Translations under genes and position numbers: made by a program
IMG/VR virus record: IMGVR_UViG_3300027365_000027
Span: 1 to 42,820 of that record
Origin: a virus
Strand: one strand, 5' to 3'
Length of the DNA stretch: 42,820 nt
Notes under the pieces: generated by a model
What the model was told of the DNA's origin: nothing
The model's database searches: none
Seen by the model: only the letters and a program-made list of their open reading frames with translations
In this document: in pieces, positions 1 through 42,820 of the stretch
How positions within the stretch are numbered: the first letter of the stretch is position 1
How the letters are laid out: every line of letters begins with the position of its first letter

Positions 1-2644
1 GGGCGGTGGCAGGCTTGCTTGTTGCATTATTGGAATATTGCAATCCATCCGACGACGCCTGGCCATCCATGCGCAGGGCATAGGCTGCCTGGAGTTCCTG
101 GGCGGTGGCCGCGGCCGCCTGGGCTTCAGCCTCGATGCTGGCGACCAGATTGGTACTGCGACCATCGATCACCATGGCGCCATTCGCCTCTCGCTCCCCT
201 TCGCTCAACGGGCGGGCACTGCGCTGCCATCCCGTGCCTGGGGTGTAGGCCAGGTCGATACGCTTGGTGGTGCTGCCCTTAGCCTGGACCTCCTCGAGGG
301 CCTGACGGGCGGCCCTGGCCTTGTCAGCGTGGCGCTGGGCGAAGTTCTGCAAGGCCTCCAGCTGACCCTGGGCGCGTTCCGTGTCTCCGCGACGCAGCTG
401 CTGGGCGAACCGGGCACGATACTGCTCAATGCCCACGTATCCCTTGCCGCCCTGGAATACGTCCCGGTTCACGCCTTTCACGCCCTTGGCAGCATGGCTC
501 TGCTGGCGGGCCTCGGAGAAGCGAGCCAGGTAGGTCCGCTGGGCCTCGCTCAGGCCGTTGCCGGTGTTCTTCACCAGCCGCTCCACGGACCCCGGGTCCA
601 GGCTGTCGGGCGCTTCCATGGCCAGGCGAATCACCTCATCGGCGGCCTTCTGGCTGCCCTCGGTATCCGGGGCACTGTCGGCCTGTTCGACCAGGGCTGC
701 TCGTGTCTCGGCATCCGGCAGGGTCTGGCGATTCAGGTTGTCCCGCAACTCGGTCAGGGTACGCAGCTGCTGTTCGGCACGCTCCAGGCGGGCACGTTCC
801 TGCTGGCGCTGCTTGCGGGCCTTGCGCGGCTGGGCATCCAGCTCGGCCAGCAGTTCATCGGCCTTGGTGATGCGGGCCTCCAGATCGGCCCGCTGTTCTG
901 TCGGGGCATCCGACGGCAGGGCATTGAGCTCGGCCACCCGTTCGGCGCGCTTGGCGCGAATGGTGTCTTCGTGGCTGGCCTCGGTGTCGCCGTACTGAGC
1001 ACGTAGGGCCTGGACCTTGTCCTCGACCTGGGTGACCACCTGATCGGCCTGCTGCTGGTGCTGGGCCTTCTCGTCCGCGGATACGTCCTTGCTCGCGTTG
1101 CGCTTGAGCAGGACCTTGAGGGCCGCCTCGGGGTTGTAGTGCTCGGACTTGGGATCGCTAAGCGGGGTGATGTCGCCACTCTGCTCGGCCGCCGTCTTCA
1201 TCGTGGAGTCCACCGGGGCCGCTGTCTGTGTCTTGGTACCTTCTTCGGTACGGGCCTTGAGCTTATCCCGATAGCGAGCCATGACAGGCTCGGCCTTGGC
1301 CGCGGCGGTCTGGACGCCCTGGGTACCTGCCTGGGCGGTCTCGATGGCGGTACGGGGAGCCGCGATACCGCCTGCGGTGATCGCACCGATCGCCCCGGCT
1401 TCATAGACATCCATCGCCGAGACCGGCTTGTCCTGGGCGATACCCTCGAGCTTGGCCTGTACCGCTTCGGTCCCGCCCTCGATGCCCACTGCCTCGGCCT
1501 GGGTAGCAATCGGTTTCAGCAGGGTCTGCTTGAGCGTCTGGCGCCCCGCGTCAGCGGCCGTGTCGGCCCCTTCCTTGGCGGCCTTGGCACTGCCCTTGAA
1601 AGCCTTGACCGCCTTGCCGGGCGAGACCGCTTTGAGTACCGAGGCATCCGCCACCTGATCCAACATCCCGGCAGTGATGGAGGCACTCGCCATCTCCTGC
1701 ATCTGCTCCTTGGGGGGATAGCGCCCGTTGTGTTTCGCCTGGTAGTCGAGGATACCCTTGCGGTAGAGCTCGACGCCGTAACCCACGTTGCTCAGCATGG
1801 AAAGCGGTTTGCTCATGCTCTGCATCAGAACCTGGGGCATGTTCTCGAAGATGTATTCCGAGGCTGCCTGTGGATTGTCGATGGCGGCATCACCGAAATT
1901 AACCAACAGCCGCCCCAGACTGGGGATGCCCTGGGTCACGGCCTCGCCGACATCCCCCTGCTTGAGGGAATCCCAGGCCTGCATTGCCTGAGCCATGTCC
2001 GGCTGAACATCGCGCAGGTCCTCGCCCAGCTTCTGCCGAGCGCCCTGATAGACGATGCTGCTGATGTCGAAGGCCTTGCTCGTCTTCTCGGCGCGCTTGC
2101 GAGCCCTAACGGCACTGTCGAGACGTTCCGCTGCCGTCGGGTGCTGCCTGCCGTGGCGCTGGTCGATGGCTTCGGCCTGGGCCGCGGGATGGTTGGCCGG
2201 CATATCTGCGGTCGGGGAGACCCGCCGGTCCAGCAGTTCCGCATCTCCCGGCAAGGCTGGTTGTCCCTGCTGGCGCCGCACATAGGCATCCAGCGTGGCC
2301 TGATCCATGCTCAGCTCCGTCTCCATAGATGAGCTGTCCAGAGGGCTGGTAATCATATTCCCGGCAATCCGGGAAGCCCCTGATACAAAGCTGGCAATAC
2401 GGTTGGCATGCTGGCTTATAAGCGAGTCCGGCGAGAGTCCGGTGAGATCGTTCAGCACCCCGACAGCCGTCCCGTCCAAGGGCGCACTCTTGCTGGCCAG
2501 CTCCGCCTTCTTGCGTTCGGCCGCCGCGGCTACCTTCTGCTGCTTGGGATCGAGTGTAGCCGCCTGGGCAGCGGCCTGACGCCGACGCACCACGCGGTCC
2601 AGGGCGGTCTCGAACAGGGCGGAGGGATCTTGGGACTGAGACAT
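1..2644 (-). CDS. Large virion protein, N-terminal part (N4 gp50 position), partial
   Basis: The frame is open from an ATG at 2644 to the window edge, giving about 881 residues with no stop, so the C-terminus lies outside. A GGAG ribosome site precedes the start. The sequence is rich in Ala, Gln and Glu, with long helical and coiled-coil stretches and a glycine/alanine-rich segment near the middle. No enzyme domain is visible in this part. The place next to the gp51-like gene is where N4 encodes gp50, the giant virion RNA polymerase, whose polymerase domain follows a long N-terminal region. The vRNAP-type promoters at 19.1-20.8 kb fit that identity. This is inferred from gene order; another ejected internal virion protein is possible. 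An octamer-repeat element (22-44) is embedded in the coding sequence. Confidence 0.6.
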   Translation of the reverse strand, partial: MSQSQDPSALFETALDRVVRRRQAAAQAATLDPKQQKVAAAAERKKAELASKSAPLDGTAVGVLNDLTGLSPDSLISQHANRIASFVSGASRIAGNMITSPLDSSSMETELSMDQATLDAYVRRQQGQPALPGDAELLDRRVSPTADMPANHPAAQAEAIDQRHGRQHPTAAERLDSAVRARKRAEKTSKAFDISSIVYQGARQKLGEDLRDVQPDMAQAMQAWDSLKQGDVGEAVTQGIPSLGRLLVNFGDAAIDNPQAASEYIFENMPQVLMQSMSKPLSMLSNVGYGVELYRKGILDYQAKHNGRYPPKEQMQEMASASITAGMLDQVADASVLKAVSPGKAVKAFKGSAKAAKEGADTAADAGRQTLKQTLLKPIATQAEAVGIEGGTEAVQAKLEGIAQDKPVSAMDVYEAGAIGAITAGGIAAPRTAIETAQAGTQGVQTAAAKAEPVMARYRDKLKARTEEGTKTQTAAPVDSTMKTAAEQSGDITPLSDPKSEHYNPEAALKVLLKRNASKDVSADEKAQHQQQADQVVTQVEDKVQALRAQYGDTEASHEDTIRAKRAERVAELNALPSDAPTEQRADLEARITKADELLAELDAQPRKARKQRQQERARLERAEQQLRTLTELRDNLNRQTLPDAETRAALVEQADSAPDTEGSQKAADEVIRLAMEAPDSLDPGSVERLVKNTGNGLSEAQRTYLARFSEARQQSHAAKGVKGVNRDVFQGGKGYVGIEQYRARFAQQLRRGDTERAQGQLEALQNFAQRHADKARAARQALEEVQAKGSTTKRIDLAYTPGTGWQRSARPLSEGEREANGAMVIDGRSTNLVASIEAEAQAAAATAQELQAAYALRMDGQASSDGLQYSNNATSKPATA
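22..44. repeat. TGCA octamer-repeat element, copy 1 (inside CDS)
   Basis: TGCA-type cores recur at 8-bp steps (TGCATTAT, TGGAATAT, TGCAATCC). Unlike the other copies it lies inside an open frame, adding a Leu-Gln-Tyr-Ser-Asn-Asn stretch to the large virion protein. Confidence 0.6.
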
Positions 2645-2676
2645 AGCGGCTCCAGACGGATCATCAGAAAGAATGA

Positions 2677-2704
2677 AGCCATCCTACCCGAAGGCAGGAT
2701 GGCT
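2677..2704 (-). terminator. Hairpin between the gp51-like and gp50-like genes
   Basis: Arms AGCCATCCT and AGGATGGCT enclose a 10-nt loop in the gap between two minus-strand genes. No strong U-tract follows, so it may be a weak terminator or an mRNA processing/stability hairpin. Confidence 0.5.
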
Positions 2705-2728
2705 GGCTGGCGTAAATAGTGGAGGGAA

Positions 2729-4051
2729 TTACTGGGCGTTCTTCGGCTGAGACATCCGTTTCTGGTAGTAGGGGCTCAGCGTGCGCTTGGCCTGCTTGGC
2801 TTCCAGGGCCTTGAGTTCCTGATAGTAGGCCCGGGCATCCTCGGCTTTCTTCTTGAGCCCGTCACTCTTCTTGATGTAGTACTTCACCGCATCCTTGGTG
2901 GTGGTGTCCCAGTCGAACCCCTGCTCGTCCACGTCCTGTAGGGCACTACGCAGAATGGAGGGCGTGACATCGTAGTGAGTCCCGTCCACCGTCACCCCGG
3001 AGCGCAGCACCTGGGCAGACTGCCGCGCCACCTTCGCCCGCCAGTCCGGGTTGTCATTGCCCATCAGCTTGCCGTCGACCGTGAACTCCTGGAGCACCTT
3101 GTTGGCCTCGTCGGCAGGGTTGCCCATCGGGCCGGTGACGATGAACTCGTTCTGGTTGGCGTTGTACTTCTTATCCAGCTGGCTCATCTCCATGGTGTTG
3201 CCCTGGGTATCGACCTGGCTGGTGCCGGTTCGGGCGGCCATGGCCTTGTCCAGCCCGGCCAGGCGGGCATTGACATCCTGTACCGTACCTCCGGCCTGCA
3301 AGGCGGCCTCCTGGGCCCCGCGCAGGATGTCGGTGGCCGTGGTCGAGTCGGGTGCCGTTTCCAGTGCCTGGGCGGCATTGGCGAAAATCCCGTCCAGGGT
3401 GTCACTGGTGGCGTTCTGGTCCTTGGTGCGGTTGCGGGTGTACTGGCTGAACTGATGCGTCGCTTCGCTGCGGCGGTCGCTGTTCCAGGCACGGGCATTG
3501 CCGTCTTCCTGGATGCGCTGATCCGCCGAGGTGTTGTAGGAATCCCGCAGCCCCTGAACCAGGGCGCGAGGGTCCGGTGCCCCCAGTTCCTGGGCCTTGC
3601 TGATGGCGGCATCCAGATTGCCGTTGATGGCCAGGGTCTCGATCCCGGCCAGGGCATCCGCATGGTCCCGGGTCCACTGCCCGTCCTGGAAGGTCTGGCG
3701 CTTGCCGATCTGGTCGATCAGGGCGATCTCGCGCTTGTCTATCGCCCCGCGGGTCTGGTTGCGGAACTGGGCGGTCAGTCCCTGACGCAGGGCCTGTACG
3801 TCGGTGTTGTTGCGCAGGGCCGCCAGTTCCTCGGGGGTACGTGCCTGAGCCACCTGATCCAGGTAATCGGCTGCCTGGTTCTGTTGGCTGTTGAGGAAGT
3901 TGGCCTGGTTGGTGTCCCGGTAGCCCTTGAACAGGTTCTGTAGGGCGCCCACGCTGTCGTTCAGGGCATTGCGTGAGTTATCGAGCAGGGCCACCGCATT
4001 GTCCGCGTTCGCGGAACTGGCGATGTTTCGCCAGGTGATAGGTCGACTCAT
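2729..4051 (-). CDS. Internal/tail virion protein, N4 gp51-like by position
   Basis: This encodes 440 residues, mostly predicted helix with high Gln, Ala and Asp. No signal peptide or enzyme motif is visible. It lies between the gp50-like gene and a 155-residue gene, with a 3-nt gap to the latter, and belongs to the minus-strand late operon. In N4 the equivalent position encodes gp51, a minor virion protein thought to be ejected with the DNA. Family membership is inferred from gene order, length and composition rather than a specific motif. Confidence 0.6.
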   Translation of the reverse strand: MSRPITWRNIASSANADNAVALLDNSRNALNDSVGALQNLFKGYRDTNQANFLNSQQNQAADYLDQVAQARTPEELAALRNNTDVQALRQGLTAQFRNQTRGAIDKREIALIDQIGKRQTFQDGQWTRDHADALAGIETLAINGNLDAAISKAQELGAPDPRALVQGLRDSYNTSADQRIQEDGNARAWNSDRRSEATHQFSQYTRNRTKDQNATSDTLDGIFANAAQALETAPDSTTATDILRGAQEAALQAGGTVQDVNARLAGLDKAMAARTGTSQVDTQGNTMEMSQLDKKYNANQNEFIVTGPMGNPADEANKVLQEFTVDGKLMGNDNPDWRAKVARQSAQVLRSGVTVDGTHYDVTPSILRSALQDVDEQGFDWDTTTKDAVKYYIKKSDGLKKKAEDARAYYQELKALEAKQAKRTLSPYYQKRMSQPKNAQ

Positions 4052-4054
4052 AAC

Positions 4055-4522
4055 TTATACCCCATTCCGTTGCATGTAGTCGGACACCGACTGATAGGCG
4101 TTGGGGTTGGAGGCTACACGGGCCCGCTGACGATCACTCAGTTGGGAGTTGGTCAGGGTCTTCTGGGCAGCGTACTGCTTGTCGAACTGACGCTGGCTCT
4201 CGGCCAGCTGCTGCTTGGCCAGGCCGTACTGCTGCATGCCCAGATAACCGTTCATCAGTGCCGATCCCGTGCCCAGAGCCGCCCCGCCCCAGCCGTTGAT
4301 CTGGCTGCCATCACCGAGGGTGCCACCGAAGATCCCCTTCATGCTCCAGGGCGATACATCGCCCGTAAGGTCAGGGGCGCCTTGACCGAACAGGGACAGG
4401 GCATTGATGTCCACCGGGTTGCCCGTGGCCTGCATGGCCCCCTGATAGGCGCCGGGTGTGATTGCTTGAGCGGTAGGCGATTGCCCGTATCCCAGCAGCT
4501 GCGAAAGGATGCCGTTATCCAT
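4055..4522 (-). CDS. Small virion-associated protein, 155 aa
   Basis: I place the start at the ATG at 4522, which overlaps the stop of the upstream 776-residue gene (ATGGATAA). That gives translational coupling and a GGGGGA ribosome site; an upstream start at 4594 would overlap far more. The N-terminus is rich in Gly, Ala and Pro. The middle (about 70-95) is a glycine/alanine segment resembling a membrane-interacting helix, and the rest is a charged Gln-rich helix. Many podovirus internal or tail-tip proteins have this composition. It sits in the N4 gp51-gp53 region, but I cannot assign a specific N4 partner. Confidence 0.55.
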   Translation of the reverse strand: MDNGILSQLLGYGQSPTAQAITPGAYQGAMQATGNPVDINALSLFGQGAPDLTGDVSPWSMKGIFGGTLGDGSQINGWGGAALGTGSALMNGYLGMQQYGLAKQQLAESQRQFDKQYAAQKTLTNSQLSDRQRARVASNPNAYQSVSDYMQRNGV

Positions 4523-6845
4523 AGAAAGTGTCCCCCAAGGTATCGTTGATGGTGGGTAGTTTAAGGGAGTTGTCGACGTAGGAACCAATTGCATCCAGCG
4601 CCAGCGTGCCGACGTTCCCGGCGTGGATCGTGCGGTTGTAGAAGGCCTCGGGGCTCTCCCCGGCGATGATCACCGGCTCGTGCCGAGTAATGAGACTCAT
4701 CGGGTCGAGCAGAGAATCGATCTCGAGCAGCTGATTGGCGGCATCGAGGGTGGCAAGCCGATCCTGGCGGGAATCCAGGAAGGTCTCGTAGTCGTTCTGC
4801 ACCCCGGCCATCAGCTCCTGGGTGTAGCTGTTGGCGGCATTGGCCAGCCCCGATGAGGCAGCCAGGGCTTCCTCGGCCCAGGGCGCACCCGTCAGGCTGC
4901 CGGTCCGGAAGGCGCTGTAGCCGCCATAGATGGCCGCGGCCATGGCCAGGTACAGGGTCAGTTCAGGGCCCAGTTTCTCGGCCACGAACTTGAACGCATA
5001 GTTGACCACCACTGCCTTGACGATGATCGTCAAGATCGTCATGGCCAGTGCCGTGGCACTGATAGCAGCCGCCGCGGTGATGGCTTGCCAGGTAGCTCCG
5101 CCGGTGTAGATGGTCAGCGCGATCGCGGCGACGACGAGTACAAAACTGAAAAAGCCTGACTGATACCATTTCAGGTGCTTCTTGACCCTGGCGTTGAACA
5201 CCAGATGCAGAGACTTGGCGTACAGCTCCTCTCGGTCGAACGGGTTGAAGCCATCTAACAGGGTCAAATCCAGCGGAACCAAGAAATCCGGATCATTCGC
5301 GGGGTTCTCGGTGCTGCGGCCGTCATTGTCGATAATGTGACGCAACACGGGATGCACCACTTCCAGTTCAATGTAGGAAGCATCGCTCTGCTGATAGCGA
5401 ACCTGAAAGGAGGGCATGGGTACGGTGCGCGTCCGGGTAGCCGTCTGGTAGACCTCATTGGGAGGGTCATATTTCCGGGACCTGTAGGTGATGTCGGTAT
5501 TCTGGGTGAACTGCTCCAGGTGGTAATCTCCAGTCGCTGCTACACGCCCAGCCCGCACTGTGCGGTTGATCGTGTAACAGGACAGGGACATGCGTGCCCC
5601 AATCCAGCGGTTAGGTAGCGTATCCGCAGGCCCGATATTGAGGGTGACGTAGTCGGAGCGGCTGGTGGTGTAGAGACTGTTGAACCAGCGATCGGCGAAA
5701 CTGGACATGCTTTGTGATGGACTAGCGCGACGTTCAAAGTCGTCGAAGAAGCGGAACAGATAGCGCATGACCGGCTGGCTTGTGCTGTCCAGGGGAGCAC
5801 CGAACATCAGGAAGGCTGTCTTGACCTTGTCGATGTCCGGGTTTTCGTTAATCGACTCACCGAGGGCTTTGTAGTCAAGTCCCAGCAGATCCATGAGCTC
5901 CTCGGCCGCTTGATACTCCGCGTCGTCCTTGAAGCGTTCCGCCGTGCGATCCACATGATCATTACGAAGGTAGATGACTGGAAGGTATTTGCCGGGATCG
6001 ACATAAGCCACCGAATAGGCCGCATCCAGCTTGGCATGAGTACCCGCACCGTACCGATAGGTCCAGTACCTGTAACGATCCCCGTCCTTGTACATGGCCT
6101 GGTAATACTCGAATCCTTCCTGTGCCCAATAGAGTGTGAAAGTCAGCTGCTCCGTTTTCGGCGCTTCTCCTTCCCGCTCGATGATGTAGCGCATCTCGAC
6201 CGTGGGTGGATTGTCCTGCTTGCCTTCCTCCCAGAGCTCTGCCAGCGATGGGTAATTCTGTGTCATGTACGACATGAGCAACGCTGCCTGCCCAGGACGG
6301 AAGGGGGTGTAGCCATCCCGGGGCGAGTCCTTGAATGACTCGGTCTGGCCGTAGGCGACTGCATCCAGGAAGGCCTGGGTAGGCAGGAAGACCGTGAAGT
6401 CATCCAAGTAGGCGGTGGCACCATGCTTGCGTGAGAGCACCTCCAGGGTATTGGTGTCCCTGTGGTAGCCGTACTCATCCACCAGCCGTTGCCAGGCGGC
6501 ATGGTTGTAGTTGAGTGGTGCCAGCAGGGCATACTCCAGCGATATGGAGCGGCCCAGTTCATTGATGATCGCTTGCTCCACCAGAGGCGCCGTTCGCGTG
6601 TTGCTGGCCACCGAACCTTTCATCAGCCCACGGGGATAGAGCTTCTCCGTGCGACGGGTGAACTGACCCACCTTGAAGGCCAGGCCATTCAGGAAACTGT
6701 CCAGGGTTTCATCAACAAGACTCGTGCCCTTGAATAGCGAGCGTGTCGTCGCCCGCAGTTTACTACGCGGCAAATGAGCATCATCGACCACACGCGACGT
6801 ACTGGTGCTGACGGAAACCTTGGTACTACCACTGAAAAATCCCAT
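4515..6845 (-). CDS. Large tail/internal virion protein with membrane segments, 776 aa
   Basis: The start has a good AGGAG ribosome site. The first 550 residues look like a globular structural protein rich in Tyr, Arg and Asp. Residues about 565-660 hold hydrophobic helices (runs of Val, Ala, Ile, Leu around LVVAAIALTIYTGG and ATALAMTILTIIVKA), unusual for a soluble tail protein and suggestive of a segment that enters or crosses the host membrane during ejection. It lies in the late operon where N4 has gp52/gp53. A terminator-like hairpin separates it from the coiled-coil gene upstream. The role in genome ejection is inference. Confidence 0.6.
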   Translation of the reverse strand: MGFFSGSTKVSVSTSTSRVVDDAHLPRSKLRATTRSLFKGTSLVDETLDSFLNGLAFKVGQFTRRTEKLYPRGLMKGSVASNTRTAPLVEQAIINELGRSISLEYALLAPLNYNHAAWQRLVDEYGYHRDTNTLEVLSRKHGATAYLDDFTVFLPTQAFLDAVAYGQTESFKDSPRDGYTPFRPGQAALLMSYMTQNYPSLAELWEEGKQDNPPTVEMRYIIEREGEAPKTEQLTFTLYWAQEGFEYYQAMYKDGDRYRYWTYRYGAGTHAKLDAAYSVAYVDPGKYLPVIYLRNDHVDRTAERFKDDAEYQAAEELMDLLGLDYKALGESINENPDIDKVKTAFLMFGAPLDSTSQPVMRYLFRFFDDFERRASPSQSMSSFADRWFNSLYTTSRSDYVTLNIGPADTLPNRWIGARMSLSCYTINRTVRAGRVAATGDYHLEQFTQNTDITYRSRKYDPPNEVYQTATRTRTVPMPSFQVRYQQSDASYIELEVVHPVLRHIIDNDGRSTENPANDPDFLVPLDLTLLDGFNPFDREELYAKSLHLVFNARVKKHLKWYQSGFFSFVLVVAAIALTIYTGGATWQAITAAAAISATALAMTILTIIVKAVVVNYAFKFVAEKLGPELTLYLAMAAAIYGGYSAFRTGSLTGAPWAEEALAASSGLANAANSYTQELMAGVQNDYETFLDSRQDRLATLDAANQLLEIDSLLDPMSLITRHEPVIIAGESPEAFYNRTIHAGNVGTLALDAIGSYVDNSLKLPTINDTLGDTFYG

Positions 6846-6857
6846 GAACGTCTCCTA

Positions 6858-6886
6858 CAAAAACGGGAGCCCGGAGGCTCCCTCAG
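6858..6886 (-). terminator. Terminator after the coiled-coil virion gene
   Basis: Read on the minus strand, GGGAGCC and GGCTCCC form a GC-rich stem followed by GTTTTTG, a fair intrinsic terminator. It lies between the 413-residue and 776-residue genes and may reduce expression of the distal tail genes. Confidence 0.65.
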
Positions 6887-6902
6887 CACGGGGTAGCATG
6901 GG

Positions 6903-8144
6903 TCAGGCCTGGACGCCCGAGAGTAGCTTGCTGACGGCCCGTCCGATCGTGGCGTCGTCGAGTTTGTTGATACCGTCCGCAACCGTGGCCTCATCCGTGG
7001 TGCGGCGTACATTCCAGGAATCCACCATCAGCTTGGCGGCCTTCTGCTCGGCATCGCGCTTGTAGCCGTCCGTCTGTGCCTGGTACAGCAGTTTCTGGCG
7101 GCCCAGCACACTGTCGGCATCCACACCGGAGCCAATGATCTGCGCTTTTTCGGTGAGCTTCTTCTGGTTCAGTACCGCGGTCTCGGCCACCGTCTTGAGC
7201 TTCTGTTCCATCAGGTTGTCGTATTCGGCGTCCAGCTTGCACTTCTGGGCCTGCAGGACCTTTTCCTCGGTGACAGCATTGGTGGTTTTCTGTCGGGTGA
7301 GCGAGGCTTCGACTTCTGCCTGATTCACCTGTGCGTCCAATAGGTCCCCTTGCTTGGGGATGTTGTACGCTTCGGCATTTAGGTTGCTAGTCTGCTGCAT
7401 TACCTGGGCAGTCTGTGCTTCCAAGCGGTCCCGTTCGGTCAACAGGTTTTCGGTCTGACGCTCAACCTGAGCGGTCTGAGCGGCCAGTTGATTAACCTGC
7501 TGATCCAGATACCCGTCTTCGGCAAGGCGCTTCTGCGCTTCACGGATCTGTTCGTCAACCAGCTGGGTCTGCGTCTGTACTTGCAGCTTCTCGGTACCCA
7601 GGTTGTCGATCCGCTGGTCACTCAGCCGGATCTCGGCGCTCACCTGGTCTGCTTGGCGGTCCAGGAGGACTCCCTGCTTGGGGATGTTGAGGGCCTCGGC
7701 AGCCAGGTTGGAGGTCTGCTGGGCTACCTGCTCGGTCTGGGTCTTTACCTGATCCGTTTGTGCCTGCACCTGGGCCTTTTCAGCCAACAGGTTCTCGAGT
7801 CGCTGGCAGTTCAGCGCTGTCTCGGCCTCGATGCCTGCCTTCTGTGCCACCGCGTTGGCGATATTCTGCTGAATGGCCTGCTGGTTGAGCCCTTCGGTTA
7901 CGATCTGCTGGCTCAGCAGTTCGGCCTGCTTGTCGGCCTGCTGCTTCTCAAGCAGGAACTGAAGGGCGAACTGCATGGCAGACTGCATAGCCCCCAGATA
8001 GACCTGGGAGTATTCCGGGCCGCGGATACGGTTCTTCTGAAATTCCTCGTCGATGTGGGCCTTGGTGGCCTGCATCAGGACATCGAAGACACCGTTCCCC
8101 TGAACGGTGGCCTCGGTCAACTGGGCATTGGTGATTTCCGCCAT
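6903..8144 (-). CDS. Coiled-coil structural protein with internal repeat (N4 gp54-like position)
   Basis: This encodes 413 residues. From about 100 to 310 the protein is an almost unbroken Gln/Val/Thr-rich coiled coil containing a duplicated block: [17 protein letters not shown] and [17 protein letters not shown], each followed by an LLD-Q pattern, about 100 residues apart. Such a repeat suggests a long fibrous or tubular assembly. It lies one gene upstream of the capsid cluster, as gp54 (a tail-tube-type virion protein) does in N4. Base composition is more AT-rich than in the capsid gene. The exact virion location is inferred from gene order. Confidence 0.6.
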
Positions 8145-8159
8145 GCGCGTTCTCCCGGC

Positions 8160-8699
8160 TTAGTTCTCGGCCCCGGCAGCCATTGCCTGGCGCTGAGCCA
8201 GTTCCTTGAGTTCCTTCTCGGACAGCGGCGGCAGCTCGACGACGTTGAACTCGGGGATCATCACGCCTTCGCGGACCTGGCGGCCCCGTTCATCGCGGCG
8301 CGTGCGGAAGATCTGGCACTGACGCTGCTTGAGCATGTTGAAGATGATGCGCGGCACATGCCATTCGACACCGAAGGGCACGTACTTCCTGTGGGTTCCG
8401 ACCACGGAGTTGCCGGCGTCGAGCTTCTCGCCTTCCCACTCCTTCTTGTGCGGGTTCATGTTGGTGACCATCACCCGAACCAGTTCCTCGGCTTCCTTGC
8501 GCTTGCGCAGGCGGAAGGCGTTCTCGCTCTCCGTCACCTTGGCAGGCGCGGCGGCTGCGGAATCCTGCTCGCCGTCGAGCTTGGCCTTGACCTTCTCGCG
8601 CAGCTTGTCGACGCCGATCGAGGGGTGATAGGAGATGCCCAGCTGGTCGGCACGGGCCTTGAGGGTCTCGAGTTCGTCCTGCTTCAGCTCTTCGCTCAT
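8160..8699 (-). CDS. Small virion-region protein with HeH-like N-terminus (N4 gp55 position)
   Basis: This encodes 179 residues. The first 45 resemble a HeH/LEM-type helix-extension-helix (LKARADQLGISYHPSIGV, then DKLREKVKAKL), a fold often placed at the N-terminus of phage head-associated proteins. A flexible Ala/Glu linker leads to a basic, probably globular C-terminal part. It sits immediately downstream of the major capsid gene in transcription order, with a repeat element and a hairpin in the gap, as N4 gp55 does. The function is unknown. Confidence 0.55.
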   Translation of the reverse strand: MSEELKQDELETLKARADQLGISYHPSIGVDKLREKVKAKLDGEQDSAAAAPAKVTESENAFRLRKRKEAEELVRVMVTNMNPHKKEWEGEKLDAGNSVVGTHRKYVPFGVEWHVPRIIFNMLKQRQCQIFRTRRDERGRQVREGVMIPEFNVVELPPLSEKELKELAQRQAMAAGAEN

Positions 8700-8719
8700 G
8701 TGGATCTGTCCTTGCTAGG

Positions 8720-8746
8720 TTGCAGTAATGCAATATTGCAATAATG
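8720..8746. repeat. TGCA octamer-repeat element, copy 2
   Basis: Four TGCA/TGCAG-type units at 8-bp spacing (TGCAGTAA, TGCAATAT, TGCAATAA) lie 21 bp upstream of the start of the minus-strand 179-residue gene, in otherwise GC-rich DNA. Likely a promoter or protein-binding site. Confidence 0.75.
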
Positions 8747-8765
8747 GGACCCCCGAAGGGGTCCC
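8746..8765 (-). terminator. Hairpin after the major capsid gene
   Basis: GGGACCCC and GGGGTCCC form an 8-bp stem with a CGAA-type loop directly downstream of the capsid stop. On the minus strand it runs into an AT-rich repeat element instead of a U-tract. Confidence 0.6.
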
Positions 8766-8771
8766 GGTGAC

Positions 8772-9953
8772 TTACATGGTGGCCGCGGTCTTGATCAGGC
8801 CGATACGCTCGGGGCGCTGGTTCAGGAAGCCGTAGTACCACTTGATCGACATGAAGCCGGTCTCGCCATACGGATCGGTGCGATCCGTGGTGTCGTTGCC
8901 GGGCTTCTTGTGGGTGATCTTGAACTTCACCGTCTTGCCGTCGGTCTGGAAACCGATGGTCGAGAAGGAGCCATCACCCACCACCAGCATCGGGAACACG
9001 TCGAAGTTGTTGCCGGTGACGTAGTGGGTGCTGTTGCCGGTCGCATCCGCGCCCGCGCCGGCCCACTTCATCATCTCCGGAACCACGACGATGCGGAACT
9101 GGTCGATGGTGCCGACCTCACCACGCAGGGTGGTACCCGCGGAGGCGTAGTGCTGCACCGGAATGAACGCCGGGTTGCCGTGCAGGTCGGTCATCGCCCG
9201 CAGGGTCGGCAGCAGCTCGGAGCCCACGTACATCACCCGGGCACCCGGGATGGTCTTGGTATCGACCAGCCGCGAGCCGGTGATCACCTTGGTCTGCTTC
9301 GGCGTGCGGTTGTTGTCCAGGTCGATGGACAGGCGCATCAGGTCGCCGTAGGTGACCGCGGTGGCATCCACCTCGGCGTTGGACATGGCCGCACCGGCAT
9401 ACTTCTCGACACCGGCCGCGTTGAGCAGGTCGATCTGCAGCAGGTCCTCGGTGATCTCGTTGGCGCCGAAGATCATCTCGCGGTTGACGTGCTCCATGAG
9501 CTGGTCGTCGGAGTCGAAGTCCAGGGACTCCTGGGTGTACTCGTCGAAGAAGCCGAACTTGGCGATCGAGCCCTCGATCTCCTTGCGCTTGAAGCCCACA
9601 CGGTTCACGCGACCGCCGGTCTCGGACAGCACCGGCATCTTGCCGGGGATGGTGCCGATGTCCTTGGACGAACCATACAGGTTGCCGTCCACGATCACGG
9701 CGCCATTGGCATCGATGCCCTGGTCGTTGATGTTGGCATCATCGAGCAGCGGCAGGTAGTGGTAGACCTTGATCGACTTGCCCATGTTCTTGGGCATGTT
9801 CTTCACGTCGGCCAGCTGCGTGAAGTACTGCTCCTTCTGCACCTCGATCAGGGCCTTCTTCTGCCAGTAGAAGTCGCGCATCTGCGGACCGATACTGGAC
9901 GGCGTGCCCCCGTGGGGGTCCTTGTACTGTGACTGGGTGGTTTCACCGGCCAT
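8772..9953 (-). CDS. Major capsid protein, N4 gp56 family
   Basis: At 393 residues the length fits the N4-gp56 capsid family, and the early motif [20 protein letters not shown] is typical of it. The sequence is acidic, rich in Gly, Thr and Asp, with strong GC bias at third codon positions, as expected for a highly expressed gene. A repeat element and an AGGAGACAGG ribosome site lie immediately upstream. It is flanked by an acidic scaffold-like gene upstream and the gp55-like gene downstream, the N4 order. The product forms the icosahedral HK97-fold shell. Confidence 0.85.
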
Positions 9954-9963
9954 AACCTGTCTC

Positions 9964-9982
9964 CTTATTGCATTATTGCAAT
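9964..9982. repeat. TGCA octamer-repeat element, copy 3
   Basis: TTATTGCATTATTGCAAT lies 10 bp upstream of the capsid start on the minus strand and touches the stop of the scaffold gene. It is the only AT-rich block between the two genes. Confidence 0.75.
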
Positions 9983-11172
9983 CACATCAGTTTCTCGTTG
10001 ATCAGCTTCTCGAACTCATCGTCCGACAACGCCAGGGGGTTGAAGTCGGCGGAGGCGCCGGACGTCTTCGGGGCTGTACGGGTAGAGCTTGCCGCTCGCT
10101 TCTTGCTCTTGCGCTTGCCATCCTCGGCCTTCGGCTTGGCGACGACGGTCTTCCTGGCTGGTTCCTGTGCCGGTGCCTGCGTGAACAGGTCGTCAAAGGC
10201 GCCCTTGGCCTGGAGTTCGTCGCCCACCGTCCGGTAGGCATCGAGGTCCGACAAGCCGGTCAAGCGACCAAACGCGCGCTGCCGTTCCATCTCGGTACTG
10301 ATCCGGTCATAGACGCCACTGGCCATGTGGTCGTTGATCACCTTCAGCAGTTGAGGTTGTTCGGCCACGACACGCTTGCTGGGCCCATCCCACTTATTGC
10401 TCACGAGATCGATGGTCTGGCTGTAGGTCGGTGTGTCCTGGATGTCGTCCAGTACCGCGTCCAGCTCCAGCTCACGGTCGTCAACAGTGTAAGTCTCGGG
10501 CTTGTATTCGCTTTCCTTCTCGGTGTCGATGTCCAGTGGATCGAGTCCACTGTCCTTGATCAGCTTCTGGATCGCTTGGGGATTCTTCTTCTCCAGGTCG
10601 ATCAGGTAGCTGAGCTTCTCCGGCTCGAGGAGATTATTGTTCTCCAGGAGCTTGATCGTTTTCAAATGCGGCTTGAGGGCCGCCATCTTCTTGTTGTAGT
10701 TGGCCCCCATCTGCATGAGGGTACGGGCTTCCTCGGCGGTCTCGACCCGCATCTCCTTGCCGTTGGCACGGAACGGGGCGAACAGGGCCTCGTACTCTTT
10801 CCGGTAGTCGACCTCGGATGTGTCGTCTTCCTGTTCGTCCTTCTCGTCGTCGTCCGCCGCGGTCTCTTCCGTGTCGGTATCGGTCTCGTCGTCTACCGAG
10901 CCCGTCTCCCCAGCCTCATCGGAGTCCGGTGAATCAGACTCATCGGATGCTGAGGATTCATCGTCCTCGCCGTCGTCACCATCAGTGTCGTCAGCGTCCG
11001 GCTCAGCGGTGTCATCGGTGGCCTCCTCCGCGCTGTCCTGGGCATCTTCCGTCTCGGGTTCGCGGGTATCCGCGGAACCAAAGGCCTCCGGGCCCAGGTT
11101 CATGATCTCGTCGTCGGAGAGACTGGCCAGTCTCTCCTCACTCATGGCTGCCGTGTCGGTGGATACGCTCAT
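9982..11172 (-). CDS. Acidic scaffold-like protein (N4 gp57 position)
   Basis: This encodes 396 residues. Residues about 35-120 are almost entirely Asp, Glu, Ser and Thr (intrinsically disordered), followed by a helical charged middle and a basic Lys/Arg-rich segment before the conserved-looking C-terminal helix ([18 protein letters not shown]). An acidic disordered half with a short C-terminal capsid-binding helix is typical of phage scaffolding proteins, and the gene lies directly before the capsid gene. Its ATG overlaps the stop of the upstream 114-residue gene by 4 nt. Confidence 0.7.
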
Positions 11173-11513
11173 TCCTCAAGTGCCTCCGCCCGTAGTTCAT
11201 CCAGGGATGCCTCGTCGGCTTCCATGGCCTTCTGGGCCATGTAGGCCTGCTGGCGGACCATGTTGAAGTACTGGGTCAGGCTGCCGATCGCATCCATCTG
11301 ACGCACAATGGCGGCCTGGCTTTCAGCGTCCTGGGCGCTGTGATCAGCCTTGAGGTGAACCAGACGAACGGCCTCCTTCTCGAGGTAGCCGTCCAGAACG
11401 ATCTCCTTGAAATCGGGATTGGCCAGCAAGCGTTCCAGGGCATCGCCCCGGTTGACGATGGTCTTGGCTTCGGCGAGGTTCAGTTCGATCTCTTCAATCT
11501 GTGCTTGGCTCAT
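11169..11513 (-). CDS. Small late protein (N4 gp58 position), 114 aa
   Basis: The start chosen is the ATG at 11513 (MSQAQIEE); an earlier in-frame ATG at 11552 would run close to the portal gene. The product is an acidic, helical 114-residue protein without Cys or membrane segments. It lies between portal and scaffold and overlaps the scaffold gene by 4 nt. Gene order matches N4 gp58. The function is unknown; a head-assembly accessory role is inferred from position only. Confidence 0.6.
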   Translation of the reverse strand: MSQAQIEEIELNLAEAKTIVNRGDALERLLANPDFKEIVLDGYLEKEAVRLVHLKADHSAQDAESQAAIVRQMDAIGSLTQYFNMVRQQAYMAQKAMEADEASLDELRAEALEE

Positions 11514-11568
11514 TGCGTTTCCACGGTGAGGTTGAATTAACGGGATGACCATATATCAGGCTGAAATA

Positions 11569-13710
11569 TCACGCATCTTTTTCTGCAGCCCGCATCTGGA
11601 ACTCCTCGCGCTTCTGTCCGGCCTTCATGTGATTGTCGAGCACTTTGAGGTGGGCCTGACTGCGTGCCTGCTCACCGATCTTCTGCAGATCGCGCTCCTG
11701 CTTGACCCCGGATTCCTGCTCCACGTATTCCAGATCCTTGAGGTCGGCTTCGCTGCGGGTCTGCTGGGCCTTGGCCTGATCGAGTTGCGCACCGGCCTGG
11801 TTCTCCACGGTCTCGGATTGCAGCTTGGCGGTCTCGGCCTGGAGCTTCTGCATCTCCAGCTGCTGCATCTGCTGCTGCACGGGATCGGGCTGCGGCTCGT
11901 AGCTCTCGATGCGCTTGGCCAGCTCCGGCATCTTGCGCAGGCGGGCAATGTCGGCAAGGATCATCCGGCTCATTGCCGGGTCCATGTTGTTGCCCATGGT
12001 CTGGAGCATGAACGACAGCTCCTGTGCCTTGGCATTGTCGGCTTCGGCGGTGGCGATGGTCAGGCGCAGATCGAAGTTGCCGGCCAGGTCATCCCGGCGT
12101 ACCGGCACGAACTCCTCGTTGGTGATCCGAACCACTTCCTCCTCGGAGAGGAACTCCTGGTTCATGGCGAGGATCTTGCGGCCCACTGCGATCAGCCCAC
12201 GTGACAGGCGACGCAGGATGCTCAATTCCCGCTTGGAGGCGGCATCCAGAACACCGCGAACGCCCGTGGCCGTGTCTCCCAGAGCATTGCCGGAGAGCCC
12301 CTGGGCGAACGCCTTGACCCCGGTGATCGACTCGGCCTCCATATTCTGCATCTGCACCATGAACTGGGCGCTGGCCGGGATCTCCGGGTACTGGTGCTGG
12401 TACACGCCCTGGCGGGGATCGACGTTCTGGTTGAAGTCGTAGTCCTCGCCCCGCTCGAAGCGGCGGCGGTTGGTGGCATCGAGCATGTCGCGGCGCATAC
12501 CGGTCTGGCCGTTGGCACTGCGGCCCATCAGGTCGATCATGCCGCGGGAGACGGCACCCAGGATCTTCTGATTGTCCTCGAGCAGGGCTCCGTCAGGCTC
12601 GCCGTACACGCTGCGCCGCACCGGCAGGTAGGACACCGCCACGAACGGGGGACGCTTGTCCGGGAAGGGGTTCTCCTCCATGCGGATCAGAGTGTCGCCT
12701 ACCCAGGCAGCGACGATAGGCTGTACCACACCAGAACCATCAATATCCCAATATCCCCAGTATTCATGGACGGTAAACTTCTGACGGGGCTTGTCACTAA
12801 AATTGAAGCTGCCCGCATTATCCGGTCCGGTATCCGGGGCGCCCAGGATGGAATTGTTGGTGACGTTGATGTGGTCCAGGTTGTGGTATTTGCCATCGCG
12901 TTTCAGCTCCGAAAGGGACGATTCGAACTTGTAGATCACGAACTGGGCTTTCTCGATCTGCCCCATGCAGGTGGGATCGACGATCACGTCGTCGTAGTGG
13001 CAGACCTCGACGGTGGGTTGATTCTTCAGGGTGCGGGTGACGGGGGTGGGTTCATACCCGGTAATGCGCGCACTGTAGGGCACGCCATCGGCCTGGCTCA
13101 GTTCATGCGCTTGCTTGAGCTCGTCAGGCACTTCCTGCGCAAAGCGCTCCGGCTCCTCGTTCTTCATCCTTGCCAGCTGCTCGTGCATCGGGGCCACGGT
13201 GGGATCGGCGGTGAACTCGATGACCGGAGCCATCTCCTCGACTTCCTCTTCCTCGAAGTCCCAGCCCACCCGCACGATCGCCGTACCCTCGTCGACTGCG
13301 GCGCGCACGTAATCATCGATGAAACCGACCCGGTCGATCTTGGTGCTGAACTGGTTGTTGAGCACCAGCTGATTCTGCTGGGCCGCCTTCTTGTCCTCCC
13401 ACGATACCGGAGCCACCGCGAACACCTCATCGGTATCCAGGAACGGCTCCGACAGGGCGGCGTAACGCCACTCCGCCTGCTTGCGGATCAGCTGGGGCTG
13501 CACCTGGGAACGGCCCTTGCGCGCCTTGGGCTTGGCGGCCCCACGGACATGCAGATTGTCGAGCCAGTGTTCGATCCGCGTGGTCTGATCACTGTGGGCA
13601 CTCTGCGAGTCCAACAGGTCCTGTTTCAGATCCTTCACCGTGGGCTCGTTGTCCCAATCGGTAAGTTTCTTGGCAGACACGTCGATGTCTGCGGTAACGT
13701 CGTCGCTCAT
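11569..13710 (-). CDS. Portal protein (N4 gp59-like)
   Basis: At 713 residues this is close to the size of the large N4/P22-type portal. A basic N-terminal region is followed by the portal body with the motif VHEYWGYWDIDGSG (about residues 315-330). A long helical C-terminus (about 600-713), rich in Gln and Lys, forms the barrel-like coiled coil of large portals. It forms the dodecameric DNA channel at the head vertex. The gene heads the capsid operon, with a four-unit octamer-repeat element just upstream. The codons for the conserved motif (plus positions 12717-12845) are clearly more AT-rich than the rest. Confidence 0.8.
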   Translation of the reverse strand: MSDDVTADIDVSAKKLTDWDNEPTVKDLKQDLLDSQSAHSDQTTRIEHWLDNLHVRGAAKPKARKGRSQVQPQLIRKQAEWRYAALSEPFLDTDEVFAVAPVSWEDKKAAQQNQLVLNNQFSTKIDRVGFIDDYVRAAVDEGTAIVRVGWDFEEEEVEEMAPVIEFTADPTVAPMHEQLARMKNEEPERFAQEVPDELKQAHELSQADGVPYSARITGYEPTPVTRTLKNQPTVEVCHYDDVIVDPTCMGQIEKAQFVIYKFESSLSELKRDGKYHNLDHINVTNNSILGAPDTGPDNAGSFNFSDKPRQKFTVHEYWGYWDIDGSGVVQPIVAAWVGDTLIRMEENPFPDKRPPFVAVSYLPVRRSVYGEPDGALLEDNQKILGAVSRGMIDLMGRSANGQTGMRRDMLDATNRRRFERGEDYDFNQNVDPRQGVYQHQYPEIPASAQFMVQMQNMEAESITGVKAFAQGLSGNALGDTATGVRGVLDAASKRELSILRRLSRGLIAVGRKILAMNQEFLSEEEVVRITNEEFVPVRRDDLAGNFDLRLTIATAEADNAKAQELSFMLQTMGNNMDPAMSRMILADIARLRKMPELAKRIESYEPQPDPVQQQMQQLEMQKLQAETAKLQSETVENQAGAQLDQAKAQQTRSEADLKDLEYVEQESGVKQERDLQKIGEQARSQAHLKVLDNHMKAGQKREEFQMRAAEKDA

Positions 13711-13721
13711 GCGGCACCCCT

Positions 13722-13752
13722 TTCAATAATGCACTATTGCAATAATGCAATG
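13722..13752. repeat. TGCA octamer-repeat element, copy 4
   Basis: Successive TGCACTAT, TGCAATAA and TGCAATGA units, 8 bp apart, lie 12 bp upstream of the portal start on the minus strand. This is the best candidate for a head-operon promoter or operator. Confidence 0.75.
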
Positions 13753-13842
13753 ACCTGAGGCCCACATAGTAATGAATGTCCAACCCCTCCATCCGAACTT
13801 TCGCCTCAAAAATCCCTACAGGTACTGAATACCAGAGGTATG

Positions 13843-13856
13843 ATTGATATATCAAT
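13843..13856. promoter_or_regulatory. 14-bp AT palindrome upstream of HNH gene
   Basis: ATTGATATATCAAT is a perfect palindrome 18 bp before the HNH start, in the 164-bp gap between divergently transcribed portal and HNH genes. It could be an operator or part of a -10 region; no clear -35 was seen. Confidence 0.35.
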
Positions 13857-13874
13857 AACCACCCAGGTGTTCAC

Positions 13875-14543
13875 ATGATCCCCAAAACCTGCCAACAGTG
13901 TGGCTCACCTTTTCAGGTCCCCCGTACCCGTGCCACCACAGCCAAATACTGCTCGACCCAATGCAGGGACCTGGGGGCCAAACGGAAACCCAACCAGACT
14001 TGTACATCCTGTGGCAAGGCCTTCTATATGAAGGCCTCCCAAGTAGCCCGATACAGCAGAAAACTAGGAGTTTTCTGCTCCTACGCCTGCACTGCCCAAG
14101 CGAAGTCAGTTGCGTACAGTGGTGAGAGTAACCCTAACCATAAAGGAAAGAACGTAGATGAGGATGGCTATCGCATTTATGTGCCCCCTGCGTCTTATCT
14201 CAATGGCCTGAAGCGCATGAAGCTGCACCAGGCCGTGTGTTGTGAGGCCCTTGGCATACGTCAGATCCCCAAAGGGGTCCATATACACCATAGAGACTGC
14301 AACCTACTGAATAACGAACCAGAAAATCTGGTCACTCTGAACATCAGCGACCACAAATGGCTGCACAAACAATATGGGGTAGCCACCTTGTGGGCCTTCT
14401 GCACCGGGAAAGTAGGGCTAGATTCTCTGATTTCGTGGGCAGACGACCCCGAGAGAGCACGCAAGCTACTCCCCCTTAACATCAACCACCAAGCGACTAA
14501 CCCTGACCTACTGCCAGGAGCCTTCTATGAAGATGCCAATTAA
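13875..14543 (+). CDS. Free-standing HNH endonuclease with zinc-binding N-terminus
   Basis: This encodes 222 residues. The first 80 hold Cys pairs (CQQCGSPF, CSTQC, CTSCGKAF, CSYAC), two zinc-ribbon-like modules found in phage homing endonucleases. The catalytic HNH core follows at about 140-165 (GVHIHHRDCNLLNNEPENL, then HKWLHKQYG). It is on the plus strand inside the minus-strand virion cluster, with lower GC than its neighbours, so it is a recent insertion. It ends overlapping the dUTPase start by 17 nt and probably moved together with it. A free-standing homing nuclease is the most likely role. Confidence 0.8.
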   Translation: MIPKTCQQCGSPFQVPRTRATTAKYCSTQCRDLGAKRKPNQTCTSCGKAFYMKASQVARYSRKLGVFCSYACTAQAKSVAYSGESNPNHKGKNVDEDGYRIYVPPASYLNGLKRMKLHQAVCCEALGIRQIPKGVHIHHRDCNLLNNEPENLVTLNISDHKWLHKQYGVATLWAFCTGKVGLDSLISWADDPERARKLLPLNINHQATNPDLLPGAFYEDAN

Positions 14544-14955
14544 ACCCATGCACCCTAACTTCCAACACCCCAAGAAAGGCACAGACGGTGCTGCTGCCTT
14601 TGACCTCTTTATGCCTGAGGCTGGGAGGACATATGCTGCCGAAGCGGTAAAAGTCCCGCTAGGCTTTGCAGCAACTGTTCCCGCCGGGCATGTTGCAATG
14701 CTTATGCCCCGATCAGGAGTAGGGGCGAAGTTGGGGGTGGAACTCAATAACACATGCGGACTAATCGACCCTGACTACGCAGGACAATGGTTCGCCTTCC
14801 TGAGAACCAAGAACGATGAGCCCTTCGAATGGGATGCCGGCGCTCGCCTGCTGCAGGTACTGATCGTCCCGGTCGTCACCCCCGCACTCACCCTGGTCGA
14901 GGATCTCGACGCCACCGCTCGCGGTGACGGCGGCTTCGGCTCCACCGGCCAGTAA
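14527..14955 (+). CDS. dut: dUTPase (dUTP diphosphatase)
   Basis: This encodes 142 residues with all five trimeric dUTPase motifs: GAAAFDLF (I), PRSGVGAK (II), GLIDPDYAG (III, catalytic Asp), RLLQVLIVP (IV) and RGDGGFGSTG (V, the C-terminal lid). It hydrolyses dUTP to dUMP, keeping uracil out of phage DNA and feeding dTMP synthesis. The ATG at 14527 has AGGAG six bases upstream inside the HNH gene, so the two are translationally coupled. It lies in the plus-strand cargo within the late cluster, not with the replication genes, pointing to acquisition as a unit with the HNH gene. Confidence 0.92.
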   Translation: MKMPIKPMHPNFQHPKKGTDGAAAFDLFMPEAGRTYAAEAVKVPLGFAATVPAGHVAMLMPRSGVGAKLGVELNNTCGLIDPDYAGQWFAFLRTKNDEPFEWDAGARLLQVLIVPVVTPALTLVEDLDATARGDGGFGSTGQ

Positions 14956-14965
14956 GGACGGAACC

Positions 14966-15220
14966 ATGAACTTCCGGCGCTACCAGTCCCGCCCCATCAC
15001 CCGCCTCGCCCACGAGATCACTGAGCGGGACGTACTGACCCCGGTCGACATCACCCATACTCGGGTCCGCTTCCCGGATGGGGAGTCCATCACCTTTGCC
15101 CACCATGAGGACGTCCAGGTGGGCGACTTCATCGTCTTCCTGACCCAGGACGATACCTACCACTGTGCGCGGGACGTGTTCCTCGAGCGCAACATCGTGC
15201 CCGGCGATCCCGACGAGTAG
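14966..15220 (+). CDS. Small cargo protein of unknown function, 84 aa
   Basis: The start ATG at 14966 follows the dUTPase stop by 10 nt with an AAGGACGGAACC leader. The 84-residue product is charged, with no Cys-pair motif or membrane segment. The segment TRVRFPDGESITFAHHEDVQ followed by a GDFIVF turn suggests a small beta-barrel. It shares the operon with the HNH and dUTPase genes and ends before a bidirectional terminator. I do not recognise the family. Confidence 0.65.
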   Translation: MNFRRYQSRPITRLAHEITERDVLTPVDITHTRVRFPDGESITFAHHEDVQVGDFIVFLTQDDTYHCARDVFLERNIVPGDPDE

Positions 15221-15238
15221 ACGTACCCCAGCAGCAGG

Positions 15239-15264
15239 AAAGGCCCCCATTTGGGGGCCTTTTC
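15239..15264. terminator. Bidirectional intrinsic terminator
   Basis: AAAGGCCCCC ATTT GGGGGCCTTTTC forms a strong stem with A- and U-tracts on either side. It separates the plus-strand dUTPase cargo from the convergent minus-strand head-tail gene and can serve both directions. Confidence 0.9.
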
Positions 15265-15280
15265 ATTGGCACCTGCTGTC

Positions 15281-15940
15281 TCACACCCAGCCGTTGGCCT
15301 CGAAGCGGGTCTTCTCGGCCTCCTGCCGGCGCTGGTAGCCTCCGGCTTCCAGCTCCCGGCAGGCCTGCTCGTACTTGGCCGCGTAGTTGTTGCCCTGGTG
15401 GAAGTCGCTCTGCATGCCCACCGGGTTCAACGCCCGTGACGCGACGAACAGCAGCAGGGGCCACAGGTGGGTCTGGGGCAGCTCCACCTCGACCTTCTCC
15501 GGCTCCTTCTGGGCATCCCGCTTGCTGATCGTGGGATGGTCGGCCCGGTAGATCACCGTCAGGCGCCGGGTCTCCCGTGCGAACAGGCTGTCCAGGGTAC
15601 GTGACGGGATGCGCAGGGCTCGGGTACTGGTGGTCAACACCGACTCCGGCTTGCCCTCCTGGTTCAGCGGCAGGTCCTCCTCATCGGCATCCAGCACTCG
15701 CTCGATCTTGAGCAGATCCTCGACCTCGACTGTGTAGTCGTTCAGCCCTGGCACCAGGTAGACATCGGTGCGCCCCTCTTTGAGATCGAAGCGCCGGTGC
15801 AGGTCCGTCAGCCCCAGGTTGATATGGCTGATGATGTTGTGCCGGTTCTCGGCCGTGATGCCCTCGCCATAGGCCCCGCCCAGGAATACCTGGGAGAGCT
15901 CACCCACGGTGAGGTGCTCGAAGATTTCACTCAGTTTCAT
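15281..15940 (-). CDS. Head-tail connector-type structural protein (N4 gp67-like position)
   Basis: This encodes 219 residues. The N-terminal helices (ITAENRHNIISHINLGLTDL, then HRRFDLKEG) and a beta-rich middle (LVPGLNDYTVEVEDLLKIER) resemble podovirus head-tail adaptor proteins that dock under the portal. The C-terminal helices include a segment with Asn and Tyr repeats (QGNNYAAKYEQACREL). It is directly downstream of the terminase large gene, the position of N4 gp67. The assignment is based on position plus general architecture; another connector or completion protein is possible. Confidence 0.6.
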   Translation of the reverse strand: MKLSEIFEHLTVGELSQVFLGGAYGEGITAENRHNIISHINLGLTDLHRRFDLKEGRTDVYLVPGLNDYTVEVEDLLKIERVLDADEEDLPLNQEGKPESVLTTSTRALRIPSRTLDSLFARETRRLTVIYRADHPTISKRDAQKEPEKVEVELPQTHLWPLLLFVASRALNPVGMQSDFHQGNNYAAKYEQACRELEAGGYQRRQEAEKTRFEANGWV

Positions 15941-15950
15941 AGGAACTGCC

Positions 15951-17570
15951 TCATACGATGTAGGAACTCATGGGATCGTCACCCTCGTCGTCGTCTTCCA
16001 TGTCCCACATGCCATCGCTGGCCTGGGTCAGGTCGCCGGTCTCGGTGGGTTTCCAGGGCGTCAGCGAGCCCAGCATGGAGATGGTGTCGATGAAGTCGTC
16101 GTGCTTGCTCTTGAAGCCTCCCGCGGTGGCCAGTGACAGCTCGTCCATGCCCTCGATCAGCTCCGTGGACCCCTTCTTCTCGATCGGGAAGAAGATCTTG
16201 CGGGCCTTGAACAGGGGCACCACCACGTTGAAGCGCACCAGCTTGTTGGTGGTGGGGCGGATGCCCGGCTTGGCGTCGTTGCCCTCACTGGCCAGCGGGA
16301 AGAACACGTTGCGGTTGAGCATCTGTTCCTGGAGCCAGGGAATGAAGCCACCCTGCTGGCCACTGACCTCGATGCCCACCTGCTGGGGCCGGTACATCTG
16401 CGCCAGCCGGAACAGGTCATCCATGTTGCGGCCCATGTCCTGACGCCGGCATACCCCGTCCACCCACAGCCAGTCGCCGGCATTGTTGTAGGCCCACACG
16501 CTGATCACCGAGAAGTCGGCCTTCTCCTTCTCCGAGGTGGCGAAGTCGGTGGTGATGTAGAAGTTGAAGCGGGCCCGGTTGCGCAGCACCCCGTCGATCT
16601 TGTACCAGCCGATGTCGTGGTCCTGGATCAAGCGGTCCTCGTCGGACATGATCCGTAGCATCAGCTCCTGGTTGAAGGTATCGACCTTGCCGAGCTTGAC
16701 CGCGGTGTCGTACTGCTCTTTCACGTAGTCGAAAGTGAAGCGATCGGGCCAGCTGCCCCGGAACTCCTCCCGGGAGCAGGGAAAGCGCTCGCACACCGGG
16801 AAGACGTTGACCGCCCAGGCCCCGGACTCCACGGCCTTGTACAGTGGGTCCTTGGCGTTGAAGGGCGTGCCCGACCAGATGATCATGTTCTTGGACGGGT
16901 GCAGGGCGTAGTTGACCGCCTTGTACACCGTGTCCTCCACCGCGGCAATCACCGTGACCGAGCGGGCATCCTCGTCCGAGATCAGGTCATCGAGAATGGC
17001 CAGCTGCGGGCGCTTGCCCATCTCCTTGGCCCCGCGGACGCCCGTCTTCGCGCCGTACCCCTTGACGATGAACAGCTTCCCGTCGGCATTCTCGAACTCC
17101 CAGCGGATGTCGGTGAAGGCGGTACGCGGCACGTATTCGCGCAGGAACTCGGAATTCTCCCAGCGGTACTGGAGGTTCTTGCGCATGTTCTTGACGCCGT
17201 TCTCGATCGAGTCGGAGACGTAGAGCGCCAGGTCCACCCGCCCGAAGCCGGGTACCTCGCCATAGGTAGCGATGTAGAGCACCAGGTACTCGCCCATCAC
17301 GGCCGTCTTTGCAATCCCGCGGTGGCACAGGTTGATGATTCGCCGGCCTTCCTGAGTGAGGGTGTCGAGCATGTAGTAGTGGACCAGTGGGGTCTTGTGC
17401 TCCTCCCCCTCGTGGCCATTGACCAGCTTGATGAAGGTCACGAACTCCAGGGCGAAGTCGCTGGGCACGTAGTCGGGCGGAACCGCGTAGGAGAGCTCGC
17501 GCAGGTAGTCCTCGACCTTCCATGGCGCCTCCTCCTCGATCCCCAGGGCCTGGGCCACGGCATCACTCAT
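15951..17570 (-). CDS. terL: Terminase large subunit (N4 gp68-like)
   Basis: At 539 residues the length is typical. The N-terminal packaging ATPase has a variant Walker A (CHRGIAKTAVMGEYL, about residues 83-97) like that of T7 gp19 relatives, and a Walker B (QLAILDDLISDED, about 190-202). The RNase H-like nuclease domain begins at FYITTDFATSEKEKADFSVI (about 345), where the Asp after TT is the metal ligand. It pumps DNA into proheads through the portal. It overlaps the following 234-residue gene's stop codon and precedes the connector gene by 10 bp. Confidence 0.88.
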   Translation of the reverse strand: MSDAVAQALGIEEEAPWKVEDYLRELSYAVPPDYVPSDFALEFVTFIKLVNGHEGEEHKTPLVHYYMLDTLTQEGRRIINLCHRGIAKTAVMGEYLVLYIATYGEVPGFGRVDLALYVSDSIENGVKNMRKNLQYRWENSEFLREYVPRTAFTDIRWEFENADGKLFIVKGYGAKTGVRGAKEMGKRPQLAILDDLISDEDARSVTVIAAVEDTVYKAVNYALHPSKNMIIWSGTPFNAKDPLYKAVESGAWAVNVFPVCERFPCSREEFRGSWPDRFTFDYVKEQYDTAVKLGKVDTFNQELMLRIMSDEDRLIQDHDIGWYKIDGVLRNRARFNFYITTDFATSEKEKADFSVISVWAYNNAGDWLWVDGVCRRQDMGRNMDDLFRLAQMYRPQQVGIEVSGQQGGFIPWLQEQMLNRNVFFPLASEGNDAKPGIRPTTNKLVRFNVVVPLFKARKIFFPIEKKGSTELIEGMDELSLATAGGFKSKHDDFIDTISMLGSLTPWKPTETGDLTQASDGMWDMEDDDEGDDPMSSYIV

Positions 17571-18267
17571 CCGAGACCTCCTCGGCTTCCCCGTCGATCA
17601 CCAGGCGGCTGTGGGCCACCTCCTGGGCGTTCATCGCCCCGGACTGCATGGCCAGCTTCTGCTGGCGCACCAGCTCCATCGTCGAGTCCCTCAGCGCCTG
17701 CAGGGAGCTGTCCTCCTTCTGGCTCACCTGCAGCTCCATCTTCTGGGTCTCGGGTTGCTTCAGGTGGGTGAGGATCGAGTTGGCCGCATCCGAGCGCACC
17801 TTCTCCGAGTTGGCCGACATCATCAGCTCGGCCTGCACGTTCAGGGCCTTCTGGTAGAGGTCCTGGTTCAAGACCCATGACGGAATCAGGGTCTGCTCCA
17901 TGATCAGGTTGACCAGCTTGGACTTGTTGTAGGCCGCCACATACGAGGCCATGTCCTTGGGGGCCACCCCCTGGGTCACCCAGCGCTGGATCTTGTCGGG
18001 GAAGGTCGCCTTGAAGGCATCCATGTTGGTCTTGTTCATCAGCTTGTGGCTGACGTACTTCACCGCATCGATGTAGCTCGAGACCTTGAACTTGCCCTCG
18101 CTCATCACCTTCGTGTAGCTGAGCAGGTTCTCCCGGTAGGTCTCGTACATGTCCGGGTCATTGAGGGTCGTGTTGATCTTGTCGATCAGGGCCTGGTTGA
18201 CGCTCTTTTTGAGCGTGGCCGGCAGCCCCTTCTTCAACTGCTCGATGGCTTCCTGGTCCATACTCAC
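17563..18267 (-). CDS. Probable terminase small subunit or packaging protein (N4 gp69 position)
   Basis: This encodes 234 residues, helical and charged, with a Met/Gln-rich C-terminal coiled coil (SLQALRDSTMELVRQQKLAM). It overlaps the terminase large gene by 8 nt, so the two are translationally coupled, and the endolysin gene by 4 nt. In N4-like phages the gene next to gp68 is gp69, and in most phages the small terminase precedes the large one. No HTH is obvious. The role in DNA recognition for packaging is inferred from position. Confidence 0.6.
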   Translation of the reverse strand: MSMDQEAIEQLKKGLPATLKKSVNQALIDKINTTLNDPDMYETYRENLLSYTKVMSEGKFKVSSYIDAVKYVSHKLMNKTNMDAFKATFPDKIQRWVTQGVAPKDMASYVAAYNKSKLVNLIMEQTLIPSWVLNQDLYQKALNVQAELMMSANSEKVRSDAANSILTHLKQPETQKMELQVSQKEDSSLQALRDSTMELVRQQKLAMQSGAMNAQEVAHSRLVIDGEAEEVSDE

Positions 18268-18932
18268 TCCTCCAGCACCTTGAGCGCTCGCTTGAAGCGC
18301 TCCACCCGATCGGCCAGGCCGTGATACCCGCCATTGATCTCGCGGGTCGTGGTCTTGATGTCCCCGCCGGTCACCCGCTCGGTCCAGAACCAGACGGCCG
18401 AGGCCACTGCAATCTCCGGGGCATCACTCAGCCGCTCCGGCTGCCTGAGCAGATCGACCCCCAAGGCCCGACTGCAGGCGGTGTAGTTGGCCCGGCCGGT
18501 CAGCTGGAAGATCCCCCGCCCCCGATAGCGGTACCCATCCCCGGGCTGGGTGTTGCCCAGGTTCCGCTCTCCCCAGATACCGCCGTACAGCAGGTTGCCC
18601 AGCGCCTCCTCATCGGCCGGGTGTGCCGCGTTACGACCGAACCGACCCGCCTGAACCAGGGAAATCCGATGCCGGCCGAACAGCTTCTCCAGGGCTTCCT
18701 CGCCGTAGTTCAGCGACTCCTCGAGCTCACGGAAGCTGGCGCTCTCGTGACCGGCTTGTGCCAGGAACAACGCCACGTCGTGGTCGCTCTCGATACCGGC
18801 ACGGCTGAGCTGTGTCTGCAGGGGCTCGGCCCACCGCTCGGATTGATGGCAGGCCGGGACCATGCGGGCCAGGCAATGCGGGGTCAGCACCTTGGGCGTC
18901 AGCAGTAACGCCTCATCCATCCATTGTTGCAT
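18264..18932 (-). CDS. Endolysin, glycoside hydrolase 19 (chitinase-like muramidase)
   Basis: This encodes 222 residues with GH19 hallmarks: ALFLAQAGHESASFRELEES, with the catalytic Glu after GH, then YRGRGIFQLTGRANY and the C-terminal GGYHGLADRVERF. No signal peptide or membrane anchor is present, so it needs a holin for release; the LydA-like holin is far away at 41.1 kb. The start chosen (18932) lies inside a TGCA repeat element with GGAG about 10 nt upstream. An internal ATG 12 nt later is an alternative. It is the first gene of the minus-strand late operon. Confidence 0.85.
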   Translation of the reverse strand: MQQWMDEALLLTPKVLTPHCLARMVPACHQSERWAEPLQTQLSRAGIESDHDVALFLAQAGHESASFRELEESLNYGEEALEKLFGRHRISLVQAGRFGRNAAHPADEEALGNLLYGGIWGERNLGNTQPGDGYRYRGRGIFQLTGRANYTACSRALGVDLLRQPERLSDAPEIAVASAVWFWTERVTGGDIKTTTREINGGYHGLADRVERFKRALKVLEE

Positions 18933-18950
18933 TATTGCAATACTCCAATA
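18924..18950. repeat. TGCA octamer-repeat element, copy 5
   Basis: TGTTGCATTATTGCAATACT has two TGCA cores 8 bp apart. It overlaps the start codon of the endolysin gene and is the first element of the leftward late unit. Confidence 0.7.
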
Positions 18951-19101
18951 AGCGATGGCGATAGTGTACGGGCGGCGTATCAGGCGTGCTGAAGAAATCT
19001 ACAAGGCGTACTTAGGTCAGGTTTTCCGGATTTTGCTCATCGGGGTATGGAGGCAGGTCTCACTGTCTTGACACAACAAAACAAAAGACCCCCCCCCTAT
19101 A
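18951..19101. other. Divergent intergenic region with C9 tract
   Basis: No gene is visible between the leftward endolysin and the first rightward early promoter. The stretch holds an A/C-rich, G-poor run ending in nine C residues (19089-19097) just before the promoter hairpin. In linear N4 DNA the late right end and the early left end are the physical termini. If that holds here, the join of genome ends, or a collapsed terminal repeat, should lie in or near this stretch. Confidence 0.45.
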
Positions 19102-19118
19102 CGCTCCGCGGTAGTAAG
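19102..19118 (+). promoter_or_regulatory. vRNAP-type early promoter P-A
   Basis: CGCTCCGCGG forms a 3-bp core stem (CGC/GCG) around the loop TCC on the non-template strand (GGA on the template). N4 virion RNA polymerase promoters have a template hairpin with loop GGA inside GCGGAGC, the same seven bases. An AGG lies at the spacing of the N4 start site (19117-19119) and is conserved in all five copies. It is followed by a leader hairpin and the 59-residue gene. Confidence 0.75.
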
Positions 19119-19140
19119 GGAATAGGGACGCCTGTTCCTA
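19119..19140 (+). promoter_or_regulatory. 5' leader hairpin of first early transcript
   Basis: GAATAGG and CCTGTTC pair with one G-U around ACG, within a few bases of the predicted transcript start. Comparable hairpins follow promoters P-B, P-C and P-D, suggesting 5'-end protection of early mRNA. Confidence 0.5.
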
Positions 19141-19164
19141 TCTATCAACTCAGGAGATCTCCTC

Positions 19165-19344
19165 ATGTTCTACGCCATTCGCAACGCCATCATCCTCATC
19201 TTCACTGCCATCAGCACGCTGGCCAATGCAGCCAACAAGGGCGCCACAGCCCTGGATACTCTGGCAGACATCACCGTCGACGAGTCCGAGTTCTATCGTG
19301 ACTCACGTCGTGCACAGCGCACCAAGGAACTTGAGCAACTGTGA
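19165..19344 (+). CDS. Small early membrane-associated protein, 59 aa
   Basis: The ATG at 19165 follows the strong ribosome site CAGGAGATCTCCTC. Residues 1-22 (MFYAIRNAIILIFTAISTLA) are hydrophobic with one Arg, fitting an inner-membrane helix. The rest is charged, with a basic RDSRRAQRTKELEQL tail. As the first gene after an early promoter it is a candidate host-takeover protein. A hairpin terminator follows within a few bases, so it forms a one-gene transcription unit. I do not recognise the family with confidence. Confidence 0.7.
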   Translation: MFYAIRNAIILIFTAISTLANAANKGATALDTLADITVDESEFYRDSRRAQRTKELEQL

Positions 19345-19348
19345 GACC

Positions 19349-19376
19349 AGGCCACCCTTCGGGGTGGCCTTAAAAT
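19349..19376 (+). terminator. Terminator after 59-aa early gene
   Basis: AGGCCACCC TTCG GGGTGGCCT followed by TAAAA forms a 9-bp stem with a stable TTCG tetraloop. Confidence 0.75.
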
Positions 19377-19405
19377 CCACACAACACAACACATAAGAGA
19401 CAGAA

Positions 19406-19441
19406 AGTCCCTAGAAAGACAGGGACTATTCCTGCCCTGTC
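19406..19441 (+). promoter_or_regulatory. Mutually exclusive hairpins upstream of promoter P-B
   Basis: AGTCCCT (19406-19412) can pair with AGGGACT (19421-19427). Alternatively GACAGGG (19418-19424) can pair with CCCTGTC (19435-19441). The two stems share bases, so only one can form at a time, as in attenuators. Confidence 0.4.
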
Positions 19442-19453
19442 ACACCACATACA

Positions 19454-19470
19454 CGCTCCGCGGCAGTGAG
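19454..19470 (+). promoter_or_regulatory. vRNAP-type early promoter P-B
   Basis: CGCTCCGCGG with TCC loop, then GCAGTG and AGG at the same spacing as P-A. It is followed by a CAGGC/GCCTG leader hairpin and the 30-residue gene. Confidence 0.72.
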
Positions 19471-19514
19471 GAATAACAGGCAATCCAGCCTGCCCAACTC
19501 ACGGAGACACCAGC

Positions 19515-19607
19515 ATGCACAGCTCCTACATCAACACCTGTCCGGTCTGTGGTGACGTCGATGCAGGGATTGCTGATAGCCCTGAAGAGGACATAATCCC
19601 CTTCTAA
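19515..19607 (+). CDS. Tiny early protein with CPVC motif, 30 aa
   Basis: The ATG at 19515 follows an ACGGAGACACCAGC ribosome site and opens a 30-residue frame containing one CPVCG knuckle and an acidic tail. One Cys pair could bind zinc as a dimer. It is supported as a gene by its own promoter, leader hairpin, ribosome site and terminator, the same module layout as its neighbours. The function is unknown; small early zinc proteins in lytic phages often bind host enzymes. Confidence 0.55.
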   Translation: MHSSYINTCPVCGDVDAGIADSPEEDIIPF

Positions 19608-19620
19608 GCAAACCGATATA

Positions 19621-19655
19621 CCACCGGCACACTAACGTGTCGGTGGCTTCTTCCC
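19621..19655 (+). terminator. Terminator after 30-aa early gene
   Basis: CCACCGGCACA and TGTCGGTGG-type arms enclose a CTAACG loop, followed by CTTCTTCC. Confidence 0.7.
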
Positions 19656-19694
19656 CTGAAACAGTGCCTGTCGCTGTTCACCAGATGTTCTCGT

Positions 19695-19715
19695 TACCGC
19701 TCCGCGGTAGAGAGG
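19695..19715 (+). promoter_or_regulatory. vRNAP-type early promoter P-C
   Basis: TACCGC TCC GCGGTA is a perfect 6-bp stem with a 3-nt loop, the canonical N4 vRNAP hairpin geometry. AGGG follows at the conserved spacing, then a GGGAATGGCA/TGCCTTCCC leader hairpin. Upstream sequence CGCTGTTCACCAGA is shared with P-D, so the modules are duplicates. Confidence 0.8.
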
Positions 19716-19755
19716 GAATGGCAATGATGCCTTCCCCGATAACGGAGAGATCATC

Positions 19756-19905
19756 ATGAAAATCACCTTCTTCTACGTATGCCCGGAATGTGCCTGCAGC
19801 TGGTCATCTACCCAGTCACTGGCTGGCATGTCGTTCATCGACAGTTCCTGTCATTGCCCTTCCTGTCAGGAGGAGTGCGAGGCACAGGAACAGAAGCTCA
19901 GCTGA
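19756..19905 (+). CDS. Small early zinc-ribbon protein, 49 aa
   Basis: The ATG at 19756 follows ACGGAGAGATCATC. Two CxxC pairs (CPEC at residues 9-12, CPSC at about 34-37) plus extra Cys residues define a zinc ribbon. The tail is acidic and Gln-rich. It has its own hairpin promoter and a terminator-like stem, so it is a separate early unit. A compact zinc ribbon made first in infection suggests binding to a host nucleic-acid enzyme, but no target can be read from the sequence. Confidence 0.7.
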   Translation: MKITFFYVCPECACSWSSTQSLAGMSFIDSSCHCPSCQEECEAQEQKLS

Positions 19906-19912
19906 CACACAT

Positions 19913-19934
19913 CCCATCACCGTCAGGTGGTGGG
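19913..19934 (+). terminator. Hairpin after zinc-ribbon early gene
   Basis: CCCATCACC GTCA GGTGGTGGG is a 9-bp stem with one G-U pair. There is no U-tract, so it may be an incomplete terminator. Confidence 0.5.
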
Positions 19935-19965
19935 GTGGCTATCGCTATTCACCAGACAGTTGGAT

Positions 19966-19988
19966 TACCGCTCCGCGGTAGACAGGAA
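19966..19988 (+). promoter_or_regulatory. vRNAP-type early promoter P-D
   Basis: TACCGC TCC GCGGTA is a perfect 6-bp stem identical to P-C, with AGG at the same distance. It drives the 95-residue gene, and possibly the genes beyond the following terminator. Confidence 0.8.
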
Positions 19989-20029
19989 TGGATGTTCCGT
20001 TCCTCACTTCATCGATCCAGGAGATCACC

Positions 20030-20317
20030 ATGGCCTTTGCAAAGAATACCAACAGCAACGTCTCTTCCTTCGCTTCTCGTGGCAAGTCACGCGAGGAATC
20101 CTGGAAGGCGGATGCGTTCCTGAACTTCTACCTGCCGACCAAGAATGGCCGTCGCAAGGTGGGTTACATCCCGCTGAAGGCCTCGAAGGCACTGGAAGCC
20201 TACATCCTTGAGCGTCTGGGTGACGCGGACGAGGCCACCATGGCGGCCTTCAAGGAAGCACTGGTCATCGAGGTCTCGAGTGCCGAGGCCGACGAGGACA
20301 ACCTGCCGCTGTTCTGA
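20030..20317 (+). CDS. Early protein of unknown function, 95 aa
   Basis: The ATG at 20030 has CAGGAGATCACC directly upstream. The protein has a Ser/Asn-rich head, a central segment that looks conserved (AFLNFYLPTKNGRRKVGYIP, about residues 29-48) and an acidic tail ending in NLPLF. Acidic tails with a terminal Phe occur in single-strand-binding-type proteins, but no OB fold is evident, so I leave the function open. It is the largest gene of the early hairpin-promoter array and is followed by a very strong terminator. Confidence 0.75.
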   Translation: MAFAKNTNSNVSSFASRGKSREESWKADAFLNFYLPTKNGRRKVGYIPLKASKALEAYILERLGDADEATMAAFKEALVIEVSSAEADEDNLPLF

Positions 20318-20336
20318 GTCAGCGGGTACCGCATCT

Positions 20337-20368
20337 GGCCCATGCCCTTCGGGGTGTGGGCCTTTTTT
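20337..20368 (+). terminator. Strong intrinsic terminator after early array
   Basis: GGCCCATGCCC TTCG GGGTGTGGGCC followed by TTTTTT. It is the best terminator of the window and closes the P-D unit. Confidence 0.92.
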
Positions 20369-20393
20369 ATGCCGATCTCACGGGAGTACACCC

Positions 20394-20543
20394 ATGCGCC
20401 GATTCATTCGCAAGCATCAAGGCAAGCTATTCATCGTGGTCATCCTGCTGGCCTACGGCATCGTCGGGAACATGGAAGTGCATGACGCCCAGTGCAGCTG
20501 GAACGGCTGCGGGGATGCCCGCTACATCCAGTCCGAGGAGTGA
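20394..20543 (+). CDS. Small single-pass membrane protein, 49 aa
   Basis: The ATG at 20394 has CGGGAG upstream. A basic N-terminus (MRRFIRKHQGK) is followed by one hydrophobic helix (LFIVVILLAYGIV) and a short outside part with two Cys (CSWNGC). This is N-in single-pass topology; a cleavable signal is less likely because no AxA site follows. It lies between the strong terminator and the next small gene, 3 nt apart from it. The function is unknown. Confidence 0.65.
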   Translation: MRRFIRKHQGKLFIVVILLAYGIVGNMEVHDAQCSWNGCGDARYIQSEE

Positions 20544-20546
20544 CTC

Positions 20547-20747
20547 ATGGAGATGGATGAAGCAGACATGGAGTGGGTGAGCCGATTTACCTCACCGCGT
20601 GGAATAAAGCATGGCATCTACCTCGCCAAGGCTTACCGAGGCACCTTTGACGCAGGCACCAGCTCCTTCCAGCAGTACAGCGACAAGGTCTGGACACGGC
20701 GCCTTCGCTACCTCGAAGCCAAGGCCCTGATCATGGGCATTACCTGA
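20547..20747 (+). CDS. Small early protein, 66 aa
   Basis: The ATG at 20547 sits 3 nt after the preceding stop with GAGGAGTG upstream. The product has an acidic N-terminus and a basic, aromatic C-terminus (KVWTRRLRYLEAKALIMG). It has no Cys and no membrane segment. It is translationally coupled to the membrane-protein gene and ends directly before promoter P-E. I do not recognise it. Confidence 0.6.
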   Translation: MEMDEADMEWVSRFTSPRGIKHGIYLAKAYRGTFDAGTSSFQQYSDKVWTRRLRYLEAKALIMGIT

Positions 20748-20750
20748 TAA

Positions 20751-20767
20751 CGCTCCGCGGCGGGAAG
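20751..20767 (+). promoter_or_regulatory. vRNAP-type early promoter P-E
   Basis: CGCTCCGCGG with TCC loop and AGG at the conserved distance. Within 50 bp come a TGCA octamer element and a terminator-like hairpin, so output to the RNA polymerase genes may be controlled by read-through. Confidence 0.7.
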
Positions 20768-20773
20768 GACTGA

Positions 20774-20797
20774 TACTGCAATATTGCATTACTGCAA
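20774..20797. repeat. TGCA octamer-repeat element, copy 6
   Basis: TGCAATAT, TGCATTAC and TGCAAGG at 8-bp steps, between promoter P-E and a hairpin, 42 bp upstream of the next gene. Confidence 0.72.
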
Positions 20798-20818
20798 GGC
20801 CCCAATTCCGGGGCCTTT
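20796..20818 (+). terminator. Attenuator-like terminator before RNA polymerase operon
   Basis: AAGGCCCC AATTCC GGGGCCTTT forms a stable stem followed by a short U-run. It lies downstream of promoter P-E and upstream of the genes that promoter would serve. Confidence 0.7.
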
Positions 20819-20838
20819 GCTGTTTCAGGAGACAGGAA

Positions 20839-20988
20839 ATGGCCGAATTTATCGCCTACCTCGAACAGACCATGCGTCCGAGGCAGTCTGAAGAAGATGA
20901 GCAGATCCAAGCACTTATCGACAAGTACGAGGATCAGGACAGGCTCGCCCTGAACGAGAATCTGAACCAGAAAATGGAGTGGAATTGA
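20839..20988 (+). CDS. Small acidic protein, 49 aa
   Basis: The ATG at 20839 follows CAGGAGACAGGAA. The product is helical and strongly acidic (QSEEDEQIQALIDKYEDQD) without Cys or membrane segments. It is the first gene of the run leading into RNA polymerase subunit 1, and its stop lies 2 nt before the next ATG, suggesting coupling. Unknown function. Confidence 0.6.
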   Translation: MAEFIAYLEQTMRPRQSEEDEQIQALIDKYEDQDRLALNENLNQKMEWN

Positions 20989-20990
20989 TT

Positions 20991-21167
20991 ATGCGAAAGG
21001 ACTTCGAGGCCTGGCTTGCCAAGCGACTCAATGAGAAGAACCGCACCACCTACTGGACCCAGGAACGGGTGCGAGAGCACATGACCCACGACGGTCACTA
21101 TGGCCGTAAGGACTGGAACATGGCCCATGACGCCTACCTTGCCGGACGCTGCCATCCTCACAACTAG
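20991..21167 (+). CDS. Small basic protein, 58 aa
   Basis: I prefer the ATG at 20991, just after the previous stop, over an in-frame ATG at 20979 that would overlap the neighbour. The product is basic and His-rich (REHMTHDGHYGRKDWNMAHD), with a repeated aromatic pattern. It lies 10 nt before RNA polymerase subunit 1. Small phage proteins with 'AYLAGR' C-termini are common in phages, but I know no function. Confidence 0.6.
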   Translation: MRKDFEAWLAKRLNEKNRTTYWTQERVREHMTHDGHYGRKDWNMAHDAYLAGRCHPHN

Positions 21168-21177
21168 GGAAGAGACC

Positions 21178-22128
21178 ATGACCCAGCCTGTTACCCACAT
21201 GCTGCCCCGTGACATGCAGCTGACCAACGAATCCCTGTACTCGAAGAAGGCCATCGACTGCTACATCGACCGGGAGATTCGTGACAATCCCGACATGGAA
21301 GCCAAGGTCATCGAGGGCATGCAGCGCCTCGAGGCCTGGCGTGCCAAGTCCTACTACGACTCCAAGAATGCCCGACTGGCCCAGCTCGACGGGCTGGACC
21401 TGGAGGAGGTGGTCAGGCGCATCTACATCAACGTCGCCTACTGCCAGCTCCCGGAGCTGTTCACCTCTGTGACAGGCCGGCTGGCCGGCGTGCTGCGCAT
21501 GTCCGAGAAGGGCGATGGCATCACCACCATCGGCGAGATGCTGGCCGTGCTGTGCCTGACCGATGTCTTCGACATCATGAAGGAGAACGCCATGGCCAGC
21601 CTCAAGGTGCAGAGTCACATTCCCCTGAGCGAGCGCCTCATCGAGTACGTCAGTCAGGCCCGCTACCTGCCGCCCATGGTCTGCGAGCCCGCACCCGTGA
21701 CCCACAACTTCGAGAGTCCCTACCTGACCGAGAACTCGTGCCTGATTCTCGGCAAGGGCAATGGCCACACCGAGGACATCTGCCGTGACGTGATCAACAC
21801 CCAGAACCAGGTGCCCCTGAGTCTCAACCTCGAGATGCTCACCACCATCGAGCTGTTCCCCAAGCCCGGCAAGGAGCCGGTCACGCCCGAGGATCAGGAG
21901 CAGTGGCACCGCTACAAGGTCCAGACCTACGAGGTCTGTCACCTGATGGCCAAGCAGGGCAACCGCTTCTGGCTGACCAACAAGGTCGACAAGCGGGGGC
22001 GCCTGTACTGTCAGGGCTACCAAATAAATTTACAGGGATCTGGATGGCACAAGGCCGTGCTCGACTATGCCGACAGGGAGACCGTGGAAGGCGTGCCAGA
22101 CAGCCTCAGGCTGCCACCACGGGCCTGA
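21178..22128 (+). CDS. T7-like RNA polymerase, subunit 1 (N4 RNAPII gp15-like)
   Basis: This encodes 316 residues. It covers the N-terminal and thumb-side half of a single-subunit RNA polymerase up to the T/DxxGR motif, seen as DKRGRLYCQGYQINLQGSGW (DKRGR at 271-275). T7 polymerase has DWRGR followed by a NPQG-type loop at the same place. The frame then ends after VEGVPDSLRLPPRA, just where the T7 sequence continues into the region found in the next polymerase gene. N4 RNAPII is likewise two proteins. It would transcribe middle genes. Codons for the conserved Tyr-Gln-Ile-Asn-Leu-Gln stretch (22021-22043) are abruptly AT-rich. Confidence 0.82.
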   Translation: MTQPVTHMLPRDMQLTNESLYSKKAIDCYIDREIRDNPDMEAKVIEGMQRLEAWRAKSYYDSKNARLAQLDGLDLEEVVRRIYINVAYCQLPELFTSVTGRLAGVLRMSEKGDGITTIGEMLAVLCLTDVFDIMKENAMASLKVQSHIPLSERLIEYVSQARYLPPMVCEPAPVTHNFESPYLTENSCLILGKGNGHTEDICRDVINTQNQVPLSLNLEMLTTIELFPKPGKEPVTPEDQEQWHRYKVQTYEVCHLMAKQGNRFWLTNKVDKRGRLYCQGYQINLQGSGWHKAVLDYADRETVEGVPDSLRLPPRA

Positions 22129-22566
22129 TCGCCACCTCAGCCGACCCAAGGCCCTTCTACCGCGGTAGCGGTGCTCACAGGCCCGTACAGGGCCATTCAC
22201 GGAAAGCCGTGTAGGAAATCGCCGACAATCCAGTGAACACGTCTTAACTACCCTTTGCTTAACGGGCATACTCCCACTTTCTGATGAGCGGCTTAAGGCG
22301 AGCCGCCCAGCCAGGGACCGGAGGCCGCAGTTCCGAGAAAGCGGTGACGGGCGAGCGCTTGCGCAGCAAGCGAGCCCGGAGCCGCTGCCGCGGAAGTAAG
22401 GCCGAGGGGACCGCTGCTGGGTTGGGCGCCTTAAGCCCGTCTCCGCGGTTCCGCCCGAACGCATTCCTTATCTATAAGGAATTTCACGGAACCGCTCTGG
22501 AATGCGGGTTACAGCCCGGCATCTGCACCACTTGCACCGGAATCTGGTGCAGATCGGAGATCCCAC
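22129..22566. other. Highly structured 438-bp non-coding leader, possible origin or RNA element
   Basis: No gene is visible. The stretch holds CTACCGCGGTAG (22157-22168, perfect palindrome), GGCCCGTACAGGGCC (22180-22194), CACGGAAAGCCGTG (22199-22212), and a 148-bp imperfect palindrome (22290-22437). Then come ATTCCTTA TCTA TAAGGAAT (22463-22482) and a 10-bp stem ATCTGCACCA/TGGTGCAGAT (22521-22554) that ends just before the ribosome site of the next gene. Such density suggests a structured RNA, a replication origin or a mobile element end. No group I or group II core was recognised. Confidence 0.6.
22290..22437. repeat. 148-bp imperfect palindrome
   Basis: The outer arms are GGCTTAAGGCG (22290-22300) and CGCCTTAAGCC (22427-22437). 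The inner arms GGGCGAGCGCTTGCG and CAGCAAGCGAGCCC meet at about 22363. The symmetry axis is the same for both, so this is one long hairpin rather than separate repeats. Confidence 0.75.
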
Positions 22567-23154
22567 ATGAGTCAGTTTCAGCCCCTCGAGGACGCACGCG
22601 TCGACCTCGACAGCGGGGAGCTTGTCGTCTCCCGACAGTACCGCAGCGACCGGCCCTACCGAGCGGATACGCAGCCGGTCCAGCCCACCTTTGCCGACAT
22701 CCGCAGCATCGCCGGCCTGCGCCGGTTCCTCGATCATGTCGATCGCCGCACCCTGGTACGTGCCAACGACTGCCGTCGCATCTATGACCGCGACAAGGGC
22801 AACCACCACCTGCAGAGGCGAGCCATCGTCTTCACCAACCACCAGTACGGGCATCTCGACCGGCTGGTGCGCCAGCTCGACTACGCCAATGCCGTGATCA
22901 CCACGCCCGTGGATCTGGCTCGGCGCCTGGGCGTGCGTCGCAACCACCTGTATCGCCACCTTGAGACCCTGACGCCGCTGGTGCGGGTCTACGGGGTCCG
23001 CGAGGGCATGGCCAAGGGCAGCATCCGGGTCGATGTCAGTCCCGCCTATGGCTTCCGCTATCCCAGTCCGTGGTTCGGGCTGGCACGGGCCGAGGCCATC
23101 CAGACCTGGTACCTGTCCCTGTTGCAGCAATACAACACTGCATTATTGCAATAA
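22567..23154 (+). CDS. Winged-helix Rep-like or regulator protein between RNAP subunits, 195 aa
   Basis: The ATG at 22567 follows CGGAGATCCCAC. Residues about 95-160 form a winged-helix pattern: LVRQLDYANAVITTPVDLAR, then RLGVRRNHLYRHLETLTPLV, ending in a wing and the 'VSPAYGFRYPSPWF' turn. That order (helix, recognition helix, basic wing, aromatic turn) is typical of RepL-type plasmid replication proteins and phage replication/transcription factors. The N-terminal part is Arg-rich. The gene separates two RNA polymerase subunit genes, has a strongly folded leader, and its stop lies inside an octamer-repeat element. Replication initiator and regulator both remain possible. Confidence 0.6.
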   Translation: MSQFQPLEDARVDLDSGELVVSRQYRSDRPYRADTQPVQPTFADIRSIAGLRRFLDHVDRRTLVRANDCRRIYDRDKGNHHLQRRAIVFTNHQYGHLDRLVRQLDYANAVITTPVDLARRLGVRRNHLYRHLETLTPLVRVYGVREGMAKGSIRVDVSPAYGFRYPSPWFGLARAEAIQTWYLSLLQQYNTALLQ

Positions 23155-23160
23155 TGAAAT
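23139..23160. repeat. TGCA octamer-repeat element, copy 7
   Basis: CTGCATTATTGCAATAATGA carries two TGCA cores 8 bp apart and contains the stop codon of the Rep-like gene. It lies 35 bp upstream of RNA polymerase subunit 2. Confidence 0.7.
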
Positions 23161-23194
23161 AACCGTTGGATCCAAGAACTTAGGAGATCACCCC

Positions 23195-23434
23195 ATGACC
23201 CATTACTCTGCCTTCGAGTACCTGCTGATTGATGTGGCCAACCAGATGGGCCACGACAAGCTGCTGTTCGGGGAACGAATCCAGTGGACCCTCGAGCGTA
23301 TCGATCACCTCGAGGAGCTGCTCGGCGAGGCCGAGAACCCGGAGCGCTATGCCCGGGCCGTGATGGCGGTGCGCGAGGCCCAGCGGGGCGAGGCGACCGG
23401 CCACCGGGTGGGCCTGGATGCGCTTTGTTCGGGT
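23195..23434 (+). CDS. T7-like RNA polymerase subunit 2, fragment a, exon 1
   Basis: The start ATG at 23195 has a strong TTAGGAGATCACCCC site, supporting an independent subunit as in N4 (gp16-like). Exon 1 gives 80 residues; LLIDVANQMGHDKLLFGERI matches the T7 polymerase segment before motif A. It ends at LDALCSG, with the motif A catalytic Asp at residue 75. The exon ends in T at 23434, as group I splice sites do. Without splicing the frame stops two codons later (AAA TGA). Codons at the junction (CTT TGT TCG GGT) are atypical for this GC-rich genome. Confidence 0.82.
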
Positions 23435-23765
23435 AAATGACTGCCCCTTTGGTGTGCGAGCACCATCGAAAACTCCGTGAATTGCTGGGACACCTGACCG
23501 CGTGATGGCGAAGGCAATCAGCAGCCAAGCCCTAGGAGGAATCCTAGGGAAGGTTCAACGACTAGGGCATACCATCCAGACCGGATGATGAAGCCCATAA
23601 GGATCAAGCGATCCTGAAGTGCGGAGCACCTCAACGAGGTGATGATATAGTCTCACCTGCATAGAAATATGCAGCAGCATCAGCAGATTTAAAGGGTACA
23701 CCTTTGGTGATCTGCCAAGGCCTGATGATGCGGACATCGAGTAGCGATCGATGTTGAAGATTGTG
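23435..23765 (+). ncRNA. Group I intron in RNA polymerase motif A (331 nt, no ORF)
   Basis: Core elements in order: AATTGCTGGGA (P), AATCAGCAGCC (Q), GGTTCAACGACTAGGG (R) and GATGATATAGTCT (S), the conserved group I set. The intron ends in G at 23765. Splicing joins LDALCSG to VQIMSALTG and restores the T7 motif A (T7 has LDGSCSGIQ). It encodes no endonuclease, so it is minimal and probably depends on another nuclease for mobility. Its core is very similar to that of the MoxR intron. Confidence 0.88.
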
Positions 23766-24194
23766 GTTCAAATCATGAGCGCCCTGACCGGATGCCATGC
23801 CGGGGCGCGTGCCACCGGCCTGATCGATACCGGCGAGCGCCCCGATGCCTATACCGCGGTGACTGATGCCATGAACCGCATCCTGCTGAGCCAGGGGCTC
23901 AACGTGAACGTGTCCCGCAGTGATGCCAAGCAGGCCGTGATGACCTCGATGTACGGCTCCCGGGCCGAACCCAAGCGCATCTTCGGTGAGGATACCCCGG
24001 AGCTTGCCGCCTTCTATCAGGCGCTGGAAGAGGTGGCACCGGGCGCCTGGAAGCTGTTGCAGGAACTGCTCGACTCCTGGCAGCCCTATGCCCTGGAGCA
24101 CCGCTGGGTGCTACCTGACGGCTTCGTGGCCCGCGTCAAGGTCATGCAGGAGATCGAGAAGCGTCTCGAGATCGACGAGCTCCCACTAGATTAG
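23766..24194 (+). CDS. T7-like RNA polymerase subunit 2, fragment a, exon 2
   Basis: This exon continues the frame for 142 residues (fragment a totals 222). It carries motif B, SRSDAKQAVMTSMYGS, with the Lys (residue 135) and Tyr-Gly that in T7 contact the incoming nucleotide, and VLPDGFVARVKVM, matching T7's TPDGFPV region. It ends EIDELPLD and a stop, although a full polymerase would continue into HATFTYVW, which is found after the inserted HNH gene. The fragment therefore lacks motif C and cannot be a complete catalytic subunit alone. Confidence 0.82.
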   Translation, partial: VQIMSALTGCHAGARATGLIDTGERPDAYTAVTDAMNRILLSQGLNVNVSRSDAKQAVMTSMYGSRAEPKRIFGEDTPELAAFYQALEEVAPGAWKLLQELLDSWQPYALEHRWVLPDGFVARVKVMQEIEKRLEIDELPLD

Positions 24195-24251
24195 TGAACC
24201 ACGCTACTGTTTGCTATTATACCGGCATATCACTAATGCAAGGAGCACCGC

Positions 24252-24915
24252 TATGCCTAAGCCCATCGATCTGACCGACCACACCTACGGACGCCTGACT
24301 GTGCTGCGGGAGGTTGATCCTCCTGTCTATCCCCGCAAATGGCACTGCCGCTGCGAGTGTGGCACCGAGAAGGTGATCACCGGAGCCTCTCTCCGCAATG
24401 GTAAGACGCAATCCTGCGGGTGCCTTAACAAGGAGATTCTGTCGGCCAAGGGCACTGTCCACGGTGCCCACGGCACCCGGCTCTACAGCATCTGGCACAA
24501 CATGCGCCAGCGCTGTAACAACCCCAACCGTAAGACCTATGCCTACTACGGGGCCCTGGGCATCACGGTATGCCCTGAATGGAACACCTTTGCCCCCTTC
24601 AAGGCATGGGCAGAGTCCTCGGGCTACGAGGACGGTCTGACGCTGGATCGCAGGGATGGTAGCCAAGGTTACTCCCCTGAGAATTGCCGATGGGTGACGC
24701 ATACGGTTCAGTCACGGAACCAGAAGAAGCGACGTACCAATACCACCGGCCATACAGGCGTTCATTACCTCAAGCACCTGGGCAAGTACGAGGTCTACCT
24801 CACGCTCAGCTACAAGAAGACCGTCCTGGGCTACTTCGACACCGCGGATGAGGCAGCAGCAGCGCGTGCCGCCTACATCAAAGAGAACAATCTCACCGAC
24901 TTTCCCACCGACTAG
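24252..24915 (+). CDS. HNH/AP2-type homing endonuclease splitting RNA polymerase subunit 2
   Basis: The ATG at 24252 has AAGGAGCACCGCT upstream; the product is 220 residues. A zinc-finger-like N-terminus (CRCECGTEKVITGASLRNGK, then CGCLN) is followed by the phage homing-nuclease core: YSIWHNMRQRCNNPN, then YGALGITVCPEWN, then LTLDRRDGSQGYSPENCRWV. The last 55 residues are an AP2-like DNA-binding domain (GVHYLKHLGKYEVYL, then LGYFDTADEAAAARAAY). It has its own ribosome site, and only 57 nt precede and 12 nt follow it between the two polymerase fragments. It is therefore a free-standing nuclease that has fractured the gene. Confidence 0.82.
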
Positions 24916-24927
24916 AGGAAGAATCCC

Positions 24928-25527
24928 ATGGGTCATGCAACGTTCACTTATGTCTGGCAGGAAAATCGTGGGCAGGAATCCGGCCTCTCCAATGTGGCAA
25001 ATGTTATACATTCCTGCGATTCGTACCTCCTCAGGTGCTTGATTCGCCGCTGTAATTACAACGTGGAGCAGACCGAGGCTGCCTTGAATGCCTGCTTCAT
25101 GCGCCTGGTCGAATGCGACCTCCATGGCTTGACTCCTCACCCTATCGCGGAGGCTCCCGAGGCGATCCAGAAGTATTCAGAACGCTTCCACGCCACCAAT
25201 ATGGCGGATGTCGTCATCATCCCTTACCTGACTGAGGATACTGCCATCTACCTCACCGAAGACCATCTCCGCAGGCTCGCCAACATCATGGAGGAGATGC
25301 TCGATCATCCGCCGTTCCCGGTGACCTCGATCCATGACGAGTTCTGTGCCCACGCCAACCACCTCAACGTCCTGCGCCAGCAGTACGTCAACATCCTCGC
25401 CGAACTGGCCGACTCGACCATCCTCGACGACATCCTCTCCACCCTCCATGGCTGCCAGGGCAGCTACCAGAAGCAGAGCAGCGACCTCAGCCAGTACATC
25501 CGCGAGGCGGAGTACGCGATCGGCTGA
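24928..25527 (+). CDS. T7-like RNA polymerase subunit 2, fragment b (motif C)
   Basis: The ATG at 24928 follows AGAGGAAGAATCCC, so it can be translated on its own; 199 residues. HATFTYVWQE continues where fragment a stops. NVANVIHSCDSYLLR matches T7 NFVHSQDGSHLR, and FPVTSIHDEFCAHAN is motif C with the catalytic Asp (137). The palm therefore has one metal-binding Asp in fragment a and the other here. Fragments a and b together (about 421 residues) match the length expected for the N4 RNAPII large subunit. The first codons are AT-rich like the other insertion junctions. Confidence 0.82.
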   Translation: MGHATFTYVWQENRGQESGLSNVANVIHSCDSYLLRCLIRRCNYNVEQTEAALNACFMRLVECDLHGLTPHPIAEAPEAIQKYSERFHATNMADVVIIPYLTEDTAIYLTEDHLRRLANIMEEMLDHPPFPVTSIHDEFCAHANHLNVLRQQYVNILAELADSTILDDILSTLHGCQGSYQKQSSDLSQYIREAEYAIG

Positions 25528-25548
25528 GCCTCCTACAGACGACAAGGG

Positions 25549-25563
25549 GTGCGCTCCGCGCAC
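25549..25563. repeat. TCC-loop hairpin, copy 1
   Basis: GTGCGCTCCGCGCAC is a perfect 6-bp stem with loop TCC, as in the early promoters. The AGG start-site sequence is missing at the right distance, so it is not assigned as a promoter. An identical copy lies at 25704. Confidence 0.6.
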
Positions 25564-25579
25564 TCAATGAAGTACATCA

Positions 25580-25617
25580 CGGGAGTCTCCTCAGTCGAGG
25601 GGGCTCCCGGTTTTTTT
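25580..25617 (+). terminator. Intrinsic terminator after RNA polymerase block
   Basis: CGGGAGTCTCCTC and GAGGGGGCTCCCG pair in a long stem followed by GTTTTTTT. It is among the strongest terminators of the window. Confidence 0.9.
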
Positions 25618-25703
25618 GACCCACTCCAGAACACCCCAACCCCCAACACCCCTCTTGAGTCGAAACACCCACGCCGCTCGATCAGCGCCCTGGTCGACAA
25701 CAG

Positions 25704-25718
25704 GTGCGCTCCGCGCAC
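25704..25718. repeat. TCC-loop hairpin, copy 2
   Basis: Identical 15-mer to that at 25549, 155 bp away. Its left flank GACAACAG recurs before a related hairpin at 38566. Confidence 0.6.
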
Positions 25719-25860
25719 CCGGCGACGGTGGCGACACCGGCTCAGACAGTCTCCAGCGACAGGGGAATAGAAGTCCCGAGACTTCTCCCCGGACAGTCCG
25801 ACGATGTTCTAACTGGCCGAAATCGGCCCTCTCCGACGATACAACGACGAGGCAATATCC

Positions 25861-26298
25861 ATGGCTCGACCCAAGCTCAACGACCAGCAGCAAGCCCGTG
25901 TGGTGGAACTCCACGACCAGGGCAAGCAGCAGCAGCACATCGCCGCGTACTTCAACGTCAGTACCCGCACGATCTACCGGATACTCGAGGCCCACGGCCG
26001 GATCACCACCCGCAGCCACCTTACCGACCAGGAGCAGGACACCCTGGCCCTGGTACGCAAGGCCGACCTGTCCGTGCCGCAGCTCAAGCAGCGCCTTGAG
26101 CAGATCCCGCTGACCGCGGAGACCGTGCGTCTGGCCCTGCTCCAGATGACCGCCGAGGAGCTCGGTGGCTACTTCATGTCGATCCTGCGCGACAAGATCG
26201 TCGACGACCTGAACCAGAAGACCGAGGCCCAGGCACAGTCCCGAGCAGCGGCCCGCGCCAGTAATGGCGAAATGGCCCAGGAGGAACTCTATGGGTGA
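25861..26298 (+). CDS. Helix-turn-helix DNA-binding protein, 145 aa
   Basis: Residues 5-55 form a resolvase/Hin-type HTH (RVVELHDQGKQQQHIAAYFN, then VSTRTIYRILEAHGRI), with the recognition helix at TRTIYRILE. The second half holds a less clear helical domain with Gln-rich and Leu-rich segments and no recombinase catalytic Ser. It is therefore a DNA-binding regulator or terminase-small-like protein rather than a recombinase. It opens a new operon after the 333-bp gap, and the next gene starts 8 nt before its stop, so the two are coupled. Confidence 0.7.
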   Translation: MARPKLNDQQQARVVELHDQGKQQQHIAAYFNVSTRTIYRILEAHGRITTRSHLTDQEQDTLALVRKADLSVPQLKQRLEQIPLTAETVRLALLQMTAEELGGYFMSILRDKIVDDLNQKTEAQAQSRAAARASNGEMAQEELYG

Positions 26299-26488
26299 CA
26301 TCGATACCAGCCGGCCACTGACCGTGCTGTTCCATATCCAGGACCCCGACCGCTTCGACGCCTTCTCGCAGCGCCTGTTCGAGTCGCTTTCCACCGGCAG
26401 CGAGATCGAGGGCGCCGTGGTCACCGGCCTCAGCGTCCAGGACGAGTTCGCCCGCGTCGAGGCGTTCGAGGAGGTCGGCCATGTCTGA
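26291..26488 (+). CDS. Small acidic protein, 65 aa
   Basis: I choose the ATG at 26291 because AGGAGGAACTCT directly precedes it; an earlier in-frame ATG at 26264 lies within the HTH gene without a good site. The product has a beta-alpha pattern (TVLFHIQDPDRFDAFSQRLF) and no Cys. It overlaps both neighbours by 8 nt, so the three genes are co-translated. Unknown function. Confidence 0.65.
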   Translation: MGDIDTSRPLTVLFHIQDPDRFDAFSQRLFESLSTGSEIEGAVVTGLSVQDEFARVEAFEEVGHV

Positions 26489-26861
26489 GTCCCTCAAGAC
26501 CGACCTCCAGGCCTGTCACATGAGCCTGTATCCGACGATGGACAGTCTCGCCGAGGCCGTGCAGTACATCGAGGCCCAGGCGCCGTTCGAGCAGGCCGAC
26601 CTGTTCCCCCTGCTGATGCTGTATCACAACTCCCTGCTCAAGCAGATCGACCTGCACCTGGAGTTCCCCACCTCACCCGAATCAAGTAACAGCTACACCC
26701 TGATCATCCAGAGCAACGGCAGCCGGGCGGCTGCAGACACCCTGGCCCAGCTGATCGCCGACATGGGCCGCGAGAGCCGCCTCCTGCCGGGAATGCAGAT
26801 AACTGACCTGGCCCTGCACAACATCATTCGCGCCTTTCTCAATCCGGAGAGCCCTTCATGA
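26481..26861 (+). CDS. Conserved-looking protein of unknown function, 126 aa
   Basis: This encodes 126 residues of mixed helix and strand (QADLFPLLMLYHNSLLKQID; SYTLIIQSNGSRAAADTLAQ), without Cys-pair, HTH or membrane motifs. The start overlaps the preceding gene and its stop overlaps the start of the MoxR gene by 4 nt (ATGA), so it is in the MoxR/VWA operon. No family recognised. Confidence 0.65.
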   Translation: MSESLKTDLQACHMSLYPTMDSLAEAVQYIEAQAPFEQADLFPLLMLYHNSLLKQIDLHLEFPTSPESSNSYTLIIQSNGSRAAADTLAQLIADMGRESRLLPGMQITDLALHNIIRAFLNPESPS

Positions 26862-26953
26862 GTATCACCGTATCCCTCGACCAGGTCCACGACGACATCG
26901 TGCGCTGCATCAAGGCCCGCCTGACCCCGATGCTCTGGGGCTCGCCAGGTATT
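26858..26953 (+). CDS. MoxR-like AAA+ ATPase, exon 1 (N4 gp24-like)
   Basis: The 32 codons from the ATG at 26858 end in LWGSPGI, the first part of the Walker A loop. The exon ends in T at 26953. Joining to exon 2 (GKSGL) gives GSPGIGKS, a perfect P-loop (residues 28-35). The start overlaps the upstream stop. The final codons (CCA GGT ATT) are atypical for this genome, as at the other intron junctions. Without splicing the frame stops at once (TAA). Confidence 0.85.
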
Positions 26954-27192
26954 TAACTTTTTCTAGGTACCTTTGGGGAGCAATCCCCTCAAAATAAACC
27001 CCTTGAATTGCTGGGAACCCCTGAAGCCCTGTCACCACAGGCACCGCGAAAGCAGGTGTCGAAGGTTAGAAAACGACAGGGATTGGGCAATCAGCGGCCA
27101 AGCCCCTAAGTCCTTTGGATATGGGGAAGGTTCAACGACTAGCCGCAAGGCGTACACCTCAAGCGAGGTGGAAGTGGGGGGCTCCGTTATTT

Positions 27193-27231
27193 TTGACTTT
27201 CCGTGCGGTGCTCCCTATATTATTGGAGCAC
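27193..27231 (+). promoter_or_regulatory. Host sigma70-type promoter with operator-like repeat for intronic HNH
   Basis: TTGACT (27193-27198), 17-bp spacer, TATATT (27216-27221). The -10 lies in the loop of a perfect inverted repeat GTGCTCC/GGAGCAC (27208-27214, 27225-27231), which could bind a repressor or fold in RNA. It lies 29 bp before the HNH start. Confidence 0.65.
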
Positions 27232-27249
27232 ACCTTACGAGGATTAAGC

Positions 27250-27870
27250 ATGGAAACGTTCAAGGACATTGTAGGATACGAAGGCCTTTACCAAGTCTCT
27301 GACCAGGGACGAGTCATTAGCCTGAGACGCCAAATAGAATTGAAGACAGATGTCTTCACTTCTGGCTCTGTCAGCTATGCTCGCGTCACCCTGAGCAAAG
27401 ACAGTAAGACTGAACGCTTCTTGGTGCATCGCTTGGTTGCGATGGCCTTTCTCCCGAATCCTGATGAAAAGCCCTGCGTAAACCATAAGGATAACAATGG
27501 GTTAAACAACAGTTCGGATAATTTGGAATGGTGTACGTATTCCGAGAATATGCAGCATTCCGTGAAGCAGGGTCGTCAGGCCCTTGTTCAGTCAAATGCC
27601 ACCCAGGCTGCAGTCGTGCCGAATTACAATCGGTACACGGACTACTGGAGAACGAAGCTAGGTGAGCGCTTTGTTGCGTTCTACCCCGCACATCAGGTGG
27701 TGCATGGCGGAACCAAGCCTTGTGCCGCTGTCCGGTATATTTGCAGCGAATGTGGCATCAGCCGTCTCAGTCGAACAAACTGGGCTGAGATTCGTGTTCA
27801 CAAAGGTGTGTGTCCTAACTGCACCTACACAGTGTCCCTAACGGATGAAGATATAGTCTCGACTGCGTAG
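27250..27870 (+). CDS. Intron-encoded HNH homing endonuclease (NUMOD4 + HNH)
   Basis: The ATG at 27250 has GAGGATTAAGC upstream; 206 residues. NUMOD4 at the N-terminus (FKDIVGYEGLYQVSDQGRVI), then the HNH core (LVHRLVAMAFLPNPDEKPCV, then NHKDNNGLNNSSDNLEWCTY) at about 60-100. The C-terminal part carries four Cys (CSECG, CPNC) forming a zinc ribbon not seen in the polymerase-intron relative. Its GC is far lower than the surrounding exons. It probably cleaves intron-less MoxR alleles at the P-loop. The stop codon lies inside the intron S element, a tight co-adaptation. Confidence 0.88.
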   Translation: METFKDIVGYEGLYQVSDQGRVISLRRQIELKTDVFTSGSVSYARVTLSKDSKTERFLVHRLVAMAFLPNPDEKPCVNHKDNNGLNNSSDNLEWCTYSENMQHSVKQGRQALVQSNATQAAVVPNYNRYTDYWRTKLGERFVAFYPAHQVVHGGTKPCAAVRYICSECGISRLSRTNWAEIRVHKGVCPNCTYTVSLTDEDIVSTA

Positions 27871-27930
27871 AAATACGTAGAAGTTCATAAGAGAACTGGT
27901 GGCGGGGTAGCGCCCGCCATTGAAGATACG

Positions 27931-28863
27931 GGAAAAAGTGGCCTGATCCATGCCATCGCCGCCGAGTTCAACCTCAAGGTGATCGACCGGCGCCTGTCCC
28001 AGGCCGACCCCACCGACATCTCGGGCTTCCCTCAGGTGAACCCGGAGACCGGCAGGGGCCACTACGCGGCCATGGACACCTTCCCCATCGAAGGCGACGA
28101 GATCCCCGACGGCTACAATGGCTGGCTCTTGTTCCTCGACGAGCTGACCAGTGCCAACCGGGCCGTGCAGGCCGCCTCGTACCAGCTGATCTATGACCGG
28201 CAGGTCGGGCTGCACAACCTGCACCCCAACGTGGCGATCGTCGCCGCGGGCAACCTGGAGAGCGACAACGCCATCGTCGAGCCCATGTCCACGGCCCTGC
28301 AATCACGCCTGATTCACTTCGAGATCGAGCTGAATCAGAAGACCTGGCTCGACTGGGCCGTTGCCAACGGCATCGACCACCGCATCACGTCCTACGTGAA
28401 GTTCAAGCCCAGCGTGCTCTACACCTTCCACCCGGACCACACCGACAAGACCTATGCCAGTCCGCGGACCTGGGAGTTCGCCTCGCGGTTGATCAGGGAC
28501 TGCGAGCGCATCGACCGTTCGCTGATGCCCCTGCTGGCCGGGGCCCTCTCGGAAGGCGTGGCCCGCGAGTTCGTGTCGTTCTGCGCGGTCTACCGGGATC
28601 TGCCCAGCCTGGACGAGATCCTTGCCAAGCCGGAGTCCGTGCCGGTACCCGGCGAGCCCAGCGTGCTCTACGCCCTGACCGGGGCGATCGCCAGCAGTGT
28701 CAGCGAGAAGGTCATCGAGCCGGTGATGCGCTTCGTGGCTCGCCTCAACATGGAATGGCAGGTCGTGCTGCTGCGCGAGCTGGTGCGCCGCGACCGCAAG
28801 CTCGCCGACGCCTCTCCGGTCCAGCAGTGGATCATCCGCAATTCGAACGAGCTGCTCGACTGA
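27931..28863 (+). CDS. MoxR-like AAA+ ATPase, exon 2 (N4 gp24-like)
   Basis: This exon gives 310 residues, for a protein of 342. It begins GKSGL (Walker A end). Walker B is GWLLFLDELTSA, followed by QAASYQLIYDRQVG, the sensor NVAIVAAGNLESDNA, and the Arg-finger region STALQSRLIHFEIE. These fit the MoxR branch of AAA+ proteins, which act as chaperones with VWA-domain partners. Such a partner lies two genes downstream, the same pair as N4 gp24/gp25. The exact substrate in phage growth is unknown. Confidence 0.87.
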   Translation, partial: GKSGLIHAIAAEFNLKVIDRRLSQADPTDISGFPQVNPETGRGHYAAMDTFPIEGDEIPDGYNGWLLFLDELTSANRAVQAASYQLIYDRQVGLHNLHPNVAIVAAGNLESDNAIVEPMSTALQSRLIHFEIELNQKTWLDWAVANGIDHRITSYVKFKPSVLYTFHPDHTDKTYASPRTWEFASRLIRDCERIDRSLMPLLAGALSEGVAREFVSFCAVYRDLPSLDEILAKPESVPVPGEPSVLYALTGAIASSVSEKVIEPVMRFVARLNMEWQVVLLRELVRRDRKLADASPVQQWIIRNSNELLD

Positions 28864-28875
28864 CAAGGAGGCCCC

Positions 28876-29346
28876 ATGGGCGATCGTACCTACGTCAACC
28901 TGACCATCCGAGAGGAACACCAGGCCGAGGCCGAGCGCATCATCGAAGCCGTGGATGGAGGCCTTCCTGACGATCCCTTCGTACCTGTCGGGCGAGGCCT
29001 GGTCGTGGCCGGCTTCAACGACGTCAACTACGGCAGCCTCCACTTTCTTAAGGCCCTGGTGTCCGCCGGGATTGCCTTCGACAGCGAATGGGACGCCAGT
29101 GGTGACTATGCCCGCTTCACTCCCGAGGGCACCCTCCGGCGCTTCAAGCTCTGCGAGGGCGAGGTGAATCCCCCGATCGCCGAGCTGCTGGAGCGCATCG
29201 ACGATCCCGAGGCGCTCCGGGCCTACATCCTCGCGCACCACGAGAAGACTCGCCTGCTGCCCTGGTACGGCCAGGTCGAGAACGGCAGGCGCTACCTCGC
29301 CCGCCAGTTGATCGACGCCGAGCTGCTGCAAACCCCCTCTGCATAG
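28876..29346 (+). CDS. Protein of unknown function in MoxR/VWA operon, 156 aa
   Basis: The ATG at 28876 follows ACAAGGAGGCCCC. The N-terminal half alternates strand and helix (YVNLTIREEHQAEAERIIEA; VVAGFNDVNYGSLHFLKALV), like a small alpha/beta fold. The C-terminal half is helical (LLERIDDPEALRAYILAHHE). It lies between the MoxR and VWA genes and may belong to that complex, but this is only inferred from position. A TCC-loop hairpin follows the stop. Confidence 0.65.
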   Translation: MGDRTYVNLTIREEHQAEAERIIEAVDGGLPDDPFVPVGRGLVVAGFNDVNYGSLHFLKALVSAGIAFDSEWDASGDYARFTPEGTLRRFKLCEGEVNPPIAELLERIDDPEALRAYILAHHEKTRLLPWYGQVENGRRYLARQLIDAELLQTPSA

Positions 29347-29347
29347 G

Positions 29348-29362
29348 CCGCCCTCCGGGCGG
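29348..29362 (+). terminator. TCC-loop hairpin after 156-aa gene
   Basis: CCGCCC TCC GGGCGG is a 6-bp stem with the same loop as the early promoters, but no AGG start-site sequence and no U-tract. A weak terminator or RNA processing signal is likely. Confidence 0.4.
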
Positions 29363-29389
29363 TCCTGCCCACCGACCCCAGGAGGCCCG

Positions 29390-30535
29390 ATGGCCACGGA
29401 ACATTCCCAGGAAGCCCTCGACAAGGCCCTGTCCAAGACCAAGATCTCACTGCTCCGGTACCCGGACTCGGCGTTCTTCGCCACCCTGGTCTTCAACCTC
29501 AAGCACGAGTTCAGCGAAGCGATCCCCACCGCCTGCACCAACGGCAAGACCATTCGCTACAACCCCGACTTCTTCATGAAGCTCGACCGCAAGGAACGGC
29601 TGGGCCTGATCCTGCACGAGATCATGCACGTTGCCATGCTGCACATGGTGCGTCTCAAGAGCCACGACCCGGTGCGCTGGAACGTGGCCACGGACCTGTG
29701 GATCAATCCCCAGCTGCTAGATCGAGGCTTCACCCTGCCCAAGGGCGCCCTGGTCGATCGTCAGTACGACGGACTGTCCTCGGAGGAGATCTACGACAAG
29801 CTGCCTGATCCGGACCCGGAAGAGGTCGAGACCCATTTCGAGCTGGGCGACGGGGGTGGCTCGGATGCCCTTACCGAGGAGCAGACCGAGGAACTCGAGG
29901 CCGAAATTCAGGACATCCTGGTACAGGCCCAGATCCAGTCGAGAATGGCCGGCGACAAGGCCGGGACCATCCCCGGCGAGATCGAGCTCTATATCGACCA
30001 GCTGCTCAAGCCCAAGCTGCCCACCGCCACCCTGCTGCGGCGCTACCTCAACAGCTTCAACAAGGACGACTACAGCTGGAAGCGGCCCAACCGCCGGTTC
30101 ATGCCCGATCATTACCTGCCGAGCCTGCACAGCGAGGCGCTCGGCCATATTGCCGTGGCCGTGGACGCCAGTGCCTCGGTCTCGGACGACGAGTTCCACC
30201 GCTTCGTCAGCGAGGTGGGCGGCATCCTCCGCCAGATGCGTCCCAAGCGCATCAGCCTGGTGACCTTCGACTCCCAGGTCAGGAGTGTCGACGAGGTGCA
30301 TAACCTCAGGGAGCTGGTTCAGGTGAGCTTCACCGGCCGCGGCGGCACCAGCATCGAGCCGGTGCTCGAGTGGGTGGAGGCCCACACGCCCCAGGTGACC
30401 CTGGTATTCACCGACGGGTACTTCCACTACCCACCGAACCATCGGACCCGTCAGGCGCTGATCTGGCTGGTTCATAGCAACCCGAGATTCAAGGCGCCCC
30501 ACGGCAAGACCTTCCATTACCAATTGAAGGATTGA
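29390..30535 (+). CDS. VWA-like putative metallopeptidase, MoxR partner (N4 gp25-like)
   Basis: The ATG at 29390 follows CCAGGAGGCCCG; 381 residues. The N-terminal domain has a zinc-peptidase HExxH (LILHEIMHVAML, about residues 74-85), and the C-terminal part a VWA-like domain with the MIDAS start VAVDASASVSDDEF (about 255-268). An acidic linker (about 150-185) separates them. This DUF2201-type layout pairs with MoxR ATPases in bacteria, and here follows the MoxR gene by one gene, as gp25 follows gp24 in N4. Whether it cuts proteins is untested. Confidence 0.8.
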   Translation: MATEHSQEALDKALSKTKISLLRYPDSAFFATLVFNLKHEFSEAIPTACTNGKTIRYNPDFFMKLDRKERLGLILHEIMHVAMLHMVRLKSHDPVRWNVATDLWINPQLLDRGFTLPKGALVDRQYDGLSSEEIYDKLPDPDPEEVETHFELGDGGGSDALTEEQTEELEAEIQDILVQAQIQSRMAGDKAGTIPGEIELYIDQLLKPKLPTATLLRRYLNSFNKDDYSWKRPNRRFMPDHYLPSLHSEALGHIAVAVDASASVSDDEFHRFVSEVGGILRQMRPKRISLVTFDSQVRSVDEVHNLRELVQVSFTGRGGTSIEPVLEWVEAHTPQVTLVFTDGYFHYPPNHRTRQALIWLVHSNPRFKAPHGKTFHYQLKD

Positions 30536-30540
30536 TCCAG

Positions 30541-30560
30541 GCCCCGGCAACGGGGCTTTT
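30541..30560 (+). terminator. Terminator after VWA gene
   Basis: GCCCCG GCAA CGGGGC TTTTC forms a 6-bp GC stem with a short U-run directly after the stop, before the helicase gene. Confidence 0.8.
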
Positions 30561-30587
30561 CGTTTTCCCTACCGACGAGAGTTCCCG

Positions 30588-31838
30588 ATGCCACTCCAAC
30601 TGACCGGCGACCAGCAGGCCGCCTATGACGCCTTGTGCCAGTTCGTCCTGTCCCCCACGAGCAGCACCTTCGTCCTGAAGGGCTACTCCGGTACCGGCAA
30701 GTCCACGCTGATGAAGCACTTCGCCGACCACTACGCCCAGCTGATGCAGACTCTGCACCTGATCGACCCCCAGCGCGGCGAGCAGCCCGAGCTGAAGTTC
30801 ACTGCCACTACCAACCAGGCCGCGGACGTGCTGAGCCAGGCCATCCAGCGGCCGGTACAGACCGTGCACAGTGCCCTGAGCCTGCGGGTGCAGACCGACT
30901 ACAAGACCGGACGCAGCCGTGTGGTCGTGGCTCCACGGGCCGAGATCCTCGAGAACACCGTGCTGGTCATCGACGAGGCCAGCTACATCGACAAGCACCT
31001 GCTCAACCTGATCGGGCGCCAGACCCGGCGCTGCAAGATCATCCTGGTCGGTGATCCGGCCCAGTTGCTCAACGTGGGCTGCACGCGCAGTCCGGTGTTC
31101 GACGCCGGCTTCCCCGAGGCGGTACTGACCCAGATCGTGCGCCAGAATGCCGGCAACCCGATCATCGACTTCTCGACCCAGTGCCGCGAGACCGTGGAAT
31201 CAGGCGACTGGTTCGCCTTCACCCCCGACGGCACGCACATCCGCCATCTGGATCGGGAACGCTTCGAGGACGAGCTGTGCGCCGAGTTCACCCGGTCCGA
31301 CCGGGAGCACCACGACAGCCGCATCCTGGCCTGGCGCAACAAGACCGTGATCGCCTACAACAAGGCCATCGCGCAGCTGGTCCAGGGCTGCGACGAGCCC
31401 CAGATCGGCGACCTGATGGTCTGCAACAACTTCGTGCGCAACGGCCAGGGCGGTGCGATCAAGACCGATCAGCTGGTCAAGGTCACCCATCTCGAGGAGC
31501 CCTGCGTGCAGCATGGGGCCCCCGGTCGCTACGTGACCCTGGATGCCCGTCACCGCTTCTTCATGGCCGAGAGCCGTCAGGCGCACCAACAGGCCCTCAA
31601 GCAGGCCCAAGCGAACGACGACTGGGTAGCCATGGCCGAAATCCAGGACAGCTGGATCGATCTGCGAGAGGCTTATGCCTCCACCGTCAACAAGAGCCAG
31701 GGCTCGACCTTCGATCAGGTGTTCATCGACCTCGATGACCTCAAGCGCTGCCCCAGCGCCAACCAGCTGGCCCGCATGCTCTACGTCGGGGCCAGCCGCG
31801 CCCGAACCCGCGTGACGTTCACGGGCGATCTTGTCTAG
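30588..31838 (+). CDS. Dda/RecD-like SF1 DNA helicase (N4 gp37-like)
   Basis: The ATG at 30588 follows CGACGAGAGTTCCCG; 416 residues. Motif I is FVLKGYSGTGKSTLMKHF (Walker A at about 29-36), motif II VLVIDEASYIDK, motif III ILVGDPAQLLNVG, motif IV/V AYASTVNKSQGSTFDQVF, and motif VI MLYVGASRARTRV. This set defines the SF1B RecD/Dda group, small 5'-3' helicases. It likely unwinds origins or removes proteins ahead of the fork. It stands just before the DNA polymerase region, as gp37 does in N4. Confidence 0.88.
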   Translation: MPLQLTGDQQAAYDALCQFVLSPTSSTFVLKGYSGTGKSTLMKHFADHYAQLMQTLHLIDPQRGEQPELKFTATTNQAADVLSQAIQRPVQTVHSALSLRVQTDYKTGRSRVVVAPRAEILENTVLVIDEASYIDKHLLNLIGRQTRRCKIILVGDPAQLLNVGCTRSPVFDAGFPEAVLTQIVRQNAGNPIIDFSTQCRETVESGDWFAFTPDGTHIRHLDRERFEDELCAEFTRSDREHHDSRILAWRNKTVIAYNKAIAQLVQGCDEPQIGDLMVCNNFVRNGQGGAIKTDQLVKVTHLEEPCVQHGAPGRYVTLDARHRFFMAESRQAHQQALKQAQANDDWVAMAEIQDSWIDLREAYASTVNKSQGSTFDQVFIDLDDLKRCPSANQLARMLYVGASRARTRVTFTGDLV

Positions 31839-31848
31839 GAGAATCCCC

Positions 31849-32376
31849 ATGTCCGATGCCCAGTTACAACATGACCCCCGAACCAAGAGCAACATCAAGG
31901 AGCTGCTCTACCACTACCTGTACGATCCCATCGAGAAGAAGCTCGACGAGGAGATCAAGGCCCTGGTGATCGCCAATGCCAAGGCCCTGAAGTCGAGCCA
32001 GCGCGGCTTCGTGTACCGCAATCACTGGTACACCACGGAGCCCGACAAGCCGGCACCGAGGCGCAAGGATCGCCTGATCCCGGCCCTGAAGTCCCGCATG
32101 GACGAGTACCTGGCCGAGGTCACCACCCTCAATACCCAGGAACTGCCCTACGTGATGGGCTTCATCAATCAGGTGCTGAACAGCTCCGACGATCTGCAGG
32201 ACTACTTCCAGGTGTTCCCGGAATCGCTCCACGAGCCACTGCAGACGATGATCGGCAGCTGCCCCTGCCGGATGACCAGGCTGGCGCCGGAGACCGCCCA
32301 GGAGATGCGTGAACGCAACGCGCACCCGATCCAGCTGATCCAGTCGCGGCTGGTACTCAACCTGCTCATTCAGTGA
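31849..32376 (+). CDS. Replication-region protein, N4 gp38-like by position, 175 aa
   Basis: I place the start at 31849, which has TAGGAGAATCCCC, rather than 31831, which lies inside the helicase gene. The protein is largely helical (LYHYLYDPIEKKLDEEIKAL; ELPYVMGFINQVLNSSDDLQ), with one CPC motif near the C-terminus. It sits between the helicase and polymerase genes like N4 gp38. A TGCA octamer element follows its stop. Function unknown. Confidence 0.65.
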   Translation: MSDAQLQHDPRTKSNIKELLYHYLYDPIEKKLDEEIKALVIANAKALKSSQRGFVYRNHWYTTEPDKPAPRRKDRLIPALKSRMDEYLAEVTTLNTQELPYVMGFINQVLNSSDDLQDYFQVFPESLHEPLQTMIGSCPCRMTRLAPETAQEMRERNAHPIQLIQSRLVLNLLIQ

Positions 32377-32377
32377 C

Positions 32378-32401
32378 TGCGTTATTGCAATAATGCAATA
32401 C
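32378..32401. repeat. TGCA octamer-repeat element, copy 8
   Basis: TGCGTTAT, TGCAATAA and TGCAATAC at 8-bp steps, 23 bp upstream of the 126-residue gene that precedes DNA polymerase. Confidence 0.75.
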
Positions 32402-32424
32402 TACGCCCCGACCAGGAGATCCCC

Positions 32425-32805
32425 ATGGGCTACTACTCCGACGTGGCCATCGCCATCGACAAGTCGGCCTACGACAAGCACGCCCTGCTGTTCCACGTTC
32501 CCCGGGTGCTACGGGACGAACCCTTCACGGAACACGAACACGCCTACTACTGGGTCCTCGAGAACCAGAAGTGGTACTCCCGTTTTCCGGACGTGGCCGA
32601 GACCCACACCTTCCTGGTGAAGCTCCAGGAAGAGGAAGGTCTTGTGCCATTTCAGCTGACGGGACGCGATGGCAAGACCATTACCTGTAAGCGTGAGCCT
32701 TTCGGCTTCCTGCGTGTCGGCGAGGAGCCCGGTGACATCGAGGAGGAGGGGGACCCTGAGGGTTACGACCTGTGCGTTCATCAATTCATTGCCCTGCCGT
32801 TTTAG
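32425..32805 (+). CDS. Protein of unknown function before DNA polymerase, 126 aa
   Basis: The ATG at 32425 follows CAGGAGATCCCC. MGYYSDVAIAID at the N-terminus and alternating strands and helices suggest a compact alpha/beta protein; the MGYYSDV opening is known from several phage and bacterial hypothetical proteins. It is acidic in the second half. It ends 8 nt before the polymerase start, so both are likely co-transcribed from the octamer-repeat region. Confidence 0.65.
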   Translation: MGYYSDVAIAIDKSAYDKHALLFHVPRVLRDEPFTEHEHAYYWVLENQKWYSRFPDVAETHTFLVKLQEEEGLVPFQLTGRDGKTITCKREPFGFLRVGEEPGDIEEEGDPEGYDLCVHQFIALPF

Positions 32806-32813
32806 GAGCCGCC

Positions 32814-34505
32814 ATGCACCACCTCATCTTCCAGGAGGCCGACCACTATCCAGTGGCGCTGCTGATCAAGCCGGCCTACCTGCGCCGCTACGAGATGCAG
32901 CGTCACTACCTGGATAGACTGGCCCCCGACATCAGCGCCAGCCAGGTGATCGCCTTCGATCTCGACTACGGCGGCAAGAAGAAGCCCACCGCCCGCATCG
33001 CCAAGGCCTACCTGGAGGACCTGCTGCCGATCCTGCAGGAGCAGGGGGTGGTGTACCTGTACTGTGCCGACGCCGAGTATTTCAAGGTGCTCACCAGGCA
33101 GCCCAAGGCCGAGCCCCATGTGGGCTACGTGCTGCCCTGTGCCCTCAAGGGCTTCGAGCACATGCGCGTGGTCCTCGGTGTCAACTACGGCCAGCTGGTC
33201 TACAACCCCGAGGTGGTGGATCGCCTGGACATGACGCTCGAGACCCTGGTGGGGGCTGTCACCGGCTCCTATCAGGCCCCGGGCACCGGCATCATCCGCC
33301 ATGCCCACTACCCCAACACCTCGCTGGAGATCAGCGCGGCGCTCGACAACCTGCACCAGCACGACGAGCTGGCCTGCGACATCGAGGCCTTCAGCCTGCA
33401 CCCGTTCAAGGCCGGCATCGGCACCATCGCCTTCGCCTGGAGCCAGCATGAAGGGATCGCCTTCGCCTGCGACTACTCCGGGACCCTCAACGACGAGGAA
33501 CACGAGGTGGGACTGCGTGGCGTGCAGGTGGCCAACCCCGCGGTGCGTCATCACCTGCGCCGGTTCTTCGAGACCTACCAGGGACGGCTGCGCTGGCACA
33601 ACGCCAGTTACGACATCCGCTCGATCATCGCCGTCCTGTGGATGCGCCATCCCAAGGATTATGCGGGCCTGCTCACGGGCCTCTCGGTCATGACCCGGAC
33701 GTTTCACGACACCAAGGTGATCGCCTACCTGGCCACCAACTCCACGGCAGGCAACAAGCTGGGCCTCAAGGCCCTGGCTCACGAGTTCACCGGCAACTAT
33801 GCCCAGGAGGACATCAAGGATATTCGGCGTATACCGTTATCTCAGTTGCTCGAGTACAACCTCGTCGACTCCCTTGCCACCAACTACGTGTTCGACAAGC
33901 ACTATCCGGCCATGGTCCGCGACCAGCAGAAAGAGCTGTACGAGACCCTGATGCTCCCGAGCCTCAAGACCATCGTGCAGATGGAACTGGTCGGCATGCC
34001 CATGGAGCCAACCAGCGTCACCCATGCCCGGCGCCAGCTGGAACAGGAACTGGCCACGCACCAGGCGGTACTGGATGCCAGCCCTGCCGTGTATCGCTTC
34101 AATCGCTGGCTCCAGCACGACGCCATGGAGAAGGCCAATGCCAAGCTCAAGGCTAAGCAGCACCCGCTCTCGGCGTTCTCGCACATCACCCTCAACCCCA
34201 ACAGTGGTCCCCAGCTGCAGGCGTTCCTCTTCGAGCATCTGGAACTGCCGGTGCTCGACTACACCGACACCAAGCAGCCGGCCACCGGACGCAAGACCCT
34301 CGAGAAGCTCAAGAACCACACCACGGATGCCGGGGTGCTGGCGGTCCTCGATGCCCTGATCGGCATCAACAAGGTCGCCAAGATCCTGTCGGCCTTCATC
34401 CCCAAGTTCGAGGAAGCCCTGGTCAAGGACGATCGGCTGGCCTGGCTGCATGGCTCGTTCAACCTGGGTGGCACCGTTTCGGGCCGGCTGTCGTCCTCGG
34501 ATCCT
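32814..34505 (+). CDS. DNA polymerase family A, exon 1 (N4 gp39-like)
   Basis: The ATG at 32814 follows TTAGGAGCCGCC; 564 residues in this exon of an 881-residue protein. A 3'-5' exonuclease domain shows Exo I (ELACDIEAFSL), Exo II (WHNASYDIRSI) and Exo III (YNLVDSLATNYV). The polymerase domain starts after about 380 and reaches TVSGRLSSSDP, the motif preceding motif A. The exon ends in T at 34505. Codons at 33821-33848, just before Exo III, switch abruptly to AT-rich choices. It is the phage replicative polymerase. Confidence 0.92.
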
Positions 34506-35338
34506 TAAAGATAGGGCTTCATGCTGGTAACAGCATGTCGAAAACTGCCTAAACGGGGAAACTCCTATGGTATCTTACCTATGGTATTATTCTTCCATCA
34601 CTAAGCTACCAAAGGACAATCCCGTGCTAAATTCTACACCTGAGATTGGAAAACCCATCCCCGGTTTTGAGGACCTCTACGAGGTCTCCAACCATGGACG
34701 GGTCAGTAACTTTCGGAAGATTCTCAAGACCTACAAGATCAACAGTGGCTACCTGGCCCTCAAGCTACAGAAGGATGGCAAGGTAAAAAGCGTGCTGTTG
34801 CATCGTCTGGTTGCAGAACTGTTTGTCCCTAACCCAGAAGGGAAGCCTGAGGTGAACCACATCGATGGCAACAAGGAGAACAACAGGGCTGACAACCTGG
34901 AGTGGGTCACTAGTGCTGAGAATAAGGCTCATGCCCGTTCGACAGGCCTGTCTGTCTACAACATGCCAGGCAAGGGCGTGAAGAAAGCCACCACCAAGTC
35001 CAGGTATCACAACGTGGCTTGGGATTCTTCCCGAAAAAAGTGGGTCGGCAAGGTCACAATCAACAACCGCAACTACAAGCAACGGCGGTTTGATGATGAG
35101 ATCGAGGCGGCACGCTACGTCAATCAGTTACTGGATGAGCTGGGCTTGTATGACCGGCCCCGCAATCAGGTGTAGATAAACGCCGAACGACTATCCCGCA
35201 AGGGAGTAGGGTGCAAGCCAATGGCACCCGAAACGGCAGTCACCCTTAGGGGTGTTGATATAGTCTGCTCTGCATGGCGACATGCAGCAGTTCATAAGAG
35301 AACGGGGGAGGGCGTTGCGTCCCTCCTCGAACACAAGG
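34506..35338 (+). ncRNA. Group I intron in DNA polymerase (833 nt, with HNH ORF)
   Basis: Core: AAACTGCCTAAACGGGGAAA (P region), GCCGAACGACTATCCCGCAA (R) and GTTGATATAGTCTGC (S). It starts after T (34505) and ends in G (35338). Removal joins SSSDP to NLQQIP, restoring the family A signature. The HNH ORF is placed before R, unlike in the MoxR intron. The 3' region GTTCATAAGAGAAC is shared with the MoxR intron. Confidence 0.9.
34624..35175 (+). CDS. Intron-encoded HNH homing endonuclease (NUMOD4 + HNH + AP2)
   Basis: NUMOD4 (GFEDLYEVSNHGRVSNF), the HNH core (LLHRLVAELFVPNPEGKPEV, then NHIDGNKENNRADNLEWVTS) and a C-terminal AP2 domain (YHNVAWDSSRKKWVGKVTIN, then RRFDDEIEAARYVNQLL). The start is uncertain. 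I annotate the GTG at 34624, which has AAAGGACAATCCC upstream; ATGs at 34567 and 34579 are alternatives but lack a good site. It presumably recognises the conserved DPNLQ coding sequence of intron-less polymerase genes. Confidence 0.82.
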   Translation: MLNSTPEIGKPIPGFEDLYEVSNHGRVSNFRKILKTYKINSGYLALKLQKDGKVKSVLLHRLVAELFVPNPEGKPEVNHIDGNKENNRADNLEWVTSAENKAHARSTGLSVYNMPGKGVKKATTKSRYHNVAWDSSRKKWVGKVTINNRNYKQRRFDDEIEAARYVNQLLDELGLYDRPRNQV

Positions 35339-36292
35339 AATCTGCAGCAAATCCCCTCGGGGTCCACCTATGGCAAGCTGATCAAGGGCTGCTTCACGGC
35401 CCCGCCCGGCTGGCTGATGGTGGGGGCCGACTTCGCCTCCCTCGAGGACCGCATCAACGCCCTGCTGACCAAGGACCCCAACAAGCTCAAGTGCTACACC
35501 GACGGCTACGACGGGCATGCCCTGCGGGCCTACTACTACTGGCCCGAGGCCTTCCCGGACCTCAAGGAGACCCCGGAGGACATCAACTCGATCAAGAAGC
35601 AGGATCACCCCCTACGTCAGGCATCGAAGACACCAACCTTCGCGCTGACCTATGCGGGCACTTGGCAGACCCTGGTCAAGAACTCGGGCTTCTCGCCCGA
35701 GGAAGCCAAGCGCATCGAGGCCAACTACCACGCCCTGTACCGGGTCAGTGACGAATGGACCCAGGCACGCATCGACCAGGCGGCCCGGGATGGCTATGCG
35801 GAAGCGGCCTTCGGGCTGCGCATTCGTTGCCCCCTGCTGCACCAGAGCCTGATGGGGCACCGCACGACGCCCCGCGAGAGCGAAGCGGAAGCCCGTAGCC
35901 TGGGCAATGCCCTGTCCGGCCAGTCCTATGGTCTGCTCAACAATCGGGCAGCCAATGCCTTCATGGAGAAGGTCTGGGCCAGCCCGTTTAGGTACGACAT
36001 CCTGCCGATCGCCCTCATCCACGACGCCATCTATCTACTGATCCGTGACGGTGTCGAGGTGGTGAAGTTCGTCAACGACCACCTGATCGAGGAGATGAGC
36101 TGGCAGGCACTACCCGAGATCCAGCATCCCGAGGTTAAACTCGGGGCCGAACTCGACGTGTTCTACAAAAACTGGGCTCAACCAATAACCCTGCCAAATC
36201 ACGCCACTCGCAGGGAGATAATCCAAATTGCCGAGGAGGGGGCAGAGGCTTATGATCTAGTAACCCACATGGATAAAGGCAAAGCAGCATGA
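35339..36292 (+). CDS. DNA polymerase family A, exon 2 (N4 gp39-like)
   Basis: This exon gives 317 residues. NLQQIPSGS completes the motif before motif A. Motif A is LMVGADFASLEDR (catalytic Asp, DFASLE). Motif B is LRQASKTPTFALTYAG. Motif C is IALIHDAIYLLI, where the usual HDE reads HDA, so the third position of the motif is altered while the catalytic Asp is kept. The stop overlaps the following HNH gene by 4 nt. Confidence 0.9.
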   Translation, partial: NLQQIPSGSTYGKLIKGCFTAPPGWLMVGADFASLEDRINALLTKDPNKLKCYTDGYDGHALRAYYYWPEAFPDLKETPEDINSIKKQDHPLRQASKTPTFALTYAGTWQTLVKNSGFSPEEAKRIEANYHALYRVSDEWTQARIDQAARDGYAEAAFGLRIRCPLLHQSLMGHRTTPRESEAEARSLGNALSGQSYGLLNNRAANAFMEKVWASPFRYDILPIALIHDAIYLLIRDGVEVVKFVNDHLIEEMSWQALPEIQHPEVKLGAELDVFYKNWAQPITLPNHATRREIIQIAEEGAEAYDLVTHMDKGKAA

Positions 36293-37026
36293 ACGACAAA
36301 ATCCTCCTCGATAAATGGACCACAAAGGTAAACGGAAGGCCTCGGGGCATTGCTGAAGTTCAGTGTCCTGATTGTGGCGATATTCGAGAGATGAGACATG
36401 ACTCCTACCTCAAGGCAGCAACAACATGCTGCCGCTCATGTATCAACCTCCGCCGTCCTACCAAGCCTGAAGACGAGAAATTTCAATGGGATAGGTTCTA
36501 TCGGAGCCGCGAAGGAAAAGCGTCCTGCATGTATTCCGCTAATGTACAGCGCTGCCAAACCAAGGGCTGGCCTCTCCCTCACTACACTCGGGAAGAGCTT
36601 GTTGCCTGGCTCATGACCCACCCCACATACCATCAGCTCTTTGATATTTGGGAAGCCTCTGGTTATACCAAAGCCCTCGCCCCTTCGATTGATCGTCTTG
36701 ACGACTATCAGACTTATTCCTTCAACAATATCCGGCTGGTCGCCTGGAAAGACAATAATACTCGGGGATGCCAAGACCAGAGAAAAGGCCAGAACCTAAA
36801 GCAGTGTAAGGCCGTTGATCAGTTGGATTTGAATGGGAGCTTTATACGTCGTTTCCATAGCATCATTGGTGCTGCGCGGGAATTGGGAATAGACGATAGC
36901 AAGATAGGAGACGTCTGCAGAGCCAGGCCAATCAAGAAGGGAAATCGGTGGACCACACCGAAAACTGCGGGCGGCTTCAAATGGAGGTATAGCAAGGTTC
37001 CCAACAGACCTGGTGAAGTTACATAG
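36289..37026 (+). CDS. Free-standing homing endonuclease-like protein downstream of DNA polymerase
   Basis: This encodes 245 residues and overlaps the polymerase stop as ATGA. A zinc-finger-like N-terminus (VQCPDCGDIREMRH, then CCRSCINL) is followed by a diverged nuclease core (SIDRLDDYQTYSFNNIRLVA, then WKDNNTR) and a NUMOD1-like HTH (HSIIGAARELGIDDSKIGDV). Its AT-rich codon use contrasts with neighbours. No intron core flanks it. It probably is a mobile nuclease parked directly after its target gene, relying on polymerase translation for expression. Confidence 0.75.
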   Translation: MNDKILLDKWTTKVNGRPRGIAEVQCPDCGDIREMRHDSYLKAATTCCRSCINLRRPTKPEDEKFQWDRFYRSREGKASCMYSANVQRCQTKGWPLPHYTREELVAWLMTHPTYHQLFDIWEASGYTKALAPSIDRLDDYQTYSFNNIRLVAWKDNNTRGCQDQRKGQNLKQCKAVDQLDLNGSFIRRFHSIIGAARELGIDDSKIGDVCRARPIKKGNRWTTPKTAGGFKWRYSKVPNRPGEVT

Positions 37027-37038
37027 GAGAGAACACCC

Positions 37039-37320
37039 ATGCTGACGAGGCCGCCTGAGACCTTCCCCGAGCGCATCATGCGCCTGCGTACCGAACGCCG
37101 CCTGAGCAAGGCGGCCCTGTCACGTCGCGTCGGTGTCAGCGACGTGACGGTCCACTACTGGGAGAGCGGCAAGATCGCCGAGATCGGTCACACCAAGCTG
37201 CTCGGCCTGGCTCAAGCGCTGGGCATCACCGTCTCCGAGCTGCTCGATGACCCGATGCTGGACGACTATCGCCGGGCGGTTATCGCCCAGACACAGGAGG
37301 CAACTGCCCATGAGCAATGA
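37039..37320 (+). CDS. Cro/CI-type HTH regulator, 93 aa
   Basis: The ATG at 37039 follows TAGGAGAGAACACCC. Residues 12-70 form a classic XRE HTH: ERIMRLRTERRLSKAALSRR, then VGVSDVTVHYWESGK, then LLGLAQALGITVSELLDD. The recognition helix is around VSDVTVHYWESG. It is a single-domain DNA-binding protein, normally found in temperate phages, and begins a chain of overlapping small genes. In an N4-type lytic phage it may regulate this cassette or act on host or prophage promoters. Confidence 0.85.
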   Translation: MLTRPPETFPERIMRLRTERRLSKAALSRRVGVSDVTVHYWESGKIAEIGHTKLLGLAQALGITVSELLDDPMLDDYRRAVIAQTQEATAHEQ

Positions 37321-37588
37321 GTGTGAACACGGCCGCCTGGCCAGGTCCTGCGAGACCTGCCGATTGATCGAGGAGCGCGACATGTCGGTAGACAAGCTCA
37401 GCAACGTTGTCGATAGGTTCAAGCGTGCCGGAGAGGCAGAGGTGAGCGAAGGACCATTGACGCTGCGCTGGTTCCGAAACGGCAACCTGCATATCTGGAT
37501 CAACGACGAGACGCTGATAGACCGCATCAACGAGATCATCGCCGAGCACTACGGGGCGACACTAGCAAACGGGAGGAGGGCAGGATGA
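37310..37588 (+). CDS. Phage accessory protein with CxxC-like N-terminus, 92 aa
   Basis: The start at 37310 is inside the HTH gene end and has CAGGAGGCAACTGCC. The N-terminus CEHGRLARSCETCRLIEER is shared by many small proteins of lambdoid-type accessory regions and suggests a zinc knuckle. The rest has an alpha/beta pattern (LTLRWFRNGNLHIWINDETL). It overlaps both neighbours, indicating one translationally coupled cassette. Function unknown. Confidence 0.7.
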   Translation: MSNECEHGRLARSCETCRLIEERDMSVDKLSNVVDRFKRAGEAEVSEGPLTLRWFRNGNLHIWINDETLIDRINEIIAEHYGATLANGRRAG

Positions 37589-37893
37589 GCGACGCTGGAA
37601 TGAAATTCGACACCGACAAGCCGCGCATGGATCTGATGCTGACCGACATGCCCTTCGCTCTGGAGGCAATCGGTCGCGTCCTGACCAGCGGGGCGGTCAA
37701 GTATGCGCCGGGAAATTGGCAGCATGTAGCTGATGCGCAGCGACGGTATCAGGCGGCAGGGATTCGTCATGACCTGGCGCTGTCTCGTGGCGAGACGCTC
37801 GATCCCGAGACGGGCGAGCACCACCTTGCGCACGCCGCCTGCTGCATTCTGTTCCGGCTTGAGCTGGCATTGCGGGAGGACAGCGATGGATGA
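37585..37893 (+). CDS. DUF5664-like protein (dATP/dGTP diphosphohydrolase N-terminal type)
   Basis: This encodes 102 residues. The motifs GMKFDTDKPRMDLML, GAVKYAPGNWQHV, RHDLALSRGETLDPETGEHH and LAHAACCILFRLEL are the hallmark blocks of a phage family listed in databases as dATP/dGTP diphosphohydrolase N-terminal domain. It is here without a MazG domain. If active it would shape the dNTP pool alongside the dUTPase at 14.5 kb. The enzymatic role of the isolated domain is uncertain. Confidence 0.72.
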   Translation: MSDAGMKFDTDKPRMDLMLTDMPFALEAIGRVLTSGAVKYAPGNWQHVADAQRRYQAAGIRHDLALSRGETLDPETGEHHLAHAACCILFRLELALREDSDG

Positions 37894-37987
37894 CCAGGCA
37901 TTCGAGGCACTGGTGCAGCGCTATGAAGAGGCATTGGACGAGATTGCAGAGTTGGCAGACAGGTTGGCAGAGAAGGAGGCGGTATGA
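37886..37987 (+). CDS. Tiny acidic helical protein, 33 aa
   Basis: The ATG at 37886 overlaps the preceding stop by 8 nt, and its stop overlaps the next start (ATGA at 37984). The product is one amphipathic acidic helix (EALVQRYEEALDEIAELADR), leucine-zipper-like. The tight overlaps on both sides and the good upstream site GGGAGGACAGCG support it as a real gene despite its size. Confidence 0.55.
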   Translation: MDDQAFEALVQRYEEALDEIAELADRLAEKEAV

Positions 37988-38370
37988 GTGAGCGAGTAGA
38001 AGGCTGGTATCACGTAAAGGTGGGTGAATACTGGACCCACGCATATTGGTTCGGAAAGGCGTGGAATATTATAGGGGAGCAGGGTCTTTCTGATGAATAC
38101 TTCGATAAAGTCGGCTCCCGAATCCCCGCGCCGGATGAGCTAATTACAGAAAATCAAGCCCTGTCGGCGCATGCGAAGAAAGATGCAGAGCGTATCGACT
38201 GGTTGGAGCAGCAAGCCCGCAAGAGTCGCACAGGTATCAGCTTCGACTGGGTGCCGTCGTGCGAGGGTGATCCGTCAGGCTTCCGCTTCATGCGCCGGCA
38301 TTTCATCGGCGAGCAAGCCAAGACACTTCGCCAAGCCATCGACAAGGTGATGGGAGCTGACAATGAATGA
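37984..38370 (+). CDS. Phage accessory protein (Ea22/DUF551-like region), 128 aa
   Basis: This encodes 128 residues. The N-terminal part has Trp/Tyr-rich strands (GWYHVKVGEYWTHAYWFGKA), then a helix (AKKDAERIDWLEQQARKSRT) of the kind seen in many temperate-phage accessory proteins, and a basic end. It overlaps genes on both sides. No defined function. Confidence 0.65.
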   Translation: MSERVEGWYHVKVGEYWTHAYWFGKAWNIIGEQGLSDEYFDKVGSRIPAPDELITENQALSAHAKKDAERIDWLEQQARKSRTGISFDWVPSCEGDPSGFRFMRRHFIGEQAKTLRQAIDKVMGADNE

Positions 38371-38554
38371 GGTGATAGAGAGCATTATCGGCACGCTTGA
38401 GAGGGACGACGAGTCTGCGGATCTGCGAATACAAGCCGCGCTTGAGCTGGCCTACGGCGCAGAAACGAGCCTCGCCCGCCGGGATGTTCGTGTGCTTCAT
38501 CGCCTTCGCCACGAAGCCGCCAAGTACCGCCGCCAGTCCGAAGGAGGCGAGTGA
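38363..38554 (+). CDS. Small helical protein, 63 aa
   Basis: The start at 38363 overlaps the previous gene by 8 nt. The product is two charged helices (ADLRIQAALELAYGAETSLA; VLHRLRHEAAKYRRQSEG) and no other motif. It ends the chain of overlapping accessory genes begun by the Cro-like gene. Unknown function. Confidence 0.6.
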   Translation: MNEVIESIIGTLERDDESADLRIQAALELAYGAETSLARRDVRVLHRLRHEAAKYRRQSEGGE

Positions 38555-38565
38555 TCCGACAACAG

Positions 38566-38580
38566 GTGCCCTCCGGGCAC
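38566..38580. repeat. TCC-loop hairpin, copy 3 (variant)
   Basis: GTGCCC TCC GGGCAC is a perfect 6-bp stem, preceded by GACAACAG exactly as the hairpin at 25704. It lies in the gap before the 61-residue gene. Confidence 0.5.
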
Positions 38581-38610
38581 GGGGTGAACCCCGAGCCCTG
38601 GAGGAATCCC

Positions 38611-38796
38611 ATGGCCCCGTATGTCTATGTGGTCGAGCTGACGCCCGAGGAGTACCACCACCTGCTGCGCATTGCCCCCGATGGCATCCAGGCCGCCATG
38701 ACCACGACACAGCGCATTCGGTATCTTGAGCAGCCCCACACCCCCGATCAACAGCCCCGCGAGGCCCAACAGGCGCCTCGCTCCCTGCCCCAGTAA
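38611..38796 (+). CDS. Small protein, 61 aa
   Basis: I choose the ATG at 38611, with CTGGAGGAATCCC, over 38551, which overlaps the hairpin. The product starts APYVYVVELTPEEYHHLLRI, a strand plus helix, and ends in a Pro/Gln-rich disordered tail. Unknown function. Confidence 0.55.
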   Translation: MAPYVYVVELTPEEYHHLLRIAPDGIQAAMTTTQRIRYLEQPHTPDQQPREAQQAPRSLPQ

Positions 38797-39049
38797 CAGG
38801 CGATGCCCTGGTCGGGCAGAGCGCCCAGCCGGCGGTGGCGTGTAACACCGGCACCTGAAGCGCCTAGCCTCACGAGGTGATCTCTACCAGATCCAAGACG
38901 CCAGGCATGGTCGCCCCACCGGGATTCCCGGCTGAGCCTGGCGAGGCGGACTGGTCGGCGTGATTCAGGTCCCGGCACCGCAGCGGGAAAAGCCTCCCTG
39001 AGGCACTGCGGCCTCTATTCCCCAGCCCCTCCACCGTGAGGGGCTTTTT
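38797..39049 (+). ncRNA. Candidate structured non-coding RNA with terminator
   Basis: This 250-bp stretch has no convincing ORF but many inverted repeats, for example ACCGGGA/TCCCGGCT near 38930 and CCGCAG/CTGCGG (about 38977-39011). It ends in a textbook terminator (AGCCCCTC, loop, GAGGGGCTTTTT, 39024-39049). No tRNA fold was recognised. An alternative is that it is only a long, folded 3' UTR. Confidence 0.4.
39024..39049 (+). terminator. Strong intrinsic terminator
   Basis: AGCCCCTC and GAGGGGCT flank a CACCGT-type loop, followed by five T. It separates the accessory cassette from the secreted-protein gene. Confidence 0.9.
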
Positions 39050-39111
39050 CGTGTCCGGACACTGCCCGGGCCGGTCTGTGCAGTACCCCTACCCCATCGG
39101 AGAACCGAACC

Positions 39112-39432
39112 ATGAAGAACCGTTGTCTCTTCCTGCTGGTACCCCTGGTGCTGGCTGTGCCGGCCGCCCAGGCTGCTGTCCCGTCCCTCTGCTCGGCCAG
39201 TGCCATTCTGGCCAGGCAAATCATGACCAATCGTCAGAAGGGCGTTTCCCTGGAAGCCATGATGAACCTCGAAGTCGAAGGCGAGGACGCCATGATGCTG
39301 ACCCACGCGATGATCCGTGATGCCTACAACGCCCCCCGCTACTACGGCGAGGAGGCCAAGCAGGATGCCATCCAGGAGTTCACCAACACAGTGCTGTTGT
39401 CCTGCCTGGAGACCTTCGGCGAACAGGAGTGA
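39112..39432 (+). CDS. Exported small protein, possible RI-like antiholin or exclusion factor
   Basis: The ATG at 39112 follows GGAGAACCGAACC; 106 residues. The N-terminus is a clear Sec signal: KNR, a hydrophobic core (CLFLLVPLVLAVPAAQA) and an AxA-type site near residue 22. The mature part is about 84 residues, helical, with two Cys (PSLCSAS and LLSCLETF) at its ends that could form a disulfide. Size, export and disulfide resemble T4 RI-type antiholins or superinfection-exclusion proteins. No sequence motif proves this. Confidence 0.65.
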   Translation: MKNRCLFLLVPLVLAVPAAQAAVPSLCSASAILARQIMTNRQKGVSLEAMMNLEVEGEDAMMLTHAMIRDAYNAPRYYGEEAKQDAIQEFTNTVLLSCLETFGEQE

Positions 39433-39435
39433 GCC

Positions 39436-39597
39436 ATGCATCCCGACCACGACGACTGCGACATCCCCCTGGTTCATCCCTACCGCCAGTCCATCAATCA
39501 ACTCAAGGCCCGTCGTGGCCTTGATCCACGCGATCCCGAGGCGCTCGATGATGACGAACTGGCCTACCTCGAGGAGCTGGAGAACTGGGAGCCCTGA
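39436..39597 (+). CDS. Small acidic protein, 53 aa
   Basis: The ATG at 39436 is preceded by ACAGGAGTGAGCC, four bases after the upstream stop. The product begins with a His/Asp-rich stretch (MHPDHDDCDIPLVHPY), possibly metal-binding, and ends with an acidic helix. It overlaps closely with the next gene. Unknown function. Confidence 0.55.
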   Translation: MHPDHDDCDIPLVHPYRQSINQLKARRGLDPRDPEALDDDELAYLEELENWEP

Positions 39598-39598
39598 C

Positions 39599-39895
39599 AT
39601 GACCGGACAGCTTTCCACTCATGCCGCCGCCGCCAAGGCCCTGCGCCAGGAGCTCAAGCAGCTCTTCCCCGACGTGCGCTTCTCGTTGCGTTCGAAACGC
39701 TTTGCGGGAGGCACCTCGCTGACCGTGTCCTTCTCGGACTGGCTCAGCCCTACCCAGATCGGCCAGCTCAAGGCCATCGCCGACAAGTATCAGTACGGCA
39801 GCTTCGACGGCATGACCGACAGCTACAGCTATACCAATTCCCGTGACGATCTTCCCCAGGTGAAGTACGTCCACATCGAACGCCGCAAGGATTGA
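39599..39895 (+). CDS. LPD29-like protein, 98 aa
   Basis: The ATG at 39599 directly follows the previous stop. The segments RQELKQLFPDVRFSLRSKRF, GGTSLTVSFSDW and FDGMTDSYSYTN follow the pattern of the 'large polyvalent protein-associated domain 29' family, found in phages and mobile elements as a small separate protein. Its biochemical role is not established. Confidence 0.68.
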   Translation: MTGQLSTHAAAAKALRQELKQLFPDVRFSLRSKRFAGGTSLTVSFSDWLSPTQIGQLKAIADKYQYGSFDGMTDSYSYTNSRDDLPQVKYVHIERRKD

Positions 39896-39898
39896 CCC

Positions 39899-40285
39899 AT
39901 GATCACACTTGCAACCCTGAAAGACGCGACTGAGCAGCAAGTCTTTGATCAGGTGGCTTCTCACCTGCTGATCCAGAACGAACGCGCCGAATATGGCGGG
40001 GCCTGTGTCTATCACCTGGAACTCTCTGACCGCACTCTCAAGTGTGCGGCGGGGTGCCTGATCAGTGATGAGGAGTACGACCCGGAGTTCGAGGATTCCT
40101 GCTGGGAGAATCTGGCAGCGACCGAGCGAGTTACCGACCACCATTCAGCGCTGATTGCCGAGCTTCAAGGCTGCCATGACGACACTGACCCGGTGGATTG
40201 GCCGGAGCTTCTGTACGAGATCGCCGCACGCTGGGAGCTGAGCCCTGCCGTGGTACGGAACAGGAAGGCTTCCCATGACCAATGA
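39899..40285 (+). CDS. Phage protein of unknown function, 128 aa
   Basis: The ATG at 39899 lies 3 nt after the preceding stop. The sequence has a Cys-containing middle (YGGACVYHLELSDRTLKCAA, then GCLISDEEYDPEFED) typical of a phage hypothetical family often found near replication genes, and a helical C-terminus (VDWPELLYEIAARWEL). It overlaps the next gene by 11 nt. No function is known to me. Confidence 0.65.
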   Translation: MITLATLKDATEQQVFDQVASHLLIQNERAEYGGACVYHLELSDRTLKCAAGCLISDEEYDPEFEDSCWENLAATERVTDHHSALIAELQGCHDDTDPVDWPELLYEIAARWELSPAVVRNRKASHDQ

Positions 40286-40541
40286 AGGGCGCATCATCTT
40301 CCTCCAGCAGGAGCTGCGCAAGACCCACCGACTGCTGGAGTATTATCGCCAGTTCGCCCCGGCCATCGGGGATTCCGGACTGCTGCCGCCTCCGGGCTTT
40401 TTCACCCACCGAGCCAGTGACGACACCTGGGTAGCCGGCCAGCTGGTCGACGGGGATCTGGTGATCCTGGCTCAGGGGCTTGAGGAAGAATCCGCTGCCA
40501 TCGATATGACCTGGAACCACTACAAGGGACTCTCTTCATGA
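40275..40541 (+). CDS. Small protein, 88 aa
   Basis: The start at 40275 overlaps the previous gene. The product is a helix (IIFLQQELRKTHRLLEYYRQ), a Pro-rich loop and a beta-type C-terminus. It overlaps the following gene by 4 nt (ATGA). Unknown function. Confidence 0.6.
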   Translation: MTNEGRIIFLQQELRKTHRLLEYYRQFAPAIGDSGLLPPPGFFTHRASDDTWVAGQLVDGDLVILAQGLEEESAAIDMTWNHYKGLSS

Positions 40542-40714
40542 CGCTCGATCTACCGGCATCCCGGTTCTCGCGTTCCCGTGCCCAGCTGGTCCGGCAGACC
40601 CTGTCCCAGCAGCTGGGAATCACCTTCTATTGCTCCGCCGTGCGGCTGCCTTCCGGGCAGCAAGTGTGGCGTGTGACGGTCGAGGAGTCTGGCCAATTGG
40701 CTCGTGTTTCTTAA
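40538..40714 (+). CDS. Small basic protein, 58 aa
   Basis: The ATG at 40538 overlaps the previous stop. The product is an Arg-rich helix (FSRSRAQLVRQTLSQQLG) and a strand pair (FYCSAVRLPSGQQVWRVTVE). It ends the run of overlapping genes; an inverted repeat follows. Unknown function. Confidence 0.55.
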   Translation: MTLDLPASRFSRSRAQLVRQTLSQQLGITFYCSAVRLPSGQQVWRVTVEESGQLARVS

Positions 40715-40735
40715 GTACTATGGCATTCATCTTTG

Positions 40736-40755
40736 AGTATGAGCTCGCTCATACT
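40736..40755. promoter_or_regulatory. Perfect inverted repeat upstream of 72-aa gene
   Basis: AGTATGAG CTCG CTCATACT is an 8-bp perfect stem with a 4-nt loop in an AT-rich gap. The T-rich GGTTCTTTTCC downstream allows a terminator reading; an operator is equally possible. Confidence 0.55.
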
Positions 40756-40789
40756 ATGCGGGTTCTTTTCCGCCGATGAGTGCCCTGCC

Positions 40790-41008
40790 ATGTCCAAGCG
40801 CAAGATTCCCGATACCCTCTACGAAACCGACGACATCATCCACGGCTTCGGTGAAGTCCCTGCGGTCTATCCCGAGGGTGAACTGGGCTGGATGCTGCCC
40901 AACCGGGAAGTCACCCGTGACCGTCAGCTGGCCGAACATGCCGCCAAGCGTCTGGATGCCCTGATCCAGGCCAACATGAAACGCTACGACCGCTCACTGA
41001 TCTGGTAA
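40790..41008 (+). CDS. Small protein, 72 aa
   Basis: I place the start at 40790 (MSKRKIPDTLYE) because the earlier ATG at 40733 would begin within the inverted repeat. The product is charged, with an aromatic N-terminal half and a helical C-terminus (DRQLAEHAAKRLDALIQANM). An octamer-repeat element follows the stop. Unknown function. Confidence 0.6.
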   Translation: MSKRKIPDTLYETDDIIHGFGEVPAVYPEGELGWMLPNREVTRDRQLAEHAAKRLDALIQANMKRYDRSLIW

Positions 41009-41041
41009 TCCTGTCTGCCAGGGGCACTCCCGGTACAATGC

Positions 41042-41063
41042 GTTGTTGCAATAATGCAACAAC
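41042..41063. repeat. TGCA octamer-repeat element, copy 9
   Basis: GTTGTTGCA ATAA TGCAACAAC is a perfect 9-bp inverted repeat; TGCG, TGCA and TGCA cores are 8 bp apart. It ends 13 bp before the holin start. Confidence 0.78.
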
Positions 41064-41076
41064 ACCGGAGGGTGCC

Positions 41077-41406
41077 ATGACCACCGAACATGTGATTTCT
41101 CCCGACCTTTGGTCGCTGCTCGGCGCCCTGCTGATCTCCCTCATCAGTGGCGTCATTTCCATTTCCCGCCGCATCGTTCAGGGCCAAACCGTCTCGGTGC
41201 TGTGGATACTCAGCGAGTTCCTGAGCGCCATGCTGTGCGGCTGGATAGCCTGGGACGGGTACCCCCAGATTCAGCACTACCTGCCCGGCTGGATGACCCC
41301 GGTGATGTTCGTGGCCGTTGCCGCCCACTTCGGGGGCCGCACCTTCCAGACCATCGAGGACGCTCTCTGCCGCCGCTACGGTATCGAGCCGAACACCCGA
41401 CGATGA
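41077..41406 (+). CDS. LydA-like holin, 109 aa
   Basis: The ATG at 41077 follows CCGGAGGGTGCC. Three hydrophobic segments: LWSLLGALLISLISGVISI (about 11-29), LWILSEFLSAMLCGWIAW (about 42-59) and WMTPVMFVAVAAHFGG (about 71-86), with the basic ISRRIVQG turn between the first two. This matches the P1 LydA-type holin family (holin 3_3). It would form inner-membrane lesions releasing the GH19 endolysin encoded at 18.3 kb. It is unusual that holin and endolysin are far apart and on opposite strands; the repeat element upstream of both may co-regulate them. Confidence 0.8.
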   Translation: MTTEHVISPDLWSLLGALLISLISGVISISRRIVQGQTVSVLWILSEFLSAMLCGWIAWDGYPQIQHYLPGWMTPVMFVAVAAHFGGRTFQTIEDALCRRYGIEPNTRR

Positions 41407-41433
41407 CCCAGTCATCCAGAACCTGATCTACCA

Positions 41434-41453
41434 GACCCCGCGGGGCCTTTTTT
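41434..41453 (+). terminator. Terminator after holin gene
   Basis: GACCCCGCGGGGCC followed by TTTTTT, an intrinsic terminator with a short loop. Confidence 0.8.
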
Positions 41454-41520
41454 CATGGAGGCTTTTATGCTGACGCTCTACCGCTACGTGGATGCCCTGG
41501 CCGATCTGAGGAAGGGATAG

Positions 41521-41732
41521 TGTCGTGTAACAACGACGCTGGATAAATCACCAGTCGTGCCCTCAAGCCGATAATCAAGATAAGGCGCGTAATCTTGAAT
41601 TTGTTGCGGGGCACCATAACCCGCCTGTAATCCTAAACGTAATTACATATTACGTAACGATAACGCTTGCAATATTGCAGTATTGAACTACGGCAATATT
41701 GCAATACTTCAATCACGCAAGAGGACTGAACC
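41521..41732. other. AT-rich intergenic region, possible origin or promoter
   Basis: This 212-bp gap has no gene and is the most AT-rich stretch of the right half. It contains a perfect inverted repeat ACGTAAT TACAT ATTACGT (41637-41655), the motif TTACGTAACGATAACG, and the largest octamer-repeat element (41667-41715). Its composition and symmetry suit a replication origin or a strong regulated promoter. Confidence 0.5.
41667..41715. repeat. TGCA octamer-repeat element, copy 10 (double)
   Basis: Two arrays in tandem, TTGCAATATTGCAGTATTG and CGGCAATATTGCAATACTTC, each with 8-bp periodicity. It is the longest member of the family, 18 bp upstream of the 82-residue gene. Confidence 0.75.
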
Positions 41733-41981
41733 ATGGCACGTCGCAAGTACACCGTATGGGTCCAGCACGACACCGGACTGGGTACCGTGTGGGTCGACAC
41801 CATTACCTGCCGGACCCGCCCTGATGGGCTCGACGATATACCGCATATCGAGCGGGTCGCGGTTGCCAAATGCGCCCGGGAGTGGGAGATAGACAGCGCC
41901 GACGACCTACTGTGCATGGGCATCGCCAGAGGCGCCGTAAGGATACTGCTGTGGGACGACACTCATTACGGAGATATCTGA
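41733..41981 (+). CDS. Protein of unknown function, 82 aa
   Basis: The ATG at 41733 follows AGAGGACTGAACC. The N-terminal half is strands (KYTVWVQHDTGLGTVWVDTI) with one Cys, then a helix (VAVAKCAREWEIDSADDLLC) and a final strand. It forms a pair with the next gene 3 nt away, both behind the double repeat element. Unknown function. Confidence 0.65.
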   Translation: MARRKYTVWVQHDTGLGTVWVDTITCRTRPDGLDDIPHIERVAVAKCAREWEIDSADDLLCMGIARGAVRILLWDDTHYGDI

Positions 41982-41984
41982 ACC

Positions 41985-42449
41985 ATGAACACCATCACCG
42001 TGCAGCTCAATGACAAGCAGTTCGATGCCCTGCAGGACCTGCTGGACTATGCCATGGACCATCTCGACTGGCGTATCAGCCTCGAGGGGGAGTACGGGTA
42101 TCGTGACGATTTCCAGGCCGAGCTGGACATGGCTGGCGAAGTGGCCGATGTACTCAACCAGGCCAAGACCTACCTCTGGAGCTCGGGCGATGGCCACCTG
42201 GAGCTCGAGATCCCGGCCCAGGCTGTCGAGGACATTGCCCAGGTGGGGGACAACGAGCCTGCGGTCAACGCATGGCTGTATACCCACGGGCCTCTGCGGA
42301 AGCAGCTTATGGATATGCAGAGCGACGTAATGGCCACCTACCTGGTAGAAACCGGCCTCGACCTCGAGGCACGGACCGTCTGGGAAATGCGCCAGCTGCT
42401 GCTGTGGACCGCCTGCTGGGACATTGCGGAGGAACGGAACCAGGAGTGA
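41985..42449 (+). CDS. Protein of unknown function, 154 aa
   Basis: The ATG at 41985 lies 3 nt after the previous stop. The product is an acidic, largely helical protein (NDKQFDALQDLLDYAMDHLD; LQDLL and VADVLNQAKTYLW helices) without Cys pairs or membrane segments. No family recognised. It ends the plus-strand run before the gap containing a weak hairpin-promoter match. Confidence 0.65.
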   Translation: MNTITVQLNDKQFDALQDLLDYAMDHLDWRISLEGEYGYRDDFQAELDMAGEVADVLNQAKTYLWSSGDGHLELEIPAQAVEDIAQVGDNEPAVNAWLYTHGPLRKQLMDMQSDVMATYLVETGLDLEARTVWEMRQLLLWTACWDIAEERNQE

Positions 42450-42458
42450 GGGTGCCTG

Positions 42459-42475
42459 GCTCCGCGGGGCAGGGT
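42459..42475 (+). promoter_or_regulatory. Possible sixth hairpin-promoter-like sequence
   Basis: GCTCCGCGG matches nine bases of the early-promoter core and AGGG follows near the expected distance, but the outer stem is disrupted. It lies in the 229-bp gap before the last gene. Weak. Confidence 0.3.
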
Positions 42476-42491
42476 AACGGTATAAGCAGAC

Positions 42492-42680
42492 TTAGTGAAA
42501 CAGGGCGTTGTATAAAAGGCCCGCAGTCATCACCCACAAGGGCACCGAGCCAGCCCAGAAGGCTCGGGTCGGTGCCTTGCCCTTGGTGATCCATGTGATA
42601 GGTAGACACACAACTAAGGTAGGTACCATCGACAACATGGCAAGCCCCGGGCCTCGGTACCAGGGCCCTGGGATAGACAT
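42492..42680 (-). CDS. Possible small two-pass membrane protein on the minus strand, 62 aa
   Basis: Read on the minus strand from an ATG at 42680, the frame gives 62 residues with two hydrophobic helices (LAMLSMVPTLVVCLPITWI and WAGSVPLWVMTAGLLYNAL) joined by the basic TKGKAPTR. The pattern is convincing as a membrane protein, and no plus-strand gene competes in most of this stretch. Its start codon overlaps the ATG of the divergent last gene. A longer frame from 42722 would run into that gene. A chance ORF cannot be excluded. Confidence 0.42.
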   Translation of the reverse strand: MSIPGPWYRGPGLAMLSMVPTLVVCLPITWITKGKAPTRAFWAGSVPLWVMTAGLLYNALFH

Positions 42681-42820
42681 GCCCCCAGAAATCAACGTGA
42701 ACTTCACCCAGTTCGGCAACAACTACCTCCCTGCCTGGCGGGCGTTGATTCGCAAGAATCCCATCGCCGCCGAGATCCTGATGTTCCTGATCGAGCACAT
42801 GGGCAAGCAGCACAATGCCG
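42679..42820 (+). CDS. Winged-helix replication-type protein, N-terminal part (N4 gp42 position), partial
   Basis: The frame is open from the ATG at 42679 to the window edge, 47 residues. YLPAWRALIRKNPIAAEILM, then FLIEHMGKQHNA, is the typical beginning of RepL-like phage and plasmid winged-helix proteins, where an HTH follows directly. N4 has essential replication gene gp42 downstream of the polymerase. The start could also be the GTG at 42698-42700. The missing part is needed to confirm. Confidence 0.6.
   Translation, partial: MPPEINVNFTQFGNNYLPAWRALIRKNPIAAEILMFLIEHMGKQHNA

Follow-up and report, generated by a model that had tools for sequence, protein, structure and literature searches.

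The DNA analysed here, hereafter the window, is a virus contig of 42,820 bp and covers the whole of its IMG/VR record. Genes on the minus strand encode the N-terminus of a virion RNA polymerase (vRNAP), a major head protein, a tape-measure-labelled protein, a portal and a large terminase, while RNAP1, RNAP2 (three pieces), DNA polymerase (two pieces), a helicase and an ATPase lie on the plus strand. By its gene content the window is an N4-like phage (Schitoviridae), going by the portal, the major head protein, the terminase, RNAP1/RNAP2 and a vRNAP N-terminus free of cysteine; the heterodimeric RNAP1/RNAP2 is present, and portal, head protein and DNA polymerase are all N4-like. Judged by protein identities it is also far from the named phages, because its portal shares less than 60% identity with each of 480 matching phage records, its RNAP1 shares 44-45% with Litunavirus proteins and its vRNAP piece no more than about 31% with any of the 53 relatives compared. 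The latter alignment comprises 53 reading frames, leaving out the second pieces of split genes (L220, L221) and a repeat of L184 (L226), and its catalytic motifs were viewed for six rows only. A first-pass annotation had proposed the partial protein at 1-2644 as the probable vRNAP, and this is borne out for the N-terminal 881 residues that the window holds: they match PHROG 2206 ('virion RNA polymerase', E 4e-63, profile positions 14-810 of 3406) and contain no cysteine, a trait reported for LUZ7/LIT1 (PMC3715699; this and the other papers are cited for the sections covered). Residues K114, R119 and W129, the contacts of the central loop base in N4, are all kept in N4, G7C, JWAlpha, Paxi and PB119; in the other rows the alignment there is too untrustworthy for a connection between these residues and the central loop base to be drawn.

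Five sites (P1 to P5) lie on the early strand of the early region, 5' of the early genes; each precedes one to three tiny ORFs, much as the first-pass annotation had described. The features are as follows.

2..2644, minus strand: vRNAP N-terminal 881 aa, no cysteine; the polymerase domain lies past the window end
19102..19119, plus strand: P1, CGCTCCGCGG, loop TCC at 19105-19107, AGG at 19117-19119; 3-bp GC stem, with three more pairs past an internal loop when folded as DNA
19118..19139, plus strand: stem-loop predicted at the 5' end of the P1 RNA, 9 pairs (-13.6 kcal/mol, z -4.6)
19165..19344, plus strand: ORF 1, 59 aa, no family match; ATG 47 nt past the first G
19349..19370, plus strand: 3' hairpin after ORF 1, 9 pairs, without T run
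19454..19471, plus strand: P2, CGCTCCGCGG, loop at 19457-19459, AGG at 19469-19471; 3-bp stem
19477..19492, plus strand: RNA hairpin of the P2 leader, starting 8 nt past the A of AGG, z -2.1
19515..19607, plus strand: ORF 2, 30 aa, no family match
19621..19646, plus strand: 3' hairpin after ORF 2, 10 pairs, without T run
19695..19715, plus strand: P3, 6-bp stem TACCGC/GCGGTA, loop TCC at 19701-19703, AGG at 19713-19715
19714..19736, plus strand: stem-loop predicted at the 5' end of the P3 RNA (-12.7 kcal/mol, z -3.7)
19756..19905, plus strand: ORF 3, 49 aa, no family match
19910..19937, plus strand: 3' hairpin after ORF 3, 12 pairs, without T run
19966..19986, plus strand: P4, 6-bp stem TACCGC/GCGGTA, loop TCC at 19972-19974, AGG at 19984-19986
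19984..20004, plus strand: stem-loop predicted at the 5' end of the P4 RNA (-10.9 kcal/mol, z -3.5)
20030..20317, plus strand: ORF 4, 95 aa, PHROG 6271 (E 2.6e-8), family label 'toxin' (putative)
20337..20362, plus strand: hairpin resembling a terminator, T run included, 3' of ORF 4
20751..20768, plus strand: P5, CGCTCCGCGG, loop at 20754-20756, AGG at 20766-20768; 3-bp stem, without 5' RNA hairpin
20796..20817, plus strand: hairpin resembling a terminator, 3' of P5 and ahead of the next ORF (20839)
21178..22128, plus strand: RNAP1 (N4 gp15-like), first large gene 3' of P5
25549..25563, plus strand: further hairpin GTGCGC-TCC-GCGCAC, 6-bp stem, 3' of RNAP2, without GG in register
25703..25719, plus strand: further hairpin GGTGCGC-TCC-GCGCACC, 7-bp stem, without AGG

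From P1 to P4 one order recurs, namely a candidate hairpin promoter, a leader of 42-47 nt (47, 45, 42 and 45 nt from first G to ATG, with a Shine-Dalgarno-like sequence in each), one tiny ORF and an RNA hairpin of 9-12 pairs, which among ORFs 1-4 is followed by a T run at ORF 4 only. Two extra small ORFs lie between ORF 4 and P5, and P5 itself stands upstream of two tiny ORFs and then RNAP1, with 72 nt to the next ATG and a terminator-like hairpin in between.

All five sites share CGCTCCGCGG, as had been claimed: there are exactly five copies, all on the plus strand within 19102-20760 (at 19102, 19454, 19698, 19969 and 20751), and no sixth exact copy was found on either strand of the whole window. 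Under a first-order Markov model 0.0058 copies are expected in the 1,666-bp stretch on one strand and 0.30 in the whole window on two strands, while the heptamer GCTCCGC by itself is not rare (12 in the window against 13.7 expected). P3 (19698) and P4 (19969) have 52 nt in common at 79% identity and, going by this likeness, probably stem from a single duplication, so that the two are not fully independent. Two further GCTCCGC hairpins, at 25549-25563 and 25703-25719, are absent from the first-pass annotation, and both are without the AGG. When an extended window motif was scanned across viral contigs, 77 of them had one match apiece, which looks like chance, and a second array was not found in that scan.

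On the template strand, each of the five sites reads C-GGA-G, a three-base GNA loop with C:G closure. Perfect 6-bp stems, of which two had been claimed, occur at P3 and P4, and the other three sites have only 3 bp (CGC/GCG, then an A:G mismatch). As single-stranded DNA, P3 and P4 fold clearly better than shuffles and P1, P2 and P5 no better (z -0.4, 0.2 and 0.4). AGG begins 11 bases past the middle base of the loop at five of five sites, which puts GG at +12/+13; hence the fixed distance noted in the first-pass annotation stands, albeit not its equation with the N4 start position, from which the GG is one base farther out. While the template bases that N4 vRNAP reads (-11 A/G, -10G, -8G) are present throughout, template +1C at the N4 spacing (GG at +11) is absent at all five sites, where the base at N4's +1 is A (template T) and GG comes at +12. 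To judge from sequence comparison, this spacing is a clade trait and not a loss, since +12/+13 is usual among the relatives fetched. Sigma-70-like promoters were not found in 18900-21300, with 1.5 expected.

With the N-terminal vRNAP piece as query two stretches were returned, neither of them a relative, and relatives were obtained with an RNAP1 alignment query instead; we took the best 80 of 299 uncultivated schitovirus loci matched by RNAP1 and scanned the region 5' of RNAP1. Together with the window, these 81 regions hold 1,061 hairpins with three-base loops whose stems reach 5 bp or more. Since a hairpin on one strand is also a hairpin on the other, comparing all hairpins by strand is no control, and loops were compared with their reverse complements instead. 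With none presupposed, the commonest loops in the 81 regions, near-duplicates included, were C-TCC-G (70 against 7 for its reverse complement), C-TAC-G (43 against 5) and C-TTC-G (25 against 4). After removal of near-duplicates, GG lay 10-15 bases past the loop centre in 78 of 102 hairpins with these loops, mostly at +12 or +13, compared with 197 of 685 other hairpins, where the spread was flat. Similarly, a Shine-Dalgarno-preceded start codon followed 25-80 nt 3' of 83% of 64 promoter hairpins versus 24% of 119 others. By a strict rule, 34 of the 81 regions, some of them short, were without any site, which, like the ATA loops annotated in phage CB4, speaks against these hairpins being universal.

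Because choosing sites by their stems biases stem counts, we also used a stem-free selection in the best 80 of 299 relatives (CT[CAT]CG plus GG at +11 to +13), which gave 332 sites versus 160 on the opposite strand. Pairs 2-5 matched in 57, 57, 52 and 39% of the former (n=332) compared with 24-26% of the latter (n=160), and pairs 6-8 dropped to chance. Stems of at least 5 bp were found at 62/332 sites against 2/160 on the opposite strand, and 3-bp stems were in excess as well (27/332 against 4/160). A 5-bp stem with a three-base loop, as seen in relatives, is the form described for N4.

If transcription began at the AGG, transcripts from P1, P3 and P4 would open with a predicted stem-loop of about 9 pairs (z -4.6, -3.7 and -3.5); in the same fold predictions a 5' RNA hairpin was not found at P5, and that of P2 begins 8 nt late. 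Among relatives, 39% of 69 sites have four or more Watson-Crick pairs in a stem that starts at the first or the second G (shuffles, 11%), while other hairpins score 13% of 161 (shuffles, 9%). Named phages reach 31% of 29 compared with 6%, in a panel that left out K17alpha62 (L085), where the annotated features near the match are late genes. A looser test allowing G:U was weak (67% versus 47% in shuffles; its antisense control had 13 sites, 4 of them usable and all positive), and a measure scoring the first paired base at GG showed a slight excess (74% against controls of 61% and 63%). Mean folding energy in 22-nt windows was -4.4 where transcription would start, -2.1 three bases later and close to -1 after that. 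N4 itself fits in, as its P1 and P2 transcripts open with perfect 5-bp stems (GGACA/TGTCC and GGATG/CATCC) and P3 with a weak one. We found no mention of an RNA hairpin at the 5' end of early N4 transcripts in the literature covered, to which the older N4 promoter papers do not belong.

Among alternatives to five working promoters, the one that survives best, although we consider it unlikely, sees the array as decayed, with P3 and P4 (6-bp stems) alone at work and P1, P2 and P5 as relics. The 3-bp stems at three sites, with DNA folds no better than shuffles, would suit such decay, yet the 10-mer, the AGG register, the leader length and the 5' RNA hairpin of P1 have all been kept, and the excess of 3-bp stems in relatives also speaks against relics. 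Moreover, DNA GNA mini-hairpins are exceptionally stable even with two GC pairs (PMC4686876), so 3-bp GC stems may suffice. Quite improbable to our minds is a scenario in which the sites are double-stranded operators of a phage or host regulator, one before each small early gene, and the hairpin is incidental: it would account for a 10-mer conserved even without outer-stem pairing (P1, P2, P5), but not for relatives that keep stem pairs 2-5 while the letters vary across several pair types, nor for the recurrence of one loop kind and a fixed GG distance with leader and start codon in place. That the sites instead are RNA elements of the transcripts, terminator hairpins or UNCG-tetraloop structures, is very improbable indeed, for although CTNCG looks like the C(UNCG)G tetraloop of RNA and strong 3' hairpins lie between units, the sites have no T run after them, pairing is symmetric about three bases and not four (tetraloop closure would be C:C at five of five sites) and GG peaks at +12/+13.

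In our opinion, the five sites very probably serve as early promoters for this N4-like phage's virion RNA polymerase, with binding and initiation carried over from N4 by analogy. This is based on the exact five-fold repeat (0.006 expected), the N4 P2/P3 core, the N4-like genes and the cysteine-free vRNAP, as well as on the early-strand bias of the loops, the stems recovered by stem-free selection, the Shine-Dalgarno starts in relatives and the lack of a sigma-70-like site. The vRNAP-type promoter reading offered by the first-pass annotation thereby gains support, at the level of sequence, from the gene set, the core and the kept vRNAP-read positions. Were N4 to be the guide, gyrase supercoiling during DNA entry would extrude the small template-strand hairpin C-GGA-G, and the injected vRNAP would bind its loop and stem and start about 12 bases downstream at the AGG. 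The 9-pair RNA stem-loop, whose 5' arm would sit at the start site in three of five transcripts, may then protect or release the 5' end of early mRNA. The array type is already known, and what sets it apart here is its unusual density and a predicted RNA hairpin at the transcript start in most copies.

With clearly less assurance, we lean towards a wider model that sees schitovirus early promoters as two-part elements, in which a DNA hairpin (template C-GNA-G) would position the vRNAP and a start-site segment would encode a 5'-terminal RNA stem-loop; the central base may be G or A or, in breach of the N4 rule, T, the GG would lie 11, 12 or 13 from the loop centre depending on clade, and the window array would be a dense set of such elements. 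The array would mark this uncultivated phage as one that brings an RNA polymerase of its own into the cell, and the sequence signature may be used to mark early promoters in uncultivated N4-like phages. In addition, the 5' RNA stem-loop of many early transcripts, N4 P1 and P2 included, suggests a simple hypothesis on early mRNA stability or release. A structural account of vRNAP promoter recognition was found for N4 alone in the sections of the literature covered.

The N4 record has hairpins with loop centres at 96 (TTC), 565 and 4554 (both TCC), before gp1, gp2 and gp15, which we take as N4 P1, P2 and P3. Its P2 and P3 have a 5'-GCTCCGC-3' core identical to that of the window's five sites, so the template core GCGGAGC, which the first-pass annotation had ascribed to N4, is indeed present in the N4 record; N4 P1 has the TTC loop. 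The window also resembles N4 in its three-base template GNA loop, its place on the early strand before small genes, the GG soon after and the 5' RNA stem-loop at the transcript start, clear at N4 P1 and P2. According to PMC4496689, N4 vRNAP needs the closing C:G and the loop G and A, and reads -11 A/G, -10 G, -8 G and +1 C; the template positions given there (-12A, -11G, -10G, -9C, -8G) are all kept in the window core. In contrast to N4, with three sites over 4.5 kb, stems of 5-7 bp and GG at +11/+12 from the loop centre, the window packs five sites into 1.65 kb, has stems of 6 or only 3 bp and GG at +12/+13, and is without the T run that N4 has between hairpin and start.

Nearest by RNAP1 among named phages (44-45% identity) is Pseudomonas phage LIT1/LY218 (Migulavirinae), whose early hairpins share the window's layout of hairpin, GG and leader. 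Their loop, however, is TAC (template GTA) and GG is at +13, which gives a central base other than the purine of N4, which the sections covered of PMC4496689 and PMC6027278 state for N4-type promoters; in the N4-promoter literature, as far as covered, we found no mention of T at the loop centre, as in one large group, or of clade-dependent spacing. Pectobacterium phage CB4 has hairpins annotated in its record as N4-type early promoters, three per genome (PMC6027278), with loops that read GC-ATA-GC, unlike the window. The five sites of the window thus exceed the three known in N4, LIT1 and CB4 and are equalled, by the strict rule, in three other uncultivated schitovirus loci (L127, L129, L140) with five each, two of which (L127, L140) differ from the window in having TAC loops and perfect 5-6-bp stems.

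Two further hairpins with the GCTCCGC core of P1-P5, the five putative N4-type vRNAP hairpin promoters, lie between the RNA polymerase subunit gene RNAP2 and an HTH gene, with a T-rich terminator hairpin coming after the first of them. Both GCTCCGC hairpins are without the AGG that, at a fixed distance from each P1-P5 loop, is the proposed transcription start.

25549-25563, intergenic hairpin, GCTCCGC core, 6-bp stem, no AGG
25703-25719, intergenic hairpin, GCTCCGC core, 7-bp stem, no AGG

RNAP2 itself is split into three pieces, and the window holds three Rfam group I intron matches, two exceeding the threshold (86.5 and 74.1 bits) and one under it (23.3 bits).

23425-23674, group I intron match, interrupts RNAP2
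26950-27880, group I intron match, precedes the ATPase, contains an HNH/NUMOD4 endonuclease
34495-35287, group I intron match, within the DNA polymerase, contains an HNH/NUMOD4 endonuclease

The second RNAP2 gap (24195-24927) had no match in Rfam. Since RNAP2 of the N4-like phage JWAlpha is broken as well, there by an endonuclease gene (its record; PMC3915230), interrupted RNAP2 recurs in the family, with the loci L087, L090 and L102, among others, as the cases concerned.

A second dispersed repeat, palindromic and TGCATTATTGCAATAATGCA-like, is present in this 60% GC genome.

Copies of the TGCATTATTGCAATAATGCA-like repeat: 8722-8747, 9966-9983, 13724-13752, 18927-18943, 20774-20797
Further copies: 23138-23158, 32380-32400, 41040-41064, 41668-41705, also about 23-43

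Most of these copies precede a start codon by some tens of bases, in front of late as well as early/middle genes, and one falls between P5 and its terminator-like hairpin. The repeat contains TGCAATAAT, which resembles an extended -10; it is a candidate operator or host-type promoter.

Late (- strand) and early (+ strand) genes diverge at 18933-19102, where a run of ten Cs immediately precedes P1. Five phages (JWAlpha, Paxi, PB119, G7C and N4) have their first hairpin 61-96 bp away from the genome's left end; by this analogy the physical end of the present phage, its terminal repeat, therefore probably falls near 19,010-19,050, and the contig was probably assembled across it.

Follow-up and report, generated by a model that had tools for sequence, protein, structure and literature searches.

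A distantly RepL-like winged-helix gene and a folded non-coding stretch located between the RNA polymerase subunit genes of an N4-like phage

Introduction

Phage N4 and its relatives in the Schitoviridae carry a two-subunit RNA polymerase of the T7 type (RNAPII in N4), where the gp15-like gene is located upstream of the gp16-like gene and the spacer between the two is variable. The N4 products gp15 and gp16 map to non-overlapping parts of the T7 RNAP, and a brief remark in the same paper concerns two other phages in which a gp16-like gene is divided into two (PMC4496689). The spacer can bear cargo, as in phages G7C (15.1) and HK2 where a free-standing HNH gene is found at this boundary. In the Litunavirus phages VL1 and YH6, gp16 contains a group I intron after codon 80 and a homing endonuclease gene is annotated in VL1. 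Free-standing HNH genes are also known to divide enzymes into two separately translated pieces, as in the T4 topoisomerase 39/60 and Aeh1 nrdA (PMC2988022).

The window, which is the whole stretch of 42,820 nucleotides analysed here, is a 42.8-kb metagenomic viral record of the N4-like type with a GC-rich genome. The two polymerase genes are arranged in it as in N4 and the other Schitoviridae. Unlike in these relatives, the spacer holds a winged-helix gene (P0001) and a longer non-coding stretch than any of the gaps compared with it, and subunit 2 is cut by both an intron and an HNH gene.

Polymerase genes and the spacer between them

For the middle-gene RNA polymerase, subunit 1 (N4 gp15-like) is located at 21178-22128 on the + strand and matches PHROG 2166 (N4-like RNA polymerase) with E=1e-95. 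It is 44% identical to the Litunavirus gp15-like proteins in an alignment that reaches the last residue, and we therefore consider it complete. A separate ribosome-binding site, TTAGGAG, precedes subunit 2, whose start is at 23195. The matches to PHROG 2166 and PHROG 2051 place the pair among the N4-like two-subunit RNA polymerases, and a single joined query was observed to find both the gp15-like and the gp16-like genes of relatives, which represent adjoining parts of the T7-type enzyme. The original prediction, made from the letters of the window, held that the split of the polymerase is ancestral; this agrees with N4, where genes 15 and 16 are separate with 47 nt between them. It was also right that folded non-coding DNA and a winged-helix gene keep the two subunits apart here. 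The open reading frame at 23033-23440, which was taken as subunit 2, contains only exon 1 (23195-23434) of that gene.

The gap between the two polymerase genes was measured in 70 IMG/VR relatives drawn from the best 80 of 94 loci. Among these it ranges from none to 3.9 kb with a median of 393 nt, being at most 60 nt in 18 of the 70 and at least 400 nt in 32 of them. Tightly packed small open reading frames and HNH or GIY-YIG-like genes occupy the gaps, where domain names were given by eye except for the HNH genes, which match the HNH protein of the window. The gaps of annotated relatives contain nothing, a few small open reading frames or an HNH gene. In one relative (L043, 3124-6992), 3.9 kb of tandem small open reading frames, many of them alike, lie between the polymerase genes. 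The idea that the polymerase boundary is an unusual home for an insert is thus not upheld, given that the gap is variable and that most relatives have cargo in it. In Schitoviridae, the spacer between RNAP1 and RNAP2 can instead be regarded as an open cargo site.

The same gene arrangement throughout close relatives had been named as evidence against the original prediction. We did not observe it, as P0001 was absent from the 70 gaps (best 80 of 94 loci) and from the annotated phages; many of the relatives are fragments and its absence elsewhere in them is accordingly not final. The longest non-coding stretch in any of these 70 gaps (best 80 of 94 loci) is 334 nt, against 438 nt here. No convincing trace of homing genes, or of the small open reading frames seen in relatives, was found in the insert. 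The spacer of the split DNA polymerase of Aeromonas phage 44RR was considered as an analogue and rejected because it is only about 50 nt long.

The P0001 protein

P0001 (22567-23154, + strand) encodes a protein of 195 amino acids. Its codon score is 0.32 compared with 0.40 for subunit 1, and by its codon use P0001 is a real gene. The protein had been described as winged-helix and Rep-like, and both points find support, the latter at a distance, in a helix-turn-helix segment and a profile match to RepL. The search of profile databases gave HTH_20 with E=0.0034, a match that falls below the cut-off. A profile of P0001 and its single relative (see below) was compared with one made from seven RepL proteins of plasmids, which gave a probability of 85.9% with E=5e-6; reversed and shuffled controls fail in this comparison, whereas MarR and LexA proteins, compared as single sequences, score like RepL proteins compared in the same way. 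The RepL proteins were taken from plasmid records.

Possible counterparts of the features of the RepL plasmid replication proteins (PF05732), namely a TGE motif, a winged helix and NP...RG, occur in P0001 in the same order with changes. Close to their start, both P0001 and its relative have an (S/T)GE motif, followed by a predicted winged helix and, beyond the wing, by (S/N)P...FR. Unlike RepL, P0001 is about 40 residues longer and lies under the Pfam cut-off: no match to PF05732 was found for P0001 or anywhere in the window, and the relative reached E=0.17 with 11.8 bits against a cut-off of 20.3. The similarity is weak, and we take this resemblance in sequence as a lead rather than as membership of the RepL family. 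A single-sequence structure model was of low confidence (pLDDT 46) and the fold search with it gave no usable match. Matches to Erwinia jumbo phages (29% over about 100 residues, E=0.02) were set aside; they lie inside a 5-kb gene.

The folded non-coding stretch

The 438 nt between subunit 1 and P0001 (22129-22566, + strand) are non-coding, with no coding signal on either strand and negative codon scores in the overlapping open reading frames. At least six hairpins had been predicted in this leader and six were found. Three of them are located at 22158-22173, 22180-22194 and 22198-22211, and these are followed by a long imperfect hairpin of 148 nt (22290-22437, + strand) whose 22-nt outer arms are 82% complementary. 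The hairpin at 22445-22495 encloses the palindrome ATTCCTTAT-CT-ATAAGGAAT (22463-22482), which occurs as a single copy in the window, and a 10-bp hairpin (22521-22554, + strand) directly precedes the ribosome-binding site of P0001.

The folding z-score of the + strand is -5.7, with none of 100 shuffles equally good, and that of the - strand is -3.1; an independent folding run gave -4.4 and -2.3 respectively. Corrected for base composition, the stretch ranks third among 568 stretches of the same length in the same genome, so that its structure can be considered real and strong but not unique in this GC-rich genome. A known RNA such as an intron, riboswitch or ribozyme was rejected, as no Rfam 15 covariance model matched up to E=5. 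DNA relatives of the insert in phages and plasmids were likewise rejected because only short chance matches were seen. Neither a second alignable copy of the leader nor a terminator-like site within it was found.

A second member of the family

The sole convincing database relative of P0001 was found in MT836130 (32% identity, E=6e-9), an unrelated and unannotated gut-phage contig which has a tape-measure gene as well as serine recombinases. This relative also adjoins folded non-coding DNA (z=-6.0). A 14-mer, ATTCCTTATCTATA, is common to the two non-coding regions and forms the palindrome core in both, where it lies between the folded stretch and the gene; a common 14-mer was reached in 5 of 3000 shuffles. 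The order is reversed, with the folded region before P0001 here and behind the gene in MT836130. Judged by this common core, the folded regions appear to be tied to the P0001 family, which is suggestive and not proof. Further relatives of P0001 or of its partner in MT836130 were found neither in IMG/VR nor in GTDB genomes or plasmids, and two scans of IMG/VR for the palindrome (7 and 77 contigs) gave no contig with a relative of P0001. P0001 thus belongs to an orphan winged-helix family with two known members, which are located beside folded non-coding DNA in unrelated phages.

Dispersed repeat sites

An AT-rich site at 23122-23157, located at the 3' end of P0001 before subunit 2, is one of a dispersed TTGCAATA array, and few stretches of the window are as rich in AT. 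The TTGCAATA/GCATTATTGCAA sites are largely intergenic, with 38 matches where 3.4 are expected, and are found at 24-43, 8720-8747, 9968-9981, 13721-13750, 18927-18948, 20776-20797, 23122-23157, 32379-32398, 41040-41059 and 41667-41712. They are perhaps phage promoters or operators. One relative (L024) has four copies of an array variant, TACTGCAATA, and the TTGCAATA array was not seen in the other relatives tested. The idea that P0001 reads this array is weakened because L024 has the variant array with no P0001 in the part examined. Another set of repeats, CGCTCCGCGG(T/C)AG, was observed upstream of the polymerase genes, in the early region (19093-19119, 19445-19475, 19689-19719, 19966-19990 and 20748-20772), and these may serve the virion RNA polymerase as hairpin promoters.

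Interpretation of the insert

Our preferred reading, to which we assign a probability of roughly 0.42, is that the insert is spacer cargo consisting of a RepL-like winged-helix DNA-binding gene together with its own cis-acting folded region, which would serve as a replication start or in control. The spacer that holds this cargo varies across Schitoviridae, and the gene would be expressed by the phage. P0001 would most likely bind the palindrome next to the folded stretch, and this stretch may then be the site where P0001 starts replication or controls its own gene. We counted in favour of this reading the variability of the spacer, the absence of P0001 from relatives, its codon use, the folded DNA of MT836130 with the common palindrome core, and the RepL profile match with failing controls. 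Counted against it were the non-specific nature of the RepL similarity, the lack of origin marks, the folded region on the other side of the gene in MT836130 and the number of members, which is two only. For the folded stretch, we place a replication start a little above regulation alone. Neither iterons nor DnaA boxes nor a clear skew switch were found at the insert, and for this reason a regulatory role stays close behind.

Such a role, which is possible if doubtful, would make P0001 a transcription regulator and the leader an attenuator or translational control, where read-through shifts the amount of subunit 2 relative to subunit 1. The winged-helix fold is common to many repressors, the end of the last hairpin lies 13 nt upstream of the P0001 start codon, and the insert lies between two genes which would otherwise be on a common transcript. 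The better folding of the + strand and the palindromic sites dispersed between phage genes, one of them at 23122-23157, also fit this role, whereas the leader without a terminator-like site, the position of the folded region in MT836130 and the array variant in L024, where P0001 was not found, speak against it. We consider it unlikely that the 438 nt represent a non-coding RNA or structured element which is unrelated to P0001 and precedes it by chance. It matches no Rfam family, and since no second leader copy can be aligned, the link between leader and gene comes from two loci only; however, each of the two known members of the family adjoins non-coding DNA that is folded and contains this palindrome core.

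It is very improbable that the insert is a mobile element of an undescribed kind with the polymerase gene boundary as its target, as had also been suggested. Relatives do have homing endonuclease genes at this boundary and several insertions are present in the same stretch of the genome, but P0001 has no nuclease, recombinase or transposase domain (the spacer genes of G7C and HK2 differ from it in this respect), there are no flanking repeats around the insert, and no second copy was found at any polymerase boundary among relatives (best 80 of 94 loci). This suggestion is not sustained by 22129-23194, in which no endonuclease, transposase, recombinase, intron core or terminal repeat was found. 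We give hardly any credence to an assembly error joining foreign DNA into the phage contig. The record is metagenomic and the insert is in no near relative, yet its GC content and codon use match those of the phage and a dispersed phage repeat site lies at the end of P0001.

Returning to spacer cargo, a more speculative extension, which we regard as improbable at present, is that P0001 and the folded palindrome region form a two-part module of an initiator or regulator and a structured cis element. This module would move between unrelated phages and, in the lytic N4-like phage studied here, provide an additional replication origin or a switch. If it starts replication, it would represent a small transferable origin.

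Interruptions of subunit 2

Exon 1 of subunit 2 (23195-23434, + strand; codons 1-80) matches PHROG 2051 with E=3e-29 and is followed by a group I intron of 331 nt (23435-23765, + strand). The intron matches RF00028 with 86.5 bits (7.8e-21), against a gathering score of 50, and lies inside a conserved gene. Its splice sites were inferred from the reading frame and P1, and place it after codon 80, inside the conserved LDALCSG|VQIMSA motif. GGGT is the end of exon 1 and GCCC occurs eight bases into the intron; these two may pair as P1, with the U-G that is usual where splicing takes place. The position is the same as in VL1 and YH6 but, unlike the introns of these phages, the present one is 331 nt long and has no endonuclease open reading frame. 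Group I introns were also observed in conserved enzyme parts of the gp16-like genes of the relatives L078, L082, L073, L081 and L005, located after codons 80, 240 or 353 depending on the phage.

Exon 2 (23766-24194, + strand; PHROG 2051, E=3e-54) ends in EIDELPLD and a stop codon. A free-standing HNH endonuclease gene (24253-24915, + strand; PHROG 374, E=1e-79) then separates it from a C-terminal piece with its own ribosome-binding site and start (24928-25527, + strand), which matches positions 217-400 of PHROG 2051 with E=2e-47. What this gene parts (EIDELPLD-stop and M-GHATFTYV) is encoded as one run in relatives, and relatives of the HNH gene itself are located in the RNAP1-RNAP2 gap of other Schitoviridae. 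No intron core was found around the HNH gene (24253-24915), and likely ribosome-binding sites precede both it and the C-terminal piece. Since a free-standing gene with these properties divides it, subunit 2 is probably made as two polypeptides. The division of one enzyme into two pieces at 24194-24928 is the same as in T4 39/60 and Aeh1 nrdA, except that the enzyme here is an RNA polymerase subunit and the pieces are predicted from genes. The gene next to the insert offers a test case of a T7-type polymerase which possibly functions as three polypeptides and with a splicing event.

Another group I intron, which contains a NUMOD4/HNH gene, was observed at 26950-27880 (74.1 bits). The DNA polymerase gene has a probable one, together with an HNH gene, at 34495-35287, where the Rfam score is weak (23.3 bits, E=0.0015) and pieces of the interrupted DNA polymerase flank the intron.

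Follow-up and report, generated by a model that had tools for sequence, protein, structure and literature searches.

An HNH endonuclease gene divides the RNAP2 gene of an apparently N4-like phage, placing the codons for the two catalytic aspartates in separate reading frames

The gene for RNAP2, the N4 gp16-like subunit of a phage RNA polymerase, is divided in the window (the whole 42,820-base stretch analysed here) by a gene for an HNH endonuclease, and the codons for its motif A and motif C aspartates lie on opposite sides of the break. We read this as a polymerase gene in pieces, made by a free-standing homing endonuclease and working as three chains, RNAP1 plus fragments a and b, and put the probability of this reading at about two in three. 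The source is a linear, single metagenomic contig, IMG/VR record IMGVR_UViG_3300027365_000027, which, judged from its RNA polymerase genes, is an N4-like phage. The gene for RNAP1, the presumed partner of both fragments, lies near the split RNAP2 gene, as expected for N4-type RNA polymerase II, and RNAP2 carries two interruptions (Table 1). No sigma-70-like promoter was found between positions 21000 and 26000, and the three terminator-like sites of the region are no excess over shuffled sequence (mean 2.8).

Table 1. Features of the polymerase locus, in window coordinates
Feature	Position	Strand	Basis or remark
RNAP1 (N4 gp15-like small subunit)	21178..22128	+	phrog_2166 N4-like RNA polymerase, E 1.9e-95; tblastn to relatives
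RNAP2 fragment a exon 1, motif A (LDALCSG; D75)	23195..23434	+	80 codons; start of RNAP2; sequence and ORFs, tblastn to relatives
Group I intron, 331 nt	23435..23765	+	Rfam RF00028, 86.5 bits
RNAP2 fragment a exon 2, motif B (KQAVMTSMYGS)	23766..24194	+	VQIMS...EIDELPLD, then stop; sequence and ORFs, tblastn, alignment
Predicted RNA stem, fragment a end with HNH ribosome site	24179..24246	+	fold
Insertion, 751 nt in place of 3	24183..24933	+	alignment to intact relatives; permissive Rfam scan
HNH endonuclease gene, 220 aa	24253..24915	+	phrog_374, E 1.1e-79; homologs adjoining RNAP2 elsewhere; alignment
RNAP2 fragment b, motif C (IHDEF; D137)	24928..25527	+	MGHATFTYVW...SIHDEF; ORF, tblastn, profile matches, AlphaFold2 model
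Terminator-like stem, 13 pairs, with T run, 3' of fragment b	25580..25609	+	

The second interruption is the one that breaks the reading frame. Where intact relatives read EVDEL-D-HATFTY, the window reads EIDEL followed by PLD and a stop and, further downstream, MG followed by HATFTY, so that in the alignment one codon has been replaced and nothing else is missing. Fragment a is native up to position 24182; the insertion supplies its PLD and its TAG stop (24192–24194), then 58 nt (57 in the preliminary description), the HNH gene, 12 nt (as had been counted) and the ATG-GGT that opens fragment b in a frame different from that of fragment a. The fracture of RNAP2 by an HNH gene, the central observation of that description, is borne out by this single-codon replacement: a nuclease gene sits, without a recognisable intron, inside a gene that is uninterrupted in relatives. 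The ribosome site ascribed to fragment b is indeed present, with a duplex energy (−6.0) close to that of RNAP1 (−5.7), but it is ordinary, since 25% of the plus-strand ATGs in the window do as well. An intein or readthrough was considered and rejected, as stops follow both fragment a and the HNH gene and fragment a lies in another frame than the HNH gene and fragment b. Translational bypass was set aside as well, as no parallel is known for a jump of about 730 nt past an entire gene.

The two catalytic aspartates had been placed on separate polypeptides, and this agrees with the position of D75 in exon 1 and of D137 in fragment b: the pieces together carry the palm and fingers homology with motifs A, B, and C, and no single polypeptide carries all three. 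On the 401 positions of phrog_2051 (RNA polymerase), residues 6–144 of the exon 2 ORF align to positions 81–217 (E 2.9e-54) and residues 1–198 of fragment b to positions 217–400 (E 1.8e-47), with exon 1, which matches relatives by tblastn, outside this match. Comparison with N4 gp16, an outstanding check, gave matches of both pieces to N4 RNAP2 (6dt7_B), at E 5.2e-11 and 5.1e-19. Because both match one family end to end and the same N4 chain, their pairing exceeds chance.

The first interruption, at motif A, is a group I intron. An Rfam RF00028 match spans 23425–23674 (86.5 bits, E 7.8e-21, against a gathering score of 50), the catalytic core is present, and the intron is preceded by T and ends in G, the rule given for this class (PMC5746245). 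No plus-strand ORF of at least 60 aa lies wholly within it, and it aligns with introns at this site in two Litunavirus phages, VL1 and PAP02, and two loci of IMG/VR. On its sequence, it should be spliced out of fragment a, in keeping with the earlier description of fragment a as a spliced product, since it is this intron that separates the two exons.

The second insertion gives no such signature. A permissive Rfam scan of 24100–25100 returned no intron at E ≤ 10 and showed no catalytic core, its sole match, on the opposite strand, being to a family of small RNAs (E 1.1). Permissive scans did give group I matches, all below the gathering score, in three insertions that serve as positive controls: at motif B in Vibrio phage 1.169.O (L138; E 1.1e-5) and in L195 (E 1.8e-5), and at motif C in L072 (E 0.0013). 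An intron at the second insertion was rejected on this comparison, and the earlier statement that the insertion is not a recognisable intron holds. At the gathering score, a group I intron was found in 7 of 16 loci, at motif A in L035, L037, L040, L100, and L128 and at motif C in L025 and L121; L217 carries one whose site corresponds to residue 239/240 in the intact RNAP2 protein from locus L002 (71.1 bits). Five loci have an RNAP2 insertion with no intron at the gathering score (L072 and L136–L139), two of which, L072 and L138, are among the permissively rescanned controls. Spliceable elements of RNAP2 are found in catalytic motifs or in another conserved core stretch and the non-splicing one in a surface turn, a pattern that rests, on the latter side, on a single event.

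Relatives are intact at the break. The site is covered by one unbroken match in 205 of the 207 fetched loci with an RNAP2 match, the exceptions being the window and L208, a locus that begins within RNAP2. Of the 205, 192 come from IMG/VR (97 distinct 300-nt stretches, many contigs having been fetched repeatedly) and 13 from named phage records. In the phage collection, an 81-residue query spanning the site matched 384 of 384 records at 384 places, each over at least 80% of the query and in one piece throughout the 60 rows listed, in a scan where an inserted record could drop below the E-value limit instead of appearing at two places. The nearest relative found (L142/L109; IMGVR_UViG_3300035670_000470) is syntenic and has neither insertion: its RNAP2 is one frame of 415 residues, its RNAP1 and RNAP2 genes are about 140 nt apart, and neither the HNH protein nor its family finds a match in its 42,468-base, possibly incomplete record. 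An IMG/VR scan with fragment b alone found nothing, while exon 2 gave 33 loci, and the alignment scans took the best 80 of 177 and the best 80 of 130, so that they cover a part of the relatives; records very near the window may also be absent from this survey. Among the loci sampled, the split at this point of RNAP2 is unique.

The inserted gene belongs to a kind of nuclease that is found beside RNAP2 elsewhere. Its protein, without a Pfam match up to E 1, has homologs of 38%–40% identity between RNAP1 and RNAP2 in the Pectobacterium phages phiA41 and Horatius, and an HNH match lies near RNAP2 in 13 of 127 loci with RNAP2, the window included; the other 12 come from two phage records and seven IMG/VR contigs. 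In three of these 12 (L026, L080, and L114) the match lies upstream of RNAP2, and in the remaining ones downstream. In the predicted RNA stem, the last native codons of fragment a (24179–24183) pair with the ribosome site of the HNH gene (24242–24246). The fold of 24176–24248 has a z of −2.83, with 2 of 200 shuffles as good, falling to −2.29 for 24174–24250 and −1.77 in a longer, 106-nt stretch, for pieces that were picked after the first fold had been seen. RNA structures are described as limiting the translation of phage homing nucleases, mobE of phage Aeh1 among them (PMC2988022), and the stem may likewise couple or limit translation of the nuclease.

We modeled the intact RNAP2 of L002 with AlphaFold2 (pLDDT 93.1) to locate the break. 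The model resembles N4 RNAP2 (6dt7_B) over residues 1–412 (Z 47.1) and T7 RNA polymerase residues 454–883 (Z up to 24.1), and it places the break between L216 and H218, within the turn linking predicted strands 204–213 and 219–228. In a profile of 37 relatives, it aligns to L752-G753-Q754 of T7, with no gap from PDGF onward; the T7 alignment domain across the hairpin, at 4.3 bits, is weak alone, and is flanked by conserved PDGF and HS. The specificity loop of T7 comprises residues 739–770, of which N748, R756, and Q758 contact the promoter (PMC5937735). On the model, then, the break sits in the turn of the specificity-loop hairpin, at the equivalent of T7 752–754, and this position makes docking of fragments a and b more plausible. 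Modeled alone, fragment b reaches a pLDDT of 87.5; values fall under 50 over the first 15 residues, where the strand expected to pair with fragment a lies.

Most of the conserved residues are retained. Among columns invariant in 31 relatives, fragment a keeps 20/20 and fragment b 15/16, catalytic residues included, the one loss being a Thr-to-Ser change two positions ahead of the motif C His; at 90% conservation, the counts are 42/43 and 30/35, and in a leave-one-out comparison of these latter columns 3 of the 31 relatives do worse than fragment b (L025, L026, and L030 excluded). Fragment b is less like the relatives than the similarity of fragment a predicts in 28 of 31 comparisons, which counts against a working split enzyme, and its tip length relative to fragment a (ratio 2.36, L027 being excluded here as well) is the sixth highest of 31. 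In trees that include the nearest relative (196 sequences reduced to 96 distinct, plus the window), the tip of the window stands at the 43rd percentile in fragment a and the 76th in fragment b, and the path to the nearest relative is 0.60 and 0.96, a ratio of 1.6 compared with 1.78 for the whole trees. We read this as constraint continuing to act on the two sequences, with possible mild relaxation or adaptation in fragment b.

The fragment a tree places the window as sister to the group of L023, L216, and L142, and the fragment b tree pairs it with L142, both with support 0.95. A foreign origin of fragment b is not supported, as both pieces have L142 as their nearest sequence. GC3 is low at the start of fragment b (0.55 to 0.67 over its first two stretches of 99 nt), which resembled a conversion tract; L109 also dips in this part of the gene, slightly further on.

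How such a locus might have come about and might work can be outlined as follows. A free-standing HNH gene, from the family that adjoins RNAP2, would have inserted into the RNAP2 coding sequence, supplying, besides the nuclease gene itself, a stop codon and, for the rest of RNAP2, a ribosome site with an ATG. The mRNA would stay unspliced at this second insertion and, after removal of the motif A intron, fragment a, the nuclease, and fragment b would each be translated as a protein of its own. The two RNAP2 fragments would join RNAP1 to rebuild palm and fingers, yielding an N4-type RNA polymerase II of three chains in which the aspartates of motifs A and C sit on different polypeptides; strand 1 of the hairpin would end fragment a and strand 2 would begin fragment b. 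What would make the split tolerable is its place in the turn between the two hairpin strands, at the equivalent of the T7 specificity loop. N4 RNA polymerase II is described as being recruited by gp2 and, in vitro, as showing no sequence specificity in its binding of single-stranded DNA, although it does use a short AT-rich promoter (PMC4496689); given this sequence-independent binding and recruitment by gp2, a cut specificity loop may be tolerable. The HNH gene may also aid the spread of the motif A intron, whose end lies 417 bases ahead of the insertion, along the lines of the collaborative homing idea (PMC2988022).

Separate translation, assembly in trans, activity, and homing are what we infer from this arrangement. 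For the picture in all its parts—a three-chain T7-family RNA polymerase with its aspartates on different chains and a specificity hairpin built from both pieces, made by a homing nuclease whose translation the stem may couple or limit—we lean only slightly toward acceptance. The earlier interpretation, a three-protein T7-like polymerase reassembled in trans, is in part supported, namely as regards the fracture, the non-intron nature of the insertion, the separate encoding of the aspartates, and the parallel with Aeh1 NrdA.

It is unlikely, in our estimate, that RNAP2 has simply been inactivated by a recent HNH lesion, in a variant that relies on co-infecting intact phages or on another polymerase, or that is being lost. 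Both pieces would appear intact shortly after such an insertion, and fragment b is somewhat more diverged than expected, although its path to the nearest relative is no longer than the whole-tree ratio given above predicts. The joints, however, are clean, a start codon and its ribosome site standing immediately upstream of the conserved HATF stretch; both pieces keep open frames and the conserved motifs; the break lies in a surface turn, not in the core; and N4 middle transcription is described as needing gp15 and gp16 (PMC4496689). An intact RNAP2 may be present elsewhere, in an unsampled part of the genome.

A population variant or a mis-assembly may also lie behind a single metagenomic contig. 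We consider it quite improbable that an HNH copy from elsewhere was joined into RNAP2 in assembly: such genes are common in phages (1580 phage records matched this kind), but here exactly one codon is replaced, at a conserved spot, with a start codon and its ribosome site directly after, and L109/L142 shows synteny on the flanks. Elsewhere in the window, phrog_374 has a single further match, short and weak (34852–35124), and the GC of the HNH gene, 0.59, is near the 0.61 of the phage. Highly improbable, too, is an unrecognised type of intron whose splicing restores full-length RNAP2. Four other RNAP2 sites bear group I introns in related phages, some of these introns falling short of the gathering score. 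The HNH frame, however, takes up all but about 90 nt of the insertion, either side being free of an Rfam intron match at E ≤ 10, and that frame aligns along its length with the free-standing phiA41 homolog.

The polymerase in pieces, which we favor, has its closest parallels in other phage enzymes. The earlier comparison with Aeh1 NrdA is apt, and T4 topoisomerase (mobA) and the DNA polymerase of Aeromonas phage 25 can be added to it (PMC2988022). In Aeh1, as in the window, an HNH homing endonuclease gene (mobE) lies in a conserved part of the gene for an essential enzyme and leaves two polypeptides; that enzyme is a ribonucleotide reductase, not an RNA polymerase, and in tests its split form is reported active (PMC2988022). 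The large subunit of T4 topoisomerase (genes 39/60) likewise combines an HNH gene with a split gene and an extra subunit, its assembly being deduced from the subunit structure, and in Aeromonas phage 25 a polymerase in two pieces, 43A/43B, is reported to co-purify and be active, although it is a DNA polymerase and, according to the review, it is unclear whether a nuclease caused the split (PMC2988022). Retention of function after phage gene splitting is thus reported there for ribonucleotide reductase and DNA polymerase and deduced for topoisomerase (PMC2988022).

Among RNA polymerases, the homologous system is N4 RNA polymerase II (RNAP1/gp15 and RNAP2/gp16; 6dt7, 6dt8, 6dta), both subunits of which have homologs in the window, but N4 RNAP2 carries motifs A, B, and C on one chain and the window on two. 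The preliminary description knew of no precedent in single-subunit RNA polymerases. In the open-licence literature searched, no report turned up of a T7-family RNA polymerase being split by a free-standing nuclease, which agrees with it as far as nuclease-split cases go; split gp16 genes as such, however, have been noted, since a 2015 review refers to two N4-like species, both with a vRNAP, in which the gp16-like sequence is divided between separate genes, giving in that mention neither species nor site (PMC4496689). The RNAP2 introns of other phages may explain those two cases. In the Litunavirus phages VL1, LP14, Pa_WF01, and PAP02, RNAP2 is interrupted at the motif A site, like the first interruption in the window, but these introns have an internal ORF and splicing is expected, hence one RNAP2 chain. 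PhiPA3 is a jumbo phage, and its polymerase is multisubunit. An RNA polymerase gene of PhiPA3 also bears an HNH element, but inside an intron (PMC11878797).

The closest likeness to the proposed three-chain enzyme is artificial, the engineered split T7 RNA polymerase, in which a T7-family polymerase stays functional when co-expressed as two to four chains and the transposon that makes the cuts also supplies a stop, a ribosome site, and a start; 36 cuts were recovered, and the versions with three and four chains have their cuts at 67, 179, and 601 (PMC4299498). If real and active, the polymerase of the window would allow one to test to what extent promoter choice by N4-type polymerases depends on a specificity loop that is covalently intact, and would be a natural counterpart of the engineered split T7 RNA polymerase.

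Base composition is uneven along the 3′ fragment of the RNAP2 gene (fragment b, which follows the HNH gene): its first third has a GC content of 0.53 and a GC3 of 0.67, both lower than in exon 2 of RNAP2 (0.64 and 0.83, respectively) and in the last third of the fragment itself (0.63 and 0.94).

Strong RNA structure is predicted between RNAP1 and the next gene, where the fold reaches −200.3 kcal/mol vs −164.4 kcal/mol for shuffled sequences (z = −5.69; 0 of 100 shuffles as good). The stretch gave no match in an Rfam scan up to E = 5, nor by blastn against the phage collection, and it is absent from the nearest relative of the window (L109), in which RNAP1 and RNAP2 lie about 140 nt apart. The 195-residue protein encoded next to it has a weak HTH match, under the Pfam cut-off, and a single match in the phage collection (MT836130, 32.4%, E = 6e-9); scans of IMG/VR and GTDB genomes gave no relatives.

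The gene interrupted by the second group I intron looks, by eye, like an AAA+ ATPase, and an NCBIfam search of its downstream part gave no match.

Additional features of the window and their coordinates
Feature	Position	Score	Remark
Structured stretch	22140-22560		Between RNAP1 and next gene
195-aa protein	22567-23154		Adjoins structured stretch
First third of fragment b	24934-25131
Second group I intron	26950-27880	74.1 bits
NUMOD4/HNH_3 reading frame	27115-27870		Within second group I intron
Second match to HNH family phrog_374	34852-35124	E = 1.9e-9	Short

Among Schitoviridae and related IMG/VR contigs, RNAP2 is interrupted at motif A, at motif B, at residue 239/240 (L002 protein numbering), and at motif C, in the fetched loci L025/L129, L035-L037, L040, L072, L100, L121, L128/L175, L136-L139, L195, L209, and L217; wherever an Rfam match was found, the interrupting elements are group I introns.
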